Origin: Embleya hyalina
GTDB taxonomy: Bacteria; Actinomycetota; Actinomycetes; Streptomycetales; Streptomycetaceae
Direction: 5' to 3'
Length of the DNA: 64,000 nt
NCBI RefSeq assembly: GCF_003967355.1
Contig: NZ_BIFH01000042.1
Coordinates: forward strand, 62,001 to 126,000
Made by a program: the position numbers and the translations under genes
The notes under the pieces: model-generated
What the model saw: only the letters and a program-made list of their open reading frames with translations
Databases searched by the model: none
Told to the model about the DNA's origin: nothing
Shown: positions 1-64,000 of the stretch, piece after piece
How positions within the stretch are numbered: position 1 is the first letter of the stretch
Layout of the letters: each line of letters begins with the position of its first letter

Positions 1-1
1 C

Positions 2-241
2 GATCTGGTGGTCGCGGTGGCCGAGCACACGCGGGAGCGGTACGGGCCGACGCCGGTCGCGCTCACCGGCGGCGTGTTCGCCAACGCGATCGTTTCCTCC
101 GCCTGCGGACGGGCGCTGCGCGAACGGGACTTCACCGTGCTGCGCCATCGTCTGGTGCCGCCGAACGACGGCGGGCTGGCGCTGGGCCAGGTGCTGGTCG
201 GCGCCGGTCGGCGGGCGCCGGGCGAGACGGGCCGCCCGTGA
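2..241 (+). CDS. hypF: Carbamoyltransferase HypF, C-terminal end (partial)
   Basis: Only the last ~79 codons are in the window. HypF makes thiocarbamate on the HypE C-terminal cysteine from carbamoyl phosphate and ATP, the first step of cyanide ligand synthesis for [NiFe] hydrogenase. The visible end carries the Kae1/TsaD-like signatures GGVFANA and NDGGLALGQ that close HypF proteins. The reading frame is open from base 2 and stops at 239-241. hypC follows after 70 bp, so this is the upstream member of a hypFCDE operon; the hydrogenase structural genes would lie to the left. The assignment rests on the two motifs plus the hypCDE context. Confidence 0.88.
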   Translation, partial: DLVVAVAEHTRERYGPTPVALTGGVFANAIVSSACGRALRERDFTVLRHRLVPPNDGGLALGQVLVGAGRRAPGETGRP

Positions 242-311
242 GCGTGCGCCCGATCACCCATGAGTCGACGACCCGCGAGCGTGGTCGTTGTCGGACGACG
301 AGGAGAGAGCG

Positions 312-659
312 ATGTGCCTGGCGGTGCCCGGCAGAGTGACGAAGATCGAGGAACGGGACGGAACCCGGATGGGCCTCGTCGACTTCGGCGGTGTGGTCAA
401 GGACGTGTGCCTGGAGTACGTCCCCGACCTGAAGGTCGGCGAGTACGCCATCGTGCACGTGGGCTTCGCGCTGCAACGGCTGGACGAGGAGTCGGCCCTT
501 CGCACGCTTGCCCTGTTCGACGAGATGGGGCTGCTCCAGGAGGAGTTCGGTGATCCCTGGGAGGCGGCGGGCGCGGCGTCCGGGGAGTTCGTCCGGCCGG
601 AACCCGTGGTCGTCCCCGACCCGATTCCCAGTGATGTGTCGAAGGAGGCACTGCGGTGA
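312..659 (+). CDS. hypC: Hydrogenase maturation chaperone HypC
   Basis: HypC holds the Fe(CN)2CO precursor together with HypD and delivers it to the hydrogenase large subunit. The start at ATG 312 is chosen because it yields the diagnostic N-terminus MCLAVPG, whose Cys2 becomes essential after Met removal; an upstream GTG in frame would bury it. AGGAGAGA sits just before it. The protein is 115 residues, longer than the usual 75-90, with an acidic, Pro-rich tail after about residue 75. It overlaps hypD by 4 bp (GTGA), implying translational coupling. Confidence 0.95.
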
Positions 660-1783
660 AGTACCTGGACGAGTTCCGTAATCCGGAGGTCGGTCGGCGA
701 CTGCTGGACGAGATTCGAGCCACGGTGACCCGGCCGTGGTCGATCATGGAGGTCTGCGGCGGCCAGACGCACACCATCATTCGGCACGGCATCGACCAAC
801 TGCTGCCCGCCGAGGTGGAGTTGATCCACGGTCCCGGCTGTCCGGTGTGCGTGACGCCGCTGGAGGTGATCGACAAGGCACTGGCCATCGCGGCACGCCC
901 GGGCGTGATCTTCTGCTCGTTCGGCGACATGTTGCGGGTGCCGGGCACCGATCGCGACCTGTTCCGGGTACGCGGCGAGGGCGGTGACGTGCGAGTGGTC
1001 TACTCGCCGCTGGACGCGCTCGCGATCGCCCGGGACAACCCCGACCGGGAGGTGGTGTTCTTCGGCATCGGCTTCGAGACCACCGCACCACCCAACGCGA
1101 TGACGGTGTATCAGGCCAAGCGGCTGGGCATCCGCAACTTCAGCCTGCTGGTGTCGCACGTGCGCGTTCCGCCGGCGATCGAGGCGATCATGAATTCGCC
1201 CGACTGTCGGGTACAGGGCTTCCTCGCGGCCGGGCACGTGTGCAGCGTGATGGGCGTGGAGGAGTACCCGGAACTGGCCGAGCGGCATCGGGTGCCGATC
1301 GTGGTCACCGGGTTCGAGCCGTTGGACATCCTGGAGGGCATCCGGCGTACGATCGGCCAACTCGAGCGGGGCGAGCACACGGTGGACAACGCCTACGCCC
1401 GGGCGGTGCGGGAGCAGGGCAATCCCGCCGCGAAGGCGATGCTGGCCGACGTGTTCGAGGTGACCGACCGGGCCTGGCGCGGCATCGGGGTGATCCCGAA
1501 CAGCGGGTGGCGGCTGTCCTCGCGCTATCGCGACTACGACGCCGAGCACCGCTTCGAGGTGACCGGGATCGACACCCTGGAACCGGCCGAGTGCCGCAGC
1601 GGCGAGGTGTTGCAGGGCCTGCTCAAGCCCAACGAGTGCGCGGCGTTCGGCACCACGTGTACCCCGCGCAATCCGCTCGGCGCGACGATGGTCTCCAGTG
1701 AGGGCGCGTGCGCCGCCTACTACCTCTACCGTCGGCTCGACGCCGCCGACGCCGCGCCCCGGGAGGCGACCCCCGTTGGCTGA
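656..1783 (+). CDS. hypD: Hydrogenase maturation Fe-S protein HypD
   Basis: HypD is the [4Fe-4S] scaffold on which the Fe(CN)2CO moiety is built with HypC. The 375-residue length is typical. Family motifs are visible: VCGGQTH near residue 33, GPGCPVC near residue 60, and a C-terminal cysteine-rich stretch ([11 protein letters not shown]) near 340, which carry cluster- and iron-binding cysteines. The start is GTG 656, overlapping the hypC stop. It overlaps hypE by 8 bp if hypE starts at TTG 1776. Confidence 0.96.
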
Positions 1784-2894
1784 ACTCACCGATCTCACCG
1801 ACCTCACCGTCATCGCCGACTCGCCCGCGGCCGCCGTGCCCGCCGCGCCGGACTTCTCCGGGTGGACCTGTCCGGCGCCGTTGCGCGATCATCCGCGGAT
1901 CGTGACCGGACACGGTGGCGGCGGCGCGTTGTCCGCCGAACTCGTCGAACACGTCTTCGCCCCCGCGTTCGGGGGACCCCTGCTCGCCTCGCTCGCCGAC
2001 TCCGCGGTGGTCACCCTCGGCGGGGCGCGACTGGCCTTCTCCACCGACTCGTTCGTGGTCCGACCACTGTTCTTTCCCGGTGGCGGCATCGGCGATCTCG
2101 CGGTCAACGGGACGGTCAACGACCTGGCCATGAGCGGTGCCAAGGCGGCCTATCTGTCCGTCGGGTTCATCCTGGAGGAAGGCGTCGAGACGTCGGTCGT
2201 CGCGCGGGTGGCCCAGGCGCTCGGCGACGCGGCGCGCGCCGCCGGCGTCGAGATCGCCACCGGCGACACCAAGGTGGTCGAGGCCGGACACGGGGACGGC
2301 ATCTACCTCAACACCGCCGGGATCGGCCTGGTCCCGGCCGGCGTCGATCTACGCCCACAACGCGCCGCCCCGGGGGACGTGGTGATCGTCAGCGGCGACA
2401 TGGGGGTCCACGGGGTGGCCGTGATGAGCGTGCGCGAGGGCCTGGAATTCGATGTCGAGATTCGCAGCGACTGCGCCGCGTTGGGCGGCCTGGTCGAGGC
2501 CATGCTCGCGGTCACCCCGGACCTGCACGTGCTTCGCGATCCCACCCGGGGCGGTCTGGGGGCCGCGCTCAACGAGATCGCGGCGGCGGCCCGTGTCGGG
2601 GTGGAGATCGCCGAACGCGATGTCCCGGTGCCCCCTCAGGTGGCCAACGCGTGCGCCATCCTGGGCCTCGATCCGCTGTATGTGGCCAACGAGGGCAAGC
2701 TGGTCGCCTTCGTACCCCGCGAGCACGCCGACGCGGTGCTCGCGGCGATGCGGGCGCATCCGCTGGGTGCGGGGGCGGCGGTGATCGGCGAGTGCGTCAC
2801 GGCGCACCCGGGGATGGTGGTGGCGCGTACCGGGCTGGGCGGAACGCGGGTACTGGACATGCCGATCGGGGAGCAACTGCCTCGGATCTGTTGA
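1776..2894 (+). CDS. hypE: Hydrogenase maturation protein HypE (AIR-synthase fold)
   Basis: HypE dehydrates the thiocarbamate on its C-terminal cysteine to a thiocyanate and passes CN to HypC/HypD iron. The protein ends in the diagnostic PRIC, so the acceptor cysteine is present. Motifs such as [13 protein letters not shown] and GDTKVVE fit the PurM/AIR-synthase superfamily. The frame is open upstream, but TTG 1776 with GGAGG at 1762-1766 gives a normal N-terminus (372 residues) and an 8-bp overlap with hypD; upstream starts would overlap it heavily. The hairpin at 2914-2947 closes the operon. Confidence 0.93.
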
Positions 2895-2913
2895 ACGGCG
2901 GCACGACCGACAC

Positions 2914-2947
2914 GCGACGGCCGCCTCGCCCGCGACGCGGCCGTCGC
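2914..2947 (+). terminator. Hairpin after hypE
   Basis: Perfect 11-bp inverted repeat (GCGACGGCCGC at 2914-2924 and its complement at 2937-2947) with a 12-nt loop, 20 bp past the hypE stop. There is no T-run, as is common in actinomycetes. It probably ends the hyp transcript. Confidence 0.6.
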
Positions 2948-3164
2948 CGGCACGACGCGCCGAAAACCGGCGGTGCTCGCCGCCGCGTGTTCGGGCGCCG
3001 TCGCACGGTCCGGATCGGTCGATGCCGATTCGTTGTCTGATTCGGGTCGTCGGTTCGTCGAACATGCCGTCGGAACACGGCTGTTCCACGCATGATCAAT
3101 GGATGCGCGCTCGTGGGGGCGATGGGGATTCGTCGGGCGCGGCCGTGACGGGCGTGGAGTGGGG

Positions 3165-5207
3165 ATGGTGGGGGACATGACGGGGTGGTTGCGGGCTGCC
3201 GGGCGCTCCTCGACGGCGGTGGTACTCGCGCTGGTTCTGGCCGTGGTCGCCGGATGCACGTCGGGCGGCGGCGGAGGCGACGGTGGGGGCTCCGTCGAGG
3301 GGGCGAACCCGCAGGGGGGCGTGTCCGTGTCGGCGCCGGCCAAGGCGTTCACGGGGGCTTCGCCGGTCCTGCAACTGAGTACCGTCGAAGACGCGCCGCC
3401 GCCGATCGGCGCGTACAAGCTCTTCGGCAAGCCGACCAGGATCGAGGTACGGGGCGGCGCACTCGCCAAGGGGCGGGCCGTGGTGACCCTGGACTATCCG
3501 GCCGAGGCGACGCCGCAACAAGTGGAGAACCTGCGGGTGTTGCGGTACGAAGGCAACGAATGGCAGGCCCTGACACCGGAACACGTGGACACGGCACGGC
3601 GCCGGGTCTCGGTGAGCACGGACCGCTTCTCGCTCTGGGGGATCGGCTGGTGGGACGTCGAAAGCGCGATCTCGACGACCCTGACCAAGGCGAGGAATCT
3701 GCTGAGCACCGACGGCGTGCTGGGCATCGGCAAACGTGTGGCGAACCCGCCCACCGTCGAGTGCGCGTACCCGGCGCTCACCCTGACTCTCGACGTCGAG
3801 AAGTTCGTACCGGGCGCGATCACGTGCGCCAAATTCGATGTCGCCGACGCGTCGCGGCGAACCCTCGACCTGTACGTGAGCAATCCGCACTTCACCCCGT
3901 TCCTGCTCGATCTGCCCGCCGGCGTCCGGTCCGTCGAGGCCAAGCCGGACCCGGACAATCCGTATACGCTCCTGGCCCGGACCATGGCCGCGGCGCAGAA
4001 CCTGCCCGTCGCGTTCCTGCCCGCCGGCGGCATGATCCGGCTCAAGGTCGACCTGTCGAAGCTGACCGCCGGCGCCGCGATCACCGGCACCCTGGACGCG
4101 GCGACCCCGCTGTTGGATCTGGCCACGGCGACCTTCAAGGGCATGCTGCCCGCCGAACCGACCGATCCCGTGGTCCGGGCGGTGGCGGTGAGCCACGAGG
4201 CCGCCGAGGCGTTCGCCTGCATGTACAAGCACGGGACGGAGATCTCCAAGCTGCCGAATCCCTCCGCCGCCGACATCGCCGGCCGACTCGTCGCGGGCGC
4301 ACGCGAGTGCGGTGACGCGATACGCAAACTCGGCACCCGACTCGCCGTCGCCGTCGGTCGCCAGGGCTGGAGCCCGGAGCAGGTCGCGTCGGCCGCGGGC
4401 AAGCAGGTCGAGGAACTGTGCGAGAAGCTTTGCCCCGGGATGATCCGGGCGATCCTGGCGATGTGGGAACACGAACCCCTGCTGATGGAAGTGGGGACGT
4501 CCATCGCCGAGGGAGCGAACGGATTCAAGGTCTACCGCCTCGGACTCGCCGCCGTCGAACCACCGTTCGCCCGACTCGCCGAGGTGTTGCCGGGCGGCGA
4601 CATCCCCGGATTCACCGTCAGGCCACCGATCGTCGACAACAACAACCGCTTCGGCGGCGGCACGCTGGAGACGGTGCCCAGCCCCGGCACCCCGTGCGTG
4701 GACCAACTCAAGGGCAAGCACTGGGACACCTGGCTGTATCCCCAACCCCAGTTCGCCGCGCGGTCCTATCTCGCCGACGACATCGCCACCACGATCTCCC
4801 TCTGGTACGTCCGCAGGGACTTCCGGGACCTCACCAGTGACTACTTCGTCCAGCTCGTCGGCAGTGGCAAGTGCACGCTCAAGCCGACGGGCAGATATCA
4901 GGAGAGGCTGGAAGAGACCTCCGAGCCCTATTCGGGCCCGCGCGTGAAGGGCCTGGCCGACTTCCGCGGATTCCTCACCTACGTGCCGAACGCCGACGGC
5001 TTCCACACACGCCCTCGCGCCGCGCTGTACGACCCGAGCACCGGCGTACTCGTGCTGGTCGAGGGCCGGGTGGCCGACTCCGTGACGTTGGAGGATCCGG
5101 ATCCCCCGACCTTGGACGCCCTCGAACGTCGGGTCGGCAGCCAGGTCGAATACCTCGTCCACCGCCTCGACGACCAACTCGGGACACAGTTCGTCGCCGC
5201 GAACTGA
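3165..5207 (+). CDS. Large secreted lipoprotein of unknown function
   Basis: The N-terminus is a lipoprotein signal: basic n-region, hydrophobic segment and lipobox VAGC about 30 residues in, followed by a Gly/Ser-rich linker (SGGGGGDGGG). The mature part (~650 residues) should be anchored outside the membrane. Residues ~40-150 are beta-rich and look like an adhesin-type or immunoglobulin-like module; the rest is unrecognised and holds several cysteines (near residues 205, 357, 423 and 510) that could form disulfides. Start ATG 3165 (GGAG 5 nt upstream) is preferred; ATG 3177 also leaves the signal intact. No enzyme motif was seen. Confidence 0.75.
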   Translation: MVGDMTGWLRAAGRSSTAVVLALVLAVVAGCTSGGGGGDGGGSVEGANPQGGVSVSAPAKAFTGASPVLQLSTVEDAPPPIGAYKLFGKPTRIEVRGGALAKGRAVVTLDYPAEATPQQVENLRVLRYEGNEWQALTPEHVDTARRRVSVSTDRFSLWGIGWWDVESAISTTLTKARNLLSTDGVLGIGKRVANPPTVECAYPALTLTLDVEKFVPGAITCAKFDVADASRRTLDLYVSNPHFTPFLLDLPAGVRSVEAKPDPDNPYTLLARTMAAAQNLPVAFLPAGGMIRLKVDLSKLTAGAAITGTLDAATPLLDLATATFKGMLPAEPTDPVVRAVAVSHEAAEAFACMYKHGTEISKLPNPSAADIAGRLVAGARECGDAIRKLGTRLAVAVGRQGWSPEQVASAAGKQVEELCEKLCPGMIRAILAMWEHEPLLMEVGTSIAEGANGFKVYRLGLAAVEPPFARLAEVLPGGDIPGFTVRPPIVDNNNRFGGGTLETVPSPGTPCVDQLKGKHWDTWLYPQPQFAARSYLADDIATTISLWYVRRDFRDLTSDYFVQLVGSGKCTLKPTGRYQERLEETSEPYSGPRVKGLADFRGFLTYVPNADGFHTRPRAALYDPSTGVLVLVEGRVADSVTLEDPDPPTLDALERRVGSQVEYLVHRLDDQLGTQFVAAN

Positions 5208-5221
5208 CACTGGCCGCCCTG

Positions 5222-5337
5222 CGACGAGCACCGGGCGGCGGTCGGGTGAATTGCCGCGTGTCGACCTCGGGCGGTCCGGGTCGATCGCCGATTCGACGTA
5301 CGGTGGGTGGTGGTCGGGTGAACCACCGTACGTCGAA
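5222..5337 (+). repeat. Two diverged copies of a ~43-bp palindromic element
   Basis: Two equal-length copies start at 5222 and 5294 (72 bp apart). Both have the core GTCGGGTGAA (5241-5250 and 5313-5322) in the loop, flanked by complementary arms. Copy 2 has a perfect 15-bp stem (5292-5306 with 5323-5337, 16-nt loop). Copy 1 keeps only 5 bp (5235-5239 with 5253-5257). The pair lies between the lipoprotein stop and the next gene, so it could end that transcript, but the conserved loop suggests a repeated element. Confidence 0.6.
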
Positions 5338-5380
5338 GCGGAGATTCGCCGGTGTCGGCCCCGCGCGAGCGGGGATCTCT

Positions 5381-5412
5381 CCGGCGGGGCTGTGGAGAGT
5401 TCGCTCCGCCGG
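5381..5412 (+). promoter_or_regulatory. Hairpin in the leader of the SnoaL-like gene
   Basis: CCGGCGG at 5381-5387 pairs with CCGCCGG at 5406-5412 around an 18-nt loop, 36 bp before the TTG start at 5448. It could be an attenuator, or the end of the palindromic zone just upstream. Nothing else supports a specific role. Confidence 0.3.
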
Positions 5413-5447
5413 GTGTCCGGACGATCCCACACAGGCAGGGGAGTCTC

Positions 5448-5882
5448 TTGGTCGAACACTTTCGCCCACACGCTCCGCGCGAGCGGCAGGCACTCGTCGA
5501 TCTGTTGACGTGGTTCGATTATTGCCTGGACATCAAGGACTTCGAGGGTTACGCCCGCTGCTTCACTCCCGACGGTGTGTTGTCGCTGCCGTCGGGCGAG
5601 GTGCGGGCCCCCGACGTGGCGGAGTTCGTGCGTCGGGACCTGGGGCGCTTCGACCGCACACACCACATGACCGGCAATCACATCTTCGACACGGGGGACG
5701 GCGGCGTCCGGATGCGAGCCAACCTGCTCGCGGTCCACCGCCACGGCGCCGATACCCGGGGGCACTGGGACGTGGGTGCGGTGTATCACTGCGTGTGCGA
5801 ACACACCGACGACGGCTGGCGGTTCGCGCACGTCCGGTTGGAGGTCGTCTGGGAGAACGGCCGTGCGGACCCCTCGGCCTGA
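5448..5882 (+). CDS. SnoaL-like / NTF2-fold protein
   Basis: A 144-residue protein with the cone-fold pattern of SnoaL/nuclear-transport-factor-2-like proteins: an N-terminal helix pair (LVDLLTWFDYCLDIKDFEG), then YARCFTPDGVLSLPSG, a His pair in HHMTGNHIF, and a last strand pair ending WRFAHVRLEVVW. Members isomerise, hydrate or bind small hydrophobic ligands. Start TTG 5448 is chosen because AGGGGAG lies at 5437-5442 and the longer frame is repeat-like sequence. A second family member is at 41068. The substrate cannot be inferred. Confidence 0.8.
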   Translation: MVEHFRPHAPRERQALVDLLTWFDYCLDIKDFEGYARCFTPDGVLSLPSGEVRAPDVAEFVRRDLGRFDRTHHMTGNHIFDTGDGGVRMRANLLAVHRHGADTRGHWDVGAVYHCVCEHTDDGWRFAHVRLEVVWENGRADPSA

Positions 5883-6017
5883 GGCTCGCCTCCGGACGCG
5901 ACCGGCCTTGCGGTTCGGCGACGGAAGACGCGGCTGAGCCTTTCGCCGAGGGGTGTCCGGCCGCGTGGATTCGGCCGTGCGGGTTCGGCCGCGCGGGCGT
6001 CGGATCGGGGTCGAGGG

Positions 6018-6914
6018 TCAGGGATCCAAGGGGAGTCGGTCACCTGTGGCGCCGACTTCCAGCGACGAGTAGCCGGGGTGCGCCAGGCGGTGGTGCACGT
6101 GGATCTGATCGGCCCACGGTGGATCGAAGGGCGTGAACGCGCGCAGCCCCAGGACGCGGCCGATCGGGCGGTCGGGGTGGGCGGCGTTGAAGTCGGCGAT
6201 CGCGGCGGCCTCGCCGATGTGTTCGGTGGTGCCGGGGAGGTCGTCCAGGTAGCAGGTCACCCGGGGCAGCAGGTACTCGTGTGCGGGACTGCGGAAGAGG
6301 TCCAACGCGGTCGTCGTCGAGGTGTAGTGGTCCATGTCCAGACACACGAACCCGACCGGGTGAGCGCGCAGCAGGTCCGCACGGGTGTCGAGGTAGTGGG
6401 GCAGCGTCTCGGCGAGGTCGCCGATCACCAGTTCGGTCTCGCCCAGGCGGGCACGCAGCCGGTCGTGGTCCATGGGGTAGAAGCCGGGGCCGAACAGATA
6501 GGGCAGATCGCGGGGATCCTTGGCCGGGGGCATGCCCGTCCCGCTGTCGAAGCCGACCACCCGCACCGCGACCCCCGTGGCGGCGGCGTAGTGGCGGGCG
6601 TGTTCGGCCAGCGTCAACAGCCCGTTGCCGCCGGCCACGCCGAACTCGATGACGGTGACACCGCGATGTCCCAGTCGCGCGGCCGACTCGGTGGCCCGGC
6701 GTACCCCGTAGGCGTAGTGGGGCCGTTCGACCAGGCCGAACCGGTACGCCGTCGCGGTGTCGACGCCGGGCAGCTTGCGTAACAGGCGGTTGCGGGCGGC
6801 GTGTCGGGTGCCGGACTTGGACCAGTCCCACAACACGTCGGCCCACCCCCCGGTGGGCCGACGGCCGAACGGATGACCCTTCTGGGCGGTCGAACGTGGA
6901 CCCTTGCGGACCAT
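6018..6914 (-). CDS. Class I SAM-dependent methyltransferase-like protein
   Basis: 298 residues. The Rossmann motif I is VIEFGVAGGNGLLTL, followed by FDSGTGMPP, a GDLAETLP segment and the acidic pair CLDMDHYTST, which resembles the metal/SAM site of TylF/MycE-type O-methyltransferases and related uncharacterised proteins. Start ATG 6914 follows GAAGGGGG; the longer frame to 7091 has no good start. It runs head-to-tail behind the LysR gene (140-bp gap). The methyl acceptor is unknown. Confidence 0.75.
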   Translation of the reverse strand: MVRKGPRSTAQKGHPFGRRPTGGWADVLWDWSKSGTRHAARNRLLRKLPGVDTATAYRFGLVERPHYAYGVRRATESAARLGHRGVTVIEFGVAGGNGLLTLAEHARHYAAATGVAVRVVGFDSGTGMPPAKDPRDLPYLFGPGFYPMDHDRLRARLGETELVIGDLAETLPHYLDTRADLLRAHPVGFVCLDMDHYTSTTTALDLFRSPAHEYLLPRVTCYLDDLPGTTEHIGEAAAIADFNAAHPDRPIGRVLGLRAFTPFDPPWADQIHVHHRLAHPGYSSLEVGATGDRLPLDP

Positions 6915-7053
6915 GGCTTCCCCCTTCGCGCGGCGGACGACGTCCACCGCAGCCTTCCCTTCCGCACTCCCCGCCCAATCGGACCGAGAACGTCCGGCGG
7001 TGCATGCGCCGGTACGGCCCGGCCCCGGAATCCGATTCCCAGGCCGCTGTTCG

Positions 7054-8061
7054 TCACCGTTCGGGCGAACCACCCACCCCCGTGATTTCACGGCCGGGTC
7101 GTGGTCGGTCGTCCGGGGTCGGCGCGGGCGGGCCCGCCCGGTCGTGTGCGTTCGCCGCCGCGCCGATCGTGGCGGCGGCCGTGCGGAGCGCGTCCATCAT
7201 CGCGGTGGACGCGGGTTGGGCGGGGGCGCGGTCGCGTACCGCGGCGTAGACGCCACGAACCGCCTCGGGGTCGCGCAGGTCACGCACCGTCACTCCCGGG
7301 TGCGGACGGTCGCCCAGCCCCAGGCCGGGGATGAGGCTGATGCCCAGGCCCGCCGCGACAAAGGCCTGCGCGGTGGCGTAGTCCTCGGTTCGGACCGTGA
7401 ACGCGGGAGTGAAACCGGCCGCGGCGCAGACCGTGAGGACGGCGTCCAGACACGGCCCCGGCGGGGCACTGCCGATCCAGGAGTGGGCGGCCAGGTCGGC
7501 GAGTTCGAGGTCGTCGCGGGCGGCGAGGGGATGTCCGTCCGGCAGTACCACGCGGTAGTTGTCGGTACACAGGTGGGTGAACCGTACGCCCTCGACCACC
7601 GGGGTCGGCCCGGCCCGGAGCACCAGGGCGAGGTCGGCCCGCCCGTCCAGCACCTCGGGCAGCGGGTCGTCGGGATCGGTGAGCCGCAAGTCCACGTGGA
7701 TCCCGGGGCGTTCCCGACGCAGCGCGGCCACGGCCGGGGCCACCAACGCGGCTCCGGCGCCGGCGAAATAGCGCAGCGCGACCCGCCCGGAACGCCCCGC
7801 CCGCAGGTCGGCCAGCACCGCCTCGGCCTCGTCGATCCGGGCGCCGATGTCGGCCGCGTAGGCACTCAACGCCCGGCCGCCCTCGGTGGGTCGTACGCCT
7901 CGCGGGGTGCGTTCGAGCAGGGGCAGTCCGGCCTCGCGCTCCAGGGCGGCGATCTGCTGGCTGACCGCCGAGGGGGTGTAGCCGAGACTGCGCGCCGCCG
8001 CGGTGATCGACCGCGCCGAGACCACCGCCAGCAGCACCTGCATCCGCCGTACATCGAGCAT
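7054..8061 (-). CDS. LysR-family transcriptional regulator
   Basis: 335 residues with the standard N-terminal winged HTH (RMQVLLAVVSARSITAAARS, then GYTPSAVSQQIAALE) at residues ~5-60, a linker helix, and a LysR substrate-binding domain from ~90 to 300. It is divergent from the short-chain dehydrogenase at 8388 with a 326-bp spacer that carries two CTT/AAG dyads (8071-8107) next to its own start, so it most likely controls itself and the dehydrogenase. The inducer is unknown. Confidence 0.92.
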   Translation of the reverse strand: MLDVRRMQVLLAVVSARSITAAARSLGYTPSAVSQQIAALEREAGLPLLERTPRGVRPTEGGRALSAYAADIGARIDEAEAVLADLRAGRSGRVALRYFAGAGAALVAPAVAALRRERPGIHVDLRLTDPDDPLPEVLDGRADLALVLRAGPTPVVEGVRFTHLCTDNYRVVLPDGHPLAARDDLELADLAAHSWIGSAPPGPCLDAVLTVCAAAGFTPAFTVRTEDYATAQAFVAAGLGISLIPGLGLGDRPHPGVTVRDLRDPEAVRGVYAAVRDRAPAQPASTAMMDALRTAAATIGAAANAHDRAGPPAPTPDDRPRPGREITGVGGSPER

Positions 8062-8070
8062 GCAGTGGAG

Positions 8071-8107
8071 CTTAATGCCGTATGAAGATCTTATCGCTTG
8101 TCTTAAG
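8071..8107. promoter_or_regulatory. Putative LysR-type operator (two CTT-N11/12-AAG dyads)
   Basis: CTT 8071-8073 with AAG 8085-8087 (11-nt spacer, containing the classical T-N11-A) and CTT 8090-8092 with AAG 8105-8107 (12-nt spacer). The tandem dyads begin 10 bp upstream of the LysR start codon and form an AT-rich patch in a GC-rich spacer. LysR proteins typically bind such sites in divergent promoters. From 8108 to 8387 nothing else stands out except the GGAGG of the next gene. Confidence 0.45.
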
Positions 8108-8387
8108 CGTCGAGGTCGGCGACCGTTGTCTTCGAGAGGTTGCGCACCCGCCGAGAACGCGCGAACTCACCCCGGACGCGAGGCCGTATGACCGTATGGC
8201 CGGATGTCCGGAGAGTCGCGCGTCGCGTGGTCGCACGACCGCAAAGCCGGGACGTTCGCAAGCCGAGCGGTCGCGAACCGCCGCGACGACCGTTCCTCAC
8301 CGCAGGGCGCTCGAGCCGCCTCTCGCCATCGTCGGCGCGGGCCGTCTCGCCCGCCCGCATCGTTCACCCCGATACGGAGGCATCCCC

Positions 8388-9038
8388 ATGGCAGGACTGA
8401 TCATCGTCGGCGCCGGACCACTCATCGGACAGTCCGTCGCACGCCGCTTCGCGCGCGAGGGCCTGCCCGTCGCCGTTGTCGCACGCGGGCAGGGCACGGT
8501 CGACAAGGTGGTGGCCGCCGTCGCGGACGAGGGTGGCCGGGCCATCGGGTTCACCGCCGACGCGGCCGACGAGGCGTCCCTGCACTCCGCGCTCGACGCG
8601 GCGACAGCGGCACACGGCGTCCCCGACGCACTGGTCTACAACGCGGGCGTGATCCGCGCGGATCGCCTGGGCGAGTTGTCCTCGGCCGAACTCCTGGACA
8701 CCCTCGCGATCAACGTGGTCGGCGCCCTGGCCACCGCCGCGCGCGTCGGCCCGGCGATGGCCGCGGCCGGACGCGGGACGATCATCGTCACGGGCGGCAT
8801 GCGCGACCCGGACGCGAACCGGATCAGCCTGTCGCTCGGCAAATCCGGGGTCCGTACGGCCACCGAACTGATCGGCCGGGAGTTCGGCCCGGCCGGTGTC
8901 CACGTCACCACGGTCACCGTCTGCGATGTCGTCGAGGCCGGCACACCGTACGACCCGGATCTCATCGCCGACACCTATTGGGAGTTGCACCTGCGCACGC
9001 CCGAACAGTGGGAACGTGTGGTCTTGTTCGCCCGCTGA
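8388..9038 (+). CDS. Short-chain dehydrogenase/reductase (SDR) family protein
   Basis: 216 residues. It starts with a cofactor-binding loop (LIIVGAGPLIGQSVARRF) that departs from the classical TGxxxGIG pattern, then NAG-type VYNAG, and a catalytic region where IIVTGG and the expected YxxxK position reads LSLGKSG, so Ser and Lys may be present but Tyr is replaced. It may bind nucleotide without typical SDR activity. Start ATG 8388 with GGAGG at 8376-8380. It is divergent from the LysR gene and ends at the hairpin 9057-9087. Confidence 0.8.
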   Translation: MAGLIIVGAGPLIGQSVARRFAREGLPVAVVARGQGTVDKVVAAVADEGGRAIGFTADAADEASLHSALDAATAAHGVPDALVYNAGVIRADRLGELSSAELLDTLAINVVGALATAARVGPAMAAAGRGTIIVTGGMRDPDANRISLSLGKSGVRTATELIGREFGPAGVHVTTVTVCDVVEAGTPYDPDLIADTYWELHLRTPEQWERVVLFAR

Positions 9039-9056
9039 GCCCGGACCGAGCCCGGA

Positions 9057-9087
9057 CCGCAGGGTGGTGCGCACCGCCGCCCTGCGG
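9057..9087. terminator. Bidirectional hairpin between convergent genes
   Basis: CCGCAGGG (9057-9064) pairs with CCCTGCGG (9080-9087); the loop itself contains the palindrome GGTGCGCACC at 9066-9075. It sits between the dehydrogenase stop and the 3' end of the minus-strand biosynthetic operon and can serve both. Confidence 0.6.
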
Positions 9088-9112
9088 AACCGGGGCTTCG
9101 GTGTGCCGGTCG

Positions 9113-9772
9113 TCAGTTCGGGAGGGGAGGTTTGCGGGCGATCAGGAACGCCTGGGGGGTCTTTTCCTCCGGGTCGGGTTCGCGGACGAGACGGGCGACT
9201 TCGTCGAACCCCGCGGCACGCAGCATGGCCGCGGTGGCGTCGACCGGAAACCGGTACACGTCCAGATCCACCGTATGCCCGTAGGCATGGTGGAGTCGCA
9301 CCTTGCCCTCGCCGACCTTGAACGCGAGCAGCACGTGGCCGCCCGGAACGAGGACACGGTGGAACTCGCGGTAGATATCGGGGAGTTCGGCCGGAGGAGT
9401 GTGCACTGTGGAATACCACGCGACCACACCGGCGAGCGAGTCCCCCTCGACGTCCAGAGCCGCCATGGACCCTTCGCGAAACTCCAGGTGCGGATGGGCG
9501 CGACGGGCGACCGTGACCATGGCGGGAGAAAGATCCACTCCGAAAACATCCACGCCGAGGGCGTGCAGATGCGCGGCGATGCGCCCCGGCCCACACCCCA
9601 CGTCCGCGACCGGCCCGGTCACGTCACCGGCTCCGACCAGATCACCGAACGCCGCGAGCATCGCCCGATCCAACGGCTTGACGTCGAGTTCACCACTCAG
9701 GATCCGCGCGTAATCGGCGGCGACGGTGTCATACGACACCCTGATCGTGTCCACGGACAAGGGGGTGGTCAT
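9113..9772 (-). CDS. Class I SAM-dependent methyltransferase
   Basis: 219 residues with a clear SAM-binding motif I (VADVGCGPGRIAAHL), motif II acidic region (VFGVDLSPAMV) and a post-motif HRVLVPGGHVLLAFKV strand. It starts at ATG 9772, 11 bp after the ATP-grasp stop at 9784, so it is probably the last gene of the biosynthetic operon. O- or N-methylation of the product is a reasonable guess; the acceptor cannot be read from sequence. Confidence 0.85.
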   Translation of the reverse strand: MTTPLSVDTIRVSYDTVAADYARILSGELDVKPLDRAMLAAFGDLVGAGDVTGPVADVGCGPGRIAAHLHALGVDVFGVDLSPAMVTVARRAHPHLEFREGSMAALDVEGDSLAGVVAWYSTVHTPPAELPDIYREFHRVLVPGGHVLLAFKVGEGKVRLHHAYGHTVDLDVYRFPVDATAAMLRAAGFDEVARLVREPDPEEKTPQAFLIARKPPLPN

Positions 9773-9783
9773 GACCGACGATG

Positions 9784-11190
9784 TTAGCCGCTGTCCCGCC
9801 CGGGATGGGTGAACAAGCCGGTGACGGAAGTGCCCGGACCCGACGAAAAGTTGATCACCGCACCGCCGCCGATGGGGGCGCTGCGCATCATGCCGCCCGC
9901 GTATCCGTCCGCCGAGACGAACACGCCCCAGGTCGGCAGCAGGTGCTCGAGATCGCCGGTGATCGGATCGACGACGGGTTGCGGTACGGGGGCGACGCGA
10001 CGTTGCACGACGAACGGCCCTTCGACACTGTGACGCAACAACGCGGCCCATTCGCGATCGTCGCGCTCCCATCCGGGCACGATGCCGATGCCCGAATAGC
10101 CCGCGTTGGGCTTGAGGATGAGGCTCTCCCGGTGCTCCACGCAGAAGTCCGCGAGGTCCACGGTACGGCCGTCGACGTCCGTCGGGCCGGCGCACAGGGC
10201 TCGTGTCCAGGGAAGCAGCCGATCCGTCGACCGCCGTTCCTCGTCGGAGAACGAGTCGCGATGGGTGGGATCGGACAGCAGGGCCAGGGCCGCCTTGTCG
10301 TTGTGGAGGTGGCTTTCGAGGGTGGTGTGCAGGACGACGCCTCCCTCCTCGTGAACTCGGCAGATCATCTCGTACGCGGCGCGCCCGGCGGGATCGTCGA
10401 GGATCTGGTCGACAACGAAGTAGCGGAGGATCAGGTCCACCCGTGTGCCGTCCAGGAACAGCCGATTCCCCCTGCGCCGCAACCCTCCGAGTTCGCCGAG
10501 CATGAACCGAACGCCGCAGCGTTCCATCGATTCCCGCAGCGAGGCGAACAACTCGCGATTGGCGCTCAGCCACCCGTCCGCCTCCACCGCGGCGACGACG
10601 GGCTCTCGTCCTCCGGCCACCGGCGCGGCGGCACGACGCAACGTCGTGGCCCTCTCCCGCGCGGAGTCGACGTACCCGAGGCCGAACTCCTCGGCGAACG
10701 CGACGAAGGGCCGCACCGTCATCAACGCACGGGGTACTTCGGCCAGGTCCGAACCCCCGAGCGTGCCACCGATGTTGAACTCCAGGAGTCGGAAGCACGA
10801 GCCGTCGTGATACAAGTCGGCCCGCCCGGATCGGGCGGGTTCGACGCTGCGCAGCCGTCGGATCAGCGCCGCCCGACGGTCGTCGATACCGACGGCCGCG
10901 CAGTACGCGTCGAGATCGCCGTCGAACAATCGCTCGGGCAGCGAGACGATCAGGTCGAACACGCCGTTCAGGTCCGCGGCGAGGGTGTCCATGGTGTGCC
11001 GTGCGGCGAAGAACGGTCGGGGGGTCAGTCGGCCACCGAAGGCCGCGCGAAACGACGGGGACAACGCGGCGGCGGACATGGCCGTGCGCAAGCGCGCGTC
11101 GACGCGACATCGCCTCACGTACTCCGCGGTGACATCGTCGACCGTCTCGCCCGTGACGCCGCCCGGTGCTTCGCCGGTGACACTGTCCAC
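9784..11190 (-). CDS. Circularly permuted ATP-grasp family protein
   Basis: 468 residues. The late position of the ATP-binding loop (LILKPNAGYSGIGIV, residues ~365-379) followed by FVVQRRVAP and the metal/ATP region GGGAVINFSSGPG fits the circularly permuted ATP-grasp group, with an RLLEFNIGG-type motif (residues ~132-140) near the middle. Such enzymes activate a carboxylate as acyl-phosphate and join it to an amine. It is one of three different ATP-grasp proteins in the operon, 26 bp after the exporter gene. Substrates unknown. Confidence 0.78.
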   Translation of the reverse strand: MDSVTGEAPGGVTGETVDDVTAEYVRRCRVDARLRTAMSAAALSPSFRAAFGGRLTPRPFFAARHTMDTLAADLNGVFDLIVSLPERLFDGDLDAYCAAVGIDDRRAALIRRLRSVEPARSGRADLYHDGSCFRLLEFNIGGTLGGSDLAEVPRALMTVRPFVAFAEEFGLGYVDSARERATTLRRAAAPVAGGREPVVAAVEADGWLSANRELFASLRESMERCGVRFMLGELGGLRRRGNRLFLDGTRVDLILRYFVVDQILDDPAGRAAYEMICRVHEEGGVVLHTTLESHLHNDKAALALLSDPTHRDSFSDEERRSTDRLLPWTRALCAGPTDVDGRTVDLADFCVEHRESLILKPNAGYSGIGIVPGWERDDREWAALLRHSVEGPFVVQRRVAPVPQPVVDPITGDLEHLLPTWGVFVSADGYAGGMMRSAPIGGGAVINFSSGPGTSVTGLFTHPGRDSG

Positions 11191-11215
11191 GGTGGGTTCA
11201 CCTTCCTGTCGTGCG

Positions 11216-12514
11216 TCAGTCCGCTTCCTCGTTGGCCTTGGCGCGCCCGTGCAACTCGGTCGGTTCGACTTCGACCGGTTCGGCCGGCTCGGCGGGTACG
11301 ACCGCCGGCCGGGCGGGTCCCGCCCTCGCGATGTGGATGTGTTGGCGCAGGCCGATCCGCCAGGCGACCAGCACGGTGGCCACCGCCATCGTGCCCGCGA
11401 GCCAGAAGACGGGTCGGGCGTGCCCGCCGGCCCACCCGGTCGCCGCGCCCGCGAGCACGGTGCCGAGGGTGGCCATGAGGTAGGACACCATGCGCTGCGC
11501 GCTCACCACGCGTCCGAGCAGTTCGCGGGGCACGATCGTCTGGATCATCGTGCGGTTCATGACGTTGGTGATCACGATGCTCGCGCTCATCCCGAAACTG
11601 GCGGCGGCGGCCGGCGCGACGGTGTCGACGCTTCCCAGTACCACCAGGAGCACGGCGAAGGAGATGGTGCCGCCGGCCAGTGTGTACATCGGCCCGACCC
11701 GGCGGATCCAGCGGGACACAAGGGCACCGATGAAGCCGCCGACGCCGCCGGCCGCGACGACCAGACCCACCTGGCCCGGTGGCAGGTCCATGTCGACCTC
11801 GAGCAGGTAGACGATCAGCGCATCGACACCGAGGACCAGGTTCACGATGGCCATGACCCACAGCAGGGTGGACATCGGCGCCGTCGTGGTGGTGTAGCGC
11901 AGTCCGGCGGCCAGTTCGGCGCGCAGCGTCCGCCAGTCCCGGGGCGCCGCCGGCCTCGCGAACCTCGGCATGTGCTTGCGCACCAGGCCCAGTGTGGCCA
12001 CCGACACCGCGAACGTGGCCGCGGTGGCGAGCAGTCCGAGCCGCAACATGCCGGTGGCGGCCAGCAGACCGGCGATGCCCGGCCCGGCCACGAAGCCGAT
12101 CTGATTCGCCGACTCGAGCGTGGCGTTCGTACTTTGCAGGCGGTCGGGGAAGGCGTCGCGCACCGCGATCGACAGCGCCAGTTGGAAGAAGACACTGGCC
12201 GCTCCGGCGACGAACGCCACCACGAGGATCGCGGTCACGCTCCGGAGGCCGGCCAGCGCGAACAGCGCCAGGAAGCAGGCGGTGCGTGCCACGTCCGCCC
12301 ACACCAGGACGCGCCAGGGGTTGGCCCGGTCGACCACGACGCCGCCGACGAGGCCGACCACGGTGTAGCCGATGGCACGCGGCGCGGCGGCGAGCCCCGC
12401 GGCCACCGGGTTGTGGGTCGACTGCAGGACCAGCAGCGGAACGGCCAGGTTGGCCACGCCGTCGCCGACCAGGGAGACGGCTTGGCCGCCCAGGAAGAGA
12501 GGAGCGGTACGCAT
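11216..12514 (-). CDS. MFS transporter (EntS-like exporter)
   Basis: 432 residues with about 12 hydrophobic segments and the loop 2-3 signature VVDRANPWRVLV near residue 60. The pattern, including FVAGAASVFFQLALSIAVRDAFP, matches the enterobactin-exporter-like branch of MFS. It starts 4 bp after the N-hydroxylase stop. Placed inside the operon, it most likely exports the end product and may confer self-resistance. The C-terminus is short, basic and cytoplasmic. Confidence 0.9.
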   Translation of the reverse strand: MRTAPLFLGGQAVSLVGDGVANLAVPLLVLQSTHNPVAAGLAAAPRAIGYTVVGLVGGVVVDRANPWRVLVWADVARTACFLALFALAGLRSVTAILVVAFVAGAASVFFQLALSIAVRDAFPDRLQSTNATLESANQIGFVAGPGIAGLLAATGMLRLGLLATAATFAVSVATLGLVRKHMPRFARPAAPRDWRTLRAELAAGLRYTTTTAPMSTLLWVMAIVNLVLGVDALIVYLLEVDMDLPPGQVGLVVAAGGVGGFIGALVSRWIRRVGPMYTLAGGTISFAVLLVVLGSVDTVAPAAAASFGMSASIVITNVMNRTMIQTIVPRELLGRVVSAQRMVSYLMATLGTVLAGAATGWAGGHARPVFWLAGTMAVATVLVAWRIGLRQHIHIARAGPARPAVVPAEPAEPVEVEPTELHGRAKANEEAD

Positions 12515-12518
12515 GGCC

Positions 12519-13910
12519 TCACGAACCCCTCTCGACGATGTGCGCGTTCGGGGCGGGGTCGCGCGAGGACGCGTTGGAGCGGGTGTGAGCGCCGAAATCG
12601 GCGTCGCCGAACCGCGCCTCGTCGAAATCCGCGACGGGGGACGGCGGGAGGGACAGCGTGATGTCCTCGCCGTCCAGGTGGTAGTACTCCTTGTCGAGAA
12701 CGCTGTTGAGCACCACCGCGCTTCGCCACGCCGCGAGACTCAGGTTCGGGTCCGCCACCCCGTGGCTGCGCAGAGCGCCGTTCTGGATGTAGATGCGGTT
12801 CGTATCGGGACCGTCCCACGGTATGCGGTAGTCCCGGTCGACCCGGAACGTCTCTCCCTCGATGGGCAGTCGGTTCCGGATGGGGTCGAGAAACCGGGGG
12901 ATCCGGTGCCGGAAGCCGGTGGCGAAGACGACCGCGTCACCGTGGATCTCCCGGGTGGCCGTGCCCGGTTCGTCGCGCAGGGTACACGTGAACCCCTCGG
13001 CGGTCACGGCGAGGTTCACCAGGCTCGTCCCGGACAGGAGGCGGTGCCCGCAGCCGGGCGGGTCGAGGTAGTCGATCTCGTACAGGCGCCGGTAGAGGGC
13101 GGACAGCAGGTCGCGGGAGATTCCGGCGGTGGCCGCGTGTTGTCCGTCGAGCAGCGCGGATCGTCGGGTGTGCGGGAGGCCGTGGAAGTACTCCACGTAG
13201 CGGGGGTTGAACCACTCGTCGCTGAAGGCGGAGTCGTCGAGCGGCGAGAGTCCTCCGCGTCCGGTCACCCAGGTGAGCCGGCGGGGCAGGCCGGTGCGGC
13301 CGGACAGGATGTCGAGCGCGACCTCGGCCGCGCTCTGCCCGCCGCCCACCAGCAGGACGTCCTTGTCGAGCGCCGGCAACCCTCGGTTCGTGTGCCGGGA
13401 CGAGTGCCAGATCCGGGGGTCGTCCAGGTCGGCGGCACAGGGTGGGACGAACGGCTCCTGGCCGACGCCGAGGACGAGGTGGGACGCGTGCACGACGCCG
13501 TGGTTCGTGGTTACGCGGAAACGGTCGCCGTCGTGGTCGACGGCGACGGCCCGGGTGTCGAACTCGACGCCGAGCAGGCTCGCCGCCCAGGTCAGGTACT
13601 GGTCGAACTCCTTGCGGCTGACGTGGTCCCGGGCGGCGATCAGATGCCGGTACAAACGCCGTTGTTCCCGGAGGAAGTTGAGGAAGCTGAAGCGACTCCT
13701 GGGATCGACGAGGCTCACCAGGTCCTTCACGCCGCTGACCTGGAGCCGGGAATTGCTCCACAGCAGGCCGGGGTGCCACGACGCGGATTCGCGGGCCTCG
13801 ATCACGGCGAGGGAAAGGTGCGTCGCCGCCGGGGCGGCCAGGGCCGCCAGGCTCAGATTGGCGGGGCCCGCTCCGATGGCGAGCACGTCGACGGTTCGCT
13901 CGTGCGTCAT
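12519..13910 (-). CDS. L-ornithine/L-lysine N-monooxygenase family enzyme
   Basis: 463 residues of the SidA/PvdA/IucD class: FAD-binding VLAIGAGPANLSLAALA at the N-terminus, the WHPGLLWSNSRLQVSGVKDL substrate/flavin segment (residues ~44-63), NADPH-binding VLLVGGGQSAAEVALDI (~195-211), and ATGFRHRIPRFL near the C-terminus. These flavoenzymes hydroxylate a side-chain amine using NADPH and O2. In secondary metabolism the product feeds hydroxamates or N-N bond formation. No acyltransferase of the siderophore type is adjacent, so a siderophore is not the obvious outcome. Whether Orn, Lys or another amine is used is unknown. Confidence 0.92.
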   Translation of the reverse strand: MTHERTVDVLAIGAGPANLSLAALAAPAATHLSLAVIEARESASWHPGLLWSNSRLQVSGVKDLVSLVDPRSRFSFLNFLREQRRLYRHLIAARDHVSRKEFDQYLTWAASLLGVEFDTRAVAVDHDGDRFRVTTNHGVVHASHLVLGVGQEPFVPPCAADLDDPRIWHSSRHTNRGLPALDKDVLLVGGGQSAAEVALDILSGRTGLPRRLTWVTGRGGLSPLDDSAFSDEWFNPRYVEYFHGLPHTRRSALLDGQHAATAGISRDLLSALYRRLYEIDYLDPPGCGHRLLSGTSLVNLAVTAEGFTCTLRDEPGTATREIHGDAVVFATGFRHRIPRFLDPIRNRLPIEGETFRVDRDYRIPWDGPDTNRIYIQNGALRSHGVADPNLSLAAWRSAVVLNSVLDKEYYHLDGEDITLSLPPSPVADFDEARFGDADFGAHTRSNASSRDPAPNAHIVERGS

Positions 13911-13983
13911 GCGAGTCCGCCCTCCGATCCGAGCGGACGGGAACGCCGTTGGTTGGTAAGGGGGTTCGACGACGGCACGGCGC

Positions 13984-15030
13984 TCACCGGGCGGACGGCG
14001 AGGACGCGGGTCGGCGCGCCGCCATGTCCACGATCTGTGGTTCGCTGATCAATCGGCCGATGGCGGAGGTGGACACCGCTTCGTCCACCAACTCCTCGAT
14101 GTCCCCGATCGATCGGGCGTGCGACGCGGCCGGCGAGGACATCGACACGCGGCAGCCGACGTCCTGGAGATGGACGACGGCGGCGGGGTCGGCGCGCAGC
14201 AGGCCGCTGACGTCCTCGGTGCAGCGGGCGGTCACCTCCCAGATCGCTTCGTGACCGAGCCGGGATCTCGAGTGGGCGCCCAGATGCGCGGCCACCTCGG
14301 CCGCGTACCCCATCATCAGGTATTCCTGCGGGTTGGGTCCCCAGTCGACCCCGGTGAGTTGCTTGGGGTTGTCGACGCGCAGCGCCGTCGCCGCCGCCGA
14401 GAAGGGGTGCGCGAACGACTCGCTCTGCGGACCGCTGAGCCAGCGGAGGTGTCGGGTGCCGGGCCGGGCCGGGCTCCGCCTCGACCGCGTGGGATCCGCC
14501 GGTTCACCGCGTCGGGTCGGCGCGGTCGACGGTTCCCAGGCCCAGTGCACGGGAACCGCGGCGACCAGCGTCGCGTAGTTCGGACTGCGTTGGCGTACCC
14601 GTTGGATCAACTCGTCGATCCGTTCGTCCCGGATCTCCGCGTCGATGGCGAAGTCGAGGGTCACCGGCGCCTTGTCCGCGTGGTCGCAGGTGAGGTCGAC
14701 GGAGACGGCGTCGAACACGATGCCTTTGGCGCTGCCCCCGCCGACGAGTGTCATCAGGGAACAGGAACCGATGCCGGTGAGCGCCAGGTCGATCGGGGTC
14801 GGCTCGTCGGTGTCCGAAGTCGTGACCGGTGTGAAGGGGTCCCGGAGGGCGTAGGTGAAGCGGCGTGCGGACTTCACGCGGCCGAACATGGCCGGTCCGA
14901 CCTCCGCGGACAATCCGCGCAGCGGTGAGTGGCGGGCCCTGCCGACGTAGCGGAACAGTCCCTCCGAGGCGTCTTCCCGTATCTCGTGGACGACTTCGCT
15001 GAAGCTCGCGGTATTGAAGCTGTTCCTCAC
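13984..15030 (-). CDS. Two-domain OsmC-like protein
   Basis: 348 residues. Residues ~40-165 form an OsmC/Ohr-like domain with the redox cysteine in LALTGIGSCSLMT. Residues ~225-340 look like a second copy (EYLMMGYAAEVAAHL), but the equivalent cysteine is missing. OsmC proteins reduce peroxides through paired cysteines; here the single-site layout leaves function open. Start GTG 15030 has GGAGG upstream and overlaps the PLP-enzyme stop by 4 bp, arguing that it belongs to the pathway rather than to general stress defence. Confidence 0.75.
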   Translation of the reverse strand: MRNSFNTASFSEVVHEIREDASEGLFRYVGRARHSPLRGLSAEVGPAMFGRVKSARRFTYALRDPFTPVTTSDTDEPTPIDLALTGIGSCSLMTLVGGGSAKGIVFDAVSVDLTCDHADKAPVTLDFAIDAEIRDERIDELIQRVRQRSPNYATLVAAVPVHWAWEPSTAPTRRGEPADPTRSRRSPARPGTRHLRWLSGPQSESFAHPFSAAATALRVDNPKQLTGVDWGPNPQEYLMMGYAAEVAAHLGAHSRSRLGHEAIWEVTARCTEDVSGLLRADPAAVVHLQDVGCRVSMSSPAASHARSIGDIEELVDEAVSTSAIGRLISEPQIVDMAARRPASSPSAR

Positions 15031-16334
15031 CGGTCCTCCACCTCGCACGCCGTCTTGAGTGCCGTTTGCACGTCCTCGACGAGATCGCCGACGTTCTCGA
15101 TGCCGACGGAGAAGCGGATCAGCCCGGGATTGATGCCGATCGTGGACATCTGCCGTCGCGTCAGCGAACTGTGGGACGTATTGGCCGGCATGCTCACCAG
15201 TGATTCCACGCCGCCCAGGCTCGTCGCCACGTAGGGCAGGGTCAGGTGACTCATGAACCTCAGGGCCCGCTCGTCACCGCCGGCCACCTCGAAGCCGACC
15301 ATGCCGCCGAAACCCCGGTAGTCCTCCGGGCGCAGTGCCTCGTGGCCCTTCCCGCCCAGGGCCGGGTGGTGGACGGCCTCGACGTAGGGGCTGGAGGCCA
15401 GATACCCGGCGAGCGCCACCGCGTTCTCGTTCTGGACCCGTATCCGCAGCGCCAGCGTCTTGATCCCACGCTCGAGCAGGAAACACACCAGCGGGTCGAG
15501 GGTGCCGCCGAATCTCAGCACCTGGGCCCAGATGCGGTCGACGAACTTTCGGCGCCCGGTGGCCACGCCGGCGGTCAGATCGCTGTGCCCGCCGAGGTAC
15601 TTGGTCGCGCTGTGGACGACGATGTCGGCCCCCAGGTCGAGCGGACGCACGTTGATGGGGGTCAGGAAGGTGTTGTCGATCACCAGGAGGGCGCCGGCCT
15701 CCTCGGCGATCCGCGCGAGCCCACGGATGTCGGGGGCCTTCAACATGGGGTTCGTCAAGGACTCGAAGAGCAGGAGCTGGGTTTCCGGGCGCACGGCCGC
15801 CCGGATCGCGTCGAGGTCGAGCGGATCCACGAAGGTGACGTCGCGTCCCGCGGACGGCATGTCCTCGCGCAGGAGGTTGTAGGTTCCGCCGTAGACGTCG
15901 TAGGCGGAGACGATGTGGCTCCCGCAGTTGGTCAACGCGTAGACGGTGGCCGCGATCGCGGCCATGCCCGAGGAGGTCGCCACGGCGCTTTCGGCGCCCT
16001 CCAGGGCGGCGATCTTCTCCTGTACCGACCACTGCGACGGATTGCCGTAGCGGGAGTAGATGGGCACGTCGCGCAGGGCGCCGTCGGCGAACGCGTCGTA
16101 GCTCGCCTGGTCGAGGAGGAACGTACTGGTCTGAAAGATCGGTGTGCCGACCGCGCCGGTGATCGGGTCCTCGTAGGTGCCGGCGTGAACGGCCAGCGTC
16201 TCGGGAGCCAGCGACCTCGACAGGGACCGGTTCTGTGTGGAGATCGGCCCCTTGATGCGCCGGCGGCGCAGTTCGTCGAACCACTCCGCTCCCGGCGTGT
16301 GTCCTTCGCCGAACCCTATTGCTGTGCGATCCAC
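15027..16334 (-). CDS. Cys/Met-metabolism PLP enzyme (gamma-lyase/synthase family)
   Basis: 435 residues. The PLP lysine lies in HSATKYLGGHSD; other family motifs are YSRYGNPSQWSVQEKIAALE, SSGMAAIAAT and LLFESLTNPMLK. Members eliminate or replace a gamma or beta substituent of amino acids (cystathionine/methionine gamma-lyase, homocysteine synthase). Start GTG 16334 follows GGAG at 6-nt spacing; the N-terminal ~35 residues (GFGEGHTPGAEWFDEL) are an extra segment ahead of the normal ETLAVHAG start of the fold. In this operon it could build or break a C-S or C-N bond. Confidence 0.86.
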   Translation of the reverse strand: MDRTAIGFGEGHTPGAEWFDELRRRRIKGPISTQNRSLSRSLAPETLAVHAGTYEDPITGAVGTPIFQTSTFLLDQASYDAFADGALRDVPIYSRYGNPSQWSVQEKIAALEGAESAVATSSGMAAIAATVYALTNCGSHIVSAYDVYGGTYNLLREDMPSAGRDVTFVDPLDLDAIRAAVRPETQLLLFESLTNPMLKAPDIRGLARIAEEAGALLVIDNTFLTPINVRPLDLGADIVVHSATKYLGGHSDLTAGVATGRRKFVDRIWAQVLRFGGTLDPLVCFLLERGIKTLALRIRVQNENAVALAGYLASSPYVEAVHHPALGGKGHEALRPEDYRGFGGMVGFEVAGGDERALRFMSHLTLPYVATSLGGVESLVSMPANTSHSSLTRRQMSTIGINPGLIRFSVGIENVGDLVEDVQTALKTACEVEDR

Positions 16335-16365
16335 TCGTGTCTCCAAGTTGGGAGGGGTTTCCTGA

Positions 16366-17466
16366 TCACGTGTCGGATGACGGGTGTTGCATCCAGCGTT
16401 CGCACGTCGTCGCGAACGCCTCGTTGTCGCCCCGGGCGCCGATCGACACCCGTACACCCTCGTCGGGGAAGACCCGCACGGCGATGCCGTCCTCGGCGCA
16501 GCGTCGGGCGAAGGCGGCGGAGTCCCCGCCGAGCGGCAGCCACAGGAAGTTGGCCTGACTGTCGGACACGCTCATCCCCGCGGCTCGAAGCGCGTCGCGC
16601 AGCCGGGTCCGCTCCCCGACGGCTTCCTCGACCCGGTCGAGCAGTCGTTCGCGCAGTTCCAGGGCGCGGACCGCGGCGGCCTGGGCCGGCGTGTTCAACG
16701 AGTAGGCCAGGTAGGCGCGACGGACGCGGGTGGTGATCGCGGGATCGCCGACCAGGTAGCCCACCCGCAGGCCGGCGAGGCCGTACGCCTTGGAGAAGGT
16801 GCGCAGGACGACGAGGTTGGGCCATCGCCGGTGGAGGACCAGCCCACTGACGACGCCCGGATCGCGCACGTATTCGAAGTAGGCCTCGTCGAGCACCACG
16901 AGCACGTCCGAGGGGACGCGGAGCATGAACTCCGCGAACTCCTCGTGGCCGACGACCGTGCCCGTGGGGTTGTTGGGGTTGCACACGACGACCATTCGGG
17001 TCCGGTCGCCGATCCGCTCGGCCATCGCCCCCAGGTCGTGGCCGCCGTCGCTCAGCGGGACCCGGACGCTGCGCACTCCCGCGAGATCGGCGAGCACCGG
17101 GTACAGCTCGAACGAACGCCACGCGTACACGACCTCGGCGCCGGGTTCGCCCACCGCCTGGAAGAGCATCTGGAGCAACGCGATCGAGCCCGCGCCCGGC
17201 ACGATCCGATCCTCGGGCACCCCGTGCACCCGGCTCAGCGTGGCGGTCAAGTCCCGCCCGCCGTAGTCGGGATAGCGGTTGACGTACAGGGCCGCGTCGG
17301 CCATCGCCGCCACGATCTCCGGGAGCGGATCGTGCGGTGATTCGTTGGAGCCCAGCAGGCGCGCGGGCCCCGCGGCGCGCGGGGCGACGCTCGGCTCGAA
17401 GAGCGCCGGCGCGTCCAGCACGGCGCGCAGCCGCGGACCGGATTCGCGCGTGTTCTCGGTGGACAT
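16366..17466 (-). CDS. Histidinol-phosphate-aminotransferase-like PLP enzyme (class I/II)
   Basis: 366 residues. Fold-type I motifs: LGSNESPHDPLPEI near residue 38, VVCNPNNPTGTVV, VLDEAYFEYV and the PLP lysine in RTFSKAYGLAGLRVGY. The family is HisC-like, but histidine genes are absent nearby, so it is more likely a dedicated transaminase for a pathway keto or amino acid. It starts 12 bp after the upstream methyltransferase and is followed by the gamma-lyase-family gene. Confidence 0.87.
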   Translation of the reverse strand: MSTENTRESGPRLRAVLDAPALFEPSVAPRAAGPARLLGSNESPHDPLPEIVAAMADAALYVNRYPDYGGRDLTATLSRVHGVPEDRIVPGAGSIALLQMLFQAVGEPGAEVVYAWRSFELYPVLADLAGVRSVRVPLSDGGHDLGAMAERIGDRTRMVVVCNPNNPTGTVVGHEEFAEFMLRVPSDVLVVLDEAYFEYVRDPGVVSGLVLHRRWPNLVVLRTFSKAYGLAGLRVGYLVGDPAITTRVRRAYLAYSLNTPAQAAAVRALELRERLLDRVEEAVGERTRLRDALRAAGMSVSDSQANFLWLPLGGDSAAFARRCAEDGIAVRVFPDEGVRVSIGARGDNEAFATTCERWMQHPSSDT

Positions 17467-17477
17467 CCGGTGGGCCC

Positions 17478-18467
17478 TCAACCGGAGACCACGAACATGC
17501 GGCTGCCCGGCATGCGCAGCGCGGTGCATCGCACGGAGGCGAACCCGGCGCGGTGAAAAGCCGACTCCCATTGCTCTCGGGTCGGCAACCGTACCCCCAT
17601 CGACTGGGCGTGCAGGTAGGTGAACAGGGCGCTGAACGCACGCTCGCGCGGCTCGGTCGCGAACGGGACCGCGTCGACCACGACCATCTTGCCGCCCCTT
17701 TCCCGGAGTTCGGCTCGGCAGGCGCGCAGTACACCGTCGAGGACGTCCGGCTCCGTCGCGATGTCGTGCATCACGAACCCGGCGTGCACCACGTCGGCCG
17801 CCGCCAGCGGGGAGGGGTCGTCGACGAGGGATTGGATCGGCCTGTTCAGCACGTCGAGCCGCTCGCTCAGGCCGGCGCGCGCCGCGAGTCGGGTGGCTTC
17901 GGCACAGGCCGCGGGGCTCAGATCGATGCCCAGGCCGGTGCAGTCGGTCCGTTGCCGGAGCAGGTTCGCGAGCAACCCGCAGGTACCGGAACCGAGGTCG
18001 ACCACCCGGGTGGGGTGGTCCGCCACGATCTCGGCGAAGGCGGGCGGATAGAAGCCCCGGGTGCCGACCCAGCGGGAGGACACGGCGACCCAGCGGCCGT
18101 CGCGAGCGTACTTCGCCCCGGCCCCGTCGCGGTCGCGCAGGAACTCGGGGGCGTTGGCCACGTAGGGGCGGTTGGCGTTCATCGCCCAGGCCACGTATCC
18201 GGCTTCGTGCCGGACGATGGGGAGGTCCGGCCGTCCCCGGTAGGTGCCGTCCTCCTCGGCGACGAGCAGTCCCGCGGCCACCAACGCGGCCAGGAATCCG
18301 GCCCATTCGCACGCCGGCACATCGGGAGCGGCCAGGCCGACGTCGTCCGCGGTGAAGCCGTCGGCGCTGTCGAGCAGCGTGGAGATCCCGAGGTCCTCGG
18401 CCATTTCGAGGAACGCGGCCGCGGCGGCCAGGTCGGCGGCGGTCTCGGTCGGGTATGGGGCGTTCAT
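17478..18467 (-). CDS. SAM-dependent methyltransferase (small-molecule type)
   Basis: 329 residues. A helical N-terminal region (~1-100) precedes the SAM domain with motif I VVDLGSGTCGLLANLL and IDLSPAACAEATRLA. A conserved His/Asp segment GFVMHDIATE resembles the catalytic region of plant/actinomycete O-methyltransferases, though other acceptors are possible. Start ATG 18467 has AGGAG 6 nt upstream; the longer frame lacks support. It lies 73 bp after the glutamate mutase gene. Confidence 0.82.
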   Translation of the reverse strand: MNAPYPTETAADLAAAAAFLEMAEDLGISTLLDSADGFTADDVGLAAPDVPACEWAGFLAALVAAGLLVAEEDGTYRGRPDLPIVRHEAGYVAWAMNANRPYVANAPEFLRDRDGAGAKYARDGRWVAVSSRWVGTRGFYPPAFAEIVADHPTRVVDLGSGTCGLLANLLRQRTDCTGLGIDLSPAACAEATRLAARAGLSERLDVLNRPIQSLVDDPSPLAAADVVHAGFVMHDIATEPDVLDGVLRACRAELRERGGKMVVVDAVPFATEPRERAFSALFTYLHAQSMGVRLPTREQWESAFHRAGFASVRCTALRMPGSRMFVVSG

Positions 18468-18540
18468 TCGCACTCCTGGGGCAGGTTGGGGCCGGTGAGG
18501 GCGGAACGGGGTGGACGCGGTGTACGGCCGCGTGCCGAGG

Positions 18541-20466
18541 TCATGCCAGCGGCCAGTCGTCGAACTCGCCACGAGCGGTCGCCGACAGGTCTCGTTCGAG
18601 CAGCGCCACCACGTCGTCACCGTCACGGCGCAGGCGCGCGGCGACGGCGGCGCGATGGAACGCCTTGACGTCTTCGGGGAAGGGCAGAAGTCCCGTCTCG
18701 GCGAATCGCACCGCCTCCCCGCAGTCGCGCAGCGGAAGGGCCGAGCCGGCGTTCCATCTGCTCGGTGAGAACGGAACGTCCACCCAGCCGCGCTCGACCG
18801 CCAGGACGACCGCCCGGCCGATGTCGTGGTCGGCCGCGGCGAGCGCGCTGTCCACGATCGCGCGTGTCTCCGCGACGACCAGTTCCTCCTCGAAGCGGAC
18901 TTGGTCGTCGGCGGTTTCGGTCCGTCGGGCCCGGCACAGGTCGCGGACCAGGGTGAGCGATTCGCGGTTGTCGTCGAGGGAGGGGATGCGCACGGCCTCC
19001 GCGTGGGTCTTCAGCATCAATCGCACCGCGCCGCTGAGCACCGCGGATTCGGCGGAGCCGCGGAGGATCTGCCGGGCCTTGTCCTCGGATCGGGGGAACG
19101 CGCCCATGAACTGGTGCCAGACGACGCTGACTTCGACGTCGCGCAGACCCAGTCGCGCCAGATATTCCTCGCCCAGCCGCTGGATGGCGCGGACCGCTCC
19201 CACGTCCTGGGCACGGCAGCCCTGTTCCGCGTAGCCGAGGGTCACCGACTTCACGCCGCACTGTGCGGCCAGCAGCGCCTCGAAAACGTTCACGGCGGCC
19301 GCGACGCAGGGCGGTACCAGGCACGCGGTGAGCACTCCGAAGAACTCCCGGTCGATGGTGACGCCGAACTCCGCGTGGTAGCGACCGGCGAGCCGGTCGA
19401 CATAGCGCCACCGTCGGATCGCGTGCGCGATCGGGTAGTCGCGAAAGTAGGGGAGGTTGTAGGACAGCGCGCCGCCCTCGTACGCGGCGATCCCGGCCCC
19501 GAACGTGAGTTCCGCCAGCAGCCGCGGGTCGCGGGTGCTGTGCCGCACCTGGAAGGGGGTGTCCCCGAACATGGCGGACAGCCGTGCCATGGCCTCCAAC
19601 CCCAGGTTGACGGCCGGGTAGCCGTTCAACTGGGAGGCCTCGGGCGGAAGGTCGGCGGCGGCCTTGAGGATGCGTTCGATGTCCTCGTATTGGTTGTTGC
19701 GGGTCAACGAGTCGATCTGGAACGACAGCACGTCGGCCCCGTGCCGGCGCAGCGCCGAGAACAACGCCTCCTGTCCCTCGACGCTCGAGACCCCGGTGCG
19801 GGGCTGGACGAGGATCTCCCGGCGCGCCTTGGCCTCGCGTTGCCGGTCGGCCAGACTCGTGCGGGCCCTGAGTCGGTCCGCGTTGGCGGCCCGGTCGAGC
19901 GCGGCCGCTCCGGTGCGCCATGCCGGCAGCACGTCCTCGCGACGATCGCTCTCCGAGAGCGGAAGCACCACGGGCGTCTCGATCGGCGCGGATCGTCGCG
20001 CGCGCCGTGCCCTCTTCCTCGGCCGGCCCGCGAGATCGTCCCGCAGGCGGTGCAACACCGTGTCGGCGCTCACGTATCCCTGGAAGACCCGATCGAAGCC
20101 GAGGTCGTCCAGGTCCGCGGCGCGGTCGTCGAGCGCCGGATAGCCGCCGAGGTACCACAGTTGGCCGTCGAGACCGGCCTCGCGCCGGGCCGCGCGGAGG
20201 TCCGCCAGGTAGTACTTGGCGTGTCCGTCCATGTTGCTGATGAGAACGGCGTCGGTGTGCCCGGCGGCTCGGAGGATGGTGGTGAGATCTTGTTGAACGC
20301 CGAGGAAGTCCACGTCGAATCCGCCCCGCGCGAGCGCCTCGCGCAGTACGGTCAAACCCACCGAATGGGCGTCGGCTCCCACCCCTGCGAGCACGACGCG
20401 TCCGGCGGGCGGCCCCGATCGCCCCGGGGCGGCGTCGCGGTGCTCCTCGAGCATGCCCTGGTCCAT
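18541..20466 (-). CDS. Fused B12-dependent glutamate mutase (S and E subunits in one chain)
   Basis: 641 residues. Residues ~20-145 are a cobalamin-binding domain with the base-off motif D-A-H-S-V-G (GADAHSVGLTVL) and GGYPALDD further on, matching the small S subunit. Residues ~190-630 match the catalytic E subunit (SFQIDSLTRNNQYEDIE, PVSxxxTRD-like QVRHSTRDPRLL). A basic linker (RPRKRARRARR) joins them. The enzyme converts L-glutamate to (2S,3S)-3-methylaspartate by radical carbon-skeleton rearrangement. Friulimicin-type clusters use separate subunits. It probably supplies 3-methylaspartate to this pathway. Confidence 0.9.
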   Translation of the reverse strand: MDQGMLEEHRDAAPGRSGPPAGRVVLAGVGADAHSVGLTVLREALARGGFDVDFLGVQQDLTTILRAAGHTDAVLISNMDGHAKYYLADLRAARREAGLDGQLWYLGGYPALDDRAADLDDLGFDRVFQGYVSADTVLHRLRDDLAGRPRKRARRARRSAPIETPVVLPLSESDRREDVLPAWRTGAAALDRAANADRLRARTSLADRQREAKARREILVQPRTGVSSVEGQEALFSALRRHGADVLSFQIDSLTRNNQYEDIERILKAAADLPPEASQLNGYPAVNLGLEAMARLSAMFGDTPFQVRHSTRDPRLLAELTFGAGIAAYEGGALSYNLPYFRDYPIAHAIRRWRYVDRLAGRYHAEFGVTIDREFFGVLTACLVPPCVAAAVNVFEALLAAQCGVKSVTLGYAEQGCRAQDVGAVRAIQRLGEEYLARLGLRDVEVSVVWHQFMGAFPRSEDKARQILRGSAESAVLSGAVRLMLKTHAEAVRIPSLDDNRESLTLVRDLCRARRTETADDQVRFEEELVVAETRAIVDSALAAADHDIGRAVVLAVERGWVDVPFSPSRWNAGSALPLRDCGEAVRFAETGLLPFPEDVKAFHRAAVAARLRRDGDDVVALLERDLSATARGEFDDWPLA

Positions 20467-20469
20467 TCC

Positions 20470-21342
20470 TCAACCCGCCACGCGCGCGAGACGGGCCGGG
20501 TCGTCCGCCGCGTAGATCCGCACCAGCCGCCGGCGCCGCCGGCGCTCCTCGAAGGCGCGCCGACCGTGCACGTGGCGGGAGTTGCGCCAGATGAGCACCT
20601 CGCCGCGGCACAGGGCATGCGGACGTTGCACGTCGGGATCCGTCGCCACCTCGTCGATGACGTCGAAGGCATCGACAAGGCCGTCCGGGCACGTGCGGCC
20701 GGCCCGCTCCCACCCGGCGACGAGGTATCGCCGCAGGTAACGCAGGCCGACCACGCCGGCGTTCGCCGACAGGACCGGTGCCCAGCGGCGCACCCGGCCG
20801 GCGTCGTCCTCGGCGGCGAACGGTTGTGGCCGGCTCAGGAGTTCGAGGAACACGGGGTCGACCGCGGCCAGGGCCGCCCGGATCCGTTCCGCCTCGACCA
20901 GAATGGTCTCCCCGCCGGAGTCGGCGGGGCAAAGACACAGCAGGACACCGATCGCGGGCGGCTTCGCCAACAGGCTGCCGTCGGTGTGGAATCCGCCGGC
21001 CGCCCGGCTCGCCGAGTAGTGGCTGCTGCCCGACTCCCCGGCTCGTACCTCGACGGGATACACGAGTTCACCGGTGTCGTATTGGGGCACCGGCCGGGAG
21101 AAGGCGCACACCAGGTTCCAGGTCGCCACGGTCAACGCGTGATCGTCCAGGTCGGCCGGCAATGTCACGATCACCGAGCCCTCGGCGCGCAGCACGCCGT
21201 CCACGGCTTCCGCGCCCGCTCGCAGATCACCGTCGAGTGGTGGCGCCTCGACGGGCCACCGGTCGTCGGGAGTGGCCGGCGCCACGGTCCTGGCGGTCGG
21301 CCCGGCGGGCGCGTCGAGCGATATGCGCGTGGTCTCACCCAT
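20470..21342 (-). CDS. TauD/TfdA-family Fe(II)/2-oxoglutarate oxygenase
   Basis: 290 residues with the iron-binding HxD in GGFHTDGSLL (residues ~117-126), the distal His in NSRHVHGRRAF and a basic region (RRRRRRLVRIY) providing the 2-oxoglutarate arginine. The YSASRAAGGFHTDG context matches clavaminate-synthase-like members. It likely hydroxylates or desaturates an amino acid unit. It overlaps the ATP-grasp gene upstream by 8 bp and precedes the glutamate mutase by 3 bp, so one plausible substrate is the 3-methylaspartate unit. Confidence 0.88.
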   Translation of the reverse strand: MGETTRISLDAPAGPTARTVAPATPDDRWPVEAPPLDGDLRAGAEAVDGVLRAEGSVIVTLPADLDDHALTVATWNLVCAFSRPVPQYDTGELVYPVEVRAGESGSSHYSASRAAGGFHTDGSLLAKPPAIGVLLCLCPADSGGETILVEAERIRAALAAVDPVFLELLSRPQPFAAEDDAGRVRRWAPVLSANAGVVGLRYLRRYLVAGWERAGRTCPDGLVDAFDVIDEVATDPDVQRPHALCRGEVLIWRNSRHVHGRRAFEERRRRRRLVRIYAADDPARLARVAG

Positions 21343-22615
21343 GACCGTCCCCCTGGTCCAGTTCGAGTCGGATCGTCTTCTGGAGCATGGCGAATACGCC
21401 CGTGAGGCCCTCGTAGGTGTCCGCCGTGAAGAACGCGTGGCCGTAGCCCTGAAAGATGAACGGGGCCACGTCGACCGCGTCGCCCGGCTCCGGGTAGATC
21501 ATGAGCTCGCGGACGTGCGGGTGCGCCGCGGCCGCGGCTTCGCCGTGCACGGCCCGCACCTTGCCCGCCCGCTCGGCGAAGAACTGACAGAAGCCGGCCG
21601 GCGTCGACACGGCCTTCGGCGTGAGCCGAGGTGTCCGGCCGAGGGACAGATCCAGCACCGCGTGGATCATGTCGACGCCGGTACTGGTGAGCACCGACTG
21701 GAAGAGCGGGCCGCCGCCGATCCGGGCCGCGGTCTCCAGGATCGAGAGTCGACCGTCGGGTCGAATCCGGAACTCGGTGTGGGTGCCGCCGATGTCGATG
21801 CCCACGGCGCGGTGCGCCGCGGCGGTCGCGTGCCGGATCCGGGCCACCGTCTCGGGCGGCAGGCAGGTCGGCGTCGCGTAGAAGTATTCCTCGAAGTAGG
21901 GGCCGTTCGCCGGGAGCGGTTTGTCGTGGATCGCGACGACGTGGGTGTGGCCGTCGGCGACGACGGACTCGACGCTGATCTCCTCGCCGACGACGAACTC
22001 CTCGAGCAGGCACGCCCCCTGGTACTTCTCCAGCAGCACCTGGTGGAGGGGGTCGTACGCGAGGTCGTGCCAGGCCCGATCGCGCAGGGCCTCGAAGTGC
22101 TCGGCCAACTCCGTCGGACCGTCCACCCTGCGAATGTGCGAACTGCCGCCGCCGATGAAGGGTTTGAGCACCAAGGGGTAGCCGATGCGGCGCGCCCGGT
22201 CCAGGGCCGCGTCGACGGTCGCGGCGATGCCGAAGGCCGGCTGCTCCAGGCCCGCTCCTTCGAACGCCTGCCGCATCGCGTACTTGTCCCGGGCGATCTC
22301 GGCCGTCGACGGATCCACGAACGGCAGACCCAGGTGGGCGGCCACCGCGGCCGCGGCCGGAACGCTGTGTTCGCTGAACGTGACCACACCGCGGATCGGT
22401 TGCGGTTCGGCCTCGGCCAAGGCGGCGACGGCACGCACCGTCGCGGCCAGATCGGAGGTGTCGGCGTGCGCGAACGCGTCGACGAACTCCGTTTCCCAAC
22501 CCGGATCGCTCATCGCGAGCAGGAACCGCTCGCCGCGGTCCGCCGCGTACCGGCGGATGTGGGCGAAGTGCTGCCGACGGCTGACATTGCTCGAATGGAT
22601 CAGGAGGATGGCCAT
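21335..22615 (-). CDS. ATP-grasp carboxylate-amine ligase
   Basis: 426 residues with the ATP-grasp layout: preATP segment (1-105), YPLVLKPFIGGGSSHIRRV ATP loop (~145-163), LLEEFVVGEEISVESVV, and the Mg/ATP motif EFRIRPDGRLSILETAARIGG-like region (~265-285; ETAARIGG visible). The family includes dipeptide ligases such as BacD-type and carnosine-synthase-like enzymes. It should form an amide or peptide bond through an acyl-phosphate. This is the second of the three ATP-grasp proteins in the operon. Confidence 0.87.
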   Translation of the reverse strand: MAILLIHSSNVSRRQHFAHIRRYAADRGERFLLAMSDPGWETEFVDAFAHADTSDLAATVRAVAALAEAEPQPIRGVVTFSEHSVPAAAAVAAHLGLPFVDPSTAEIARDKYAMRQAFEGAGLEQPAFGIAATVDAALDRARRIGYPLVLKPFIGGGSSHIRRVDGPTELAEHFEALRDRAWHDLAYDPLHQVLLEKYQGACLLEEFVVGEEISVESVVADGHTHVVAIHDKPLPANGPYFEEYFYATPTCLPPETVARIRHATAAAHRAVGIDIGGTHTEFRIRPDGRLSILETAARIGGGPLFQSVLTSTGVDMIHAVLDLSLGRTPRLTPKAVSTPAGFCQFFAERAGKVRAVHGEAAAAAHPHVRELMIYPEPGDAVDVAPFIFQGYGHAFFTADTYEGLTGVFAMLQKTIRLELDQGDGHG

Positions 22616-22696
22616 GACGTCCTCTCCGCGCCGGGGCCCGCCCGGCGAATCGCGATGGATCGGGCCACCGGGCGTATGCCGGCTGCCGACACGGCC

Positions 22697-23494
22697 TCAG
22701 CCACGGCTCGCGACCCGGATGACGGCGGAGCCGAGGCGATCGAACTCGGCGACGAACTCGTCGCCGGGACACAGCGGAACGGCGGCGTGCAGCGCGCCCG
22801 TGAAGATCAGCTGCCCGGGCTCCAGGGTGATGCCGTGTTCGCCGAGTTGGTTCGCCAGCCAGGCGACCACCGCGACCGGATCGCCCAGGGCGGCGGCGCC
22901 CGCGCCGGTGGCCACCACCCGGCCGTTGCGGGAGAAGACGCATCCGATGAGCCGGGGATCCATGTCCGCGGTCGGTGGCACCGGCCGACCGACCACGATC
23001 GCGCCCGCCGAGGCGAGGTCGGCGACGGTGTCGGCCAATCCGATACGCCAGTCCCGGATCCGCGAGTCCACGATCTCCAGCCCGGCCATGACCTCCCCGA
23101 TCGCCTCCCGTGCGTGGTCGACGGTCACGTCCGGTCCGCGCAGCGGCGCCGACAGCCGGAAGACGATCTCGGCCTCCATCTTCGGATCGATGAACGTGTC
23201 CATCGACAACGTGGCTCCGTCGGGATGAACCGTGGAGGCCAGGACCGGTCCGTAGTCGGGTGTGGAGACACCGAACATTCGCTGCATCGGCTCCGAGGTG
23301 AGCCCGGCCTTGTAGCCGACCACCCGCTCCCCGTCGGCCAGGAGCATCGCGACCAACTCCCGCTGGATCGCGTAGCCGTCGGCCATGCCGAGGCCGGGGT
23401 CCTCGTCCGTGAACGGTGGGATCGGCTTGCGGGTGGCGCGCGCCTCGTACAGTCGTCGGGCCCGGTCGCGGACGGCGGAGTCGGGGCCGGTCAT
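22697..23494 (-). CDS. 2-keto-4-pentenoate hydratase-family protein
   Basis: 265 residues. Family motifs: VGYKAGLTSEPMQRMFGV (residues ~58-75), KMEAEIVFRL with the metal-binding acidic residues, and GLEIVDSRI. Hydratases of this group (MhpD/DmpE) add water to 2-hydroxypenta-2,4-dienoate to give 4-hydroxy-2-oxovalerate; the same fold also decarboxylates. With the aldolase and acylating dehydrogenase next door, the protein could dehydrate a 4-hydroxy-2-oxo acid here. It overlaps the ACP stop by 4 bp (ATGA). Confidence 0.88.
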   Translation of the reverse strand: MTGPDSAVRDRARRLYEARATRKPIPPFTDEDPGLGMADGYAIQRELVAMLLADGERVVGYKAGLTSEPMQRMFGVSTPDYGPVLASTVHPDGATLSMDTFIDPKMEAEIVFRLSAPLRGPDVTVDHAREAIGEVMAGLEIVDSRIRDWRIGLADTVADLASAGAIVVGRPVPPTADMDPRLIGCVFSRNGRVVATGAGAAALGDPVAVVAWLANQLGEHGITLEPGQLIFTGALHAAVPLCPGDEFVAEFDRLGSAVIRVASRG

Positions 23495-23724
23495 CGGGCG
23501 TCCGCCGCGTGTCGTGACATGAGGTCGGCGATCTCCTCGATCGTGCCGACGTTCGCCAGTTCGTCGTCGGAGATGTCGATACCGAGCTTTTGCCTCAGCA
23601 CCATCGACAGTTCCACGAGGGCCAACGAGTCCAGACCGGCGTCGTCCAGGGTGGTCTCCGGCCGCAGCGTCGTGTCCGTCACGTGGAGGTCGCCGACGAG
23701 GACGTCCTTGAGGGCTTCGTACAT
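23491..23724 (-). CDS. Free-standing acyl carrier protein
   Basis: 77 residues from ATG 23724 (a TTG four codons upstream is the alternative). The phosphopantetheine serine is in LDDAGLDSLALVEL, and the helical ACP pattern is intact. Placed between the KAS III gene and the hydratase gene, it is the likely acyl acceptor or donor for the ketosynthase. No malonyl transferase, ketoreductase or other chain-elongation gene accompanies it, so at most one condensation is expected. Confidence 0.92.
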   Translation of the reverse strand: MYEALKDVLVGDLHVTDTTLRPETTLDDAGLDSLALVELSMVLRQKLGIDISDDELANVGTIEEIADLMSRHAADAR

Positions 23725-23761
23725 ACGGGAAACCAATCTCTTCGGGATCGACAGGGGGCGT

Positions 23762-24781
23762 TCAGTCGTCGGTGCGCGGCTTGACGTCCGGCCAGAGCAC
23801 GGTGGTGGCGCCCCAGGTCAGTCCGCCACCGAAGGCCGTCATCAGCACTCGGTGCCCGGTGCGGAGCCGTCCCTCGTCGGCCGCCTGGGCGAGCAGGATC
23901 GGGATCGACGCGGCGGCGGTGTTGCCCACCCGGGCGATGTTCTCGACGCGGCGCTCGGCAGGAAGCCCGAGGCGGTCGGCGACGTTCGCCGTGATGCGCG
24001 CGTTGGCCTGGTGCGCGACCAACCTGTCCACGTCGGCGACGTCCCATCCGGCCGCCGCCAGCGCGTCGGCCGCCGCTTCGCCCATGCGTTCCACGGCGTG
24101 CCGGAACACCTTCCGTCCCTGCATCTCGAAATATCCCGCACGGGCGCCTCCGGGCTCGGGCGACGCCACGCCCGAGGGGCGCACCGTGATCAGGTCCCGT
24201 TGCGCGCCGTCGCTGCCGAGGATCACGGGCCCGAGGGCGCCCGGGTCGCCGGCGCGACCGCGCCGCAGCAGCACGGCGCCCGCCCCGTCGCCGAAGATCG
24301 GCACGGTGGTGCGATCCTGCGGGTCCGTGAGCGTGGAGAACCGGTCGGCGGCGATCAGCAGGACCCGGTCGGCCGTGCCGGACACCACCAGACCGGCGGC
24401 GACGGCGAGGCCGTACAGGAATCCGGTGCACACGGCCGCGATGTCGAATGCCGCCCCGGACAACCCGAGTCGGGCGGCGACCAACGGCGCGGAGGCGGGG
24501 CAGGTGCGATCCGGGGTGGTCGTGGCGAGCACGACGGCTTCGGCACCGTCCTCGTCGGCGGAGCGCAGGGCCCTGGCTCCGGCGGTCGTCGCGATGTCGG
24601 AGGTCAGGGTGTCGGGGTCACAGATCCGCCGCTCGAGGATGCCGGTGCGGCCGGCTATCCAGTCCTCGGTGGTGTCCAGGCGCGCCGCGAGATCCGCGTT
24701 GCCGACCACGTTCGGCGGCAGCCAGGACCCCAGACCTCCGATCACCGCGGTCGGCGCCCCGGTTCCGTCCGGCCCCCTCAC
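23762..24781 (-). CDS. 3-oxoacyl-ACP synthase III (FabH-like)
   Basis: 339 residues. The Cys-His-Asn triad is present: [11 protein letters not shown] (Cys near 113), AHQANARI (His near 260) and NTAAASIP (Asn near 291), with [10 protein letters not shown] at the end. KAS III enzymes condense an acyl-CoA starter with malonyl-ACP; relatives in secondary metabolism also form esters or simple transfers. It overlaps the aldolase stop by 4 bp. With the adjacent ACP it may prepare a short acyl unit for the acylating dehydrogenase; direction and substrate are inference. Confidence 0.9.
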
Positions 24782-25872
24782 GGCGCACCACCGGGGACGG
24801 CCGCGACCGGAGTCGACGGGGGACCGGAGGAGCGGCGCAGTTCCTCGGCCACCTCCACGATCAGGTCCTCCTGGCCGGCGACGGCCTGGCGCCGGCCGAG
24901 TTCGAAGAAGACGTCGCGCGGATCGACCCCCTCGCGGCCCGCGATGTCCAGCACCCGTGTCTTGAACCCGGAGAAGACCCCCGACAGCCCGCTGACCACG
25001 GCCACCGAGTCGATCGTCGGCGGTGCCGGCATGAGTTCACGCTCCGCGAAGTCCGCCGCGTCCAGGAGCCGGTAGAGATCCACCCCCGTGGCATAACCCA
25101 GCCGTTCCAGGACGGGCACCACGACTTCGAGTTGCGCGTTGCCCGCGCCGGCGCCGAATCCGCGCGCGCAGCCGTCGATGATCCGCGCGCCGGCCCGCAC
25201 GGCGGCGACCGAATTGGCCACCGCCATACCGAGGTTGTTGTGCGCGTGGAAGATGACGGGTACGTCGACCGCCGCGGTGATGGCGGCGACGCGTTCGCTT
25301 ACGTCCGGCGGCAGGTAGTGGCCCGAGGAGTCGAAGATCCCGACCGCCGAGGCGCCGAACCCGACCAGCCGCAGGCATTCCTCGGCCAACCGTTCCGGGG
25401 CGGCCATGTGGCTCATGAGCAGCACCGCGTGCGCCTCCACCTCGGCGTCGCGGAGGAAGTCGAGGTGGCGCTCGGCGAGATCGCCCTCGGTGCAGTGCGT
25501 CCCCACCCGCACCACGTCGGCTCCCAGCGCGATCGCCTGGCGCAGGTCGCTCGACGTACCCCATCCGGGCAGGAGGAAGACCCCCATGCGACTGGTCGTC
25601 AGCGCTTCGCGGACCGCCTCCAGCATGCTCGCGTCGCTCAGCGCGGCACGGCCCACCTGGAGGGAGGACGCGCCCAGCCCGTTGCCGTGCCCCACCTCCA
25701 CGACCGGGATACCGGCCGCGTCGGCCGCCGCCGCGTATCCACGCAGTTGCTCGCGCCCCAGACGATGGCGCACCGCGTGGTGGCCGTCGCGCAGCGTCGG
25801 GTCGTGGATGTGGATCCGCGGCGGGTCCGCCTCCGAGGTACAGCCGGTCCCCGAACTCTCGCGCGGTGTCAT
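24778..25872 (-). CDS. 4-hydroxy-2-oxovalerate aldolase-like enzyme (DmpG/NikB type)
   Basis: 364 residues of the HMGL-like aldolase family: [14 protein letters not shown] with the metal Asp near residue 24, [18 protein letters not shown], and metal His-x-His in [14 protein letters not shown], then a C-terminal communication domain. DmpG cleaves 4-hydroxy-2-oxo acids into pyruvate and an aldehyde; in nikkomycin NikB is placed in the opposite, synthetic direction. It overlaps the dehydrogenase gene by 4 bp as in all DmpFG-like pairs, so aldehyde channelling is likely. Start ATG 25872 fits the overlap. Confidence 0.9.
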
Positions 25873-26747
25873 GTCCGTCCCCCCAGGGGCGCCGGGTGCC
25901 GCTCGGCGACGTGGACGGCCGCGGCGTTGATGATGTCCAGATTGCCCGCGTAGTGCGGGATACGATCGCCGGTGGCCTCGACCTCGACGGCGACGAAGAC
26001 CACACCGTCGGCCACGGAGCACACCTTGATCCGATAGCCCGGGACGAAGCGCCGCATCGCGACGGCGGCCTCCTCCACCAGGACGGACACCCGTTCGGGG
26101 TCCGCGGCCGGGGCCAGGAGAGAGATCGCCACCCGAAACGGGGACGGCGGTTGTGCGGGGCTCAGGTTCACCATGACCTTGCTGTCGGCCACGCCGGTGA
26201 ACCGGGTCACCGCGGCCCGCGTGGTCTCGATGTACTCGTCGAGGTTCATCCGGGTGGCTCGACCGACGCTGCGGCTCGCGGCGGTCGTGACCACCTCGAT
26301 GTACTCGGCCGAGATTTCCCGGGCCAGGCGGTGCAGCACCGGTAGCGCGGCCTGTCCGCCGCAGCTGATGAGGTTGACGTTGGCGTGCCTGCCGGCTTCG
26401 GCGCCGTTGACCGTCGGGGCGACCATCGTCCCGATCATGCTCGGGGTCAGGTCGATCATTCGGGTCCCGGTGGGTTGGAGGAGCGCCCAGTGTTCGGCGT
26501 GGGACATCGCGTTCGTCGCGTCGAAGACGATGTCGTAGGGCTCGGACGAATCCAGCAACGCGTCGATGCCCTTGGACGAGGTCCGGCAGCCGAGCGCTGC
26601 CGCCATGCGCAGTCCCCGGGCCTGATCGTCGCGTGCCACGACGAGACGGCACTCCAGCAGAGGCGAGCGTCGGATCTTCGTGACGAGGTCGACTCCGATG
26701 AGCCCGGCGCCCAGGACGGCCACGGTGAGTGGTCTGCCGCGATCCAC
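25869..26747 (-). CDS. Acylating acetaldehyde dehydrogenase-like enzyme (DmpF/NikA type)
   Basis: 292 residues (usual ~310). The N-terminus has the NAD-binding [17 protein letters not shown]; the catalytic cysteine lies in [11 protein letters not shown], as in DmpF. These enzymes interconvert acyl-CoA and aldehyde with NAD(H), in complex with the DmpG aldolase that follows. In catabolic operons the pair degrades 4-hydroxy-2-oxovalerate; in nikkomycin NikA is thought to reduce an aryl-CoA. Start GTG 26747 has AAAGGA upstream. Here a synthetic role is favoured because no aromatic ring-cleavage genes are nearby. Confidence 0.9.
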
Positions 26748-26800
26748 GTGCGTATGTCCTTTCGTGTTTCGGGTGTCGCCGAATGCGGCGCCCGCCGCCG

Positions 26801-28000
26801 TCACGGCGTGTTCGCTTCCCGCATGGCGTCGGCCATGCGTTCCGCGACGCGATCCAGGATCGACGGCGCCGTGGCGAAGTTGAGGCGAACGAAGCCGGTG
26901 CCGGCCCGACCGCAGGCGGCGCCGTCGACCACGCTCACCCCGGCCCGGGTGTCGAAGAAGTCGGCCAGGCCGTGCCACGGCAGGCCGGAACGGCGGAAGT
27001 CCAGCCATCCCAGGAACGTGCCCTGGGGGGCCGAGTAGCGCACTCCGGGCAGCGCCCGGACCAGCCGACCCAACCGGTGTCGGTTCTCGTCGAGTTGGAC
27101 CAGGACCTCGTCGAGCCATCCTCGGCCATGTCGGTAGGCGGCCGTGGCGGCCAGCACTCCGAGCGTCGAGGCGCCGTCGGTGTCCAGTCGGCCGAGGCCG
27201 GCCCAGCGCTCGCGGTCGGCGTCGTTGCTCAGCACCATCTGCGCGCACTTCAGACCCGCGAGATTCCACGCCTTGGACGCGGACACCGCGGTGACGGTGT
27301 GCTCCGCGGCCTGTGTCGACGTCGAGGCGTAGGGGATGTGCCGGTGGCCCATGTAGGTGATCGGCGCGTGGATCTCGTCCGCGAACACCCGTCCGCCGTG
27401 CCGCTCCACCACCGTGGCGACGGCACGGAGTTCGTCGAGTTCGAGAACCCGGCCCGTCGGATTGTGCGGATTGCACAGCACCAGCAGGTGGCCGCCGGCC
27501 GCGAACGCGTCGTCCAGGGCGTCGAGATCATGGGAGGGACCTTCCCTCCCGTTCTCGCGAAGTGGTACTTCCAACACGTCCCGCCCGAGCAGTCGGGGAA
27601 TGGTCAGGAACGGCATGTAGGCGGGCGTCGGCACGATGACCGGCGACATCGGTCTGGAGAAGCGCTCGATGGCCACATGCAGGGCGCGCAGCACGTCCGG
27701 GAGCACCCGGACGTCTCCCGGCGCCACCCGCCATCCGTACTCCTCGAACTGCCAGGTCGCACACGCCTCCCGCAACCGGGCATCCACGGCGGTGGGGAGA
27801 TAGCCGACCAGTCCGGTCTCGATCGCCTCCGTCAGGGCCGTCGCCACCGGTGGCGCGACTCCGAAGTCCATCTCCGCGGCTCCGGCGCCGAGCCGGTCCG
27901 GGCCGGTCTCGGTCCACTTGACGGAACCCAGGGCCCACAACGACTCCTCGGTGACACGCGACAGGCGCATGCCCATCGAATGGGCCCCGACCGAGGTCAC
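26801..28000 (-). CDS. MalY/PatB-like PLP aminotransferase or C-S lyase
   Basis: 399 residues. Motifs: [37 protein letters not shown] and the PLP lysine in [19 protein letters not shown], the pattern of MalY/PatB cystathionine beta-lyase-like proteins. These cleave C-S bonds or transaminate. The start GTG 28000 has GGAGG upstream and overlaps the ATP-grasp stop by 4 bp. It lies directly before the dehydrogenase/aldolase pair, so it could aminate the 4-hydroxy-2-oxo acid to a gamma-hydroxy amino acid, a role NikK-type enzymes play in nikkomycin. Confidence 0.86.
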
Positions 28001-29325
28001 AGCGCCTCCACGACGGTGCGCAGCGCGGTTTCGAGTTCGCGGACGCGCGAGACCGAGGGCGCGACGAGCAGGCATTCCAGCGCCTCGGTCTGTGTGGGCT
28101 CGCACGCCAGGACGACCACGCCCTCCCGGCGCTCCGGTGTGAGATCGAGGCCGTGTTCGCGCGCCGCCGCCACCACCCTCGCCAGTGGCACGGGCCTGAC
28201 GTCGCGCAGGGAGGAGGCGACCGAGTGGTCGGCGTAGTCCTCGCCGAGCAGCCGGGAGGCCACGGTGTGCAGGACCAGGCCGCCGCCCCAGCGGGCGTTG
28301 ACCTCGTTGAAGATCAGTTCGCCGGACGCGGTGACGATGGCGTCGATGTTGAGGTATCCGCGATAGCCGATGTCGGCGGCGAGCACGGCGAATCGCGTCG
28401 CGTGGGTCAGGGCCTGGGCGAGCGAGTGAGGGGGCAGGTCCGCCGGCAATTCGAGGCCCACCCAGGACAGGCGCTCGTCCGCGGCGGTGCCTTCGCGGAC
28501 GAGCCGGATGGTGCCGCTGTTGACGAAGCGGGGGACGCCCGAATCGGCGACGAGGTATTCGAAGTAGAACATGTGGCGGGCCGCGGGATGGTAGACCTCG
28601 ACCACCACACCGGGGTCGTGTTCCTGCGACAGTTCCGTCCACAACTTCTCGGCCGTCTCGGCGACGTCCGGCCCGATCCGGCGAGTCTCCCGGGCGCCCG
28701 GCAACGGTCCGAGGTCGTCGGCCGCGAGCACCACGTTTCCCAGGCCACCGCCCGCGTTGTGCTGTTTGACGATGACGGCGCCCGTGGCGGGCATGTGTTG
28801 TTCGATGGCGCGGGCCAGTCGGGTGGGCGATTGCACGACGGAGCCCGCCGCCAATGGCATGCCGATACCGGCCGCGAGCCGCCTGAAGTGGCCCTTGCGG
28901 TTGAGCAGGTCGGACCCGCGTTCGGCGGCGAACGCCGATCCGTCGCACCCGATGCCCAGTCGCTCGGCGAGCTCGGCCACGCCCTCGGTCACGTAGCACG
29001 CCATGATGCGCCAGTTCGGATGGTCGGCGATCGCCAGGCGAAGTTCGGCCACGAAGTCCGGCGCGAGGATGACCTCGTCGGTGAGGACCCGGTCGCGCAG
29101 CACGACGGAGATCGTGCCGGCGTCGAAGCCGAGGGTCCCTCCCACATGATCGAGGAACTCCCGATCGATCGGGGCGGGACTGGCGATGACGTCGCCGGCC
29201 TCCGCGTACCACGAAGTACGCCGGCAGGCCCGCACGAGGGGGTGTCGGTCGCTCAACCCGATTTCCGGAGGAAAATCGGCCCGGACATTGAGCAGGAGTA
29301 TTTTGCGCGTACTCTGGTTCGTCAT
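27997..29325 (-). CDS. ATP-grasp peptide ligase, PGM1-like
   Basis: 442 residues. A preATP-grasp domain (~1-150) precedes the ATP-grasp part: AVIVKQHNAGGGLGNVVL (~185-202), VVVEVYHPAARHMFYFEYLV, and the metal site LIFNEVNARWGGG (~335-347). This layout resembles PGM1, the pheganomycin peptide ligase, which couples N-terminal non-proteinogenic acids to peptides. It is the third ATP-grasp type in the operon and the most likely to form the main peptide bond. Start ATG 29325 gives MTNQSTRKILLL. Confidence 0.85.
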   Translation of the reverse strand: MTNQSTRKILLLNVRADFPPEIGLSDRHPLVRACRRTSWYAEAGDVIASPAPIDREFLDHVGGTLGFDAGTISVVLRDRVLTDEVILAPDFVAELRLAIADHPNWRIMACYVTEGVAELAERLGIGCDGSAFAAERGSDLLNRKGHFRRLAAGIGMPLAAGSVVQSPTRLARAIEQHMPATGAVIVKQHNAGGGLGNVVLAADDLGPLPGARETRRIGPDVAETAEKLWTELSQEHDPGVVVEVYHPAARHMFYFEYLVADSGVPRFVNSGTIRLVREGTAADERLSWVGLELPADLPPHSLAQALTHATRFAVLAADIGYRGYLNIDAIVTASGELIFNEVNARWGGGLVLHTVASRLLGEDYADHSVASSLRDVRPVPLARVVAAAREHGLDLTPERREGVVVLACEPTQTEALECLLVAPSVSRVRELETALRTVVEAL

Positions 29326-29358
29326 TCCCCGTCCTAGGTCGATCACGAAAGAGCACGG

Positions 29359-29793
29359 CTACTCGGTGATGACATGTCGACCGGCGGCCATGCTCTCCTC
29401 CCAGTTCCGGCCGTCGAACTCGACGTACTCGACCCGTTGCGCGAAGCTCAGATCCAGACAGCGGGCGTTCACACTGAAGAATCCGACCGGATGCGACCGT
29501 GGTCGATAGAAGGGCATGATGCCGCACACCGCGCAGAATGTGTGATCGGCGATGCGGTTGCCGAACCGATAGGGTTTCAGGAACTGTTGGCCCTCGTGGA
29601 GCTCGAAGCGCTCCTCGGGAATCATCAACTCCTGGTGACCCGACATGTAACAGATACGACAGTTGCACAGGGTCACGGTCAGGTTGCGGCTCAGTTCGAC
29701 GGAGAATTTCACGCCGCCGCAGTGACACTGCCCGTTGCACTGGATGCGCTCTATTCCGTCGTGCGATTCCCGGTTCCGGCCGTCGTCGCTCAT
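29359..29793 (-). CDS. GFA/CENP-V-like zinc-binding protein
   Basis: 144 residues with the GFA zinc-cysteine pattern: CHCGGVKF (~24-31), LCNCRICYMSGH (~43-54) and FCAVCGIMPFYRP (~88-100). The family was named for a glutathione-dependent formaldehyde-activating enzyme, but most members are uncharacterised zinc or thiol-adduct proteins. Start ATG 29793 with GGGAGG upstream; it overlaps the oxygenase stop by 4 bp, so it is a pathway protein by context. Whether it is catalytic is unknown. Confidence 0.85.
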   Translation of the reverse strand: MSDDGRNRESHDGIERIQCNGQCHCGGVKFSVELSRNLTVTLCNCRICYMSGHQELMIPEERFELHEGQQFLKPYRFGNRIADHTFCAVCGIMPFYRPRSHPVGFFSVNARCLDLSFAQRVEYVEFDGRNWEESMAAGRHVITE

Positions 29794-30653
29794 CGGTCCT
29801 CCCGAAGTCGTCGAAAGGGGTTCGACAACGACGCCGACGGAAGCGGATCGTCGTGCTCGACGAAGGGAATCCGCACCGACACGGGGCGTTTCTCGTGCGG
29901 CACCAACGCGTCGTGCGGGTAGGACACGTGCCCGGCGATCGCGGGTCTGCGGGTGAAGAAGATCGCCATGTCGCGGGTGGCGGCCTCCTCCTCGCGGACG
30001 GCGAAGACGGGCGAGAGGCTGTGCTTGCGTTCGTGATCGGCGATCAGCACCGTGTCGAGGAAATCCCGGTGCTGATAGCTGCCGAGTCGAAGCCCGGGAT
30101 CGACCGCGTCCCAGGGGGTGCCGTTCGTCTCCGCCGGGTCGTGCAGGAAGGTGACCGCGCTCGTGGGGGCCATGTTGCGGCTGCCGAGGAGTGTGGTCAT
30201 GGTGTGGTCCACCCCGTCGCTGTGCACCCCTTCGAGGGCCGGTTCGCCGAGCAGCTCGGGGACGGTCACCGTACGAATGCTGAAGAGCGTGCACACCCAC
30301 TGCGCCGCGGAGTAGTCCAGGTACGGACGGGGCGCCACGGCCACGCCGTCCACGACCAGGGCCTTGAAGATCAGCAGTGCCTGGAGGGCGGTATTCGACT
30401 GGAGATCGTCCTCGATCTCATCGAAGATCCGTATCACTCCCGAATCGTGTCGCACGAAGTCCTCCTCCGCGGTCAGCACGAAGGGTTGCGCGCTCATGCG
30501 ATATATACATCGGTTCTCCATGTCGAAACAGAACCTGCCGTTGCGCGTCCGGCGAAAGGCCAGGGTCGGATCGGACGACAAACCGTCGCTCACTTGCTTG
30601 ATACCTTCGAGATCATGCTCGTGCGCACCCATGTCGATCAGGAGCTTGGCCAT
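29790..30653 (-). CDS. 2OG-Fe(II) dioxygenase (isoleucine 4-hydroxylase-like)
   Basis: 287 residues from ATG 30653, which has GAGGGAG 6 nt upstream. The frame stays open with TTG 30803 and GTG 30788, neither with a good ribosome site. The iron-binding HxD is in GVHSDGVDHTM (~160-170), the distal His in GHVSYPHDAL and the 2-oxoglutarate Arg near the C-terminus, the pattern of the family that includes Bacillus L-isoleucine 4-hydroxylase. It is the first gene of the operon, downstream of the AT-rich promoter zone. A free amino acid is the likely substrate. Confidence 0.78.
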   Translation of the reverse strand: MAKLLIDMGAHEHDLEGIKQVSDGLSSDPTLAFRRTRNGRFCFDMENRCIYRMSAQPFVLTAEEDFVRHDSGVIRIFDEIEDDLQSNTALQALLIFKALVVDGVAVAPRPYLDYSAAQWVCTLFSIRTVTVPELLGEPALEGVHSDGVDHTMTTLLGSRNMAPTSAVTFLHDPAETNGTPWDAVDPGLRLGSYQHRDFLDTVLIADHERKHSLSPVFAVREEEAATRDMAIFFTRRPAIAGHVSYPHDALVPHEKRPVSVRIPFVEHDDPLPSASLSNPFRRLREDR

Positions 30654-31399
30654 GCGGGCTCCCTCGATGAACACGGTGCGATCCCGTATGTAGGCGGATC
30701 GAATGTCTCGAATTTCCGATGGGACGCCATTATCGGGACGGGCCACCTGTCCCCCTGGTTTTGGACTGTCGACGAATGTGGCGCTCACTCGCGAACCGAA
30801 CAAGCCGGTCGACCATTGCTTTCGAGAATCCTGCTGCGAAACCCTGCTCGACCAGCATTCGGAGATCCGGCGCGGGACCGTCGGGAACGCCCTGTGGCCG
30901 CCGGCCCTTTTTGGGGAGCAACTGTCGAATATGACGTTAGCAAAACGAGATTATTGCAGGGTACACATATTCGAGCCAAGCCGAAGGCTCGTCCACTTGC
31001 AACCATTTGTTTATTTTTCTACGGATGATCTTATTTGCCCGAATTCGGCTACCGGAATGCAGCTTCCCAGGTCATCCGGACGAAGTATCTCTGCGGCAAG
31101 GCGCGGTCGATCCCGAGCGCCCGCGGCGCGCCCGGCGCGAAGATCGACGCTGACGTGCCTTGCCGGAACCGATGACGATGAAGTACGGGGGACGCCCTCC
31201 GCTTGTCCGACCGACTCCGAAGCCGGACGTCCCCCGCGCTCACCACCCGGTGCCGACCGAACGTCGGCGGCCCACCCCGGTGGTTGCGTACGAAGGAGTC
31301 CGGAGCCCGGCCCCACCCCTCTCCGCGGCGCGATGGGCGTGCGGGGCGATGTCGCCCGAAGGCGCCGAAGAACGCGCCTCCTCGTGGTGCGGTGTGTGG
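30654..31399. other. Intergenic zone with AT-rich promoter region of the biosynthetic operon
   Basis: No convincing gene. From ~30915 to 31070 the composition falls far below the window average, unlike anything else here. Reading the minus strand, TTGGCT followed by ~17-18 nt and CAATAAT (near 30945-30985) could be a promoter for the biosynthetic operon, leaving a ~280-nt leader. A short hairpin CGAGCC/GGCTCG lies at 30972-30991 inside the same stretch. From 31100 to 31240 nothing recognisable was seen. Confidence 0.5.
31243..31284 (-). terminator. Nested hairpin downstream of the decarboxylase gene
   Basis: Inner stem GCCGAC (31252-31257) with GTCGGC (31263-31268) and a 5-nt loop; outer stem ACCACC (31243-31248) with GGTGGT (31279-31284). 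It lies ~115 bp past the end of the minus-strand decarboxylase gene and could end that operon before the AT-rich promoter zone. Confidence 0.4.
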
Positions 31400-33244
31400 T
31401 TATCGGCAGTTCTCGTCGACCTTGTATTGCATCGCTCTCGGGTAGTCGCGCCGGTCCAGCAGCACCCGGACCAGGATCGGGCCGCGGTTGATCGAGTGGT
31501 CCGGGTCGGTGACCTTGGCGAGGAGGGCTTCGAGGTCGGTGTGGGTGCGAACGCTCGCGCCCGTCATCGGGTGTTTCTCGGTACCGAAGACGTCGGCGAG
31601 TCGTTCGTAGCGCCATACGTGCAGCTCGTTGTAGAACTCGGCTCCCTCGGACGGGTTCTCCGCGTAGAAGCAGGGGTGTACGAGCATCTGCTCGATGCCG
31701 TAGAACCCCTCGTTGTCCAGAACGAACACGATGGGTCGCAGCCCGTGCCGGACCTGGGTGGACAGTTCCTGGCAGGTCTCCTGGAAGGAGCCGTCGCCGA
31801 CGAACACCAGGGGCCGCTTCTCCGGCTCCTGCCTTGCCAGCGCGACGCCGGAGGCGGCGCCGACCGAGTAGCCGATGGACAGCCAGCTGTTCTGGGCCAC
31901 GAAGGAGGCGCGCTCGACCATGTTCAGGTTCATCGAGCCGATCAGGGCGAACGCCGCGTCGGAGACGACGGTGAACGGGTTGACGCGCGCTCCGGGCGTG
32001 CCGCTGTCCTGGTCCCGGAGGAAGGCGTTGACGTGGCGGAAGAAGCTGTCGTACGTCAGGTCGGTCGGGTAGTCGCCGCCCACCAGGCCGGCCAGGTAGG
32101 CGGAGGTGGTGGCGGGCACGTCCAGGCCCGCCGCGTGTGCCTGGGCGAAGTAGTCGGCGGCGAAGACGCCCGCCCCGAACTCGGCGGTCAGGGCCTCGCG
32201 CAGGGCCGGGACGAACCGCGCGAGTTGCACGTCGGGGAAGTAGGAGGCGCCGACGTTGACGCCCTCGTGGGCGGCGACGGCCCAGTCGGCGCCGATGGAC
32301 TGTTCGCCGCCGAGGTTCTTCGACGTCGCCCACGACCCGAGGCCGATGCGGCAGCCCGCGGCGTGGAACACCTTGTACACGTCGGGGTCGCTGGCCTTGC
32401 CGTTGTAGACGCCCGAGTAGCCGGGGGTCTCCTCCGAGACGACGGCCTTGGCGCCGATGGTGGTGCAGAACGGGATACGGGTATCGCGTACCAGCGCGGT
32501 GAGTTCGTCGGAGAGCCGGAAGCGGTCGATCTCCTCGCCGGCCCACAGGATCGGGTTGCCGGCGGTGCGGATCAGGTCGACGGTCGCCGCGACGGCCTTG
32601 GCGAGCATGCGTCGGTTCGCTTCGGTGAACGGCCGTTCGCGTGCGGTCAGCCGGCCCTGCGGCGCGGGGCACGGCGCCGACCACACGTCCGCCATGACTT
32701 CCAGGTAGACCGGTCGGCGATGGGTCAGGCAGGCGGTGATGGCGCTGTCGATCTGAATGGGCGCCAGGCCGGGGTTGGAGATCGCCTGGGCGTCGACGGT
32801 GACCTGCCGGTAGACGTCGAGGTTGCTTTCGGGGCGCTGGATCATGTGCGTGGTGAGCAGGCCGATCGCCTGCTGGTTGAGCCACTGTTCGTGGCTGGGC
32901 GCGGCGTTGATCGCGATCACCGGCACGAATTCGGCGTAGGCGCCGCCGATGGGGTTGAGCAGGTTGAACGCGCCCACTCCGTAGGTGACGGCACACGCGG
33001 CGACGCCCTGCTCGCCGAGCGCGAGGTCGGCGTCGGCCGAGGTGACCCGGGCGTAGGCGTCGGCGGCGTACCCGGCGCCGACCTCGGTGGGGGTACCCAC
33101 CCAGCGCACCGCGGACTTGGCGCGCATCGTGGTCAGGAACGGGCCGAGGAGATCGCCCGGAACCCCGAACAGGTGTTTGATGCCGATTTGTTCGAGCCTG
33201 ACGGCGAGGTATTCGGCGACAGTGCAGTCCTGGTTCGCGGTCAT
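31400..33244 (-). CDS. ThDP-dependent 2-keto-acid decarboxylase-like enzyme
   Basis: 614 residues with the three-domain pyruvate/indolepyruvate decarboxylase layout. The catalytic glutamate is in [18 protein letters not shown] (~48-65); the ThDP/Mg motif runs from [11 protein letters not shown] to VLDNEGF. Such enzymes decarboxylate aromatic or branched 2-keto acids to aldehydes. The gene overlaps the amino-acid oxidase by 4 bp (ATGA), so the two steps are coupled: amino acid to keto acid to aldehyde. An aromatic or branched substrate is a guess. Confidence 0.88.
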
Positions 33245-35364
33245 GACGCGGGCATCTCCTCGGGGATCCGGTGCGGCTGCACGGCTCCGTCCACGACCTG
33301 GACGCCGTCGGCGTCCGCGACTTCGGCGACGTTGCCGGGTCGGGCGGGAACGGGGGCGCCGTTGACGGCGATGGCGGAGCGGACGGCCGTTTCCACGGCG
33401 CCCTCGATCCAGGCGTGCTTGAGCGAGATGTGCTCGCCCGCGAAGTGCACGGGACCTTCGGGCCGGACCGCGTCCAGGTGGAAGCTGGTCATCTGATGCG
33501 GCGTGTACACGGCGGCCTCGCCGAACGCGTAGGGGTCGCGCAGCCAACTCTGGGTCCGGCCCTCGCCGGTGAAGAACACCTCGATGCGCAGCCCGTGCAC
33601 GGACTGGAGGTTGCGCAGCGCGTAGCCGTAGCGTTCGGCGTCCTCCAACGAGTCCCAGCGCACCGCGTCGTCCGACCACGAGTAGCTCGCCAGGACGACC
33701 CCGCCGGGGCTGCCGGGGATCGGGTGGGAGGGGTAGTACATGAAGCGGTTGGGGTTGTCGGTGGTGGAGCCGCCGCCGTAGGCGTTAGTGGCGGGTCGCA
33801 CCCCGGCGTCGAACAGTGGTGCGTTGCGCAAGTAGGCCACCTGCGCGGCGTCGATCCGGGATTCGTCGACGCTGGGGTGGGCGCCGAGCAGTCCGGTGGG
33901 CAGGTCACGCACGGCGGAGGGGGCGGACAGGGCGGCTTCCGCGGGGTCCTCGCCCACGCTTTGATAGTAGTCGTACAGGTCCGGGTCGATCGCGTCGAGT
34001 TCGCGTTTCCAGTCCTCCTCGGTGAACTCCCACCAGCGGCGCGAGAATTCGAGCAGCACCTTGGTCGCCTGGTCGTAGTGCGTCTCGATCACGGCACGGC
34101 GCTTCTTGTACGAGAACGCCGGAGCCACCCGGGTGAAGCGCAGGCTGGAGAAGGGGATGGTGACGATCGCGACGTCCCCGGTCCAGGCCTGCGGTTCGGC
34201 GTATGGGTCGTCCTCGGGCACGGTCTGCACGACGACCGCGTCACCGGGGCCCACGAGTCCCCCGGCGGCCGAGCCGTCGCGGTCGGGATCGCGGTACTCG
34301 AGGCGGACCATGCGTTGACCCATCACGATCTGGTCGCGCAGATCCTTCGCGAGCGCCTCCGGGAGCAGCCGGCTGCCACCGTCGATCTCCCAGTAGGTGG
34401 CCTTCGGGTCGATGTCGCTGCGCCCCAGGAAGGTGTGGAAGAAGGCGAGGTGCAGTCGGGAGGTCATGTTCTCGATGGTGCCGATCGCCTCGACGGCCTC
34501 GTCGCTGAAGCCCGCGTACTCGCGGAGGTAGCGGCCCATCGAGTAGCCGTCGAAGTCGCGGACCACCGCGGCCCAGCCGTCGAGCCACTGTTCGAAGGGC
34601 TTGTTGATCCGTTGGCCGTCGATCAGGTCGGAGTAGTAGTTCCGGACCGGCTCCAGGGCGTCGTGGACCAACTGCGCGACGGTCACCCGTGATTCGTAGC
34701 CGCTGAGGTGGAAGCCCTCGTTGAGTACGCAGGGCTGCTCGGCGTAGCGGGCGCGGCGGGCCTGCTCGCGGTTGGTGCGGATCCAGGTGTGGTTGCGCTT
34801 GTCCGGTTCGCGGAACTCGGGGCTCGCGGGGCCGTTCGTCCACGTCTCGCCGGTGAAGGAGCGGTAGGTCACGGGCGGTACACGCACGTCTTCGTTGCCG
34901 GTTGTCGGGTCGATGTCGACGTTGTAGAACAGCCGCCGCTTCAGGCCGACTTTGTCGATCAGCGCGAGGGTGAGCGGGTGGAAGCTCGGTACGCGCATGG
35001 CCCCGGCCTCGGCGTACTGCGCGGGGTCGGCGAACGGGGACGGCTCGCCCTTGGTGGTGTGGAAGGTCTTGATCCGGCCGCCGACCCGGTTGGCGTTGGC
35101 CTCCAGGATCGTCACGTCGTGCCCGGCCTTGGTCAGCAGCGAGCCGGCGACGAGGCCGGCGATGCCGGCGCCGACGATGAGTACGCGCTTGCGTCGCGGC
35201 GGCGGTTGCAGTCCGTTGTCGATGAGAGTGTCGAGGTAGCGCAGTTTGAGGTCTTCGTTGGCGGGTTCGGGGCCGACGAGCAGCAGTTCGCGCGCGAGTT
35301 GGCGGTAGGTCTGCTGATCGGCGCGGCCGGCGCCGTCGCGGTGACCGTTGGAGTTGTCGTTCAT
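33241..35364 (-). CDS. Flavin amine oxidase (L-amino-acid oxidase-like)
   Basis: 707 residues. The FAD dinucleotide fold is [17 protein letters not shown] (~57-73), followed by the ANRVGGRI arginine motif and [17 protein letters not shown], as in bacterial L-amino-acid oxidases; near the end [21 protein letters not shown] closes the FAD site. No signal peptide, so it is cytoplasmic. It oxidatively deaminates an amino acid to a keto acid plus ammonia and hydrogen peroxide. Start ATG 35364 has AGGAAG at 5-nt spacing. Tryptophan 2-monooxygenase-like activity is a possible alternative. Confidence 0.86.
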
Positions 35365-35831
35365 CGCACTTCCTGGGGTGGGGACGAGAGTCTTGGGACG
35401 GGGGATGGTCGAGTGCCCGAGGGTTGCCGGTGGGAGGCTGCCGCCGTGCGGTCGGCGGCCGGGCGGGCCGCAGCCTGTGCACGGTCGGCGGGCGCGGGGT
35501 GCCGACGGAGGGCGTGAACGCGGAGACCGTGCCGGCGGTGCCGAGGAACCGGCTCGTTCGGACCGTCGGGCCGTCGGGCCGTGCCGGAAGGGACGTCGGC
35601 GGATTGTCGACGGCTCCATACAACCGGATGGTCTGGATGTTGCGCGTTTGGCCGACCGATCTTCGAGGCCTACGCGCCCGTGCCCGCGTTCACGGTCGCC
35701 GGGATATGCGCCGCCGGTCCGACGGGAGGGGCGAGCGGCTCCTGATCGAGGTCTCGCCCATCACGCGCCTTCCCGGGGGTGGGCAGGTGGCGGTCGTCGC
35801 CACTGCCCCGAGTGTCATCGTGCGCGGAGAC

Positions 35832-35871
35832 ATCGGAGCTCCGATTGCACACATAAAGTATCATATTGATA
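35832..35871. promoter_or_regulatory. Pair of palindromes, possible regulator sites
   Basis: A perfect 14-bp palindrome ATCGGAGCTCCGAT (35832-35845) is followed by TATCATATTGATA (35859-35871; arms TATCA/TGATA, 3-bp spacer) in a local AT-rich patch. Both fit the size of dimeric regulator sites. The GntR protein encoded at 36159 is the nearest candidate binder. Confidence 0.4.
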
Positions 35872-36123
35872 ACGCTGAGTAGTGCTCTGGAGAGTGTCGG
35901 ACCGGTCGAGGGCGGGCCCGGGCCGGGCGGCCGGTCATGCAGAGGGTTGCGGGGGAATGGCGTCGCGGTGGAAGACATCGGCGTCCGAGTGGGGGTGCCG
36001 GTGTGGGGGTGACCAGGCGCGGCGACGACCCGGGCGTGCGTGTCGTGATGGCCGCGGTGGCGGAGGCTTCGCGCTGGTGAGCACCGGCCCGAGGGGGTGA
36101 TCCGCGATCCGGGAACGAGCCTC

Positions 36124-36158
36124 TTGTCACTGGTATGCGCGTTGTATACATTGTGTTC
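36124..36158 (+). promoter_or_regulatory. Putative leaderless promoter with embedded palindrome, GntR gene
   Basis: TTGTCA (36124-36129), 17 bp, TACATT (36147-36152), placing the start of transcription at or near the ATG at 36159. There is no Shine-Dalgarno sequence. The palindrome TGTATACA (36143-36150) overlaps the -10, as expected for autorepression by an FadR-type GntR protein. Confidence 0.5.
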
Positions 36159-36845
36159 ATGAGCAGCGTACGAAAGCCCGCCGGCGGTGGATCCGCCCAG
36201 GACGTCACCTATCGATGGCTCAAGAAGCACATCTCGGCCCTGCCTCGGGACAGCGGAACCTTCCTGATCGAGTCCGAGGTCGCGCAGGAGGCGGGCACGT
36301 CGCGCACCCCGGTGCGCGAGGCGTTGCTGCGCCTGGAGACCGAGGGATTCGTGCAGATCATCCCGAAGAAAGGTGCCTTCGTACCGCCCGTCTCGGACGC
36401 GGAGGTGCGCACCGTGATGGAGGCCCGCGAACTCATCGAGGACTGGAGCATGCGGCGCGTGGTCCCGGCCGGCGATGGGTTCCTGGACGAGCTCGACGCG
36501 CTCCTGGTCGAGCAGGAGGGCCTGATCGACGACGCGGTGGGATTCATCGACTGCGACCGCGCCTTCCACGGCGCGATCGTGCGACAGGCCGGCAACCCGG
36601 TCCTCGCCGACTTCTACGAGGCGCTGCGCGAGCGTCAGGTCCGGATGGGCTTGCGTGCCGTCGTCGGCGACGAGGGCCGGTTCCGCAAGGTCTTGGCCGA
36701 GCACGCGGCGATCGTGTCCGCTCTGCGCACCGGCGATCCGGAGCGGGCGGCCCAGGCGCTGGGCGCCCACCTGGGCAGCACGCTGGCCGCGCTGCACCTG
36801 CCCGAGGTCGCCCGCCGGGGATTCGACGACATCCCGGGGGCGTGA
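36159..36845 (+). CDS. GntR/FadR-family transcriptional regulator
   Basis: 228 residues. N-terminal winged HTH (LIESEVAQEAGTSRTPVREA, residues ~39-58, then LLRLETEGFVQI) and a C-terminal all-helical FCD ligand domain with metal-binding His positions (DRAFHGAIV, EHAAIVSAL). Start ATG 36159 is chosen over GTG/ATG 36135 because the promoter suggests a leaderless mRNA beginning here. It overlaps the nitrilase start by 1 bp (TGATG) and most likely represses the whole operon until a substrate binds. Confidence 0.9.
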   Translation: MSSVRKPAGGGSAQDVTYRWLKKHISALPRDSGTFLIESEVAQEAGTSRTPVREALLRLETEGFVQIIPKKGAFVPPVSDAEVRTVMEARELIEDWSMRRVVPAGDGFLDELDALLVEQEGLIDDAVGFIDCDRAFHGAIVRQAGNPVLADFYEALRERQVRMGLRAVVGDEGRFRKVLAEHAAIVSALRTGDPERAAQALGAHLGSTLAALHLPEVARRGFDDIPGA

Positions 36846-37663
36846 TGAGGATCGCCCTGGTCCAGGTCGCCAGTCCGCCCACCGAAACGCCCCGGGCCCG
36901 CCGCGAAAGGGTGGGCGCGATGGTCGAACAGGCCCGCGGGGCCGACCTGGTCGTGCTCCCCGAGCTATGGGCGGCCGGCTACTTCGGCTTCGAGTCCTAT
37001 GCCGAACGCGCCGAGCCGCTGAACGGTCCCACCGTCACCGCGGCCCGTGCCTGGGCCCGGACGCTGGGCGCGCACGTGCACCTGGGCAGCTTCGTCGAGC
37101 GCGACGACGACGGCCGACTGTTCAACACCGCCGTCCTGATCACCCCGGACGGGCTGATCGCACACACCTACCGCAAGATCCACGTCTTCGGCCACGCCTC
37201 CCGTGAGGCCGAACTGCTCACCCCCGGCGACCGGATCGAGGTGGCCGACACCGTCTTCGGGCGCCTGGGCGCCACCACCTGCTACGACCTGCGCTTCCCC
37301 GAACTGTGGCGCGACCTGGTCGATCGCGGGGCCCGCATCGCCGTCGTACCCGCCGCCTGGCCCGCCGCCCGCCGCGAGCACTGGCAACTGTTCACCTCCT
37401 GCCGAGCCGTCGAACAACAACTGCTCGTGATCGCCTGCAACGCGGTCGGCGTCCAGGAGGGCGGTGTCGAACTCGGTGGACACAGCCGTGTCGTCGACGC
37501 CTGGGGTGGCGTCCTGGTCGAGGCCGGCACCGAGGAGGGTGTCACCTTCTGCGACACCGACCCCGCCGACGTGGACCGCGTGCGCACCCGGTTCCCGGTC
37601 CTCGCCGACCGTCGCCCCATCCCGTCCTTCCCGCCCCGGGAGAGCGCGCCGGACCCACGCTAA
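36845..37663 (+). CDS. Carbon-nitrogen hydrolase (nitrilase superfamily)
   Basis: 272 residues. The Glu-Lys-Cys catalytic set is visible: DLVVLPELW (Glu near 39), HTYRKIHVFG (Lys near 105) and GATTCYDLRFPE (Cys near 140). The family hydrolyses amides, carbamoyl groups or nitriles; the compact length and YRKIHVFG/CYDLRFPE context fit an amidase rather than a true nitrilase. It is translationally coupled to the GntR gene. In this operon it could release an aromatic acid or amine for the flavin monooxygenase. Confidence 0.88.
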   Translation: MRIALVQVASPPTETPRARRERVGAMVEQARGADLVVLPELWAAGYFGFESYAERAEPLNGPTVTAARAWARTLGAHVHLGSFVERDDDGRLFNTAVLITPDGLIAHTYRKIHVFGHASREAELLTPGDRIEVADTVFGRLGATTCYDLRFPELWRDLVDRGARIAVVPAAWPAARREHWQLFTSCRAVEQQLLVIACNAVGVQEGGVELGGHSRVVDAWGGVLVEAGTEEGVTFCDTDPADVDRVRTRFPVLADRRPIPSFPPRESAPDPR

Positions 37664-37673
37664 GGAACCACTT

Positions 37674-38357
37674 GTGAGCACCTCCGCATCACCGCTGCGC
37701 ATGCGCGTGGTCGACACCGACGAATACCTGGACGTGCGGCCGGCGCGCCTGGTGGTGGCGGGCTACACCGCGCGCGACGAGGCCGCCGCGCGACGCCACA
37801 TCGAGGAACTCGCGGCCATCGGCATCCCGCCACCCGCGACCGTGCCCGCCTTCTACGATCTCGACCCGTCCCTGCTCACCACCGAACGAAGCGTCGCGGT
37901 GGACGGCGAAGCGACCTCCGGCGAGGTGGAACCCGTTGTCATCCGCCATGGGGACCGGCTGTTCCTGGCGGTCGGGTCGGACCATACCGACCGCGAACGC
38001 GAGCGCCTGGACATCACCTCCTCCAAAGCCGCCTGCCCCAAGCCGCTGGGCACCGACGTCATCGAACTGGACGCCGGCACCGACCCGCCGAACTGGGAAC
38101 ACCTGACCGCCGAATCCGCGATCGACGGTCACCCCTACCAGAGCGGACCACTGTCCGCGCTGCGCCACCCCCGTGAACTGCTCCACCGGATGACCTCGGC
38201 GATCGGCGACGTCGCCGGCGACCTGGTGTTGTTCTGCGGCACCCTGCCCCTGCTCACCGGCGACTTCGTGTACGGCTCCCGCTGGCTGCTGTCCATCGAA
38301 CTGCCGGGTGGGCCCTCCCTGACCCATGACTACACCGTGCACCAGAGGAGTTCGTGA
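37674..38357 (+). CDS. DUF2848-family protein
   Basis: 227 residues starting at GTG 37674 with AAGGA 7 nt upstream. The C-terminal half has the DUF2848 signature region VLFCGTLPLLTGDFVYGSRW, whose CGT...GDxxxG pattern recalls the fumarylacetoacetate-hydrolase fold; this relation is inference. It is followed by the HpaB-type gene with a 1-bp overlap. DUF2848 has no established activity; the operon suggests cleavage of a ring-opened or diketo intermediate. Confidence 0.8.
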   Translation: MSTSASPLRMRVVDTDEYLDVRPARLVVAGYTARDEAAARRHIEELAAIGIPPPATVPAFYDLDPSLLTTERSVAVDGEATSGEVEPVVIRHGDRLFLAVGSDHTDRERERLDITSSKAACPKPLGTDVIELDAGTDPPNWEHLTAESAIDGHPYQSGPLSALRHPRELLHRMTSAIGDVAGDLVLFCGTLPLLTGDFVYGSRWLLSIELPGGPSLTHDYTVHQRSS

Positions 38358-39826
38358 TGCGCACCGGAGCCGAATACCTGGCCTCGCTCAAGGACGACCG
38401 TCGTGTCTACGTCGACGGCGAGGCCGCCGCGGACGTCGCCCACCACCCGGCGTTCGCTCCCATCGCGACGACCATCGCCGAACTCTTCGACATCGCCGCC
38501 GACCCCGAATCCGGCTTCACCCGCCCCGACCCGGAGACCGGCAAGCCGATCAATCTGCTGTTCACGGCCCCGCGCAGTCGGGACGAACTCACCGCCTACC
38601 GCACCGCCGCGACCCGCTGGGCCCGACACACCCATGGCTGGGTCGGGCGCAGCCCCGACCACGTCGGTGCGTTCGTCGCCGCGTTCGGAGCCCACCCGGA
38701 GGCGTTCGCGAGCGGCGAGCGCGACCTGGCCGCCAACATCGTTGCCTACCGGCGCCGGGTCGCCGCCGAGAACCTGTACGTGTCCTACGCGATCATCCCG
38801 CCGCAGGTTTCCCGGGCGACCACCGCACACGCCTGGGAAGGCGAGTTGGTCCAGGTCGGCGTCGCCGAGGAACGCGCCGACGGCATCGTGGTGCGCGGCG
38901 CGCAGATGTTGGCCACCGGCGGCGCGGTCGCCGACGAGATCCTGGTGTCGTGCATCAAACCGCTCGGCCCCGAGGACACCGACTTCGCGTTGAGCTTCGC
39001 GGTGCCCGTCGGCGCCCGGGGTCTGAAGCTGTACTGTCGACGCCCTTACGCACCGGCCGCCACCAGCGCCTACGACTACCCGCTGACCACGCGCTACGAC
39101 GAGACCGACGCACTGCTGGTCTTCGAGGACGTGTTCATCCCGTGGGAGCAGGTGTTCGTGTACCGCGACGTCCCGGGACTGCGACGTCAGTTCTTCGACA
39201 CCGGCGCCCACGTGCTCGGCAACTGGCAGGCCCAGATCCGACTGAGCGTCAAGCTCGAGTTCCTGGCCGGTTTGGCCCGCAAGGTGGCCGCGGTCAACGG
39301 AGTCGATCGTTTCCCGGGCGTGGTCGAGAAGCTCGGTGAACTCGCGAGCCTGGTCTCGCTCGCCGAGTCCGCGGTGCTCGCCGCCGAATACACCGCCGCG
39401 CCCGACGAGCAGGGCATGTGGCGCCCCGGTTCCCGGGCCGTCTACGGAGCGATGGGCATGCAGTCGGAACTGTACCCACGCGTGCTCGCGATCCTGCGCG
39501 ACCTCGTCGGCGGGGGAGTGCTCCAAGTGCCCTCCGGGGTCGCCGACATGAGCAATCCCGAGACGCGCGCCGACATCGATCGCTACGTCCGGAGCCCCGG
39601 TGCCACGGCCGAGGAGCGGGTGAAACTCTTCAAGCTGGTCTGGGACGCCGTCGGCAGCGAGTTCGCCGGGCGCCACCACCAGTACGAACTCTTCTATGCC
39701 GGCGCGCCGTTCGTGGTGAAGGGCTACGCCTACCGCAACTACGACTTCGACGCGCCACTCGCCGCCGTCGACGCCTTCCTGGCGAGCTACGACGTCGAGA
39801 CCACCGTGCGAACCACAGGAGCGTGA
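38357..39826 (+). CDS. HpaB-family FADH2-dependent monooxygenase (oxygenase component)
   Basis: 489 residues with the 4-hydroxyphenylacetate 3-hydroxylase layout: N-terminal RTGAEYLASLKDDRRVYVDG, acyl-CoA-dehydrogenase-like middle domain (VGRSPDHVGAF, FVYRDVPGLRRQFFDTGAH), and C-terminal helices. HpaB enzymes hydroxylate phenols with free FADH2 from a reductase; the flavin reductase is at 40194. ATG 38357 has GAGGAG 6 nt upstream. The real substrate may differ, since no homoprotocatechuate cleavage genes are present. Confidence 0.9.
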   Translation: MRTGAEYLASLKDDRRVYVDGEAAADVAHHPAFAPIATTIAELFDIAADPESGFTRPDPETGKPINLLFTAPRSRDELTAYRTAATRWARHTHGWVGRSPDHVGAFVAAFGAHPEAFASGERDLAANIVAYRRRVAAENLYVSYAIIPPQVSRATTAHAWEGELVQVGVAEERADGIVVRGAQMLATGGAVADEILVSCIKPLGPEDTDFALSFAVPVGARGLKLYCRRPYAPAATSAYDYPLTTRYDETDALLVFEDVFIPWEQVFVYRDVPGLRRQFFDTGAHVLGNWQAQIRLSVKLEFLAGLARKVAAVNGVDRFPGVVEKLGELASLVSLAESAVLAAEYTAAPDEQGMWRPGSRAVYGAMGMQSELYPRVLAILRDLVGGGVLQVPSGVADMSNPETRADIDRYVRSPGATAEERVKLFKLVWDAVGSEFAGRHHQYELFYAGAPFVVKGYAYRNYDFDAPLAAVDAFLASYDVETTVRTTGA

Positions 39827-39831
39827 CCGCC

Positions 39832-40176
39832 GTGAGCAAGCCCGAGCACGAGTTCTTCCCCGTCTCCGACATCGGGTTCACCCCGTGTCCGGGAGACGAC
39901 CCGGCGATCACCGAACGCGTCCTGGCCAAGGACCCCGCCACCGGGGTCGCGACCCGAATCCTGCGCTACGCACCGGGAGCCGACTCCACCCCGATGGGCG
40001 TGCAGCGCCACGACTTCTGGGAAGAGGTGTACATCCTGGAGGGCTCGTTCACCGACATCACCCTGGGCCGCACGTTCACCGCCGGCATGTACGCCTGCCG
40101 CCCGCCGGGCATGCCGCACGGGCCCTGGCGAACCGACGAGGGCGTGGTCACCTTCGAAGTGCGCTATCGCGCCTGA
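39832..40176 (+). CDS. Single-domain cupin protein
   Basis: 114 residues. The cupin core is RHDFWEEVYILEGSFTD (metal-type His and Glu positions) and a second motif GMPHGPW. GTG 39823 overlapping the HpaB stop is an alternative start, but its ribosome site would be only 2 nt away. Small cupins act as dioxygenases, isomerases or binding proteins. In this operon, ring opening of the hydroxylated product is possible but unproven. Confidence 0.8.
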   Translation: MSKPEHEFFPVSDIGFTPCPGDDPAITERVLAKDPATGVATRILRYAPGADSTPMGVQRHDFWEEVYILEGSFTDITLGRTFTAGMYACRPPGMPHGPWRTDEGVVTFEVRYRA

Positions 40177-40193
40177 GCATCGGAGACAACGAC

Positions 40194-40715
40194 ATGGCTT
40201 CCACCCTCGCGTCCGTGAACCCGCAGACGATGCGCCTGACCATGGGCCGTTTCGCCACCGGGGTGGCGGTGGTCACGACCTACGCTCCCGACGGCACCCC
40301 ACACGGGATGACGGTCAATTCGCTGACCTCGGTGTCGCTGGACCCGCCTCTGCTGCTGGTCTGCCTCACCATCGGTGCGCGCAGCACCGACGCGATCACC
40401 GCTTCGGGCCGATTCGCCGTCAGTATCCTGTCGTCGCGCCAGGAGCCGATCGCGATGCGCTTCGCCCGGCGCGCCGAGGACCACTTCGCCGGCCTCGAAC
40501 CCGCGTACGGACGGCACCGCGTACCGGTGATCCCGGATGCCCTCGCCCACCTGGAGTGCGACGTGGAGCGCCACTTCGTCGCCGGGGACCACATCGTGGT
40601 CGTCGGCCGCGTCCTGGACACCTGCGAGCGCGCCGGCGAACCGCTGGCCTTCCTCGGCGGACGCTTCGGCGACGTCGTCGACCGCGGACACGCCCGCGCG
40701 CCCTGGTATTTCTGA
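40194..40715 (+). CDS. Flavin reductase (HpaC-like)
   Basis: 173 residues of the FMN-binding split-barrel reductase family: MGRFATGVAVVTTYAPDGTP, GMTVNSLTSVSLDPPLLLV and FAVSILSSRQEPIAMRFA, ending in GHARAPWYF. It supplies reduced flavin to the HpaB-type oxygenase two genes upstream. GGAGA precedes ATG 40194. The cofactor preference (FAD or FMN, NADH or NADPH) is not decided by sequence. Confidence 0.9.
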   Translation: MASTLASVNPQTMRLTMGRFATGVAVVTTYAPDGTPHGMTVNSLTSVSLDPPLLLVCLTIGARSTDAITASGRFAVSILSSRQEPIAMRFARRAEDHFAGLEPAYGRHRVPVIPDALAHLECDVERHFVAGDHIVVVGRVLDTCERAGEPLAFLGGRFGDVVDRGHARAPWYF

Positions 40716-41067
40716 ACCCGACTCGGCTCCACGTTTTCCGAGCCCGACTCGGCTCGACGCTTTCGGGGCCTGCTCGGCCGAACGCCCGAACGGCGCGGCC
40801 TCCGAACCGGCTTATCTCTCGGCCGGAAGCACGGGCGGGTAGCGCCCGGCCCCACCTCCCGACCCCCCCGACCGGCCGATCACCCGGCAACGCCGCTGGT
40901 CGCCCGGCCGATTCCGGCCTGCCGCCGCACCCCGGACACGGCAGCCGAGCCCGCCCGGACGCCGCCGCGATCCGGTGGTCGCCCGCGCGGGTCGCGGTCC
41001 CCGAACCGCAACCGAACCACAACCGACAAGGCGCCGCCCCGCGGCGCCCTCGCGAAGGCGAACAGAC
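40716..41067. repeat. Intergenic spacer with 26-bp tandem repeat and hairpin
   Basis: CCCGACTCGGCTCNACG recurs at 40717 and 40743 (period 26 bp, two units, a weaker third after 40768). The second unit forms a small hairpin, CGAGCC (40739-40744) with GGCTCG (40751-40756), just past the flavin reductase stop, and may attenuate transcription. No gene was recognised in the remaining ~300 bp. Confidence 0.45.
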
Positions 41068-41487
41068 ATGCCCCTGACAGTGGAAGACAAGCTGGCGATC
41101 CAAGAGCTCGCCGCCCGACAGTTCCGATACCTCGACGCGCACGACGTCGACGCCTGGGCACAGTGTTGGATCCCCGACGGAACGTTTATCGCGAACTACG
41201 GGACCTTCCAGGGCCACACGTCCATCAAGGAGTTCCTCCGCGGCCACATTGCCGCGGGCAAGGAGGACGGCGCGCGACACCTGGGTGCCAATCACGTCAT
41301 CGAAGGCGACGCCGAGCGGGCCGAGATGTACAGCGTCGTGGTCAAACTCCAGGTCGTGCAATCGCCGTTCATCATCGCGACGGGCATCTACCGCGACACC
41401 CTGGTCCGCACACCCGACGGTTGGCGATTCGAGTCCCGCCGGCTCGACATCGACCCGGGTGTCTTCGCCGCCGGCCCTCGCGCCTGA
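41068..41487 (+). CDS. SnoaL-like / NTF2-fold protein
   Basis: 139 residues with the same cone-fold pattern as the protein at 5448: helices IQELAARQFRYLDAHDVDAW, then AQCWIPDGTFIANYG, LGANHVIEGD and a final WRFESRRLDIDPGVF strand. Such proteins act on or bind small hydrophobic or aromatic compounds. It is ~350 bp after the flavin reductase and 18 bp before the hydrolase gene, so it may be part of the same degradative operon. ATG 41068 lacks a strong ribosome site (GAAGGCGA). Confidence 0.82.
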   Translation: MPLTVEDKLAIQELAARQFRYLDAHDVDAWAQCWIPDGTFIANYGTFQGHTSIKEFLRGHIAAGKEDGARHLGANHVIEGDAERAEMYSVVVKLQVVQSPFIIATGIYRDTLVRTPDGWRFESRRLDIDPGVFAAGPRA

Positions 41488-41505
41488 GCAGAACGGAGTA
41501 CGTCG

Positions 41506-42270
41506 TTGAACACGCTCGCCTCGGAACGATGGGGTGATCACGGCCCCCGGCTGCTGCTGATTCACGGCAGCCTGAACTCCGCCGCCGCCGCATTCGTGGA
41601 ACAGCAACCGTTCGCGGACGAATGGACCGTGATCGCGCCCTATCGACGCGGTTACCGTCCGAGCCCGCACACCGATCGCATCGACCCCGATCGCGATGCC
41701 GAGGAGATCGCCGAACTGATCGGTTCCGGTGCCCACCTCGTGGGCACCTCCATGGGCGGTGTCGTCGCCATGCGGGCGGCGGCGCTGGTCCCGGATCGTG
41801 TGTGGTCCCTCACCGTCATCGAACCACCCGCGCTGCCCAACGGGATCGGCCATCCCGCGGTCGACGATCTGCGCGAGACGCTGATGCGGCACTGGCGGCG
41901 GAACGTCTCGGCCGACGACGAGACGTTCCTGGCGGGATTCCTGGAGGCGCTCGACGTCCGGCTCTCGCTGCCGAGCCCGCTTCCCCCGGAGTTCGCGGAG
42001 GCGGTGCGCAACCTGAAGACGGAACAGCCGTGGGACACGGGAGTCCCGTCGCAGGTACTCGCCGGGACCACCTTCCCCAAGCTCGTCGTATCCGGAGGCG
42101 GGACCCCCGCGTTCGAAGCGGTATGCGACGTGCTGGCGACACAGATGAACGCCGAGCGCAGGATCTTCCCCGGAAGCCCACACGCCGTACAGCGGATCGG
42201 CCAACCGTTCAACGACATGCTGAGAGCTTTCCTCACCGCCGCCGAAACCCGACGAAGAATTCCCGAATAG
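41506..42270 (+). CDS. Alpha/beta hydrolase
   Basis: 254 residues. The oxyanion region is LLLIHGSLNSA, the nucleophile elbow HLVGTSMGGVV (Ser near 86), and the catalytic His is in GSPHAVQRIGQPF. The cap region is helical. It hydrolyses an ester, thioester or C-C bond. Start TTG 41506 has GGAG at 7-nt spacing. It is the last gene of the operon; two strong hairpins follow at 42305-42374. Confidence 0.87.
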   Translation: MNTLASERWGDHGPRLLLIHGSLNSAAAAFVEQQPFADEWTVIAPYRRGYRPSPHTDRIDPDRDAEEIAELIGSGAHLVGTSMGGVVAMRAAALVPDRVWSLTVIEPPALPNGIGHPAVDDLRETLMRHWRRNVSADDETFLAGFLEALDVRLSLPSPLPPEFAEAVRNLKTEQPWDTGVPSQVLAGTTFPKLVVSGGGTPAFEAVCDVLATQMNAERRIFPGSPHAVQRIGQPFNDMLRAFLTAAETRRRIPE

Positions 42271-42304
42271 CCGAACACGTCGAGCCCGGGATGATCGCCC
42301 GGCA

Positions 42305-42374
42305 CGGGACACCGACCCTGTCCCGACGCGAGACGCCCGAAACGGCCGGGGCGACGACCATCGTCGCCCCGGCC
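42305..42374 (+). terminator. Tandem hairpins after the hydrolase operon
   Basis: First: CGGGACA (42305-42311) with TGTCCCG (42319-42325), 7-nt loop. Second: a perfect 14-bp stem 42344-42357 with 42361-42374 and a 3-nt loop. The second is one of the strongest hairpins in the window. Together they should end the GntR-to-hydrolase transcript. Confidence 0.75.
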
Positions 42375-42630
42375 CCTCGCCATGCGACGCCGATACACAC
42401 GACGGGCCGCCCCATCCCCTTCGGCACGGCACCACGACGCTTCCGCGGCGTCCATGCGCCGCGCTTCGTACACGTGCCCGGTGACCGTGGAGCGACTGCT
42501 CGCCACCGGGTCCGGACCAGGCGGCACGGATGGCCATCGGTTCACACGACTTCCCGGCGGTCCAGACCCCGGTATTCCGTCGATGCTCGACCGTGACGCC
42601 GCGCGATGAGCGCCCCACACACCTCTCGCC

Positions 42631-42928
42631 GCCGGCGCGCTGTACGCGACCTCTCTGTACGCCGTCCACGACCCCGTGAGCCGGATCTGCACCATGATCA
42701 GCGCCGGGCACCTGCCACCGGCCGTCGTGGATGTCGGGGCCCATCGCCGCAGGCGAGGCCCGTGCCCACGTCCGGCGGTAGCCGGCCGAATGGCACCTCG
42801 ACGAACTCGTCATGACCACCGAACTCGTCGTCAGCGAACTGGTCGGCAACGTCGTCAGGCACACGCGGGGGCCGGTCCGGCTGCGACTGCCGAAGAGCCG
42901 AATCGGCCGACCGGCGGCGTCGACATGA
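42631..42928 (+). pseudogene. Decayed SpoIIE phosphatase / RsbW-type ATPase gene
   Basis: In frame 1 (42631-42745) the translation ends as a PP2C/SpoIIE domain does: LYAVHDPVSRICTMISAGH, followed by LPPAVV. In frame 2 (42749-42928) it continues as the start of an HATPase domain: AEWHLDELVMTTELVVSELV, followed by GNVVRHTRGPVRLRL, with an in-frame TAG at 42779. The ~100-residue linker normally between the domains is gone, so this is a deletion product with frameshift and stop. Intact genes of this kind phosphorylate/dephosphorylate anti-sigma antagonists. Confidence 0.65.
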
Positions 42929-43434
42929 CGATCGACCACCGGCTCCCGTGCCCCTCGTGCCGCTCGGGGGCCACCCGATCTCGTCGGCGCGCCGGCTGCG
43001 GCGTGCGGGGTGTGATTTCGGGCCGGCGACGGGAGTGACGGCACGGTGAGGGGTGCGTGTCCGGGTGGGTCTCGAACCGGAAACGTTGGGCGACGGACAC
43101 GGATCGGCGGGTCGTGCGGTGGCGGTCGTGAACCGGTACGTCATGCTCTGTCCGGCGGTGGAATGCGCGGTTCGGCCGTACCGGACACGGGCGCGGACCG
43201 ACACGTTTCGACCGGAACGCGTCCTGTCGAGGGGCGGGTCGGGGGAGGACGCTTGGTGCCGGCGGGCGCCCCGCCCGCCCCGCCGCGTTCTCGCCTCGCC
43301 TCGCCCGTTCCTCGGTCGGACGTCGACCGCGGCCTGGTTCGGAGCGGGCGGTGCGCGCGGCGGCGAGCGACGGCGCGCCCGGGTCCTCGTCGGGGCGCGT
43401 GCGTGTCGTCACGACCCGAAGGAGGCATCCGCGC
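42929..43434. other. Intergenic region upstream of the RTX-like gene
   Basis: About 500 bp with no convincing gene. Frames here show no consistent third-position bias. Only the GAAGGAGG ribosome site at 43418-43425 for the next gene is clear. Confidence 0.5.
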
Positions 43435-44379
43435 ATGTCGGTGAGACGTTGGTTCGCACATCTCGCGGCGGTACTGCTCGTCGTGACAGGCACCACGGTC
43501 ACCACCACCGCCGTGGCGGCGGCGGGGCCCGCGCACGCGATGGCGGCCCCCACCCTGGTGTACCTGGAGAACAACGTGGTGCACGTAGTGGCGTCGCCCG
43601 GCGTCCAGAACAACATCCGGACCAACGTGGAAACGGACGATTTCTTCGTTGTGGAGGAACTTGCCGCCGTGGTGGCAGTGGGCGAAAACTGCACGAAACG
43701 GAGCGACCACAAGGCCACGTGCCACCTGCCGGACGACTGGACGGACCTCGTGCTCGACGCGGGCGACCAGAACGACCAACTGGAGATCCAATATCGGACC
43801 TGGTCCGTGGACAACTGCCGGATCAACGGTGGCGCCGGTGACGACGTGGTGCGGGTATCCGGCTGCACCGTCTTCGGCGATGCCGGAAACGACACGATCC
43901 GCCTGTCGGAGAGTGCGCACGCGCGGGGCGGGTTGGGCAACGACCGGATCAACGTCGTCAGCACCAACACCGCCGCCTCGCGCGATATCTCGGGCGGCCC
44001 CGGCAAGGACCTGGTCAGCTTCGAGGCCGCCACCGGTCCGGTGACAGTCACCCTGAACGACGTGAGCGACGACGGGCAAGAAGGGTTCGAGCACATCAAC
44101 GTCCACCTCGACGTCGAGGATGTGGACGGCGGCGCCTACGACGACAGCTTCGCCGGTTCCGCCGCCGACAACACCTTCAACGGCGCGGGCGGCAAGGACT
44201 TCCTGTTCGGCGACGCGGGCGCCGACACTCTGAACGGTGGGGCGGGCAACGACACTCTCATGGGCGGCCTCGGCATCGACAAGTTGGACGGCGGTCCGGG
44301 CCTCGACCAATGCGGCCGCGGCGGTGCCGGCTCCGACGGCGGAACCCTCGCCGGCTGCGAGATCATCCTCCTTCCCTGA
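43435..44379 (+). CDS. Secreted RTX-like calcium-binding protein
   Basis: 314 residues. The signal peptide (to AHAMA near residue 37) has a basic start and a long hydrophobic core. The C-terminal half carries nonapeptide-type glycine/aspartate repeats: GGAGDDVV, GDAGNDTI, GGLGNDRI, GGPGKDLV, GGAGNDTL, GGLGIDKL and GGPGLDQC, spaced as in hemolysin-type calcium-binding beta-rolls. Four or more cysteines could form disulfides. No catalytic domain is visible. AAGGAGG lies 9 nt before ATG 43435. Probably a secreted structural or surface protein. Confidence 0.85.
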   Translation: MSVRRWFAHLAAVLLVVTGTTVTTTAVAAAGPAHAMAAPTLVYLENNVVHVVASPGVQNNIRTNVETDDFFVVEELAAVVAVGENCTKRSDHKATCHLPDDWTDLVLDAGDQNDQLEIQYRTWSVDNCRINGGAGDDVVRVSGCTVFGDAGNDTIRLSESAHARGGLGNDRINVVSTNTAASRDISGGPGKDLVSFEAATGPVTVTLNDVSDDGQEGFEHINVHLDVEDVDGGAYDDSFAGSAADNTFNGAGGKDFLFGDAGADTLNGGAGNDTLMGGLGIDKLDGGPGLDQCGRGGAGSDGGTLAGCEIILLP

Positions 44380-44394
44380 CTCCACACACGTGTG

Positions 44395-44423
44395 CCCGGC
44401 GGCGAGTACGGTCCGCCGCCGGG
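44395..44423 (+). terminator. Hairpin after the RTX-like gene
   Basis: Perfect 9-bp stem CCCGGCGGC (44395-44403) with GCCGCCGGG (44415-44423), 11-nt loop, 15 bp past the stop. The ~315 bp from here to 44738 hold no recognised gene. Confidence 0.7.
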
Positions 44424-44738
44424 CCCGGCCCGGGCGCTCCGACCGTCGACGTCGACGACGCCCATTCCGACAGGGCCCGCGCCTGGATCCGGTCAAAGGG
44501 GGCCGCGTACACCCGTTCCCGACCCGGGCGCCTCGCCCCGCTGTGCCGGCCTTGCCGTTGCACGTCCGGGAGCCGGTGCGGCGAGTTCAGGCGGTGCTGA
44601 ACGAACTCCCTTGTATTTCAACGTACTTCCTTGCGGATTAGGTCACATGGATCATGCCCGATCCCGTTCAATCTGATTGCCGGGTCGTTCGATCCGGCGA
44701 CCGATACCCGTCGGTCGTTTCCCCCGGAAGGAAGGTCC

Positions 44739-45074
44739 ATGAACCACAAGCTTCGTGGGGCGTCGGGAGTCCTGGCCATCGGCCTGGCCCTCGGCGCTCT
44801 CTCCGCCGTCGCTCCGGCCGTCGCCGCGCCCACGACGGCGCCCACCACGTCGGCCGGGACGTCGGCCGGCACGAGCCCGGCCGCGCCGGACGACTTCCAG
44901 TGGCGGTACAAGCGGGCGTTCTCGTCCACCTACGCCTGCGAGCAGTACGCCGTAGGCCTGTTGAACAACCCCCACTACAAGGCGTACGCCTGCCGCCCGC
45001 GTTGGGACGAGCCCGGCGTCGAACTCTGGATCCTGTCGGACGTCCCGCTCCCGTTCGCGGTTTCGCCCCGTTAG
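44739..45074 (+). CDS. Small secreted protein of unknown function
   Basis: 111 residues. Typical Sec signal (LAIGLALGALSAVAPAVAA, residues ~12-30) followed by a Thr/Ser/Ala linker and a compact domain with two cysteines (ACEQYA and YACRP) likely to form one disulfide, plus aromatic residues (FQWRYKRAF). GGAAGGAAGG precedes ATG 44739. No family recognised. Confidence 0.75.
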   Translation: MNHKLRGASGVLAIGLALGALSAVAPAVAAPTTAPTTSAGTSAGTSPAAPDDFQWRYKRAFSSTYACEQYAVGLLNNPHYKAYACRPRWDEPGVELWILSDVPLPFAVSPR

Positions 45075-45763
45075 GAATCCGCAGTGACGTTCCCGCTGTC
45101 GTTTCGAGTGCCGGCGCGTCCCGCACCTGGACGTGAACAACGCGGCGGGCGGCAAATTCCGCCCCGCACCTCGAGTGATCGCGCAACCGCGTGATCGCGT
45201 GACCGATTCGTCGAACCACCGGAATTCGAGCGGTTCATCGAGACGATCCGCCACACACCGTCAGCCTCTCGGGCGACCGTCCGCATGTCGGTCCTCGCAC
45301 GTAGGTGTTCCGCCACCGACGCCGTCGCGCCCTTCTCGACGGCCCGGCAGTAGGACACCGCGCGCCGTTCCGTGCATTCGACCGACGCAGGTCCGCGACC
45401 CGGGCGGCTGTGGGTAAGGATCTCCCGTACGGCACGTCGGCGCGCCGGTTCGTCCGGCGGCCGGCGTGTCGAACGAACCCCGACGCCCGACGCCGAGCGG
45501 CCCGCACCCGGGGGCCGGCCGGGCCGGCCCGGCCCACGTTCGGCCGAGGCGATGTCACCGTCGCCGACCGCGATGTCGACGTGAATCCCGGCATGCTTGA
45601 TCGCGCGGGTCGTCGTGTCGGTGAATCTTGTCGAAGCCTCCCCGCCGGTGACTTGCCCGGAGCCGCCGATGCGGTGGGCGATCACTGCCGCGTTCCAGCC
45701 GGTCCTGCCGCCCGACTTGTCGGTGGCCTCGGTGACGGCCGCGCCGTCGGGCCCGCCGGCGGA
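45075..45763 (-). other. Spacer with possible degenerate coding sequence
   Basis: Between a plus-strand gene and a convergent minus-strand gene. On the minus strand, 45740 to 45545 reads as protein with good codon bias (GRTGWNAAVIAHRIGGSGQV, then TGGEASTRFTDTTTRAIKHA), in frame with and directly behind the secreted gene stop at 45764. It has no convincing start or ribosome site (GTG 45685 is internal to the coding-like stretch). I do not recognise it; it may be a gene remnant or a readthrough extension. Confidence 0.35.
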
Positions 45764-46321
45764 TCAGGAGAGGTGGGTGAACTCCACCACGAGTGGGCCG
45801 GCGGCCTCGGTGAGGCCCGCTTCGGTCGCGCACTGCGGCTTCGGCAGCGGTGACAGGGTCCGGGTGGTGACGGTCGTGTCGTCGACGAAGCGTCCGGACC
45901 GGACCTTGCCCCTGAAGACCGCCAACCGTCCCCCGCCGACCGGGGTTTCGATGCCGCCGGACTCCTCGAGACTGCTGGTGCCGCCGTCGTCCCAGGTGAT
46001 GGTCGTCGTGCGGGTGCGGGTGCCCCCGTCGCAGCTCATCAGCCCCGACATGGTGGAGGTGACGCGGCCCGAGGCGGGCAGCGTGCCACCGAACGGCAGG
46101 CAGGACGTCAACTCGCCACTGCCCTCGCCGGCGACCTGACGCAGCGTCGAGTTCAACCCCGGAGTGAAGGTCTCGGTCTGGAACCCGGTACAGGTCTGCA
46201 CCACGGGCACCGGCAGTGCGCTCGCGGCGGATTCGGCCGGACTCGCGGCGCCGGCGACGACGAACGCCGGCACGGCCGCGAGAACGACGAGCCCCAGGCC
46301 GAGAAGTCGCGTGTGGTTCAT
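45764..46321 (-). CDS. Secreted protein of unknown function
   Basis: 185 residues. Sec signal: MNHTRLLGLGLVVLAAVPAF followed by an Ala-rich cleavage zone near residue 33. The mature part is a ~150-residue beta-rich domain with four cysteines (VQTCTGF, TSCLPFGG, MSCDGG, PQCATEAG), probably two disulfides. GAGG lies 8 nt before ATG 46321. It may share a fold with other actinomycete secreted beta-sandwich proteins, but I do not recognise the family. Confidence 0.72.
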   Translation of the reverse strand: MNHTRLLGLGLVVLAAVPAFVVAGAASPAESAASALPVPVVQTCTGFQTETFTPGLNSTLRQVAGEGSGELTSCLPFGGTLPASGRVTSTMSGLMSCDGGTRTRTTTITWDDGGTSSLEESGGIETPVGGGRLAVFRGKVRSGRFVDDTTVTTRTLSPLPKPQCATEAGLTEAAGPLVVEFTHLS

Positions 46322-46499
46322 GGGTCAACCTCGCAGATGGATGTGGCCGTGGTGGCGGAGGGGCCGGGCCCCACGGTTGCCGTCCTCGGGTGTGGACACG
46401 TGGATCGTCGGTTCGCGGCGGACACCGCGGTCGTGCAACGACGCGGGACCGGAGCGGGGTTACGGCTGGTCACCCGAAAGGATGAAACGGGTGCGCGGG

Positions 46500-47003
46500 T
46501 CACCGGCCGCAGGACGAGAAGACGGCACGCGCCGCGTCGCCGGGCGACGTGCGTGGCTTGGCTGTTGCGGGGTCGGGCGTGGTACCACCGTGCCGCGCTC
46601 GGTCGGTGTTCATCCTCGGGAGGATCTTGCTCAGGCGGAGCTTGCCGGATCGCTCGTGCATCGCATCGTGCTCCAGAGCGTGTCGCACCTGGGAGAGGGA
46701 CCGGATCGTCGCGACGGTGGTCGCGGCGTTGCTGTCGGGGATCAGCGAGAACCCCGCCTCGCAGGCGTGGTCGCGCTCCCGCCGAGGGCCGGCGTGGATC
46801 CGCTCGCGCATTCGGAACAGCACGATCCGCACGTCGGGCCGCCGCGTTCGTGGTTCCGTGGGCAGCGGCCTGCCGGGTAGCAGGCCGTCGTGGAGGGCGC
46901 CGCTGCCCGAGCCGCCCACGGCGTCCGGCGTGACGGCCAGGCCCGCGCCGCCGGTGGCCGCGCGCAACTCCCGGCGCAGATCCGCGCCGGTGGGGCCGCA
47001 CAC
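46500..47003 (-). CDS. Hypothetical protein (alpha-helical)
   Basis: About 167 residues from GTG 47003, chosen because coding bias is strong downstream of it; no good ribosome site is visible, so the start is uncertain. Third positions are almost all G or C in this frame. Segments such as VRIVLFRMRERIHAG and ATTVATIRSLSQVRHALEHD are helical and charged. There is no signal peptide and no recognised domain. It is convergent with nothing and divergent from the small membrane protein at 47289. Confidence 0.45.
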   Translation of the reverse strand: MCGPTGADLRRELRAATGGAGLAVTPDAVGGSGSGALHDGLLPGRPLPTEPRTRRPDVRIVLFRMRERIHAGPRRERDHACEAGFSLIPDSNAATTVATIRSLSQVRHALEHDAMHERSGKLRLSKILPRMNTDRARHGGTTPDPATAKPRTSPGDAARAVFSSCGR

Positions 47004-47288
47004 GATGGCGGACGGATCCGGATCGGCCGAGGGGCGGCCGCGCGGCCGGGACCTGCGGCACGGTGTGCCCGGTCTCCCGTACCCCCACGTGTTGTTGCAC
47101 CGGACGGATTCTCCGCACTGCGGCCGTCGCCGTGCTCCGGACTCGGGCCGTTCCCACGTGTCTCGCTCGACTCCACGGCTGTCCGGCCGCAGTGCGCTGC
47201 CGGGCTCGGGGTAGGGCCCGACGATCCACGGATGGTAAAGTTTTCGCCAAGGGAATCGATCGCGCCCTCCGGGCGGAGGGGAGCGCGT

Positions 47289-47702
47289 GTGCCGCAGCGA
47301 GCGAATCGCCTGTCGGTTCCGGTCGTTGCGTTGCTCTTCGTGTTGTCCCTCGTGGCCGCCTTCGCTGCCGGGTTCGGCCGAGGCGAGGGAGCCGGCGGAT
47401 CGTTGCCGGTGGCCGCGGCCAACGTGCACGCGACGCCGGTGTCCGGTGGACCGCACGGACTCGAACGCCCCCAGGACTGTCGGCCGGCCTCGTCGACCTC
47501 CGCACCGGTGGCGACCGCCGGTGAACTCGATCGCCCCGAGCCGCACACGCATGTCGACGCCGCCGCACGTGTCGCCGCCGACGAGCGGTTTTCGCGCGTG
47601 CGGTGTGCACCGCCGGTCACCCGGTGGGGGATCGACCCACCCGCGGGTCATGGGCCGCGTCCGCCGCCCGCACGGGGGCCACCGGAGTGCGCCGGGACCT
47701 GA
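47289..47702 (+). CDS. Small membrane-anchored or secreted protein
   Basis: 137 residues from GTG 47289, preceded by GGAGGGGAG. A basic start and one hydrophobic helix (VPVVALLFVLSLVAAFAAGF, residues ~10-29) form a signal anchor; the rest is Pro/Ala/His-rich and low in complexity with three cysteines. It ends 70 bp before the antiporter gene and could be co-transcribed with it. No family recognised. Confidence 0.5.
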   Translation: MPQRANRLSVPVVALLFVLSLVAAFAAGFGRGEGAGGSLPVAAANVHATPVSGGPHGLERPQDCRPASSTSAPVATAGELDRPEPHTHVDAAARVAADERFSRVRCAPPVTRWGIDPPAGHGPRPPPARGPPECAGT

Positions 47703-47771
47703 CGTTCGGCCCCTGCCGACGTCAGCCGTCCCCGACGACGCCCGGACCCGACCACCGCCCCCGGAAGGACG

Positions 47772-49031
47772 GTGATCTTCGTGCATCTCGCGGAGGCCCT
47801 GATCGCGCTCGGCGGCGCATTCCTCGCCGCCGGAATCCTCGCCCGTGCAGGCGCCCGCATCGGGCTGCCGACCATCCCGCTGTTCATGCTGGCCGGCATC
47901 CTGTTCGGCCCCAACACCCCCGGTATCGCCCTCGTCGACAACCCCGCCGACCTCAAACTGCTCGGCGCAATCGGCCTGGTTTTCCTGCTGTTCTATCTGG
48001 GCCTCGAATTCCACACCGACGACCTGGTCGCCGGTGGGCGCCGCTTGGTCGGCGTCGGTGCCCTCTATCTCGTGCTCAACGTGGGAGGCGGCTTCCTGTT
48101 CGGGCTCGCGCTCGGCTGGGGTTGGCGCGAGGCGCTCGTGCTCGCGGGCGTAATCGGCATCTCCTCGTCGGCGATCGTCACGAAGGTGCTGGTCGACCTG
48201 GGTCGACTGGGCAATCCCGAGACCCGGTTGATCCTGGGCGTGATCGTGATCGAGGATGTCTTCCTCGCGCTCTATCTCGCCATCCTGACCCCTGTGCTCA
48301 GCGAGGCCGAAGGCATGGGCGCGGCGGCGCTCGACGTCGGCAAGGCGTTCGGATTTCTGATCCTGCTCGCCTCGGTCGCGCGCTGGGGCACGCGACTGGT
48401 CGGCCGGTTGATCGCCACCAAGGACGACGAACTGCTCGTGGTGATCTTCACCGGTCTGGCGATCCTGACCGCCGGAGTGGCCGAGGAACTCGGTGTATCG
48501 GACGCGATGGGCGCGTTCATGATCGGTCTGATCCTGGGGGCCACCAAGACCGCGCCGCGGATCCGGGAGTTGGTGCATCCGCTGCGGGACGCGTTCGCGG
48601 CGATCTTCTTCTTCTCCTTCGGCCTGTCGATCGACCCCGGCGACCTGGCGAAGGTGGCCGTGCCGGTGGCGCTCGCGGTGCTGCTCACCTTCGTGCTCAA
48701 CGGCGTCGCCGGCGTGGCCGCCGCGCGGATTAGCGATCTGGATCGATCGCAGGCGTCGAACGTCGTGTTCACGATCCTGTCCCGGGGCGAGTTCGCGCTG
48801 GTCCTGGCGGCGCTCGCGGCGAGCGCCGGCGGTCTGGACGCGCGACTCGCGCCGTTCATCGCCGGGTACGTGCTGGTCATGGCGGTGCTCGGGCCGCTGG
48901 CGGCGACCCGGGCCCGGCGATTCGAACGGGCGTTGCCCGCGCGGCTGTTCCGGGAGCGGTACGAGGGCGTCAGGGAGGAGGAAGACGCGGGCGTTCCGAC
49001 GCCGACGGGGTCGCGGGGGCACCCCGGCTGA
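47772..49031 (+). CDS. Cation/proton antiporter, CPA2 (Kef-type) family
   Basis: 419 residues with about 11-12 membrane helices. Characteristic stretches: LAGILFGPNTPG, FLLFYLGLEF, GISSSAIVTKVL, VIVIEDVFLALYLAILTP and FFFSFGLSIDPGDLA. It exchanges K+ or Na+ for H+ across the membrane. The protein ends in a short charged tail with no TrkA-N domain. GTG 47772 is 2 nt from GGAAGGA, so GTG 47781 is an equally likely start. The adjacent 47289 protein could be a partner. Confidence 0.9.
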   Translation: MIFVHLAEALIALGGAFLAAGILARAGARIGLPTIPLFMLAGILFGPNTPGIALVDNPADLKLLGAIGLVFLLFYLGLEFHTDDLVAGGRRLVGVGALYLVLNVGGGFLFGLALGWGWREALVLAGVIGISSSAIVTKVLVDLGRLGNPETRLILGVIVIEDVFLALYLAILTPVLSEAEGMGAAALDVGKAFGFLILLASVARWGTRLVGRLIATKDDELLVVIFTGLAILTAGVAEELGVSDAMGAFMIGLILGATKTAPRIRELVHPLRDAFAAIFFFSFGLSIDPGDLAKVAVPVALAVLLTFVLNGVAGVAAARISDLDRSQASNVVFTILSRGEFALVLAALAASAGGLDARLAPFIAGYVLVMAVLGPLAATRARRFERALPARLFRERYEGVREEEDAGVPTPTGSRGHPG

Positions 49032-49292
49032 CGAGCGGAGGGTGCGCGGCGCCGACGCGCGGGAGCGGCTGACGGACGTGACACCCATCCAGCCCACCCG
49101 GAGACGACGGCGCCGCGACCGAACCCGCACGATCGCGGCGACGCCGGGGCTCGTGTCGATTCGACCCCGAGGCGCCGCCTCCGCCGGACCCGAACCGCTG
49201 CGGCGGCTACACGGCGGGTTACACCCCATCCTCGACAACCCGGACGGGACGAGGACGCTGCTCACCTCGGTCGATCGAGACCTCTTCGACGA

Positions 49293-49703
49293 CTAGGCGG
49301 TCGCCGTCCTCCAGCCGGAGCAGCTCTCCCACTTGGCGCCGACGCCCTTTTGCAGGCAGACCCGGAACCGGATCAGGCGGCCTTCCACGAAGTCGTACGA
49401 GTAGGGCAGCCACCCGTATCCGGCGCCGCTGTAGTACTTGTTCGTGAAATGCTGGTAAGGGTTCGACCCGTACTTGACCTGGACATCCAGCACGACGCCA
49501 TAAGCGTCCTTCTGGTTCAGGTCGAAAAGAATGAAGTCGTCTCCGTTGCTGACGAATTGCGCCTTCGCATCCCCGGTCGGATTCGTGACGGAGTACACGG
49601 TATTGCCCGCCGCCTCGGCGGATGTACCGAACGCCACGCTGGTGGCCAGTGCCGCGACGGCCGCGCCGACAGTGGTTGCGACGCGCTTCGTAATCCTGTG
49701 CAA
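49293..49703 (-). CDS. Secreted protein, paralogue of the 50011 product
   Basis: 136 residues from TTG 49703 (GGGGAGA 6 nt upstream). Signal peptide: RITKRVATTVGAAVAALATS with an Ala-x-Ala cleavage (SAEA) near residue 30. The mature ~105-residue domain (NTVYSV..., VSNGDDFILFDLNQKDAYGV, YDFVEGRLIRFRVC) aligns with the divergent neighbour: both share a SNGD motif, a late YDF-EGR-RF stretch and end in TA. Two cysteines are present here and absent in the neighbour. Function unknown; probably extracellular. Confidence 0.75.
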   Translation of the reverse strand: MHRITKRVATTVGAAVAALATSVAFGTSAEAAGNTVYSVTNPTGDAKAQFVSNGDDFILFDLNQKDAYGVVLDVQVKYGSNPYQHFTNKYYSGAGYGWLPYSYDFVEGRLIRFRVCLQKGVGAKWESCSGWRTATA

Positions 49704-50010
49704 GGTGTCTCCCCGCCTATTGTGATCTTCAGGGAGATTCTTTGCCGTGCGATTACCGGAAGCTATCCGCTTTGCGCAAGTGATGCCACGCCACGCCCGT
49801 CCATTCGGGCGGGATTGCCGAATGCGATGCGCGATTTCGGCCACGAGTGGCGCCCGCGTCGCCGGCGCCCCGATCCGCCGCCCCCCCATCGGCGATGCCC
49901 GCGACGGCCGGCGCCGCGCGAACAGCCTTACGCACGACGGATATTGCCGATGGGTGAGATGGCCGATACTCCTCGGACAGGCCGCTCCGAGTCGAGCAAA
50001 GGACAAGTTC
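49704..50010. other. Divergent promoter region between secreted paralogues
   Basis: 307 bp separating two TTG starts in opposite directions. It contains a small hairpin CGCCCG (49794-49799) with CGGGCG (49806-49811). No gene seen. Shared control of both genes is likely. Confidence 0.5.
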
Positions 50011-50427
50011 TTGCGCAGGATCACCGAGCGAGCAGCGACGATCACGGCTTCCGCCGTGGTCACGTTGAGCGCTTTCGCCGTTGTGGCCACTCCCGCCGGC
50101 GCGGCGGGCAACGCCACGATCACCTCGCGGACGCACGTCTACGGCGGGGGTGCCGTCACCGCCGACGCCACGTTCTACAGCAACGGGGACAAGTTGCGTA
50201 TTCGCGACCTGCGCCCCAACGAACCGAGTGTTCCTGTTGTGCACTTGCAGTACTACTACAACGGACAGTGGCGCAACCAGAGCGCCGACCTCTGGGGCAA
50301 CGCGTCGACCCAGTGGTACGACTTCGACTTCGCCGAAGGTCGCGCGGTCCGATTCAGCGTCGCCCGACAGACCCGCGAGGGCGGTGCCCGCGTAGGCGGC
50401 GAGGGCTGGGTGTACGCGACCGCCTGA
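50011..50427 (+). CDS. Secreted protein, paralogue of the 49293 product
   Basis: 138 residues from TTG 50011 (AAAGGA 7 nt upstream). The signal peptide RITERAATITASAVVTLSAF is nearly the same as in the divergent gene (RITKRVATT). The mature domain is beta-rich with YSNGDKLRIRDLRPNEPSV, LQYYYNGQWRNQSADLWGNA and WYDFDFAEGRAVRFSV. No cysteine remains in the mature part. It is followed by a perfect 11-bp hairpin. Function unknown. Confidence 0.78.
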   Translation: MRRITERAATITASAVVTLSAFAVVATPAGAAGNATITSRTHVYGGGAVTADATFYSNGDKLRIRDLRPNEPSVPVVHLQYYYNGQWRNQSADLWGNASTQWYDFDFAEGRAVRFSVARQTREGGARVGGEGWVYATA

Positions 50428-50434
50428 CCCACCG

Positions 50435-50467
50435 AACGGCCCGGCCTCCCCTCGGAGCCGGGCCGTT
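50435..50467 (+). terminator. Strong hairpin after the secreted protein gene
   Basis: AACGGCCCGGC (50435-50445) pairs perfectly with 50457-50467 around an 11-nt loop, starting 8 bp past the stop codon. Typical actinomycete terminator without T-run. Confidence 0.75.
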
Positions 50468-50719
50468 CCCGCACGTCGCCAGGGTGTGGACTCGAACTCG
50501 GCGGCCGTGCAGGGCTCCTCCTGCGGGCGATCGCGCGGGATGCCACTGTCGGCGGCGTGGTGTGACGATGGGGCGGCTCGCGGTGGGCGGGGGCTCGGTT
50601 CGCCGGGTCTACGGGTGGCCGAAGTAGCGGTCCCACCACGTGGGCCGGCGTTCGTCCCCGCGCGGCGTTGCCGGTCCGTCGTACGGGGTGTCGAGGAGTT
50701 CCTCCGACGCCACCACGTA

Positions 50720-51100
50720 TCAGGTGTCGAGCAGGGCCCGTTTCACGGTCGCGAGGTCTCCGGCGTCCAGGGCGCCCTCCTCGCGCGCCTCGTCCGTGCC
50801 GAGGTACGCGCCGGGGTTGTCCGCCGCGACCATCGCGAGCGAGCCGAAGTTGCTGATCGAGACGACGATCCGCGTCCCGCACACCGTGGCCTCGCCCGGG
50901 ACGACGACGCGCGCGTACTCGACCGTGTTGCGGTGATGACACTCCACTGGGCAGCGGGTCGCGAAATCCGCCTCCACCCGGGACACCAGTCGGTGGAGCA
51001 TCGACGAGATCCCCCGCTCGTCGTACTCCTGCGGTGCACACAAGTGTTCGCCGTCGTCGAGCCGACGCAGGAGCGCGATCAAAGCCACATCGTCGTTCAT
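50720..51100 (-). CDS. Hypothetical cytoplasmic protein
   Basis: 126 residues from ATG 51100 (ATG 51112 is an alternative). A small alpha/beta protein: ALIALLRRLDDGEHLCAPQE at the start, two cysteines in TRCPVECHH, beta strands TVCGTRIVVSISNFGSLAM and a C-terminal helix. No signal peptide. I do not recognise the family. It faces the terminator of the previous gene and is divergent from the RsbW-like gene. Confidence 0.6.
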   Translation of the reverse strand: MNDDVALIALLRRLDDGEHLCAPQEYDERGISSMLHRLVSRVEADFATRCPVECHHRNTVEYARVVVPGEATVCGTRIVVSISNFGSLAMVAADNPGAYLGTDEAREEGALDAGDLATVKRALLDT

Positions 51101-51461
51101 CACGACCCCCATCCTGTCGCGCTCTTCGGGTGTTGCGCCGCCCCCGGGTCGGGCCCGCGCTCGGTGGTCGGCCATCCATCGGCGGTGTGCACGATCCTGC
51201 GGATCAATACGGTCAGACCATTTACAACCATATAAAAAACGGTCTACTCTTGAGTCAAGAAGATGAACCGTATCCAGGTTCGAATCTCTTGGTCTCCCAT
51301 TGGCCTGATGTGAGAATCGCGGCTGCACAGGGCTCTGGGGATGTCGGCGGGATCGGATCCTGGGTACACCGCAAGCCGATCGAACGGCGCACCAAAAATC
51401 CGCAAACGGTCCTGGATCCTACGCAGTGTTTCTTCGGGGTCACGGTCTGGAGGTGCCTCCC
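51101..51461 (+). promoter_or_regulatory. AT-rich upstream region of the RsbW-like gene
   Basis: From ~51210 to 51270 composition is unusually AT-rich (a run of A after CCATAT, near 51226-51240), likely holding promoters for the divergent genes at 51100 and 51462. A tRNA-like T-loop string (GGTTCGAATC near 51277) occurs here but no cloverleaf can be built. Confidence 0.4.
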
Positions 51462-51962
51462 ATGAACACCCGTCTAGCCGCCCGCCCGGCGCCCGCTCCG
51501 CGCGACGGGTCCCCGCGTCCCGTCGTGATCCCGCTCGCGGCGGGCCCGGGTTCCGTGCCGTACGCGCGTCGGCGCGCCGTTGAGGTGGCGCGGAACTGGG
51601 GTATGGCCGACGACGACATCGACGCCGTTCGCATCGTGGTTTCCGAACTCGTCGGGAACGCGGTCCGGCACGCGTACGCGTCCAACGGGCACGGTCGGAA
51701 TGAACGGTCCGGTGGCAGCTCATCGGTCATCGATCTCTCCATGTGGACCGTCGACGGGCTGTTGATCGTGCAGGTCGGCGACCACAGTCCGAAGCCGCCC
51801 GTCGTGGGCCTCGGAGCACAGGACGAGGAGCACGGGCGGGGGCTCTTCCTGGTCGCTTCGGAGTCCGAGCAGGTCGGCTACCAGCGCACCCCGGGAGGCG
51901 GCAAGGTCGTGTGGGCGGCGCGCGCGGTGTGTACGGCCGCGGTCGCGGCACGCTGCTCGTGA
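51462..51962 (+). CDS. RsbW-like ATP-binding anti-sigma / serine kinase
   Basis: 166 residues. HATPase motifs: N-box VVSELVGNAVRHAYA (residues ~60-74) and G2 box EEHGRGLFLVAS (~125-136). Actinomycetes carry many such single-domain proteins that bind sigma factors or phosphorylate anti-anti-sigma proteins. GGAGG is 8 nt before ATG 51462. No sigma or antagonist gene is next to it; the related decayed gene at 42631 shows this family is repeated in the region. Confidence 0.85.
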   Translation: MNTRLAARPAPAPRDGSPRPVVIPLAAGPGSVPYARRRAVEVARNWGMADDDIDAVRIVVSELVGNAVRHAYASNGHGRNERSGGSSSVIDLSMWTVDGLLIVQVGDHSPKPPVVGLGAQDEEHGRGLFLVASESEQVGYQRTPGGGKVVWAARAVCTAAVAARCS

Positions 51963-52049
51963 CGAGTGCGTACAGGCGGCCTCCAAGGCGACCCAAGCGT
52001 CGTCCCATTGCGTCCGCCCACCACCTGGCTTCAGTCGACTGCCATCCGG

Positions 52050-52086
52050 TTTGGAGCGATGAACCAATTTGGTGCGCCGCTCCAAA
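52050..52086. promoter_or_regulatory. Operator-like palindromes upstream of TetR gene
   Basis: TTTGGAGCG (52050-52058) and its exact complement CGCTCCAAA (52078-52086) flank an inner CCAA-T-TTGG palindrome (52064-52072). TTTGGNGCG also occurs directly at 52068-52076, giving two overlapping dyads. The site ends 18 bp before the TetR start, as expected for autoregulation. Confidence 0.6.
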
Positions 52087-52103
52087 TGTGTCACTGTGGC
52101 GGC

Positions 52104-52796
52104 ATGGCAACGAGAACCGGGCGGCCCCAGCGGCGCAACCAGGTGCTCTCCCGAGAGCGGATCATCGAGACCGCGATCGAGTTGCTCGACGCGGGCGGCG
52201 AGAGCGCGCTGACCACGCGAGCGCTGACGGAACGCCTGTCCACCGGGTCCGGAGCGATCTACTACCGGGCGGGCAGCCGTGACGAACTGCTGGACACGGC
52301 AACGGAAACGGTCGTCACTGCCGCCCTCGCAGCCAAGCCCGCCGGGGCCGCGGCCACGCCCGAGGACGAGATCCGCACCGTCGCGCTGGCCCTGTTCGAC
52401 GCGATCGCCGAGCACCAGTGGCTCGCGACACGGCTGACTCTGCAGATCGTCCGGAAGCCATTCGGCCCGGTGACGGTGGGGATCTTCGAACGGATCGGCC
52501 GGCAGGTGGGCGCGCTGGGTGTGCCGCAGGCTTCCTGGTTCGACGCCGCCTCGACGCTTGTGCACTACATTCTCGGGGCCGTCAGCCAGAACGCCCGCAT
52601 CGACGGTGACACCTCGACCGTCCAGCCCGACCGGGCCGAGTTCCTCGAAGCGACGGCGACGGCCTGGCAGGCGCTCGCTCCCGAGGACTACCCGTTCATG
52701 CACGCCATCGTCGGCCGGATCAGGGAGCACGACGATCGCGAGCAGTTCCTTACCGGCATCGCCATCGTCCTCGATGGCCTGACCCGGCTCGGTTGA
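52104..52796 (+). CDS. TetR-family transcriptional regulator
   Basis: 230 residues from ATG 52104 (MATRTGRPQRR). The N-terminal HTH is IIETAIELLDAGGESALTTR then LTERLSTGSGAIYYRAGSRDEL, followed by an all-helical ligand domain. Operator-like dyads precede it. Downstream, 50 bp away, begins a flavin monooxygenase gene that is cut after 13 codons, so the original target of this regulator appears to have been lost. Confidence 0.9.
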   Translation: MATRTGRPQRRNQVLSRERIIETAIELLDAGGESALTTRALTERLSTGSGAIYYRAGSRDELLDTATETVVTAALAAKPAGAAATPEDEIRTVALALFDAIAEHQWLATRLTLQIVRKPFGPVTVGIFERIGRQVGALGVPQASWFDAASTLVHYILGAVSQNARIDGDTSTVQPDRAEFLEATATAWQALAPEDYPFMHAIVGRIREHDDREQFLTGIAIVLDGLTRLG

Positions 52797-52846
52797 CCCG
52801 CCCGTCCGTCCGGGCCCCTGCGTGCGTTTTCGGATAGGCATCCCTC

Positions 52847-52887
52847 ATGCGTGACGTGGTGATCGCCGGCGGTGGCCCGGTCGGCTT
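52847..52887 (+). pseudogene. 5' stub of an FAD-dependent monooxygenase gene
   Basis: ATG 52847 opens MRDVVIAGGGPVG, the classic N-terminal FAD-binding start of aromatic-ring hydroxylases, then homology stops abruptly near 52886-52890 where the reverse-strand WD40 fragment begins. The frame ends at 52930. Such genes commonly follow a TetR regulator, so the junction is a deletion or insertion breakpoint. Confidence 0.6.
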
Positions 52888-53636
52888 TGGTCGAAGCTCC
52901 CGGTCACGAGGGTGTCGCCGCGATGGCTGAAGGCGAGGGCCAGGACGTAGTCGGTGTGTCCGCGCAACGAGGTGATCCGGTGTCGGTCGGAGGTCTCCCA
53001 CAGGATCACCGCGCCATCGCCCCCGGCCGCGGCGATCGTGCCGCCGTCGGGGGCGAACGCGATATCGGTGACCTTGTCGCCGTGTCCGGTCAGGGGTGCC
53101 GTCGATCGGTGCGTGGCAACGTCCCACAGTCGCACGGTGCGATCCGTGCCGGCGGTCGCGATCGTGTGTCCGTCGGGGCTGAAGGCGATGGTCGCGACCG
53201 CGCCGGTGTGCCCCTTCATCACGGCGAGCGGCACGTGGGTGTCGGCGTCCCAGAGTCGGAGCGTGCCGTCCTCCCCCGAGGTGGCGATCACGCGTCCGTC
53301 CGGACTGAACCTGGCGGTGTCGGCCGCGTCCTGGTGGCCGACCAGGTCGGCGACGCGTCGACGGCTCGCGACGTCCCACAGCACCACCGTCGCGTCCTCG
53401 CCGGCCGAGGCGATCACCCGCCCGTCGGGACTGAAGGCCATGCCGTTGAAACTCCGGTACGCCCCCCGAGGGTCGCGGTGAGCCGGCCCGTCGCGGGGTC
53501 CCACAGGCCGATGGCGCCGTCGGCGCGCGCCGCGGCGATCGTGGCGCCGTCCGGGCTGAACGTGATCGAGCGCACCCGGCTGTGTGCGGCCAGAGTCGCG
53601 ATGGCACGGCGGGTGTCCGCCTCCCACAACCGGACC
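52888..53636 (-). pseudogene. WD40-repeat protein fragment, frameshifted
   Basis: Minus-strand reading shows at least five WD40 units with the usual FSPDG and LWD motifs: SITFSPDGATIAAARADGAI, FSPDGRVIASAGEDATVVLW, FSPDGHTIATAGTDRTVRLW, and so on. The first unit is in another frame; adding one G to the run of six G (53462-53467 on the plus strand as C) joins them, so a single-base deletion is likely (or a sequencing error). Both ends are cut: at ~53636 no start exists and at 52888 the last repeat breaks after GSFDQS. Such proteins are usually C-terminal to a serine/threonine kinase or NTPase. Confidence 0.7.
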
Positions 53637-53665
53637 GCACATCCGCTTGGGTATGGCCGAGCCAT

Positions 53666-53688
53666 AAACGGATATCGGGTGTCCGCTT
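53666..53688. promoter_or_regulatory. TetR operator-like palindrome O1
   Basis: 23-bp imperfect palindrome with half sites CGGATA and TGTCCG, 34 bp upstream of the TetR start at 53722. It is nearly identical to two sites at 55712 and 55758 in front of the dehydrogenase gene, so the TetR protein probably binds all three. Confidence 0.6.
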
Positions 53689-53721
53689 CGTGGTACGGTC
53701 GCGCCATCGGGAAGGAGGCCC

Positions 53722-54438
53722 ATGAGCGGTCCCACGGGAACCGGCGAACCGGCCGCGCCGGCCACGGCTCGGCGGCCGAGACGCGACGCCGAGGCCAACC
53801 GTCGGCGCATCGTCCGGGCCGGGCGTGAGGTCTTCGGCGCCCGCGGGCTGCAGGCCACGCTCAACGACGTCGCCCACCACGCCGGGCTCGGCGTCGGCAC
53901 CGTCTACCGCAAGTTCTCCGACAAGCGGGCACTCGCAGAGGTCGTCTTCGGCGAAGAACTCGACGAGATCGCGGCGATGGCGCGAGACGCCCTGGATCGG
54001 GACGACGCCTTCGACGCCTTGGCCGAGTTCCTGGAGCGGGCGCTGGCGCGGGCCGCACACAACCGGGGATTGCGCGAACTCATGCGCCAAGGCGTGGCCG
54101 AGGGCACGGGCCTCGCCCGAGCGCGCCGGGAGATCCACTCGCACTGCGAACGCCTCGTGGAACAGGCCCGCGACCAGGGTGGGTTGCGGGAGGGGGTGAC
54201 CGCGGCCGACATCGCGCGCATCGCCGTGATGATCGACGCGGTCATGGCACTGCCCGCCGAACAGCCGGCCGGGCAACCCACCGAACAGCCCTCCGAGTTG
54301 TGGCGACGCTACCTGGTGATCATCCTCGACGGACTCCGCGCTCACCGGCACCAACCACCACTACCCGAACCCACCGAAGCCCGCCGGCCACGACGGAACC
54401 ACCCCGCGCGTTCCACCACCAAGCCGTCGACCGGGTGA
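53722..54438 (+). CDS. TetR-family transcriptional regulator
   Basis: 238 residues. HTH region: IVRAGREVFGARGLQATLND then VAHHAGLGVGTVYRKFSDKR (residues ~33-72), followed by a helical C-terminal ligand domain (LAEFLERALARAAHNRG, MIDAVMALPAEQ). AAGGAGG precedes ATG 53722. The tail after ~205 is Pro/Arg-rich. With matching palindromes in its own promoter and that of the divergently read dehydrogenase, it most likely represses both. Confidence 0.9.
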   Translation: MSGPTGTGEPAAPATARRPRRDAEANRRRIVRAGREVFGARGLQATLNDVAHHAGLGVGTVYRKFSDKRALAEVVFGEELDEIAAMARDALDRDDAFDALAEFLERALARAAHNRGLRELMRQGVAEGTGLARARREIHSHCERLVEQARDQGGLREGVTAADIARIAVMIDAVMALPAEQPAGQPTEQPSELWRRYLVIILDGLRAHRHQPPLPEPTEARRPRRNHPARSTTKPSTG

Positions 54439-54792
54439 ACCCGCCCTCGGGCGCCCTGGCCGAACACGTCCTCGCCGCGCCTGCCTTTCGACGCCCGGTC
54501 GCACCCCGAGTCGGGGTCCGCGCTGCGGATCGTTTCGCGCGGGCATTCCCAGGCCGTACAGCAGGGCGCGTCCGCTGCGGGTGCTGTAGGCGCGCCGACC
54601 TCCTTCGAGTCTGCCCGTATGGTCCCGGCATCGAGGGGGTTGTCGCTCTCGCCGCCGGAGACCTCCACGCGCGCGGCTCGCACCAGTTGCTTTCCGGGAT
54701 GTAGGAGCGGGTTCACGAGGGCTTGCAGCGCTGCGTGTTCGGCCACGGACGACCTGTCCTTTCCCGGTCCGGACGATCCGTCGTCGCTCCCG
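54439..54792. other. Spacer between convergent genes
   Basis: About 350 bp between the TetR stop and the dehydrogenase 3' end. Open frames exist in both directions, but none has a convincing start, ribosome site or domain. No hairpin strong enough to call was seen. Confidence 0.4.
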
Positions 54793-55641
54793 TCATGGCC
54801 GCGGCTTTCGGTCGGGGATCAGTTCCCGGGTGAGGTGGTGGAGGCGTAGTGCGGAGTCTCGGTCGAAGGCCGGGGCGGTCAGGGGGAGTCGGCGGGTTGT
54901 TCGGTAGGCGGTGAAGGGTGGGGCCGGGGGGTCGTCGAGGAGGCGGGTCATCGGCTCGACCGCCTTTTCCGGCGCGGTGGCGAAGACGGCGAAGCACGCC
55001 TTGACGAGGGTGCGCAGCGGTTGTGGAAGGTGGTCGGGCATGCCGGTCGCCACGACGTTGGGGTTGTAGGCGATGTAGCGGATCGGGGTGCCTGCGTGTA
55101 CCTCGGGGAAGGCCGCGCCGAGCAGGTCGTTGGCGCGGAACGACTGCAGGGTGGCCTTGGTACCGCTGTAGCGGCGCGTCAGTTGCGGGTCCTCCCAGTG
55201 GATGCGACCCAGCGGAACGCCCGGGGTGCCGACGTTCATGATCACCGCACGTGGGGCGGATTCGAGCGCCCTGCGCAGGCCGTGGCCGAGCACGTACCGG
55301 CTCAGGTACGCGAGCGCGAAGCTGTGTTCGAACCCCTCGGGGGTGACGGTGTGTGGGCCGAAGAGCCGGTAGCGCTGGGCGCAGAGCACGAGTTTGTCGA
55401 CCGAGGGACAGGTGTCCTCGATCGTGGTGACGAGTTCGCGGGCCGCCGCGACCGAGGTGAGGTCCGCCCGCAGGAAGGTGGCTCGGCCGCCGACGGCCTC
55501 GGTCTCGGCTTCCGCGAGCAGGGCCTCGCCCTTGGCGGCGGTGCTGCCCACCACGAGCACGTGCGCTCCCAGGCGCAGGTAGTGCAGGGCAAGTGCTCTG
55601 CCCAGTCCGTCGGTTCCTCCGGTGACGACCACGGTCTGCAC
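54793..55641 (-). CDS. Short-chain dehydrogenase/reductase
   Basis: 282 residues from GTG 55641 with AAGGAG 8 nt upstream; upstream frames are unsupported. The cofactor site is VVVTGGTDGLGRALALHYL (TGxxxGLG), then LRADLTS, and the active-site region has RRYSGTKATLQSFRAND, giving Tyr and Lys in YxxxK. NADP(H) preference is likely from the loop after the Gly-rich motif. Two operator-like palindromes lie upstream at 55712-55780. Confidence 0.87.
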   Translation of the reverse strand: MQTVVVTGGTDGLGRALALHYLRLGAHVLVVGSTAAKGEALLAEAETEAVGGRATFLRADLTSVAAARELVTTIEDTCPSVDKLVLCAQRYRLFGPHTVTPEGFEHSFALAYLSRYVLGHGLRRALESAPRAVIMNVGTPGVPLGRIHWEDPQLTRRYSGTKATLQSFRANDLLGAAFPEVHAGTPIRYIAYNPNVVATGMPDHLPQPLRTLVKACFAVFATAPEKAVEPMTRLLDDPPAPPFTAYRTTRRLPLTAPAFDRDSALRLHHLTRELIPDRKPRP

Positions 55642-55711
55642 TCTCGGTGCTCCTTTCGCCGGGTTGCGCGATGACGGCGCCGCCCGATGTCGCGGGACCA
55701 CTGTGCGAAGT

Positions 55712-55780
55712 AAACGGATATCGGGTATCCGCTTGAGTATGAGCGCGACCGTACCACAAGCGGATATGACATGTCCGCTT
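55712..55780. promoter_or_regulatory. TetR operator-like palindromes O2 and O3
   Basis: O2 (55712-55734) and O3 (55758-55780) are 23-bp palindromes with half sites CGGATA and TATCCG/TGTCCG. O2 differs from O1 (53666) at one base. The flanks (ATCCGCTTG-GTATG before, TACGGTCGCG after) also match those of O1, so this is a duplicated promoter block. From 55781 to 56039 no gene is seen, although the block ends like the start of the TetR gene. Confidence 0.65.
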
Positions 55781-56039
55781 CGTCGTACGGTCGCGTCGCC
55801 GGGAAGAAGTTCCCATGGGTGGTCACGGCGAATGGTGGTCCCGGTGGTGTGCCCGGGTGCGCCCGGTGGGGCGACGGGCTGGTGCGCGATCGGCTCGACG
55901 GCGGGGCGGGCGACGGGAGTCGGGCGAGGCGTGCGACGTCGGCGTCGGGACCTACGGCCGCGCGGGCTTCACATGCCTACGACGACGAATACTCCTCGCG
56001 GATGGACCATCTTCACGGAAATCGCCGAGGACGCAGCTT

Positions 56040-56813
56040 TCATCGATCGGAATCGGCCCGGACGGCGGCCGTGGTCTCGCGGAGTTCTCGGGCCGCGGCG
56101 AGTGCGGGTGCGGCGGCCTCGTGGTCGGTCGGCGAGAGGGGGAGGCGTGCGAGTTCGTCCAGTTGTTCGCGGGCGCGGTCGAAGTCGTCGAGGCGGACGT
56201 GGAGTTCGGCGAGGTACGCGTGTGCCTCGGCTCGCCCGGCGGGCGTCGCGGCGGGGTCCTGGCGGGATATGGCGCCGGCGAGGATCTTGGCGGCCTGCGC
56301 GACGTCGCCGCGCGAGTCGGCGAATACGATCGCGTTCGCGAGTGCTGCCGCGAGTCTGCCCTCGGTGGCCGCCGGCTCATCGGTCGTGTCGGTGTGGTCG
56401 GGTGCGTCGGTTTTCGGTGCGTCCGGGCTGCGGACCACGCGGATCCAGTTCCCCGCGGGGTCGACGAGGCTGAACCCGCTCAGGCCGCCGTAGTTCTTGC
56501 GCGGGCGGGGTCGGGTGATGCGCGGGAATCCGGTGAGGGGGAGTCTGCCGTACCGCGTGCGCAGGCCGGCGGCGAACACCTCGAACAGGAGTCCGGTGTC
56601 CGGTGTGACCAGGAGGCAGGAGCCGTACGAGTCCTCCGGGCGAAGGCCGGGAATTCCGTTGTAGTGCAGTTCGATGTCGCCGCGACGCAGCGCGAGATAG
56701 GGGTTGGGGCGTATCTGCCGATACGTCACCTCGAAGCCGAGGGGAAGAAGGAAGTCGCGGATTTCGTCGATGGAGGGACAAGGGAGGATGGGCACCATCC
56801 GTGCGTCGACCAT
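56040..56813 (-). CDS. VOC-family (glyoxalase/bleomycin-resistance-like) protein with TPR-like tail
   Basis: 257 residues. Residues ~1-130 form a VOC domain (MVPILPCPSIDEIRDFLLPL, FEVTYRQIRPNPYLALRR, GNWIRVVR) as found in bleomycin/fosfomycin-resistance and dioxygenase relatives; the usual metal His/Glu set is not obvious. Residues ~150-250 are helical with TPR spacing (ALANAIVFADSRGDVAQAAK, AHAYLAELHVRLDDFDRAR). The combination suggests a binding or adaptor protein rather than a plain enzyme. ATG 56813 is the start; no regulator is adjacent. Confidence 0.78.
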   Translation of the reverse strand: MVDARMVPILPCPSIDEIRDFLLPLGFEVTYRQIRPNPYLALRRGDIELHYNGIPGLRPEDSYGSCLLVTPDTGLLFEVFAAGLRTRYGRLPLTGFPRITRPRPRKNYGGLSGFSLVDPAGNWIRVVRSPDAPKTDAPDHTDTTDEPAATEGRLAAALANAIVFADSRGDVAQAAKILAGAISRQDPAATPAGRAEAHAYLAELHVRLDDFDRAREQLDELARLPLSPTDHEAAAPALAAARELRETTAAVRADSDR

Positions 56814-57153
56814 GGCGGCGATTCAACCATCGGTGACGACGAGCATGCACGCCCGAGCCGACGCGGACCGCCGCCCGTCCTCCGGCATCGCCCGCTACGG
56901 CAGGATCGGCCTGCCGTGTCCGGACGAGTTGGGCCACCCGAACCCGGAGCGCGAGGAACGCGGGGCCACCGCGGTCGCCACGGACTCCGCGTTCAGCCCG
57001 GTTCGTCAACCGCGGGTGAGAGGCCGCAGCGTGCACAGGCTACGACTCGAACAGTCAAGGACGTCTCGGGCGACCCGCATGTCGGGGCCGGACGGGCGTA
57101 CCGCCCCGCCGCCACGGCCCGCCCCCGCAGGCGCGCACGGGGTCGGCGGCGGG
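56814..57153. other. Intergenic region
   Basis: 340 bp between the VOC gene start and the lipoprotein operon 3' end. Open frames on both strands overlap, but none has a consistent codon bias plus start signal. Nothing recognisable. Confidence 0.4.
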
Positions 57154-57498
57154 TCAGTGTTTCCGGCAGGTCGGATCGTCCACGAGCACAGCGTTCGCGG
57201 GGATGATCACCACGTCCTCGTCGATCGACACCGAGCCCTTGGTGGTGGTGTAGCCACGCTTGCCGGGCCCGACGCATTTGGTGGCGAGGTTGCCGAACCC
57301 GTCGGGGAAGTTGAACACTTCCGCGGGACTGTCCTCGCCCCGGTCGCCCAACACCGGGGCGTCCGCCTTGCCGCGCTCGTCGTAATACTCCTGCGAACAC
57401 CCGGCGACGGCGCCGAGGGCCAGGAACACCGACACGATCGGCGCCCATCGCGTCGTGCGCGATTGTCGCGGCGCGTTCGTCCGCCGCCTCGCACTCAC
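57154..57498 (-). CDS. Small lipoprotein, second of a tandem paralogous pair
   Basis: 114 residues from GTG 57498. The signal ends in lipobox AVAGC (VFLALGAVAGCSQ). The mature part shares EVFNFPDGFGNLATKCVG with its upstream paralogue, with one conserved Cys in KCVG and another near the C-terminus (PTCRKH); these may pair. The stop of the upstream gene overlaps this start by 4 bp. Envelope-anchored, function unknown. Confidence 0.78.
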   Translation of the reverse strand: MSARRRTNAPRQSRTTRWAPIVSVFLALGAVAGCSQEYYDERGKADAPVLGDRGEDSPAEVFNFPDGFGNLATKCVGPGKRGYTTTKGSVSIDEDVVIIPANAVLVDDPTCRKH

Positions 57499-57770
57499 CC
57501 CGCGCACGCCGCGTCCGGGACGACCTGCACGTTTGAGGGGCCGCTCGCGTTCGTGGTCACGTAGGCGCGGAATCCGTGACCGACACACTTGGTGGCGAGG
57601 TTCCCGAAGCCGTCGGGGAAGTTGAACACCTGGGCCGGAGTGTCGTCGCCACGCTGGTTCGCGACCGGCGAGTCGCCCTTGCCGCGCTCGTCGTCGTCCC
57701 CGGCGCACCCCGCCAACAGCAGCACGCCCGCCAGCGCGCACGGTACGACACCCCATCCGAGTCCCGCCAC
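57495..57770 (-). CDS. Small lipoprotein, first of a tandem paralogous pair
   Basis: 91 residues from GTG 57770 (GGGAG upstream). Hydrophobic signal ALAGVLLLAGC with lipobox LAGC, then an acidic stretch GDDDERGKGD and the shared domain AQVFNFPDGFGNLATKCVGH. It ends VVPDAACAG. The pair arose by tandem duplication. A conserved phrase around FNFPDGFGN may be a ligand or partner surface. Divergent from the 833-residue gene at 57989 with a 218-bp spacer. Confidence 0.78.
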   Translation of the reverse strand: MAGLGWGVVPCALAGVLLLAGCAGDDDERGKGDSPVANQRGDDTPAQVFNFPDGFGNLATKCVGHGFRAYVTTNASGPSNVQVVPDAACAG

Positions 57771-57988
57771 GACTCTCCCTCCCTCGCCCCACACGTCCGA
57801 GGGATCAACATCCCAGCCGGGACAGCCGCGACGCGATGGGGACTTCCCCACGCACCACCCGCGACCGTCGTCGCGGTGACCGGCGGGCGGTATCGCATGG
57901 GGCGTGTCGCCCGTCGTGGATACAGTCGCCGACGTTCGCGCCGACGACGGCACGAGGATCGCACGACCGCAGGAATCGAGGGCTACTC

Positions 57989-60490
57989 ATGTTCGACGCC
58001 GAATCGGGGGTCGAGGTCGGGCCCGAGTCGCCCACCGCGCTGCTCGTGGCCGCCGGGCGGGTGGACGACCACCGCGTCAACCTCGACCGTGAGGCCGCGC
58101 TGTTCGGCGGGCTGTCCGCCTCGGGTGTCCCGCCGCTCCGCCTGGTGGACGCGGTCTTCGCGTCCCACTGGGTGCCCGGACTCGAGGTCCTCGTGCGCAA
58201 CGAGCAGGCCCTCGGGGGCATCCCCGATCTGCGGGACCGCCTCGTCGCCACCGGCGATCCGCGGATCGCGCTCGCGGTGCTCCAGGGAAGGGCGTGGACC
58301 AAGCACGACCGCAGGCGGGTGCTGGCCGGGGCCGACCTGCGCCCGGAATGGCGGGAGTTGTGGACCGCGGTGCGCCGATGGCTCATCGACGGGCGCGTCC
58401 GGGCCGCCCTCGCCGCGGCCGTGGTGTGCCCCTTTCCCGACGTTCTCACGCACGCCGTGTCGGAGCCCGGGGCCGGACTGACCCGCGCCGAACTGCTCCG
58501 CGCGTTGTCGTCCCTTCGCACGCACGGCGGGGACGACGCGGTACGCCGGGTGCTGGATTCCGTCCAGGTGGACCGGCACCCGGACGTCCGCGAACTTGTC
58601 GAGGCGTCGCTCGCGGGCGCGGACGACGATCCGCTGCGGGCCGCGGTGAGCGAGGCCGAGGGAACGGTCGGTCTCGTCGACGAACTACGCGACGCGGACA
58701 CGTACTCCGACGCACGGGACAGCCTGATCTGGCGCGCCGACCTCGACGGGACCGCGCTCCTCGCGGCGCACGAAGGGACGCCGTTCGGACCGCACGCGGC
58801 CGTCGTGCTCGTGGAACGGCCGGATTGCCCGGCCGAGTTGCTTCTTGCCCTGTGTCGGACCCACCCTCGTCCGGAAGAACTCCTGAAGTCCTGCGCCACC
58901 CCACCGCCCGCCACGGCGCTCCTGGAGCTGCCGCCGCGATGCGTCACGGCGAAGGTGCTGGAGGTATTGGTCGAGCGTTGCGTGGCCGGCGGCTTGACCG
59001 GCGAGGATCTGCTCGCCCACGCCCGCCCGGCCAAGACCGTGCTCGCCCTGGCCCATGCGGTCGACTCGTCCGCCCCCGCGCCCCTGTGGGAGGGCTTCCA
59101 CGCCGGGCTCGCCCGACTCGTGCGAAGCGGGCTCGGCGCCGACGTGGCGGCGTGGCGTGCCGTCGCCGAACTCCTGAACCGGTTCCGGGGCACCGTGCCC
59201 GATCTGGTGGAGAAGGCGGCCCGGCACGCGACCGGGAACGACGACGCCCCCGGGCCGTGGCCCGGCGCGGCGGACGTCCCCGGCCACACCGACACCCGGC
59301 GTCTCGACGTTCGCCGTCGGGCCTTCGTCGCACTCGTCGACGCCGCCGACGATCGCACGATGGACGTGCTGGCACCGCTCGTGGACGGCCGGACCGCGTA
59401 CGACACCACCGTGCACGGTCGATGGCGCCCGGCCCGGCTCGCCGACCTGATCGCGCGCGGCCCCGGTCGCGAACTCGCCCTCACCGCACGGCACTCCCGC
59501 CTGCCCGCCGACGCGGTGGCTCCGTTGGCCGCCCTGGACGACCCGGAGGTGAACGCCGGACTCGTCTACCAGATCCACGCCAACGGCCGCCTGCTTCTGG
59601 ACATCGTCCAAGGCGTCCCGCAACGCCCTTGCCCCGACGGCACCCGAATTCCGCTCTCCCCGACGCTGCGGGCCGAACTCCTCCCCGCGGACGGCACGTT
59701 CCCGAAGCGGCAGTGGCTGGCCCCGTTCGTCGGCTCCGGAGACCCGGAACTCCTCGCGGCGGCACTCGCCGTCGTACAGATCCGCACCCGGCATCTGCAA
59801 CTGAAGATGGCGTTGGGCCAGTGGGAACGCGCGGGCCGCGACACGATCGGGTTGCCGAACTGGTTCTCCGACCCGACCAAGGCCCTGATCTCCGCGCTTC
59901 GCACCCACCCCGATCCGAGGACCGCGCTGGAATCCCTGCGCGCGCACGTCCGGGACGCCGAGTCCGCGGACAGCCTCGCCAAACGCCTGCGCACCACCAC
60001 GGCGCGCTCCCTGCCCCAGCTCCTGAACGAGGGCTACCGCTGGGACTGGTCCGTCCTCGAGGTCGCCCACGCGCGAGGTCGTCTCGGGAACGACATCCTG
60101 CCCCGACTCGCCGAACTCCCGGGCTGCCCCGACACGTTGTGCCGACCGGGACGAGACGCGATCCCCAACCGGGACGGGAAACCGATGTCTCCCGCGACCC
60201 TGCGCAGCCTCACCCGCCGTACGCTGCGACCACACGACGACTGGGTGAGCGACGCGCTCGCCCAGGGCCGGTTCACCGTTCGGGAACTGCTGCAACACGG
60301 CCGACCCGTCGCCGCGTTGCCGGTCGCGCGAATATGGCCGGACCAGGACGCTCGTACCCTCCTCGAATCCCTCGTCCACGACCACCTCGACGGCAACACG
60401 GAGGCCTGGGTCATCGCCCTGCGCCTCCTGGACGACTTCACCGGCACCCTCCCGGAACTGCTCACCACGGCGGAGCACGCGGCATCGTGA
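57989..60490 (+). CDS. Large cytoplasmic protein of unknown function (helical repeats)
   Basis: 833 residues from ATG 57989 (GAGGG 6 nt upstream). No signal or membrane segment. The sequence is almost wholly helical with repeated units such as FGPHAAVVLVERPDCPAELL and LLALCRTHPRPEELLKSCAT, recalling HEAT or leucine-rich-variant repeats, but no family is certain. The C-terminal region contains a repeated LP-rich pattern (RPVAALPVARIWPDQD). Many cysteines lack zinc-type spacing. It is monocistronic by context. Function unknown. Confidence 0.75.
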   Translation: MFDAESGVEVGPESPTALLVAAGRVDDHRVNLDREAALFGGLSASGVPPLRLVDAVFASHWVPGLEVLVRNEQALGGIPDLRDRLVATGDPRIALAVLQGRAWTKHDRRRVLAGADLRPEWRELWTAVRRWLIDGRVRAALAAAVVCPFPDVLTHAVSEPGAGLTRAELLRALSSLRTHGGDDAVRRVLDSVQVDRHPDVRELVEASLAGADDDPLRAAVSEAEGTVGLVDELRDADTYSDARDSLIWRADLDGTALLAAHEGTPFGPHAAVVLVERPDCPAELLLALCRTHPRPEELLKSCATPPPATALLELPPRCVTAKVLEVLVERCVAGGLTGEDLLAHARPAKTVLALAHAVDSSAPAPLWEGFHAGLARLVRSGLGADVAAWRAVAELLNRFRGTVPDLVEKAARHATGNDDAPGPWPGAADVPGHTDTRRLDVRRRAFVALVDAADDRTMDVLAPLVDGRTAYDTTVHGRWRPARLADLIARGPGRELALTARHSRLPADAVAPLAALDDPEVNAGLVYQIHANGRLLLDIVQGVPQRPCPDGTRIPLSPTLRAELLPADGTFPKRQWLAPFVGSGDPELLAAALAVVQIRTRHLQLKMALGQWERAGRDTIGLPNWFSDPTKALISALRTHPDPRTALESLRAHVRDAESADSLAKRLRTTTARSLPQLLNEGYRWDWSVLEVAHARGRLGNDILPRLAELPGCPDTLCRPGRDAIPNRDGKPMSPATLRSLTRRTLRPHDDWVSDALAQGRFTVRELLQHGRPVAALPVARIWPDQDARTLLESLVHDHLDGNTEAWVIALRLLDDFTGTLPELLTTAEHAAS

Positions 60491-60544
60491 GGCGACGTCA
60501 CCGCGAGACCGCCGCGCGGCCGAGGCCATGCCCGCGTCGAGCAA

Positions 60545-60734
60545 CGCACGTCGGTCCCCGGGTCGGCGCGATCCAATCGGTGAGGGTGACGAGTCGGTGT
60601 CGGCCGTCGGCGCTGTCGAGGGTGAACGCCGGATAGCCGGGAATGGTGCCAGCGTGGCCGTACGCGGGGCCGCAGTCGGTGTCATGGACGTGGATGCCCA
60701 GGCCGTAACCGACGGCCGGGCGAGGGCCGTTGGG
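60545..60734 (-). pseudogene. C-terminal remnant of a beta-lactamase-fold serine hydrolase
   Basis: Minus-strand reading from 60734 gives PAVGYGLGIHVHDTDCG and PAYGHAGTIPGYPAFTLD, the GLG-to-HxGxxPGY end of class C beta-lactamase/DD-peptidase-like proteins, then a short tail to ~60545. There is no start, no SxxK segment and no continuing frame upstream, so only a fragment survives. Confidence 0.55.
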
Positions 60735-60787
60735 TACCGGGCGAGGCCGAGCGTCAGGCGTGCCAGGCCCCTTCGGCGTCCACGGGC

Positions 60788-61060
60788 CATGCGTGGTCGA
60801 TGCCGTTCGACGACGCGCGCCGCGCCGAGTTCCCGGTCCGGCCGGCCTTCGCCGGGCAGGCCGCGCACGACGCGCGGCTGACGGCCGTACGGCGGGAGAC
60901 CGCCGCCGCGATCCGCGAGCGGGTGGCCCAGGGCATTCGCAACGGAAAGGAGTGCGGCGAGGTGGACGCCTCCGTGGACGCCGACGAACAGGCCCTGTGT
61001 GTCGTCGCGTTCGCCGAGGGGCCGGCGATGCGCATGCACGCCGACCCCGACGGCACGCCG
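60788..61060 (+). pseudogene. C-terminal remnant of a TetR-type regulator
   Basis: The plus-strand frame has AVRRETAAAIRERVAQGIRN and DADEQALCVVAFAEGPAMRM, typical of the ligand-domain end of TetR proteins (ALxxLVDGLxLQ pattern). No DNA-binding domain precedes it; at ~60785 it abuts the serine hydrolase remnant on the other strand. ATG 60800 opens an unlikely 131-residue frame ending at 61195. Confidence 0.45.
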
Positions 61061-61176
61061 GGGGCGGCGGTCCCGGCCGCCCCGGACGACCACCTCGCCC
61101 GAGTCTTCACCGGGGCCTGCCGCCACGGGCGCCGCGCCCGACGAGTCCGGACGCGGCGCCCGGGACCGCGATTCTG

Positions 61177-61190
61177 CTATCAGGTGATAG
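61177..61190. promoter_or_regulatory. Palindromic operator of the toxin-antitoxin pair
   Basis: CTATCA (61177-61182), 2-bp spacer, TGATAG (61185-61190), 10 bp before the antitoxin ATG at 61200, with no Shine-Dalgarno in between. TAGCTT (61188-61193) could be the -10 of a leaderless transcript. Ribbon-helix-helix antitoxins usually bind such sites and repress their own operon. Confidence 0.55.
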
Positions 61191-61199
61191 CTTGAGTTC

Positions 61200-61412
61200 A
61201 TGGCGAAGACTCAGGTGAACCTCCGGCTGGAGGAGACCGCGGCGGAGATGGCCCGGCAGGCGGCCGAGACCCGGCGCATGCCGGTGAACGAATACGTGGA
61301 GCAGTTGATCCGCACCGACAACGAACGCCTGCGCGAGGTCTTCCTCGCGGGCGCCCAGGAGGTCCTGGACGGCTACGGCGACCTGCTGGACGAGATCGAG
61401 TCGCGCGGGTGA
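61200..61412 (+). CDS. Ribbon-helix-helix-like antitoxin
   Basis: 70 residues. The start MAKTQVNLRLEETAAEMARQ is the beta strand plus helix of a CopG/Arc-type RHH fold, followed by a helix pair (NEYVEQLIRTDNERLREVF) and an acidic C-terminus that would wrap the toxin. The operator at 61177-61190 and the 4-bp overlap (GTGA) with the Doc-like gene support an antitoxin. Confidence 0.75.
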   Translation: MAKTQVNLRLEETAAEMARQAAETRRMPVNEYVEQLIRTDNERLREVFLAGAQEVLDGYGDLLDEIESRG

Positions 61413-61786
61413 GCGCGAGTGTCGACCTGGCGTGGATCCTGGAGGTCGCGCGCCGCGCGGGGTACGACGATCCCGCCCCGGACGACTACGGTGTCCCGAT
61501 CGCGGCCGTGGAGCGGCATCGGGCGGTGATCGCCGGGCAGGACGTCTACCACGGCACCTACGCCAGGGCCGCGGCGCTCGCACACAGCCTGGGCCGCATG
61601 CGTTGGCTGGAGCGTTCCAACCTGCGGGTCGCCGTCGCGGTGGCCCACGGTTATCTCTCGGCCTGCGGCGTGCGGGTCAAGCTCACCCAGCACGGGGTCA
61701 CCGCACTGGCCGAGGAGTTGACCCGCGCGTCCTCGACCGCGGCGAGCGTCGCCGCAGTGCTCAGGACCTGGGACACCCCCGACTGA
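61409..61786 (+). CDS. Doc/Fic-like toxin, degenerate active site
   Basis: 125 residues. The layout follows small Doc toxins: YARAAALAHSLGRMRWLERS, then NLRVAVAVAHGYLSACGV, where the Fic motif HPFxxGNKR would sit. The catalytic His and the GN pair are replaced (MRWLERSN), so AMP- or phosphotransfer by the usual route is unlikely. Such proteins are common next to RHH genes in actinomycetes. It is translationally coupled to the antitoxin through GTG 61409. Either a non-catalytic toxin or a decayed one. Confidence 0.7.
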   Translation: MSASVDLAWILEVARRAGYDDPAPDDYGVPIAAVERHRAVIAGQDVYHGTYARAAALAHSLGRMRWLERSNLRVAVAVAHGYLSACGVRVKLTQHGVTALAEELTRASSTAASVAAVLRTWDTPD

Positions 61787-61952
61787 ACCCGCGCACCCGA
61801 CGCGTACGTGCGGCGCTCTCGGCGGGAGGGGCGGGGAGCGAGGTGGACGGCCTCGTCGATCTCCCGCGCGATCCGTCCCGGGCTCCGCGCGAGGGACGTG
61901 TCCGGCGGCGCGAGGCCGTCACGGGCATGCCTTGGCGGGGGTTCCGACACGG

Positions 61953-62282
61953 TCAGGAGTACCAGGACGCTTCCGTCGGCCGTGACCGTCGGGGCACATC
62001 CCGGGCAGGCATGGGCCTGCGTTCGCCGTCCGCGAGCAGGAAGCTCACCGGGTCGCCACCGAAAGCGCCCGGGAGTGTCACTTCGACCTCGATGTCGCGA
62101 GGCGGGTCGGTGGGCAGGATCGCGGTCATCACCTGTGTTCGGGCGCGGTGGCCGCTGACGCGGGCAGCGGCGACCTCCTTCCCGTCCACGAGGAGTTCCA
62201 GTTCCCGCGTTCGGCCCGTCCGCAGGCCCACGGTGACCGAGCAGCCGGCGTGCTCGCAGTGAAAGTGATACTCGCGGCTCAT
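61953..62282 (-). CDS. Small hypothetical protein with N-terminal cysteines
   Basis: 109 residues from ATG 62282 (AGGAG 8 nt upstream). It opens MSREYHFHCEHAGCSVTVGL, a Cys/His pair that could bind a metal, followed by a beta-rich domain (ELELLVDGKEVAAARVSGHR, DIEVEVTLPG) and a basic tail. No signal or membrane segment. Family not recognised; convergent with the toxin gene. Confidence 0.6.
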   Translation of the reverse strand: MSREYHFHCEHAGCSVTVGLRTGRTRELELLVDGKEVAAARVSGHRARTQVMTAILPTDPPRDIEVEVTLPGAFGGDPVSFLLADGERRPMPARDVPRRSRPTEASWYS

Positions 62283-62545
62283 GATCGCGCTCCTGGATCG
62301 CCGGGACGAAAAGGCCCCTCCACTCCATCGTGGCACCCAACGGGTAACCGGCCCGTGAGGAGCCCGGAGCCCATGGCCTCGTGCCTCCGAAGACGCTGCC
62401 GACGCGTTCCGACGGCAGGAAAGCGGCGGACGCGCAAATCCGCCGACCACCGCCCGGCCGGCTGCCGTGATCGGCCACCCATCGGGGGTTACGAAGGTGC
62501 TCCGGTGCCCGACGGCGAGTCACGTGCGAGCGGTACGCGTGATTG

Positions 62546-63406
62546 TCACGGGGAGTGCTCCGGATGATGTCCGCGCACGGCGCGCCAGCGTGACCGTATC
62601 TGCTCGACGAGGTCGTCCCACTGGTGCCGGACCTCGTCCTGGGACGGGCGTCGGCCCTGGCGAATGCGGACGAGTTCGTCTCGTACCTCCCGCCCCAGCG
62701 CCGCCGAGGCGACGAGGACGAGCATGATGCCGAAGAGGAGGGTGGCCATGCCGAAGACCGCACCGGCCGCACCGTGCCGGGAGGCGTAGGAATCGAACAG
62801 GCGCGGCAGGTAGACGGTGGCGCCCACCGAGTAGGCCGCGGTCAGGACGCCCGCGGAGAGGCCGAACGGAAGCAGGGTCGCCGGGGCGAGCCGCTTCGCG
62901 GAGATGATCCAGCCGCTCCAGACCAGGAACGCCGTGGTCAGCGGTACCTCGCACACGGCGGCCGCCAGTCCCAGGGGCGTCCCGCCCAGGACCACGTAGA
63001 GCCATCCGACGGCCGCGGTGTAGAAGCCGAGCACGCAGATCCACCACAAACCGTTGCGTGTGTTGCGAACACCGAGCGGCTTCAGATCCCAGGTCTGTTC
63101 GAACAACCGCTGCACGGTTCGGGAGAAGCTCAGTAGCGAGATCGCCAGGAACAACGTTCCGAAGACGCCGAGGCCGGTGGTCGTGGCGTCGGCGGTGAAC
63201 ACCGCCCGTACGGCGTCGGCGCCTCCGTCGGTCAGTCCGTAACGATTGATGACGCGATCTGCGGTCTCACTGCCGAAGACCGTGCCGCTCATCACTGTGA
63301 GCGGGAGCACGGCGGTCAGTGCGCCGGAGGCCAAAGCCATCGAGCGGTCGAAACCCGCGATCTTTTGGAACCGGTTGACGACACGCAACATGAACGCCGG
63401 ACGCAA
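62546..63406 (-). CDS. YihY/BrkB-family membrane protein
   Basis: 286 residues with six hydrophobic segments (for example LFLAISLLSFSRTVQRLFEQ, VAAVCEVPLTTAFLVWSGWI-like region, FGMATLLFGIMLVLVASAAL). N-terminus RFQKIAGFDRSMALASGALT matches the family. A short charged C-terminus (SQDEVRHQWDDLVEQIRSRW) is cytoplasmic. The only start in frame before an upstream stop is TTG 63406; the upstream in-frame codons look coding-like, so the true start could be non-standard. Function in the family is unsettled. Confidence 0.82.
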   Translation of the reverse strand: MRPAFMLRVVNRFQKIAGFDRSMALASGALTAVLPLTVMSGTVFGSETADRVINRYGLTDGGADAVRAVFTADATTTGLGVFGTLFLAISLLSFSRTVQRLFEQTWDLKPLGVRNTRNGLWWICVLGFYTAAVGWLYVVLGGTPLGLAAAVCEVPLTTAFLVWSGWIISAKRLAPATLLPFGLSAGVLTAAYSVGATVYLPRLFDSYASRHGAAGAVFGMATLLFGIMLVLVASAALGREVRDELVRIRQGRRPSQDEVRHQWDDLVEQIRSRWRAVRGHHPEHSP

Positions 63407-63804
63407 CCAGAACGTCAGCGTCCTGATGAGCCGCTCGCGATTGTTCTCCGCCGTCCCGCCCTCCGGTAATCAAGGGGTGTATGTGGCGAAGCGAGCATAA
63501 AGGAGCTTTCCGCGCGAAACGGAGAGCGACACCGTGAACGACGTGTCGTCGTTCGCGGGCCCGCGGTGACCGGTGGTCGATCGCGGCGTCCGAGGGCTTG
63601 CACGTGGGCACCGCGTTCGCGCCGTCGGGCCTTCGACCTCTGAGCGCGACGCGAGCACTCGCGCTGACCGAGGTACCTCCGGACCCGGGGCGCTCGGTGC
63701 CAACGACGGTGCGCTCCTCGCCGATGACCGCGAGCCACCACGGAGGGGCGAACGGTTCGCCTCGGGCAAGGAGCGGCAGTGGGTCGGCAGTCGGCCGGTC
63801 GAAC
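63407..63804. other. Divergent intergenic region
   Basis: About 400 bp between the YihY-type gene and the partial secreted gene at the window end, reading away from each other. No recognised gene; promoters for both must lie here. Confidence 0.4.
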
Positions 63805-64000
63805 ATGGGATCGAGGGAGTGCTTCCGTGAGCAACACCAGCTCCAGCTCCAAGACCAAGACCGGGCCCGCGTCGCATCCGTCGTCGTGGCCCTGGGGATC
63901 GCGGGCGTATCGGCGCTCGTGTCCGTCCCCACGTCGGCGGGCGCCGCCGGTACGCACGACACGTCGGCGGCCTCCAGGTCCGGTTACGTGCACGGCGGAC
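63805..64000 (+). CDS. Secreted protein, 5' part only (cut by window end)
   Basis: ATG 63805 opens a frame with a Sec signal: VASVVVALGIAGVSALVSVP followed by TSAGAA and a Ser/Thr-rich stretch. The alternative start GTG 63827 with GAGGGA upstream gives a good-looking N-terminus (SNTSSSSKTKTG) but is in another frame from the signal peptide; one base of shift would join them, so a frameshift, sequencing error or the ATG start are all possible. Product cannot be named. Confidence 0.4.
   Translation, partial: MGSRECFREQHQLQLQDQDRARVASVVVALGIAGVSALVSVPTSAGAAGTHDTSAASRSGYVHGG

Follow-up and report, generated by a model that had tools for sequence, protein, structure and literature searches.

A NikA/NikB-like dehydrogenase-aldolase pair in a predicted amino acid biosynthetic operon of Embleya hyalina

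Does a DmpF/DmpG-type dehydrogenase-aldolase pair that stands beside KAS III, an acyl carrier protein (ACP) and a hydratase homologue serve degradation, or does it work in the synthetic direction like NikA/NikB? We addressed this question in a window of 64,000 nucleotides from Embleya hyalina, a large-genome actinomycete related to the streptomycetes (contig NZ_BIFH01000042.1, positions 62,001 to 126,000), the whole stretch of DNA analysed, to which all positions below refer. We consider it probable that the block at 22697-28000 represents the core of a biosynthetic module for an unusual amino acid.

The operon surrounding the pair

Gene calling and family matches showed that the predicted association of the pair with KAS III, ACP and hydratase is real. 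The block lies on the reverse strand and encodes a 2-oxopent-4-enoate hydratase-like enzyme (22697-23494; TIGR03220, 3e-71, under that model's equivalog cut-off), a free-standing ACP with a DSL serine motif (23491-23724; PP-binding, 8e-14), a KAS III with an intact Cys-His-Asn triad (23762-24781; PRK09352, 6e-107), a NikB-like pyruvate aldolase of the DmpG type with its communication domain (24778-25872; DmpG HMGL-like, 9e-40; DmpG_comm, 5e-24; PRK08195, 3e-129), a NikA-like acylating aldehyde dehydrogenase of the DmpF type, whose active-site Cys lies within SCGGQA (25869-26804; PRK08300, 1.5e-94), and a C-S lyase-like PLP enzyme (26801-28000). Most adjacent genes of the block overlap by 4 bases. 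The original prediction had the pair bracketed by KAS III/ACP and an aminotransferase; the KAS III/ACP side holds, but the enzyme at 26801-28000 belongs to the PatB C-S lyase family.

The block is part of an operon of about 20 kb with tight gene spacing (9113-29325), all on the reverse strand, whose end probably extends to 30674. Beyond the PatB-family gene lie a Pre-ATP-grasp/PGM1-type ligase with weak BesA similarity (ATP-grasp ligase 1; 27997-29325; PreAtp-grasp, 1.2e-22), a GFA-domain protein (29359-29793) and, at the probable cluster end, a 2OG-Fe(II) oxygenase (29790-30674; 2OG-Fe_Oxy_2, E 1.4e-45). On the other side of the block we found an ATP-grasp L-amino acid ligase (ATP-grasp ligase 2; 21335-22615), a TauD-type 2OG oxygenase (20470-21342) and a glutamate mutase that fuses the sigma B12 domain to epsilon (18541-20466). 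A 2-ketoarginine methyltransferase-like SAM C-methyltransferase (17478-18467) and a HisC-type aminotransferase (16366-17466), the latter homologous to the aminotransferase half of the NikT-type fusion, stand 5-9 kb downstream of the block; both have homologues in the related loci described below. They are followed by a Cys/Met-metabolism PLP enzyme of the gamma-synthase/lyase family (15027-16334), an OsmC-domain protein (13984-15030), a flavoprotein of the lysine/ornithine N-monooxygenase family (12519-13910), an MFS exporter (11216-12514), a protein without a Pfam family (ATP-grasp ligase 3; 9784-11190) and a SAM methyltransferase (9113-9772). The earlier interpretation was thus incomplete: it left unmentioned the glutamate mutase, the C-methyltransferase, the three ATP-grasp ligases and the likely HisC-type aminotransferase. 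A gene at 33241-35364 had been considered as a starter-making oxidase and was rejected as such; it encodes an L-glutamate oxidase, which is grouped with a ThDP enzyme past a gap of 726 bases and probably forms a separate unit with it.

The aldolase on the NikB side of its family

With the NikB homologue of a nikkomycin-like locus the aldolase shares 73% identity, and with most aldolases of a set of related loci 65-80%; identity to the catabolic copy of the same genome is 42-43%. In the tree, a 100/100 branch splits 17 catabolic rows from the NikB-type rows, and the window aldolase falls on the NikB side. Within the actinobacterial NikB-type group it forms an early, unresolved branch, so that no near relative whose product is known can serve as a guide to its substrate.

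The alignment of pocket residues, which like the phylogeny had been proposed as a check, gave the same picture. The enzyme keeps Arg17, Asp18, His21, His200 and His202 (1NVM numbering) of DmpG/BphI class II pyruvate aldolases, and the metal and catalytic residues are unchanged between the two sides of the tree. The residue equivalent to BphI Tyr290 is Tyr in all 17 catabolic enzymes and Phe across the NikB side, with the single exception of L081; the window aldolase has Phe at both the Tyr290 and the Leu87 positions. In BphI, the exchange Y290F abolishes stereocontrol and L87W/Y290F inverts it (PMC3962088). Natural NikB-type aldolases bear a substitution that protein engineers put into BphI. 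Because the aldolase groups with NikB, has the NikB-side pocket signature and recurs with ACP and hydratase, a synthetic, NikA/NikB-like role of the pair, as originally proposed, is supported by these comparisons.

The pair and the hydratase might instead be a meta-cleavage remnant that breaks down 4-hydroxy-2-oxovalerate produced by an aromatic pathway whose genes lie in another place. The enzymes share their protein families and catalytic residues with catabolic DmpE/DmpF/DmpG (BphH/BphJ/BphI), and the genome does hold such a degradation operon. However, this operon, in which the catabolic aldolase stands with monooxygenase, extradiol, hydrolase and hydratase genes, is already separate and complete. 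Neither its monooxygenase nor its extradiol dioxygenase gave a meaningful match anywhere in the window, and a Pfam scan of all proteins of the operon around the pair and of those close to it detected no extradiol or intradiol dioxygenase, which bears out the prediction that ring-cleavage genes are missing near the pair; the combination of extradiol dioxygenase and hydrolase that marks a catabolic meta-cleavage operon was not found at the operon. Given in addition the position of the aldolase across the tree, its different pocket signature and its company of ACP, KAS III, ligases and exporter, we rejected the catabolic reading as highly improbable.

A recurring module and the predicted pathway

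Many related loci share the hydratase, the C-methyltransferase, an ACP, one acyl supplier and a HisC-type aminotransferase, and NRPS genes are often present in them. The methyltransferase occurs only alongside the hydratase (12 of the 12 NikB-type loci that have a methyltransferase). Exactly one acyl supplier was found in 19 of the 20 loci with ACP, namely an LnmK-like protein in 13 and KAS III in six, never both; the remaining locus has a partial KAS III match. The evidence for this either-or pattern comes from the 20 ACP loci; over all 79 loci, a Fisher test of KAS III against LnmK was not significant (p 0.19). LnmK-containing NikB-type loci (e.g., L009-L017, L048, L053, and L057) resemble the window in hydratase, NikA, NikB, ACP and HisC aminotransferase, and in most cases in the methyltransferase, but have the LnmK-like protein where the window has KAS III and, in many cases, nearby NRPS genes rather than ATP-grasp ligases. 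KAS III is better read as one of two interchangeable routes of acyl-ACP supply. The hydratase homologue is predicted to act as a dehydratase. The likely aminating enzyme is the HisC-type protein, which is a recurrent member of the module and, in the nikkomycin-like locus, forms a fusion with ACP; the PatB-type enzyme was set aside for this role on these grounds. A literature search for the NikA/NikB module found nothing useful.

From these parts we infer the catalytic direction, substrates, step order and product as follows. KAS III would load a short acyl group onto the ACP, and the NikA-like dehydrogenase would reduce the thioester to an aldehyde and hand it to the NikB-like aldolase, which would add pyruvate to give a 4-hydroxy-2-oxo acid. 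Dehydration by the hydratase homologue, C3-methylation of the dienol by the methyltransferase at 17478-18467 and amination by the HisC-type enzyme would then yield a 2-amino-3-methyl-4-enoic acid, the likely product, which resembles a residue of cyclomarin. The cyclomarin ADH pathway, which starts from valine and pyruvate, has a similar predicted carbon-skeleton logic (aldehyde plus pyruvate, dehydration, C3-methylation, amination), and its genes can presumably be assigned to the enzyme types of this module. The operon studied here differs in that it has no NRPS and would receive its acyl group via KAS III/ACP.

KAS III, the glutamate mutase and the ATP-grasp ligases

With its full condensing triad, KAS III could make a beta-ketoacyl-ACP rather than just load an acyl group. 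It would then condense acyl-CoA with malonyl-ACP, NikA would reduce an acyl-ACP whose chain is beta-keto or further processed, and a longer, more oxidised amino acid would result. The triad is intact in all nine full-length relatives aligned, and in type B loci a short-chain dehydrogenase adjoins KAS III and ACP. Yet the operon lacks a ketoreductase, and KAS III and LnmK-like proteins take each other's place beside the ACP. In addition, the window aldolase has Leu at the position equivalent to BphI Leu89. Several loci of another type carry Ala, Gly or Val there, similar to the mutation by which BphI was widened to take longer aldehydes (PMC3962088). We regard such a condensation as improbable.

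Somewhat less improbable, though still unlikely, is a donor of the nikkomycin type, in which the mutase would lead via 3-methylaspartate to 2-oxobutyrate, replacing pyruvate for NikB; the product would be a 4-hydroxy-3-methyl amino acid of the homothreonine type, and hydratase and methyltransferase would act elsewhere. In nikkomycin biosynthesis the mutase probably supplies 2-oxobutyrate to the aldolase. The peptidyl moiety of nikkomycin has L-glutamate as a precursor, and the genes sanU/sanV code for a glutamate mutase (PMC2787493). The window mutase is complete and retains the DxHxxG B12 motif and all tested active-site residues (Arg66, Arg100, Arg149, Glu171, Tyr177, Tyr181, Lys326, and Glu330). 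A nikkomycin-like locus likewise has a mutase relative together with NikA/NikB and a fusion of ACP and aminotransferase. The nikkomycin peptidyl-moiety genes (NikA, NikB, NikT, NikU/NikV and NikS), seen in the nikkomycin-like loci L040 and L026, have in common with the operon the NikA/NikB-type pair, a glutamate mutase, an ATP-grasp ligase and an ACP accompanied by a HisC-type aminotransferase. The operon differs in its separate ACP and aminotransferase, in its mutase of one fused chain, in the added hydratase, KAS III, C-methyltransferase and two further ATP-grasp ligases, and in having no nucleoside/picolinate genes; radical SAM, UPRTase, lysine aminotransferase and picolinate-CoA ligase, all present in L040, are absent from its families. 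In the DNA examined, no mutase accompanies the hydratase and methyltransferase of other loci, and nikkomycin-like loci have no methyltransferase, so that the window carries both devices. Were the mutase to feed 2-oxobutyrate to the aldolase, the methyltransferase would be redundant, a point that counts against the C-methylation pathway preferred here. In G315, however, a mutase fusion stands beside TauD, as in the window, and beside a LAL-type ligase, but no NikB-type aldolase accompanies them, which suggests that the mutase makes a separate building block.

Under the C-methylation pathway, the operon most likely makes a rare branched amino acid that is joined by ATP-grasp ligases into a small peptide, in which another residue may derive from 3-methylaspartate made by the mutase. 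The predicted structure of the 9784-11190 protein (mean pLDDT 73.5, a middling confidence) is similar to glutathionylspermidine synthase and to the glutathione synthetase of eukaryotes. It has 43 PDB matches at E<=0.001, all glutathione or glutathionylspermidine synthetase-type ligases and their relatives, and the protein appears to have a glutathione synthetase-type ATP-grasp fold. We tentatively propose an NRPS-independent peptide, in which a KAS III/ACP-fed relay would yield the 2-amino-3-methyl-4-enoic acid, with NikA drawing on ACP rather than CoA for its acyl group and with NikB bearing the natural Tyr-to-Phe exchange, so that its aldol products may have altered or opposite stereochemistry; glutamate mutase and TauD would provide a hydroxylated 3-methylaspartate-type residue, and the three ligases would join them.

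The NikA/NikB pair is not a nikkomycin curiosity but belongs to a broad, apparently synthetic DmpF/DmpG branch that stands beside many different gene sets. A simple pocket signature tells this branch from the catabolic enzymes, so that genomes can readily be mined for amino acids formed by aldol addition. If the model is right, the operon links an amino acid of this kind with ATP-grasp ligases, a small-peptide route that NRPS-centred mining overlooks.

Gene content of the operon

The block at 22697-28000 (-) encodes, in order of transcription, a PatB-family PLP enzyme, a NikA/DmpF-type acylating aldehyde dehydrogenase, a NikB/DmpG-type pyruvate aldolase, a KAS III, an ACP and a hydratase; gene calling and family assignment uphold the original observation. 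The block sits within a - strand operon that spans 29325 to 9113 and in which neighbouring genes either overlap or lie no more than 81 bases apart, and two more genes (29359-30674) extend this operon upstream. The host genome comprises about 12 Mb.

Upstream of the block, a Pre-ATP-grasp ligase, a GFA protein and a 2OG oxygenase are encoded. Downstream, an ATP-grasp amino acid ligase is followed by a TauD oxygenase, a fused glutamate mutase, a SAM methyltransferase and a HisC-type aminotransferase; after these come a Cys/Met-type PLP enzyme, an OsmC protein, an N-monooxygenase, an MFS exporter, a protein without Pfam family and a second methyltransferase. Next to the cluster (31400-35364), the gene for an L-glutamate oxidase (1224 bits to 7e0c) overlaps a ThDP decarboxylase-like gene. 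The genes at 36153-40715 (+), for a GntR regulator, a carbon-nitrogen hydrolase, DUF2848, an HpaB-type monooxygenase, a cupin and a flavin reductase, likely form an operon of their own.

Relationship of the aldolase to synthetic and catabolic enzymes

The window aldolase is 65-80% identical to most of a set of loci from Streptomyces, Micromonospora, Amycolatopsis, Nocardia, Kitasatospora, Serratia and Xenorhabdus, but only 42-43% identical to the catabolic copy of its own genome, which lies in one stretch with a monooxygenase, a BphC-type extradiol dioxygenase, a hydrolase, a hydratase and DmpF. Identity reaches 73% to the aldolase of L040, a locus with nikkomycin gene content: an ACP-aminotransferase fusion, ATP-grasp, uracil phosphoribosyltransferase, thioesterase, an adenylation protein with MbtH, DegT aminotransferase, FAD oxidase, acyl ligase and a radical SAM protein, which presumably match named Nik proteins. 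In a tree of 74 aldolases, a branch with 100/100 support separates 17 catabolic sequences (four from solved structures and the own-genome copy among them) from the window, the nikkomycin-like loci and every other neighbourhood type; copies from other genomes were labelled catabolic from sequence and tree position, and gene company was examined for the own-genome copy. Because the root is a midpoint, this split is a bipartition and not a rooted clade. The window aldolase takes no resolved position inside the actinobacterial part. Overall, the predicted synthetic NikA/NikB-like role is well supported, beyond the detail originally given.

Arg17, Asp18, His21, His200 and His202 (1NVM numbering) are conserved wherever the aligned sequences cover them. 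At position 291 (BphI Tyr290), 17/17 catabolic rows have Tyr and the NikB side has Phe, with L081 (Val) as sole exception. Position 88 (BphI Leu87) holds Leu in the catabolic and in both nikkomycin-like rows; the window and most relatives have Phe instead, and a distant group His. In BphI, stereocontrol is abolished by Y290F and inverted by L87W/Y290F and by L87N/Y290F, and L89A makes the pocket wide enough for longer aldehydes (PMC3962088); we infer that these effects may carry over to natural NikB-type enzymes. At the Leu89 position the window aldolase retains Leu, suggestive of a short aldehyde substrate. Several loci of another neighbourhood type (L066, L071, L072, L075-L077) have Ala, Gly or Val there, suggesting that their aldolases take longer aldehydes.

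A recurring module and its proposed chemistry

When 79 relatives were sorted into types by their neighbourhoods, one type combined a methyltransferase, hydratase, NikA, NikB, ACP and HisC aminotransferase with a protein bearing an N-terminal LnmK domain. LnmK is an acyltransferase/decarboxylase that produces propionyl-ACP. Locus L025 has a similar gene set in which KAS III replaces the LnmK-like protein. An ACP lies within 6 kb in 20 loci, of which 13 carry the LnmK-like protein, six KAS III and none both, and the remaining one has a partial KAS III match; this mutual exclusion suggests that both supply acyl-ACP. The window KAS III shows 55-67% identity to those of such module loci versus 36-41% to three others of its own genome. 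The methyltransferase is accompanied by the hydratase in 12/12 loci and is rare generally (4/395 genomes of the class, the window's included).

In the proposed route, NikA would reduce acyl-ACP to an aldehyde, NikB would join pyruvate to it, the hydratase homologue would remove water, the methyltransferase would act on the dienol to place a methyl group at C3, and the HisC-type enzyme would perform the amination. This sequence of steps would end in a 2-amino-3-methyl-4-enoic acid. Cyclomarin includes ADH (2-amino-3,5-dimethylhex-4-enoic acid), built from valine and pyruvate (PMC8401383), whose skeleton is that expected of the proposed steps starting from isobutyraldehyde.

Other neighbourhoods were also observed. 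One widespread NikA/NikB neighbourhood (L018, L058, L073 and some 40 loci like them, Serratia and Xenorhabdus among the hosts) contains MFS, a cupin_8 oxygenase, an aminotransferase, an HpcH/HpaI lyase, an OCD/mu-crystallin protein and a MaoC-type hydratase; in actinomycetes the glutathione-synthetase-like ligase described below is usual and an M24 peptidase frequent. NikB-side pairs adjoining nucleotide-sugar, ThDP or DegT genes (L079, L082-L086; Bdellovibrionota, Fibrobacterota, Thermoleophilaceae and a methanogen MAG) possibly serve sugar-related aldol chemistry. L158:4055-7789 is a divergent compact set of NikA, aldolase (51%), methyltransferase and hydratase, with no recognised ACP.

Glutamate mutase and ATP-grasp ligases

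The window mutase retains the B12 motif and all tested glutamate mutase active-site residues, and its product is therefore likely 3-methylaspartate. Such a mutase could feed 2-oxobutyrate to the aldolase as probably in nikkomycin, but no other related locus, within the limited flanks covered, has methyltransferase and mutase together, and in G315 a mutase fusion adjoins TauD and a LAL-type ligase without a NikB-type aldolase. We therefore favour a mutase serving a separate building block.

The predicted structure of the protein without Pfam family, at 9784-11190 (mean pLDDT 73.5), has glutathione or glutathionylspermidine synthetase-type enzymes and relatives as its 43 best PDB matches, which makes it the third ATP-grasp ligase of the operon beside 21335-22615 and 27997-29325; no NRPS is encoded in the operon. 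Close to the aldolase, 32/79 loci carry a homologue of the 9784-11190 protein. Five genomes of the same family (L137, L139-L142) share a conserved block of two LAL-type ligases, an MFS exporter and the glutathione-synthetase-like ligase, and in one of these genomes a glutamate mutase lies at a distance of about 14 kb. The predicted route is of the known NikA/NikB kind, here in the setting of an ATP-grasp operon.
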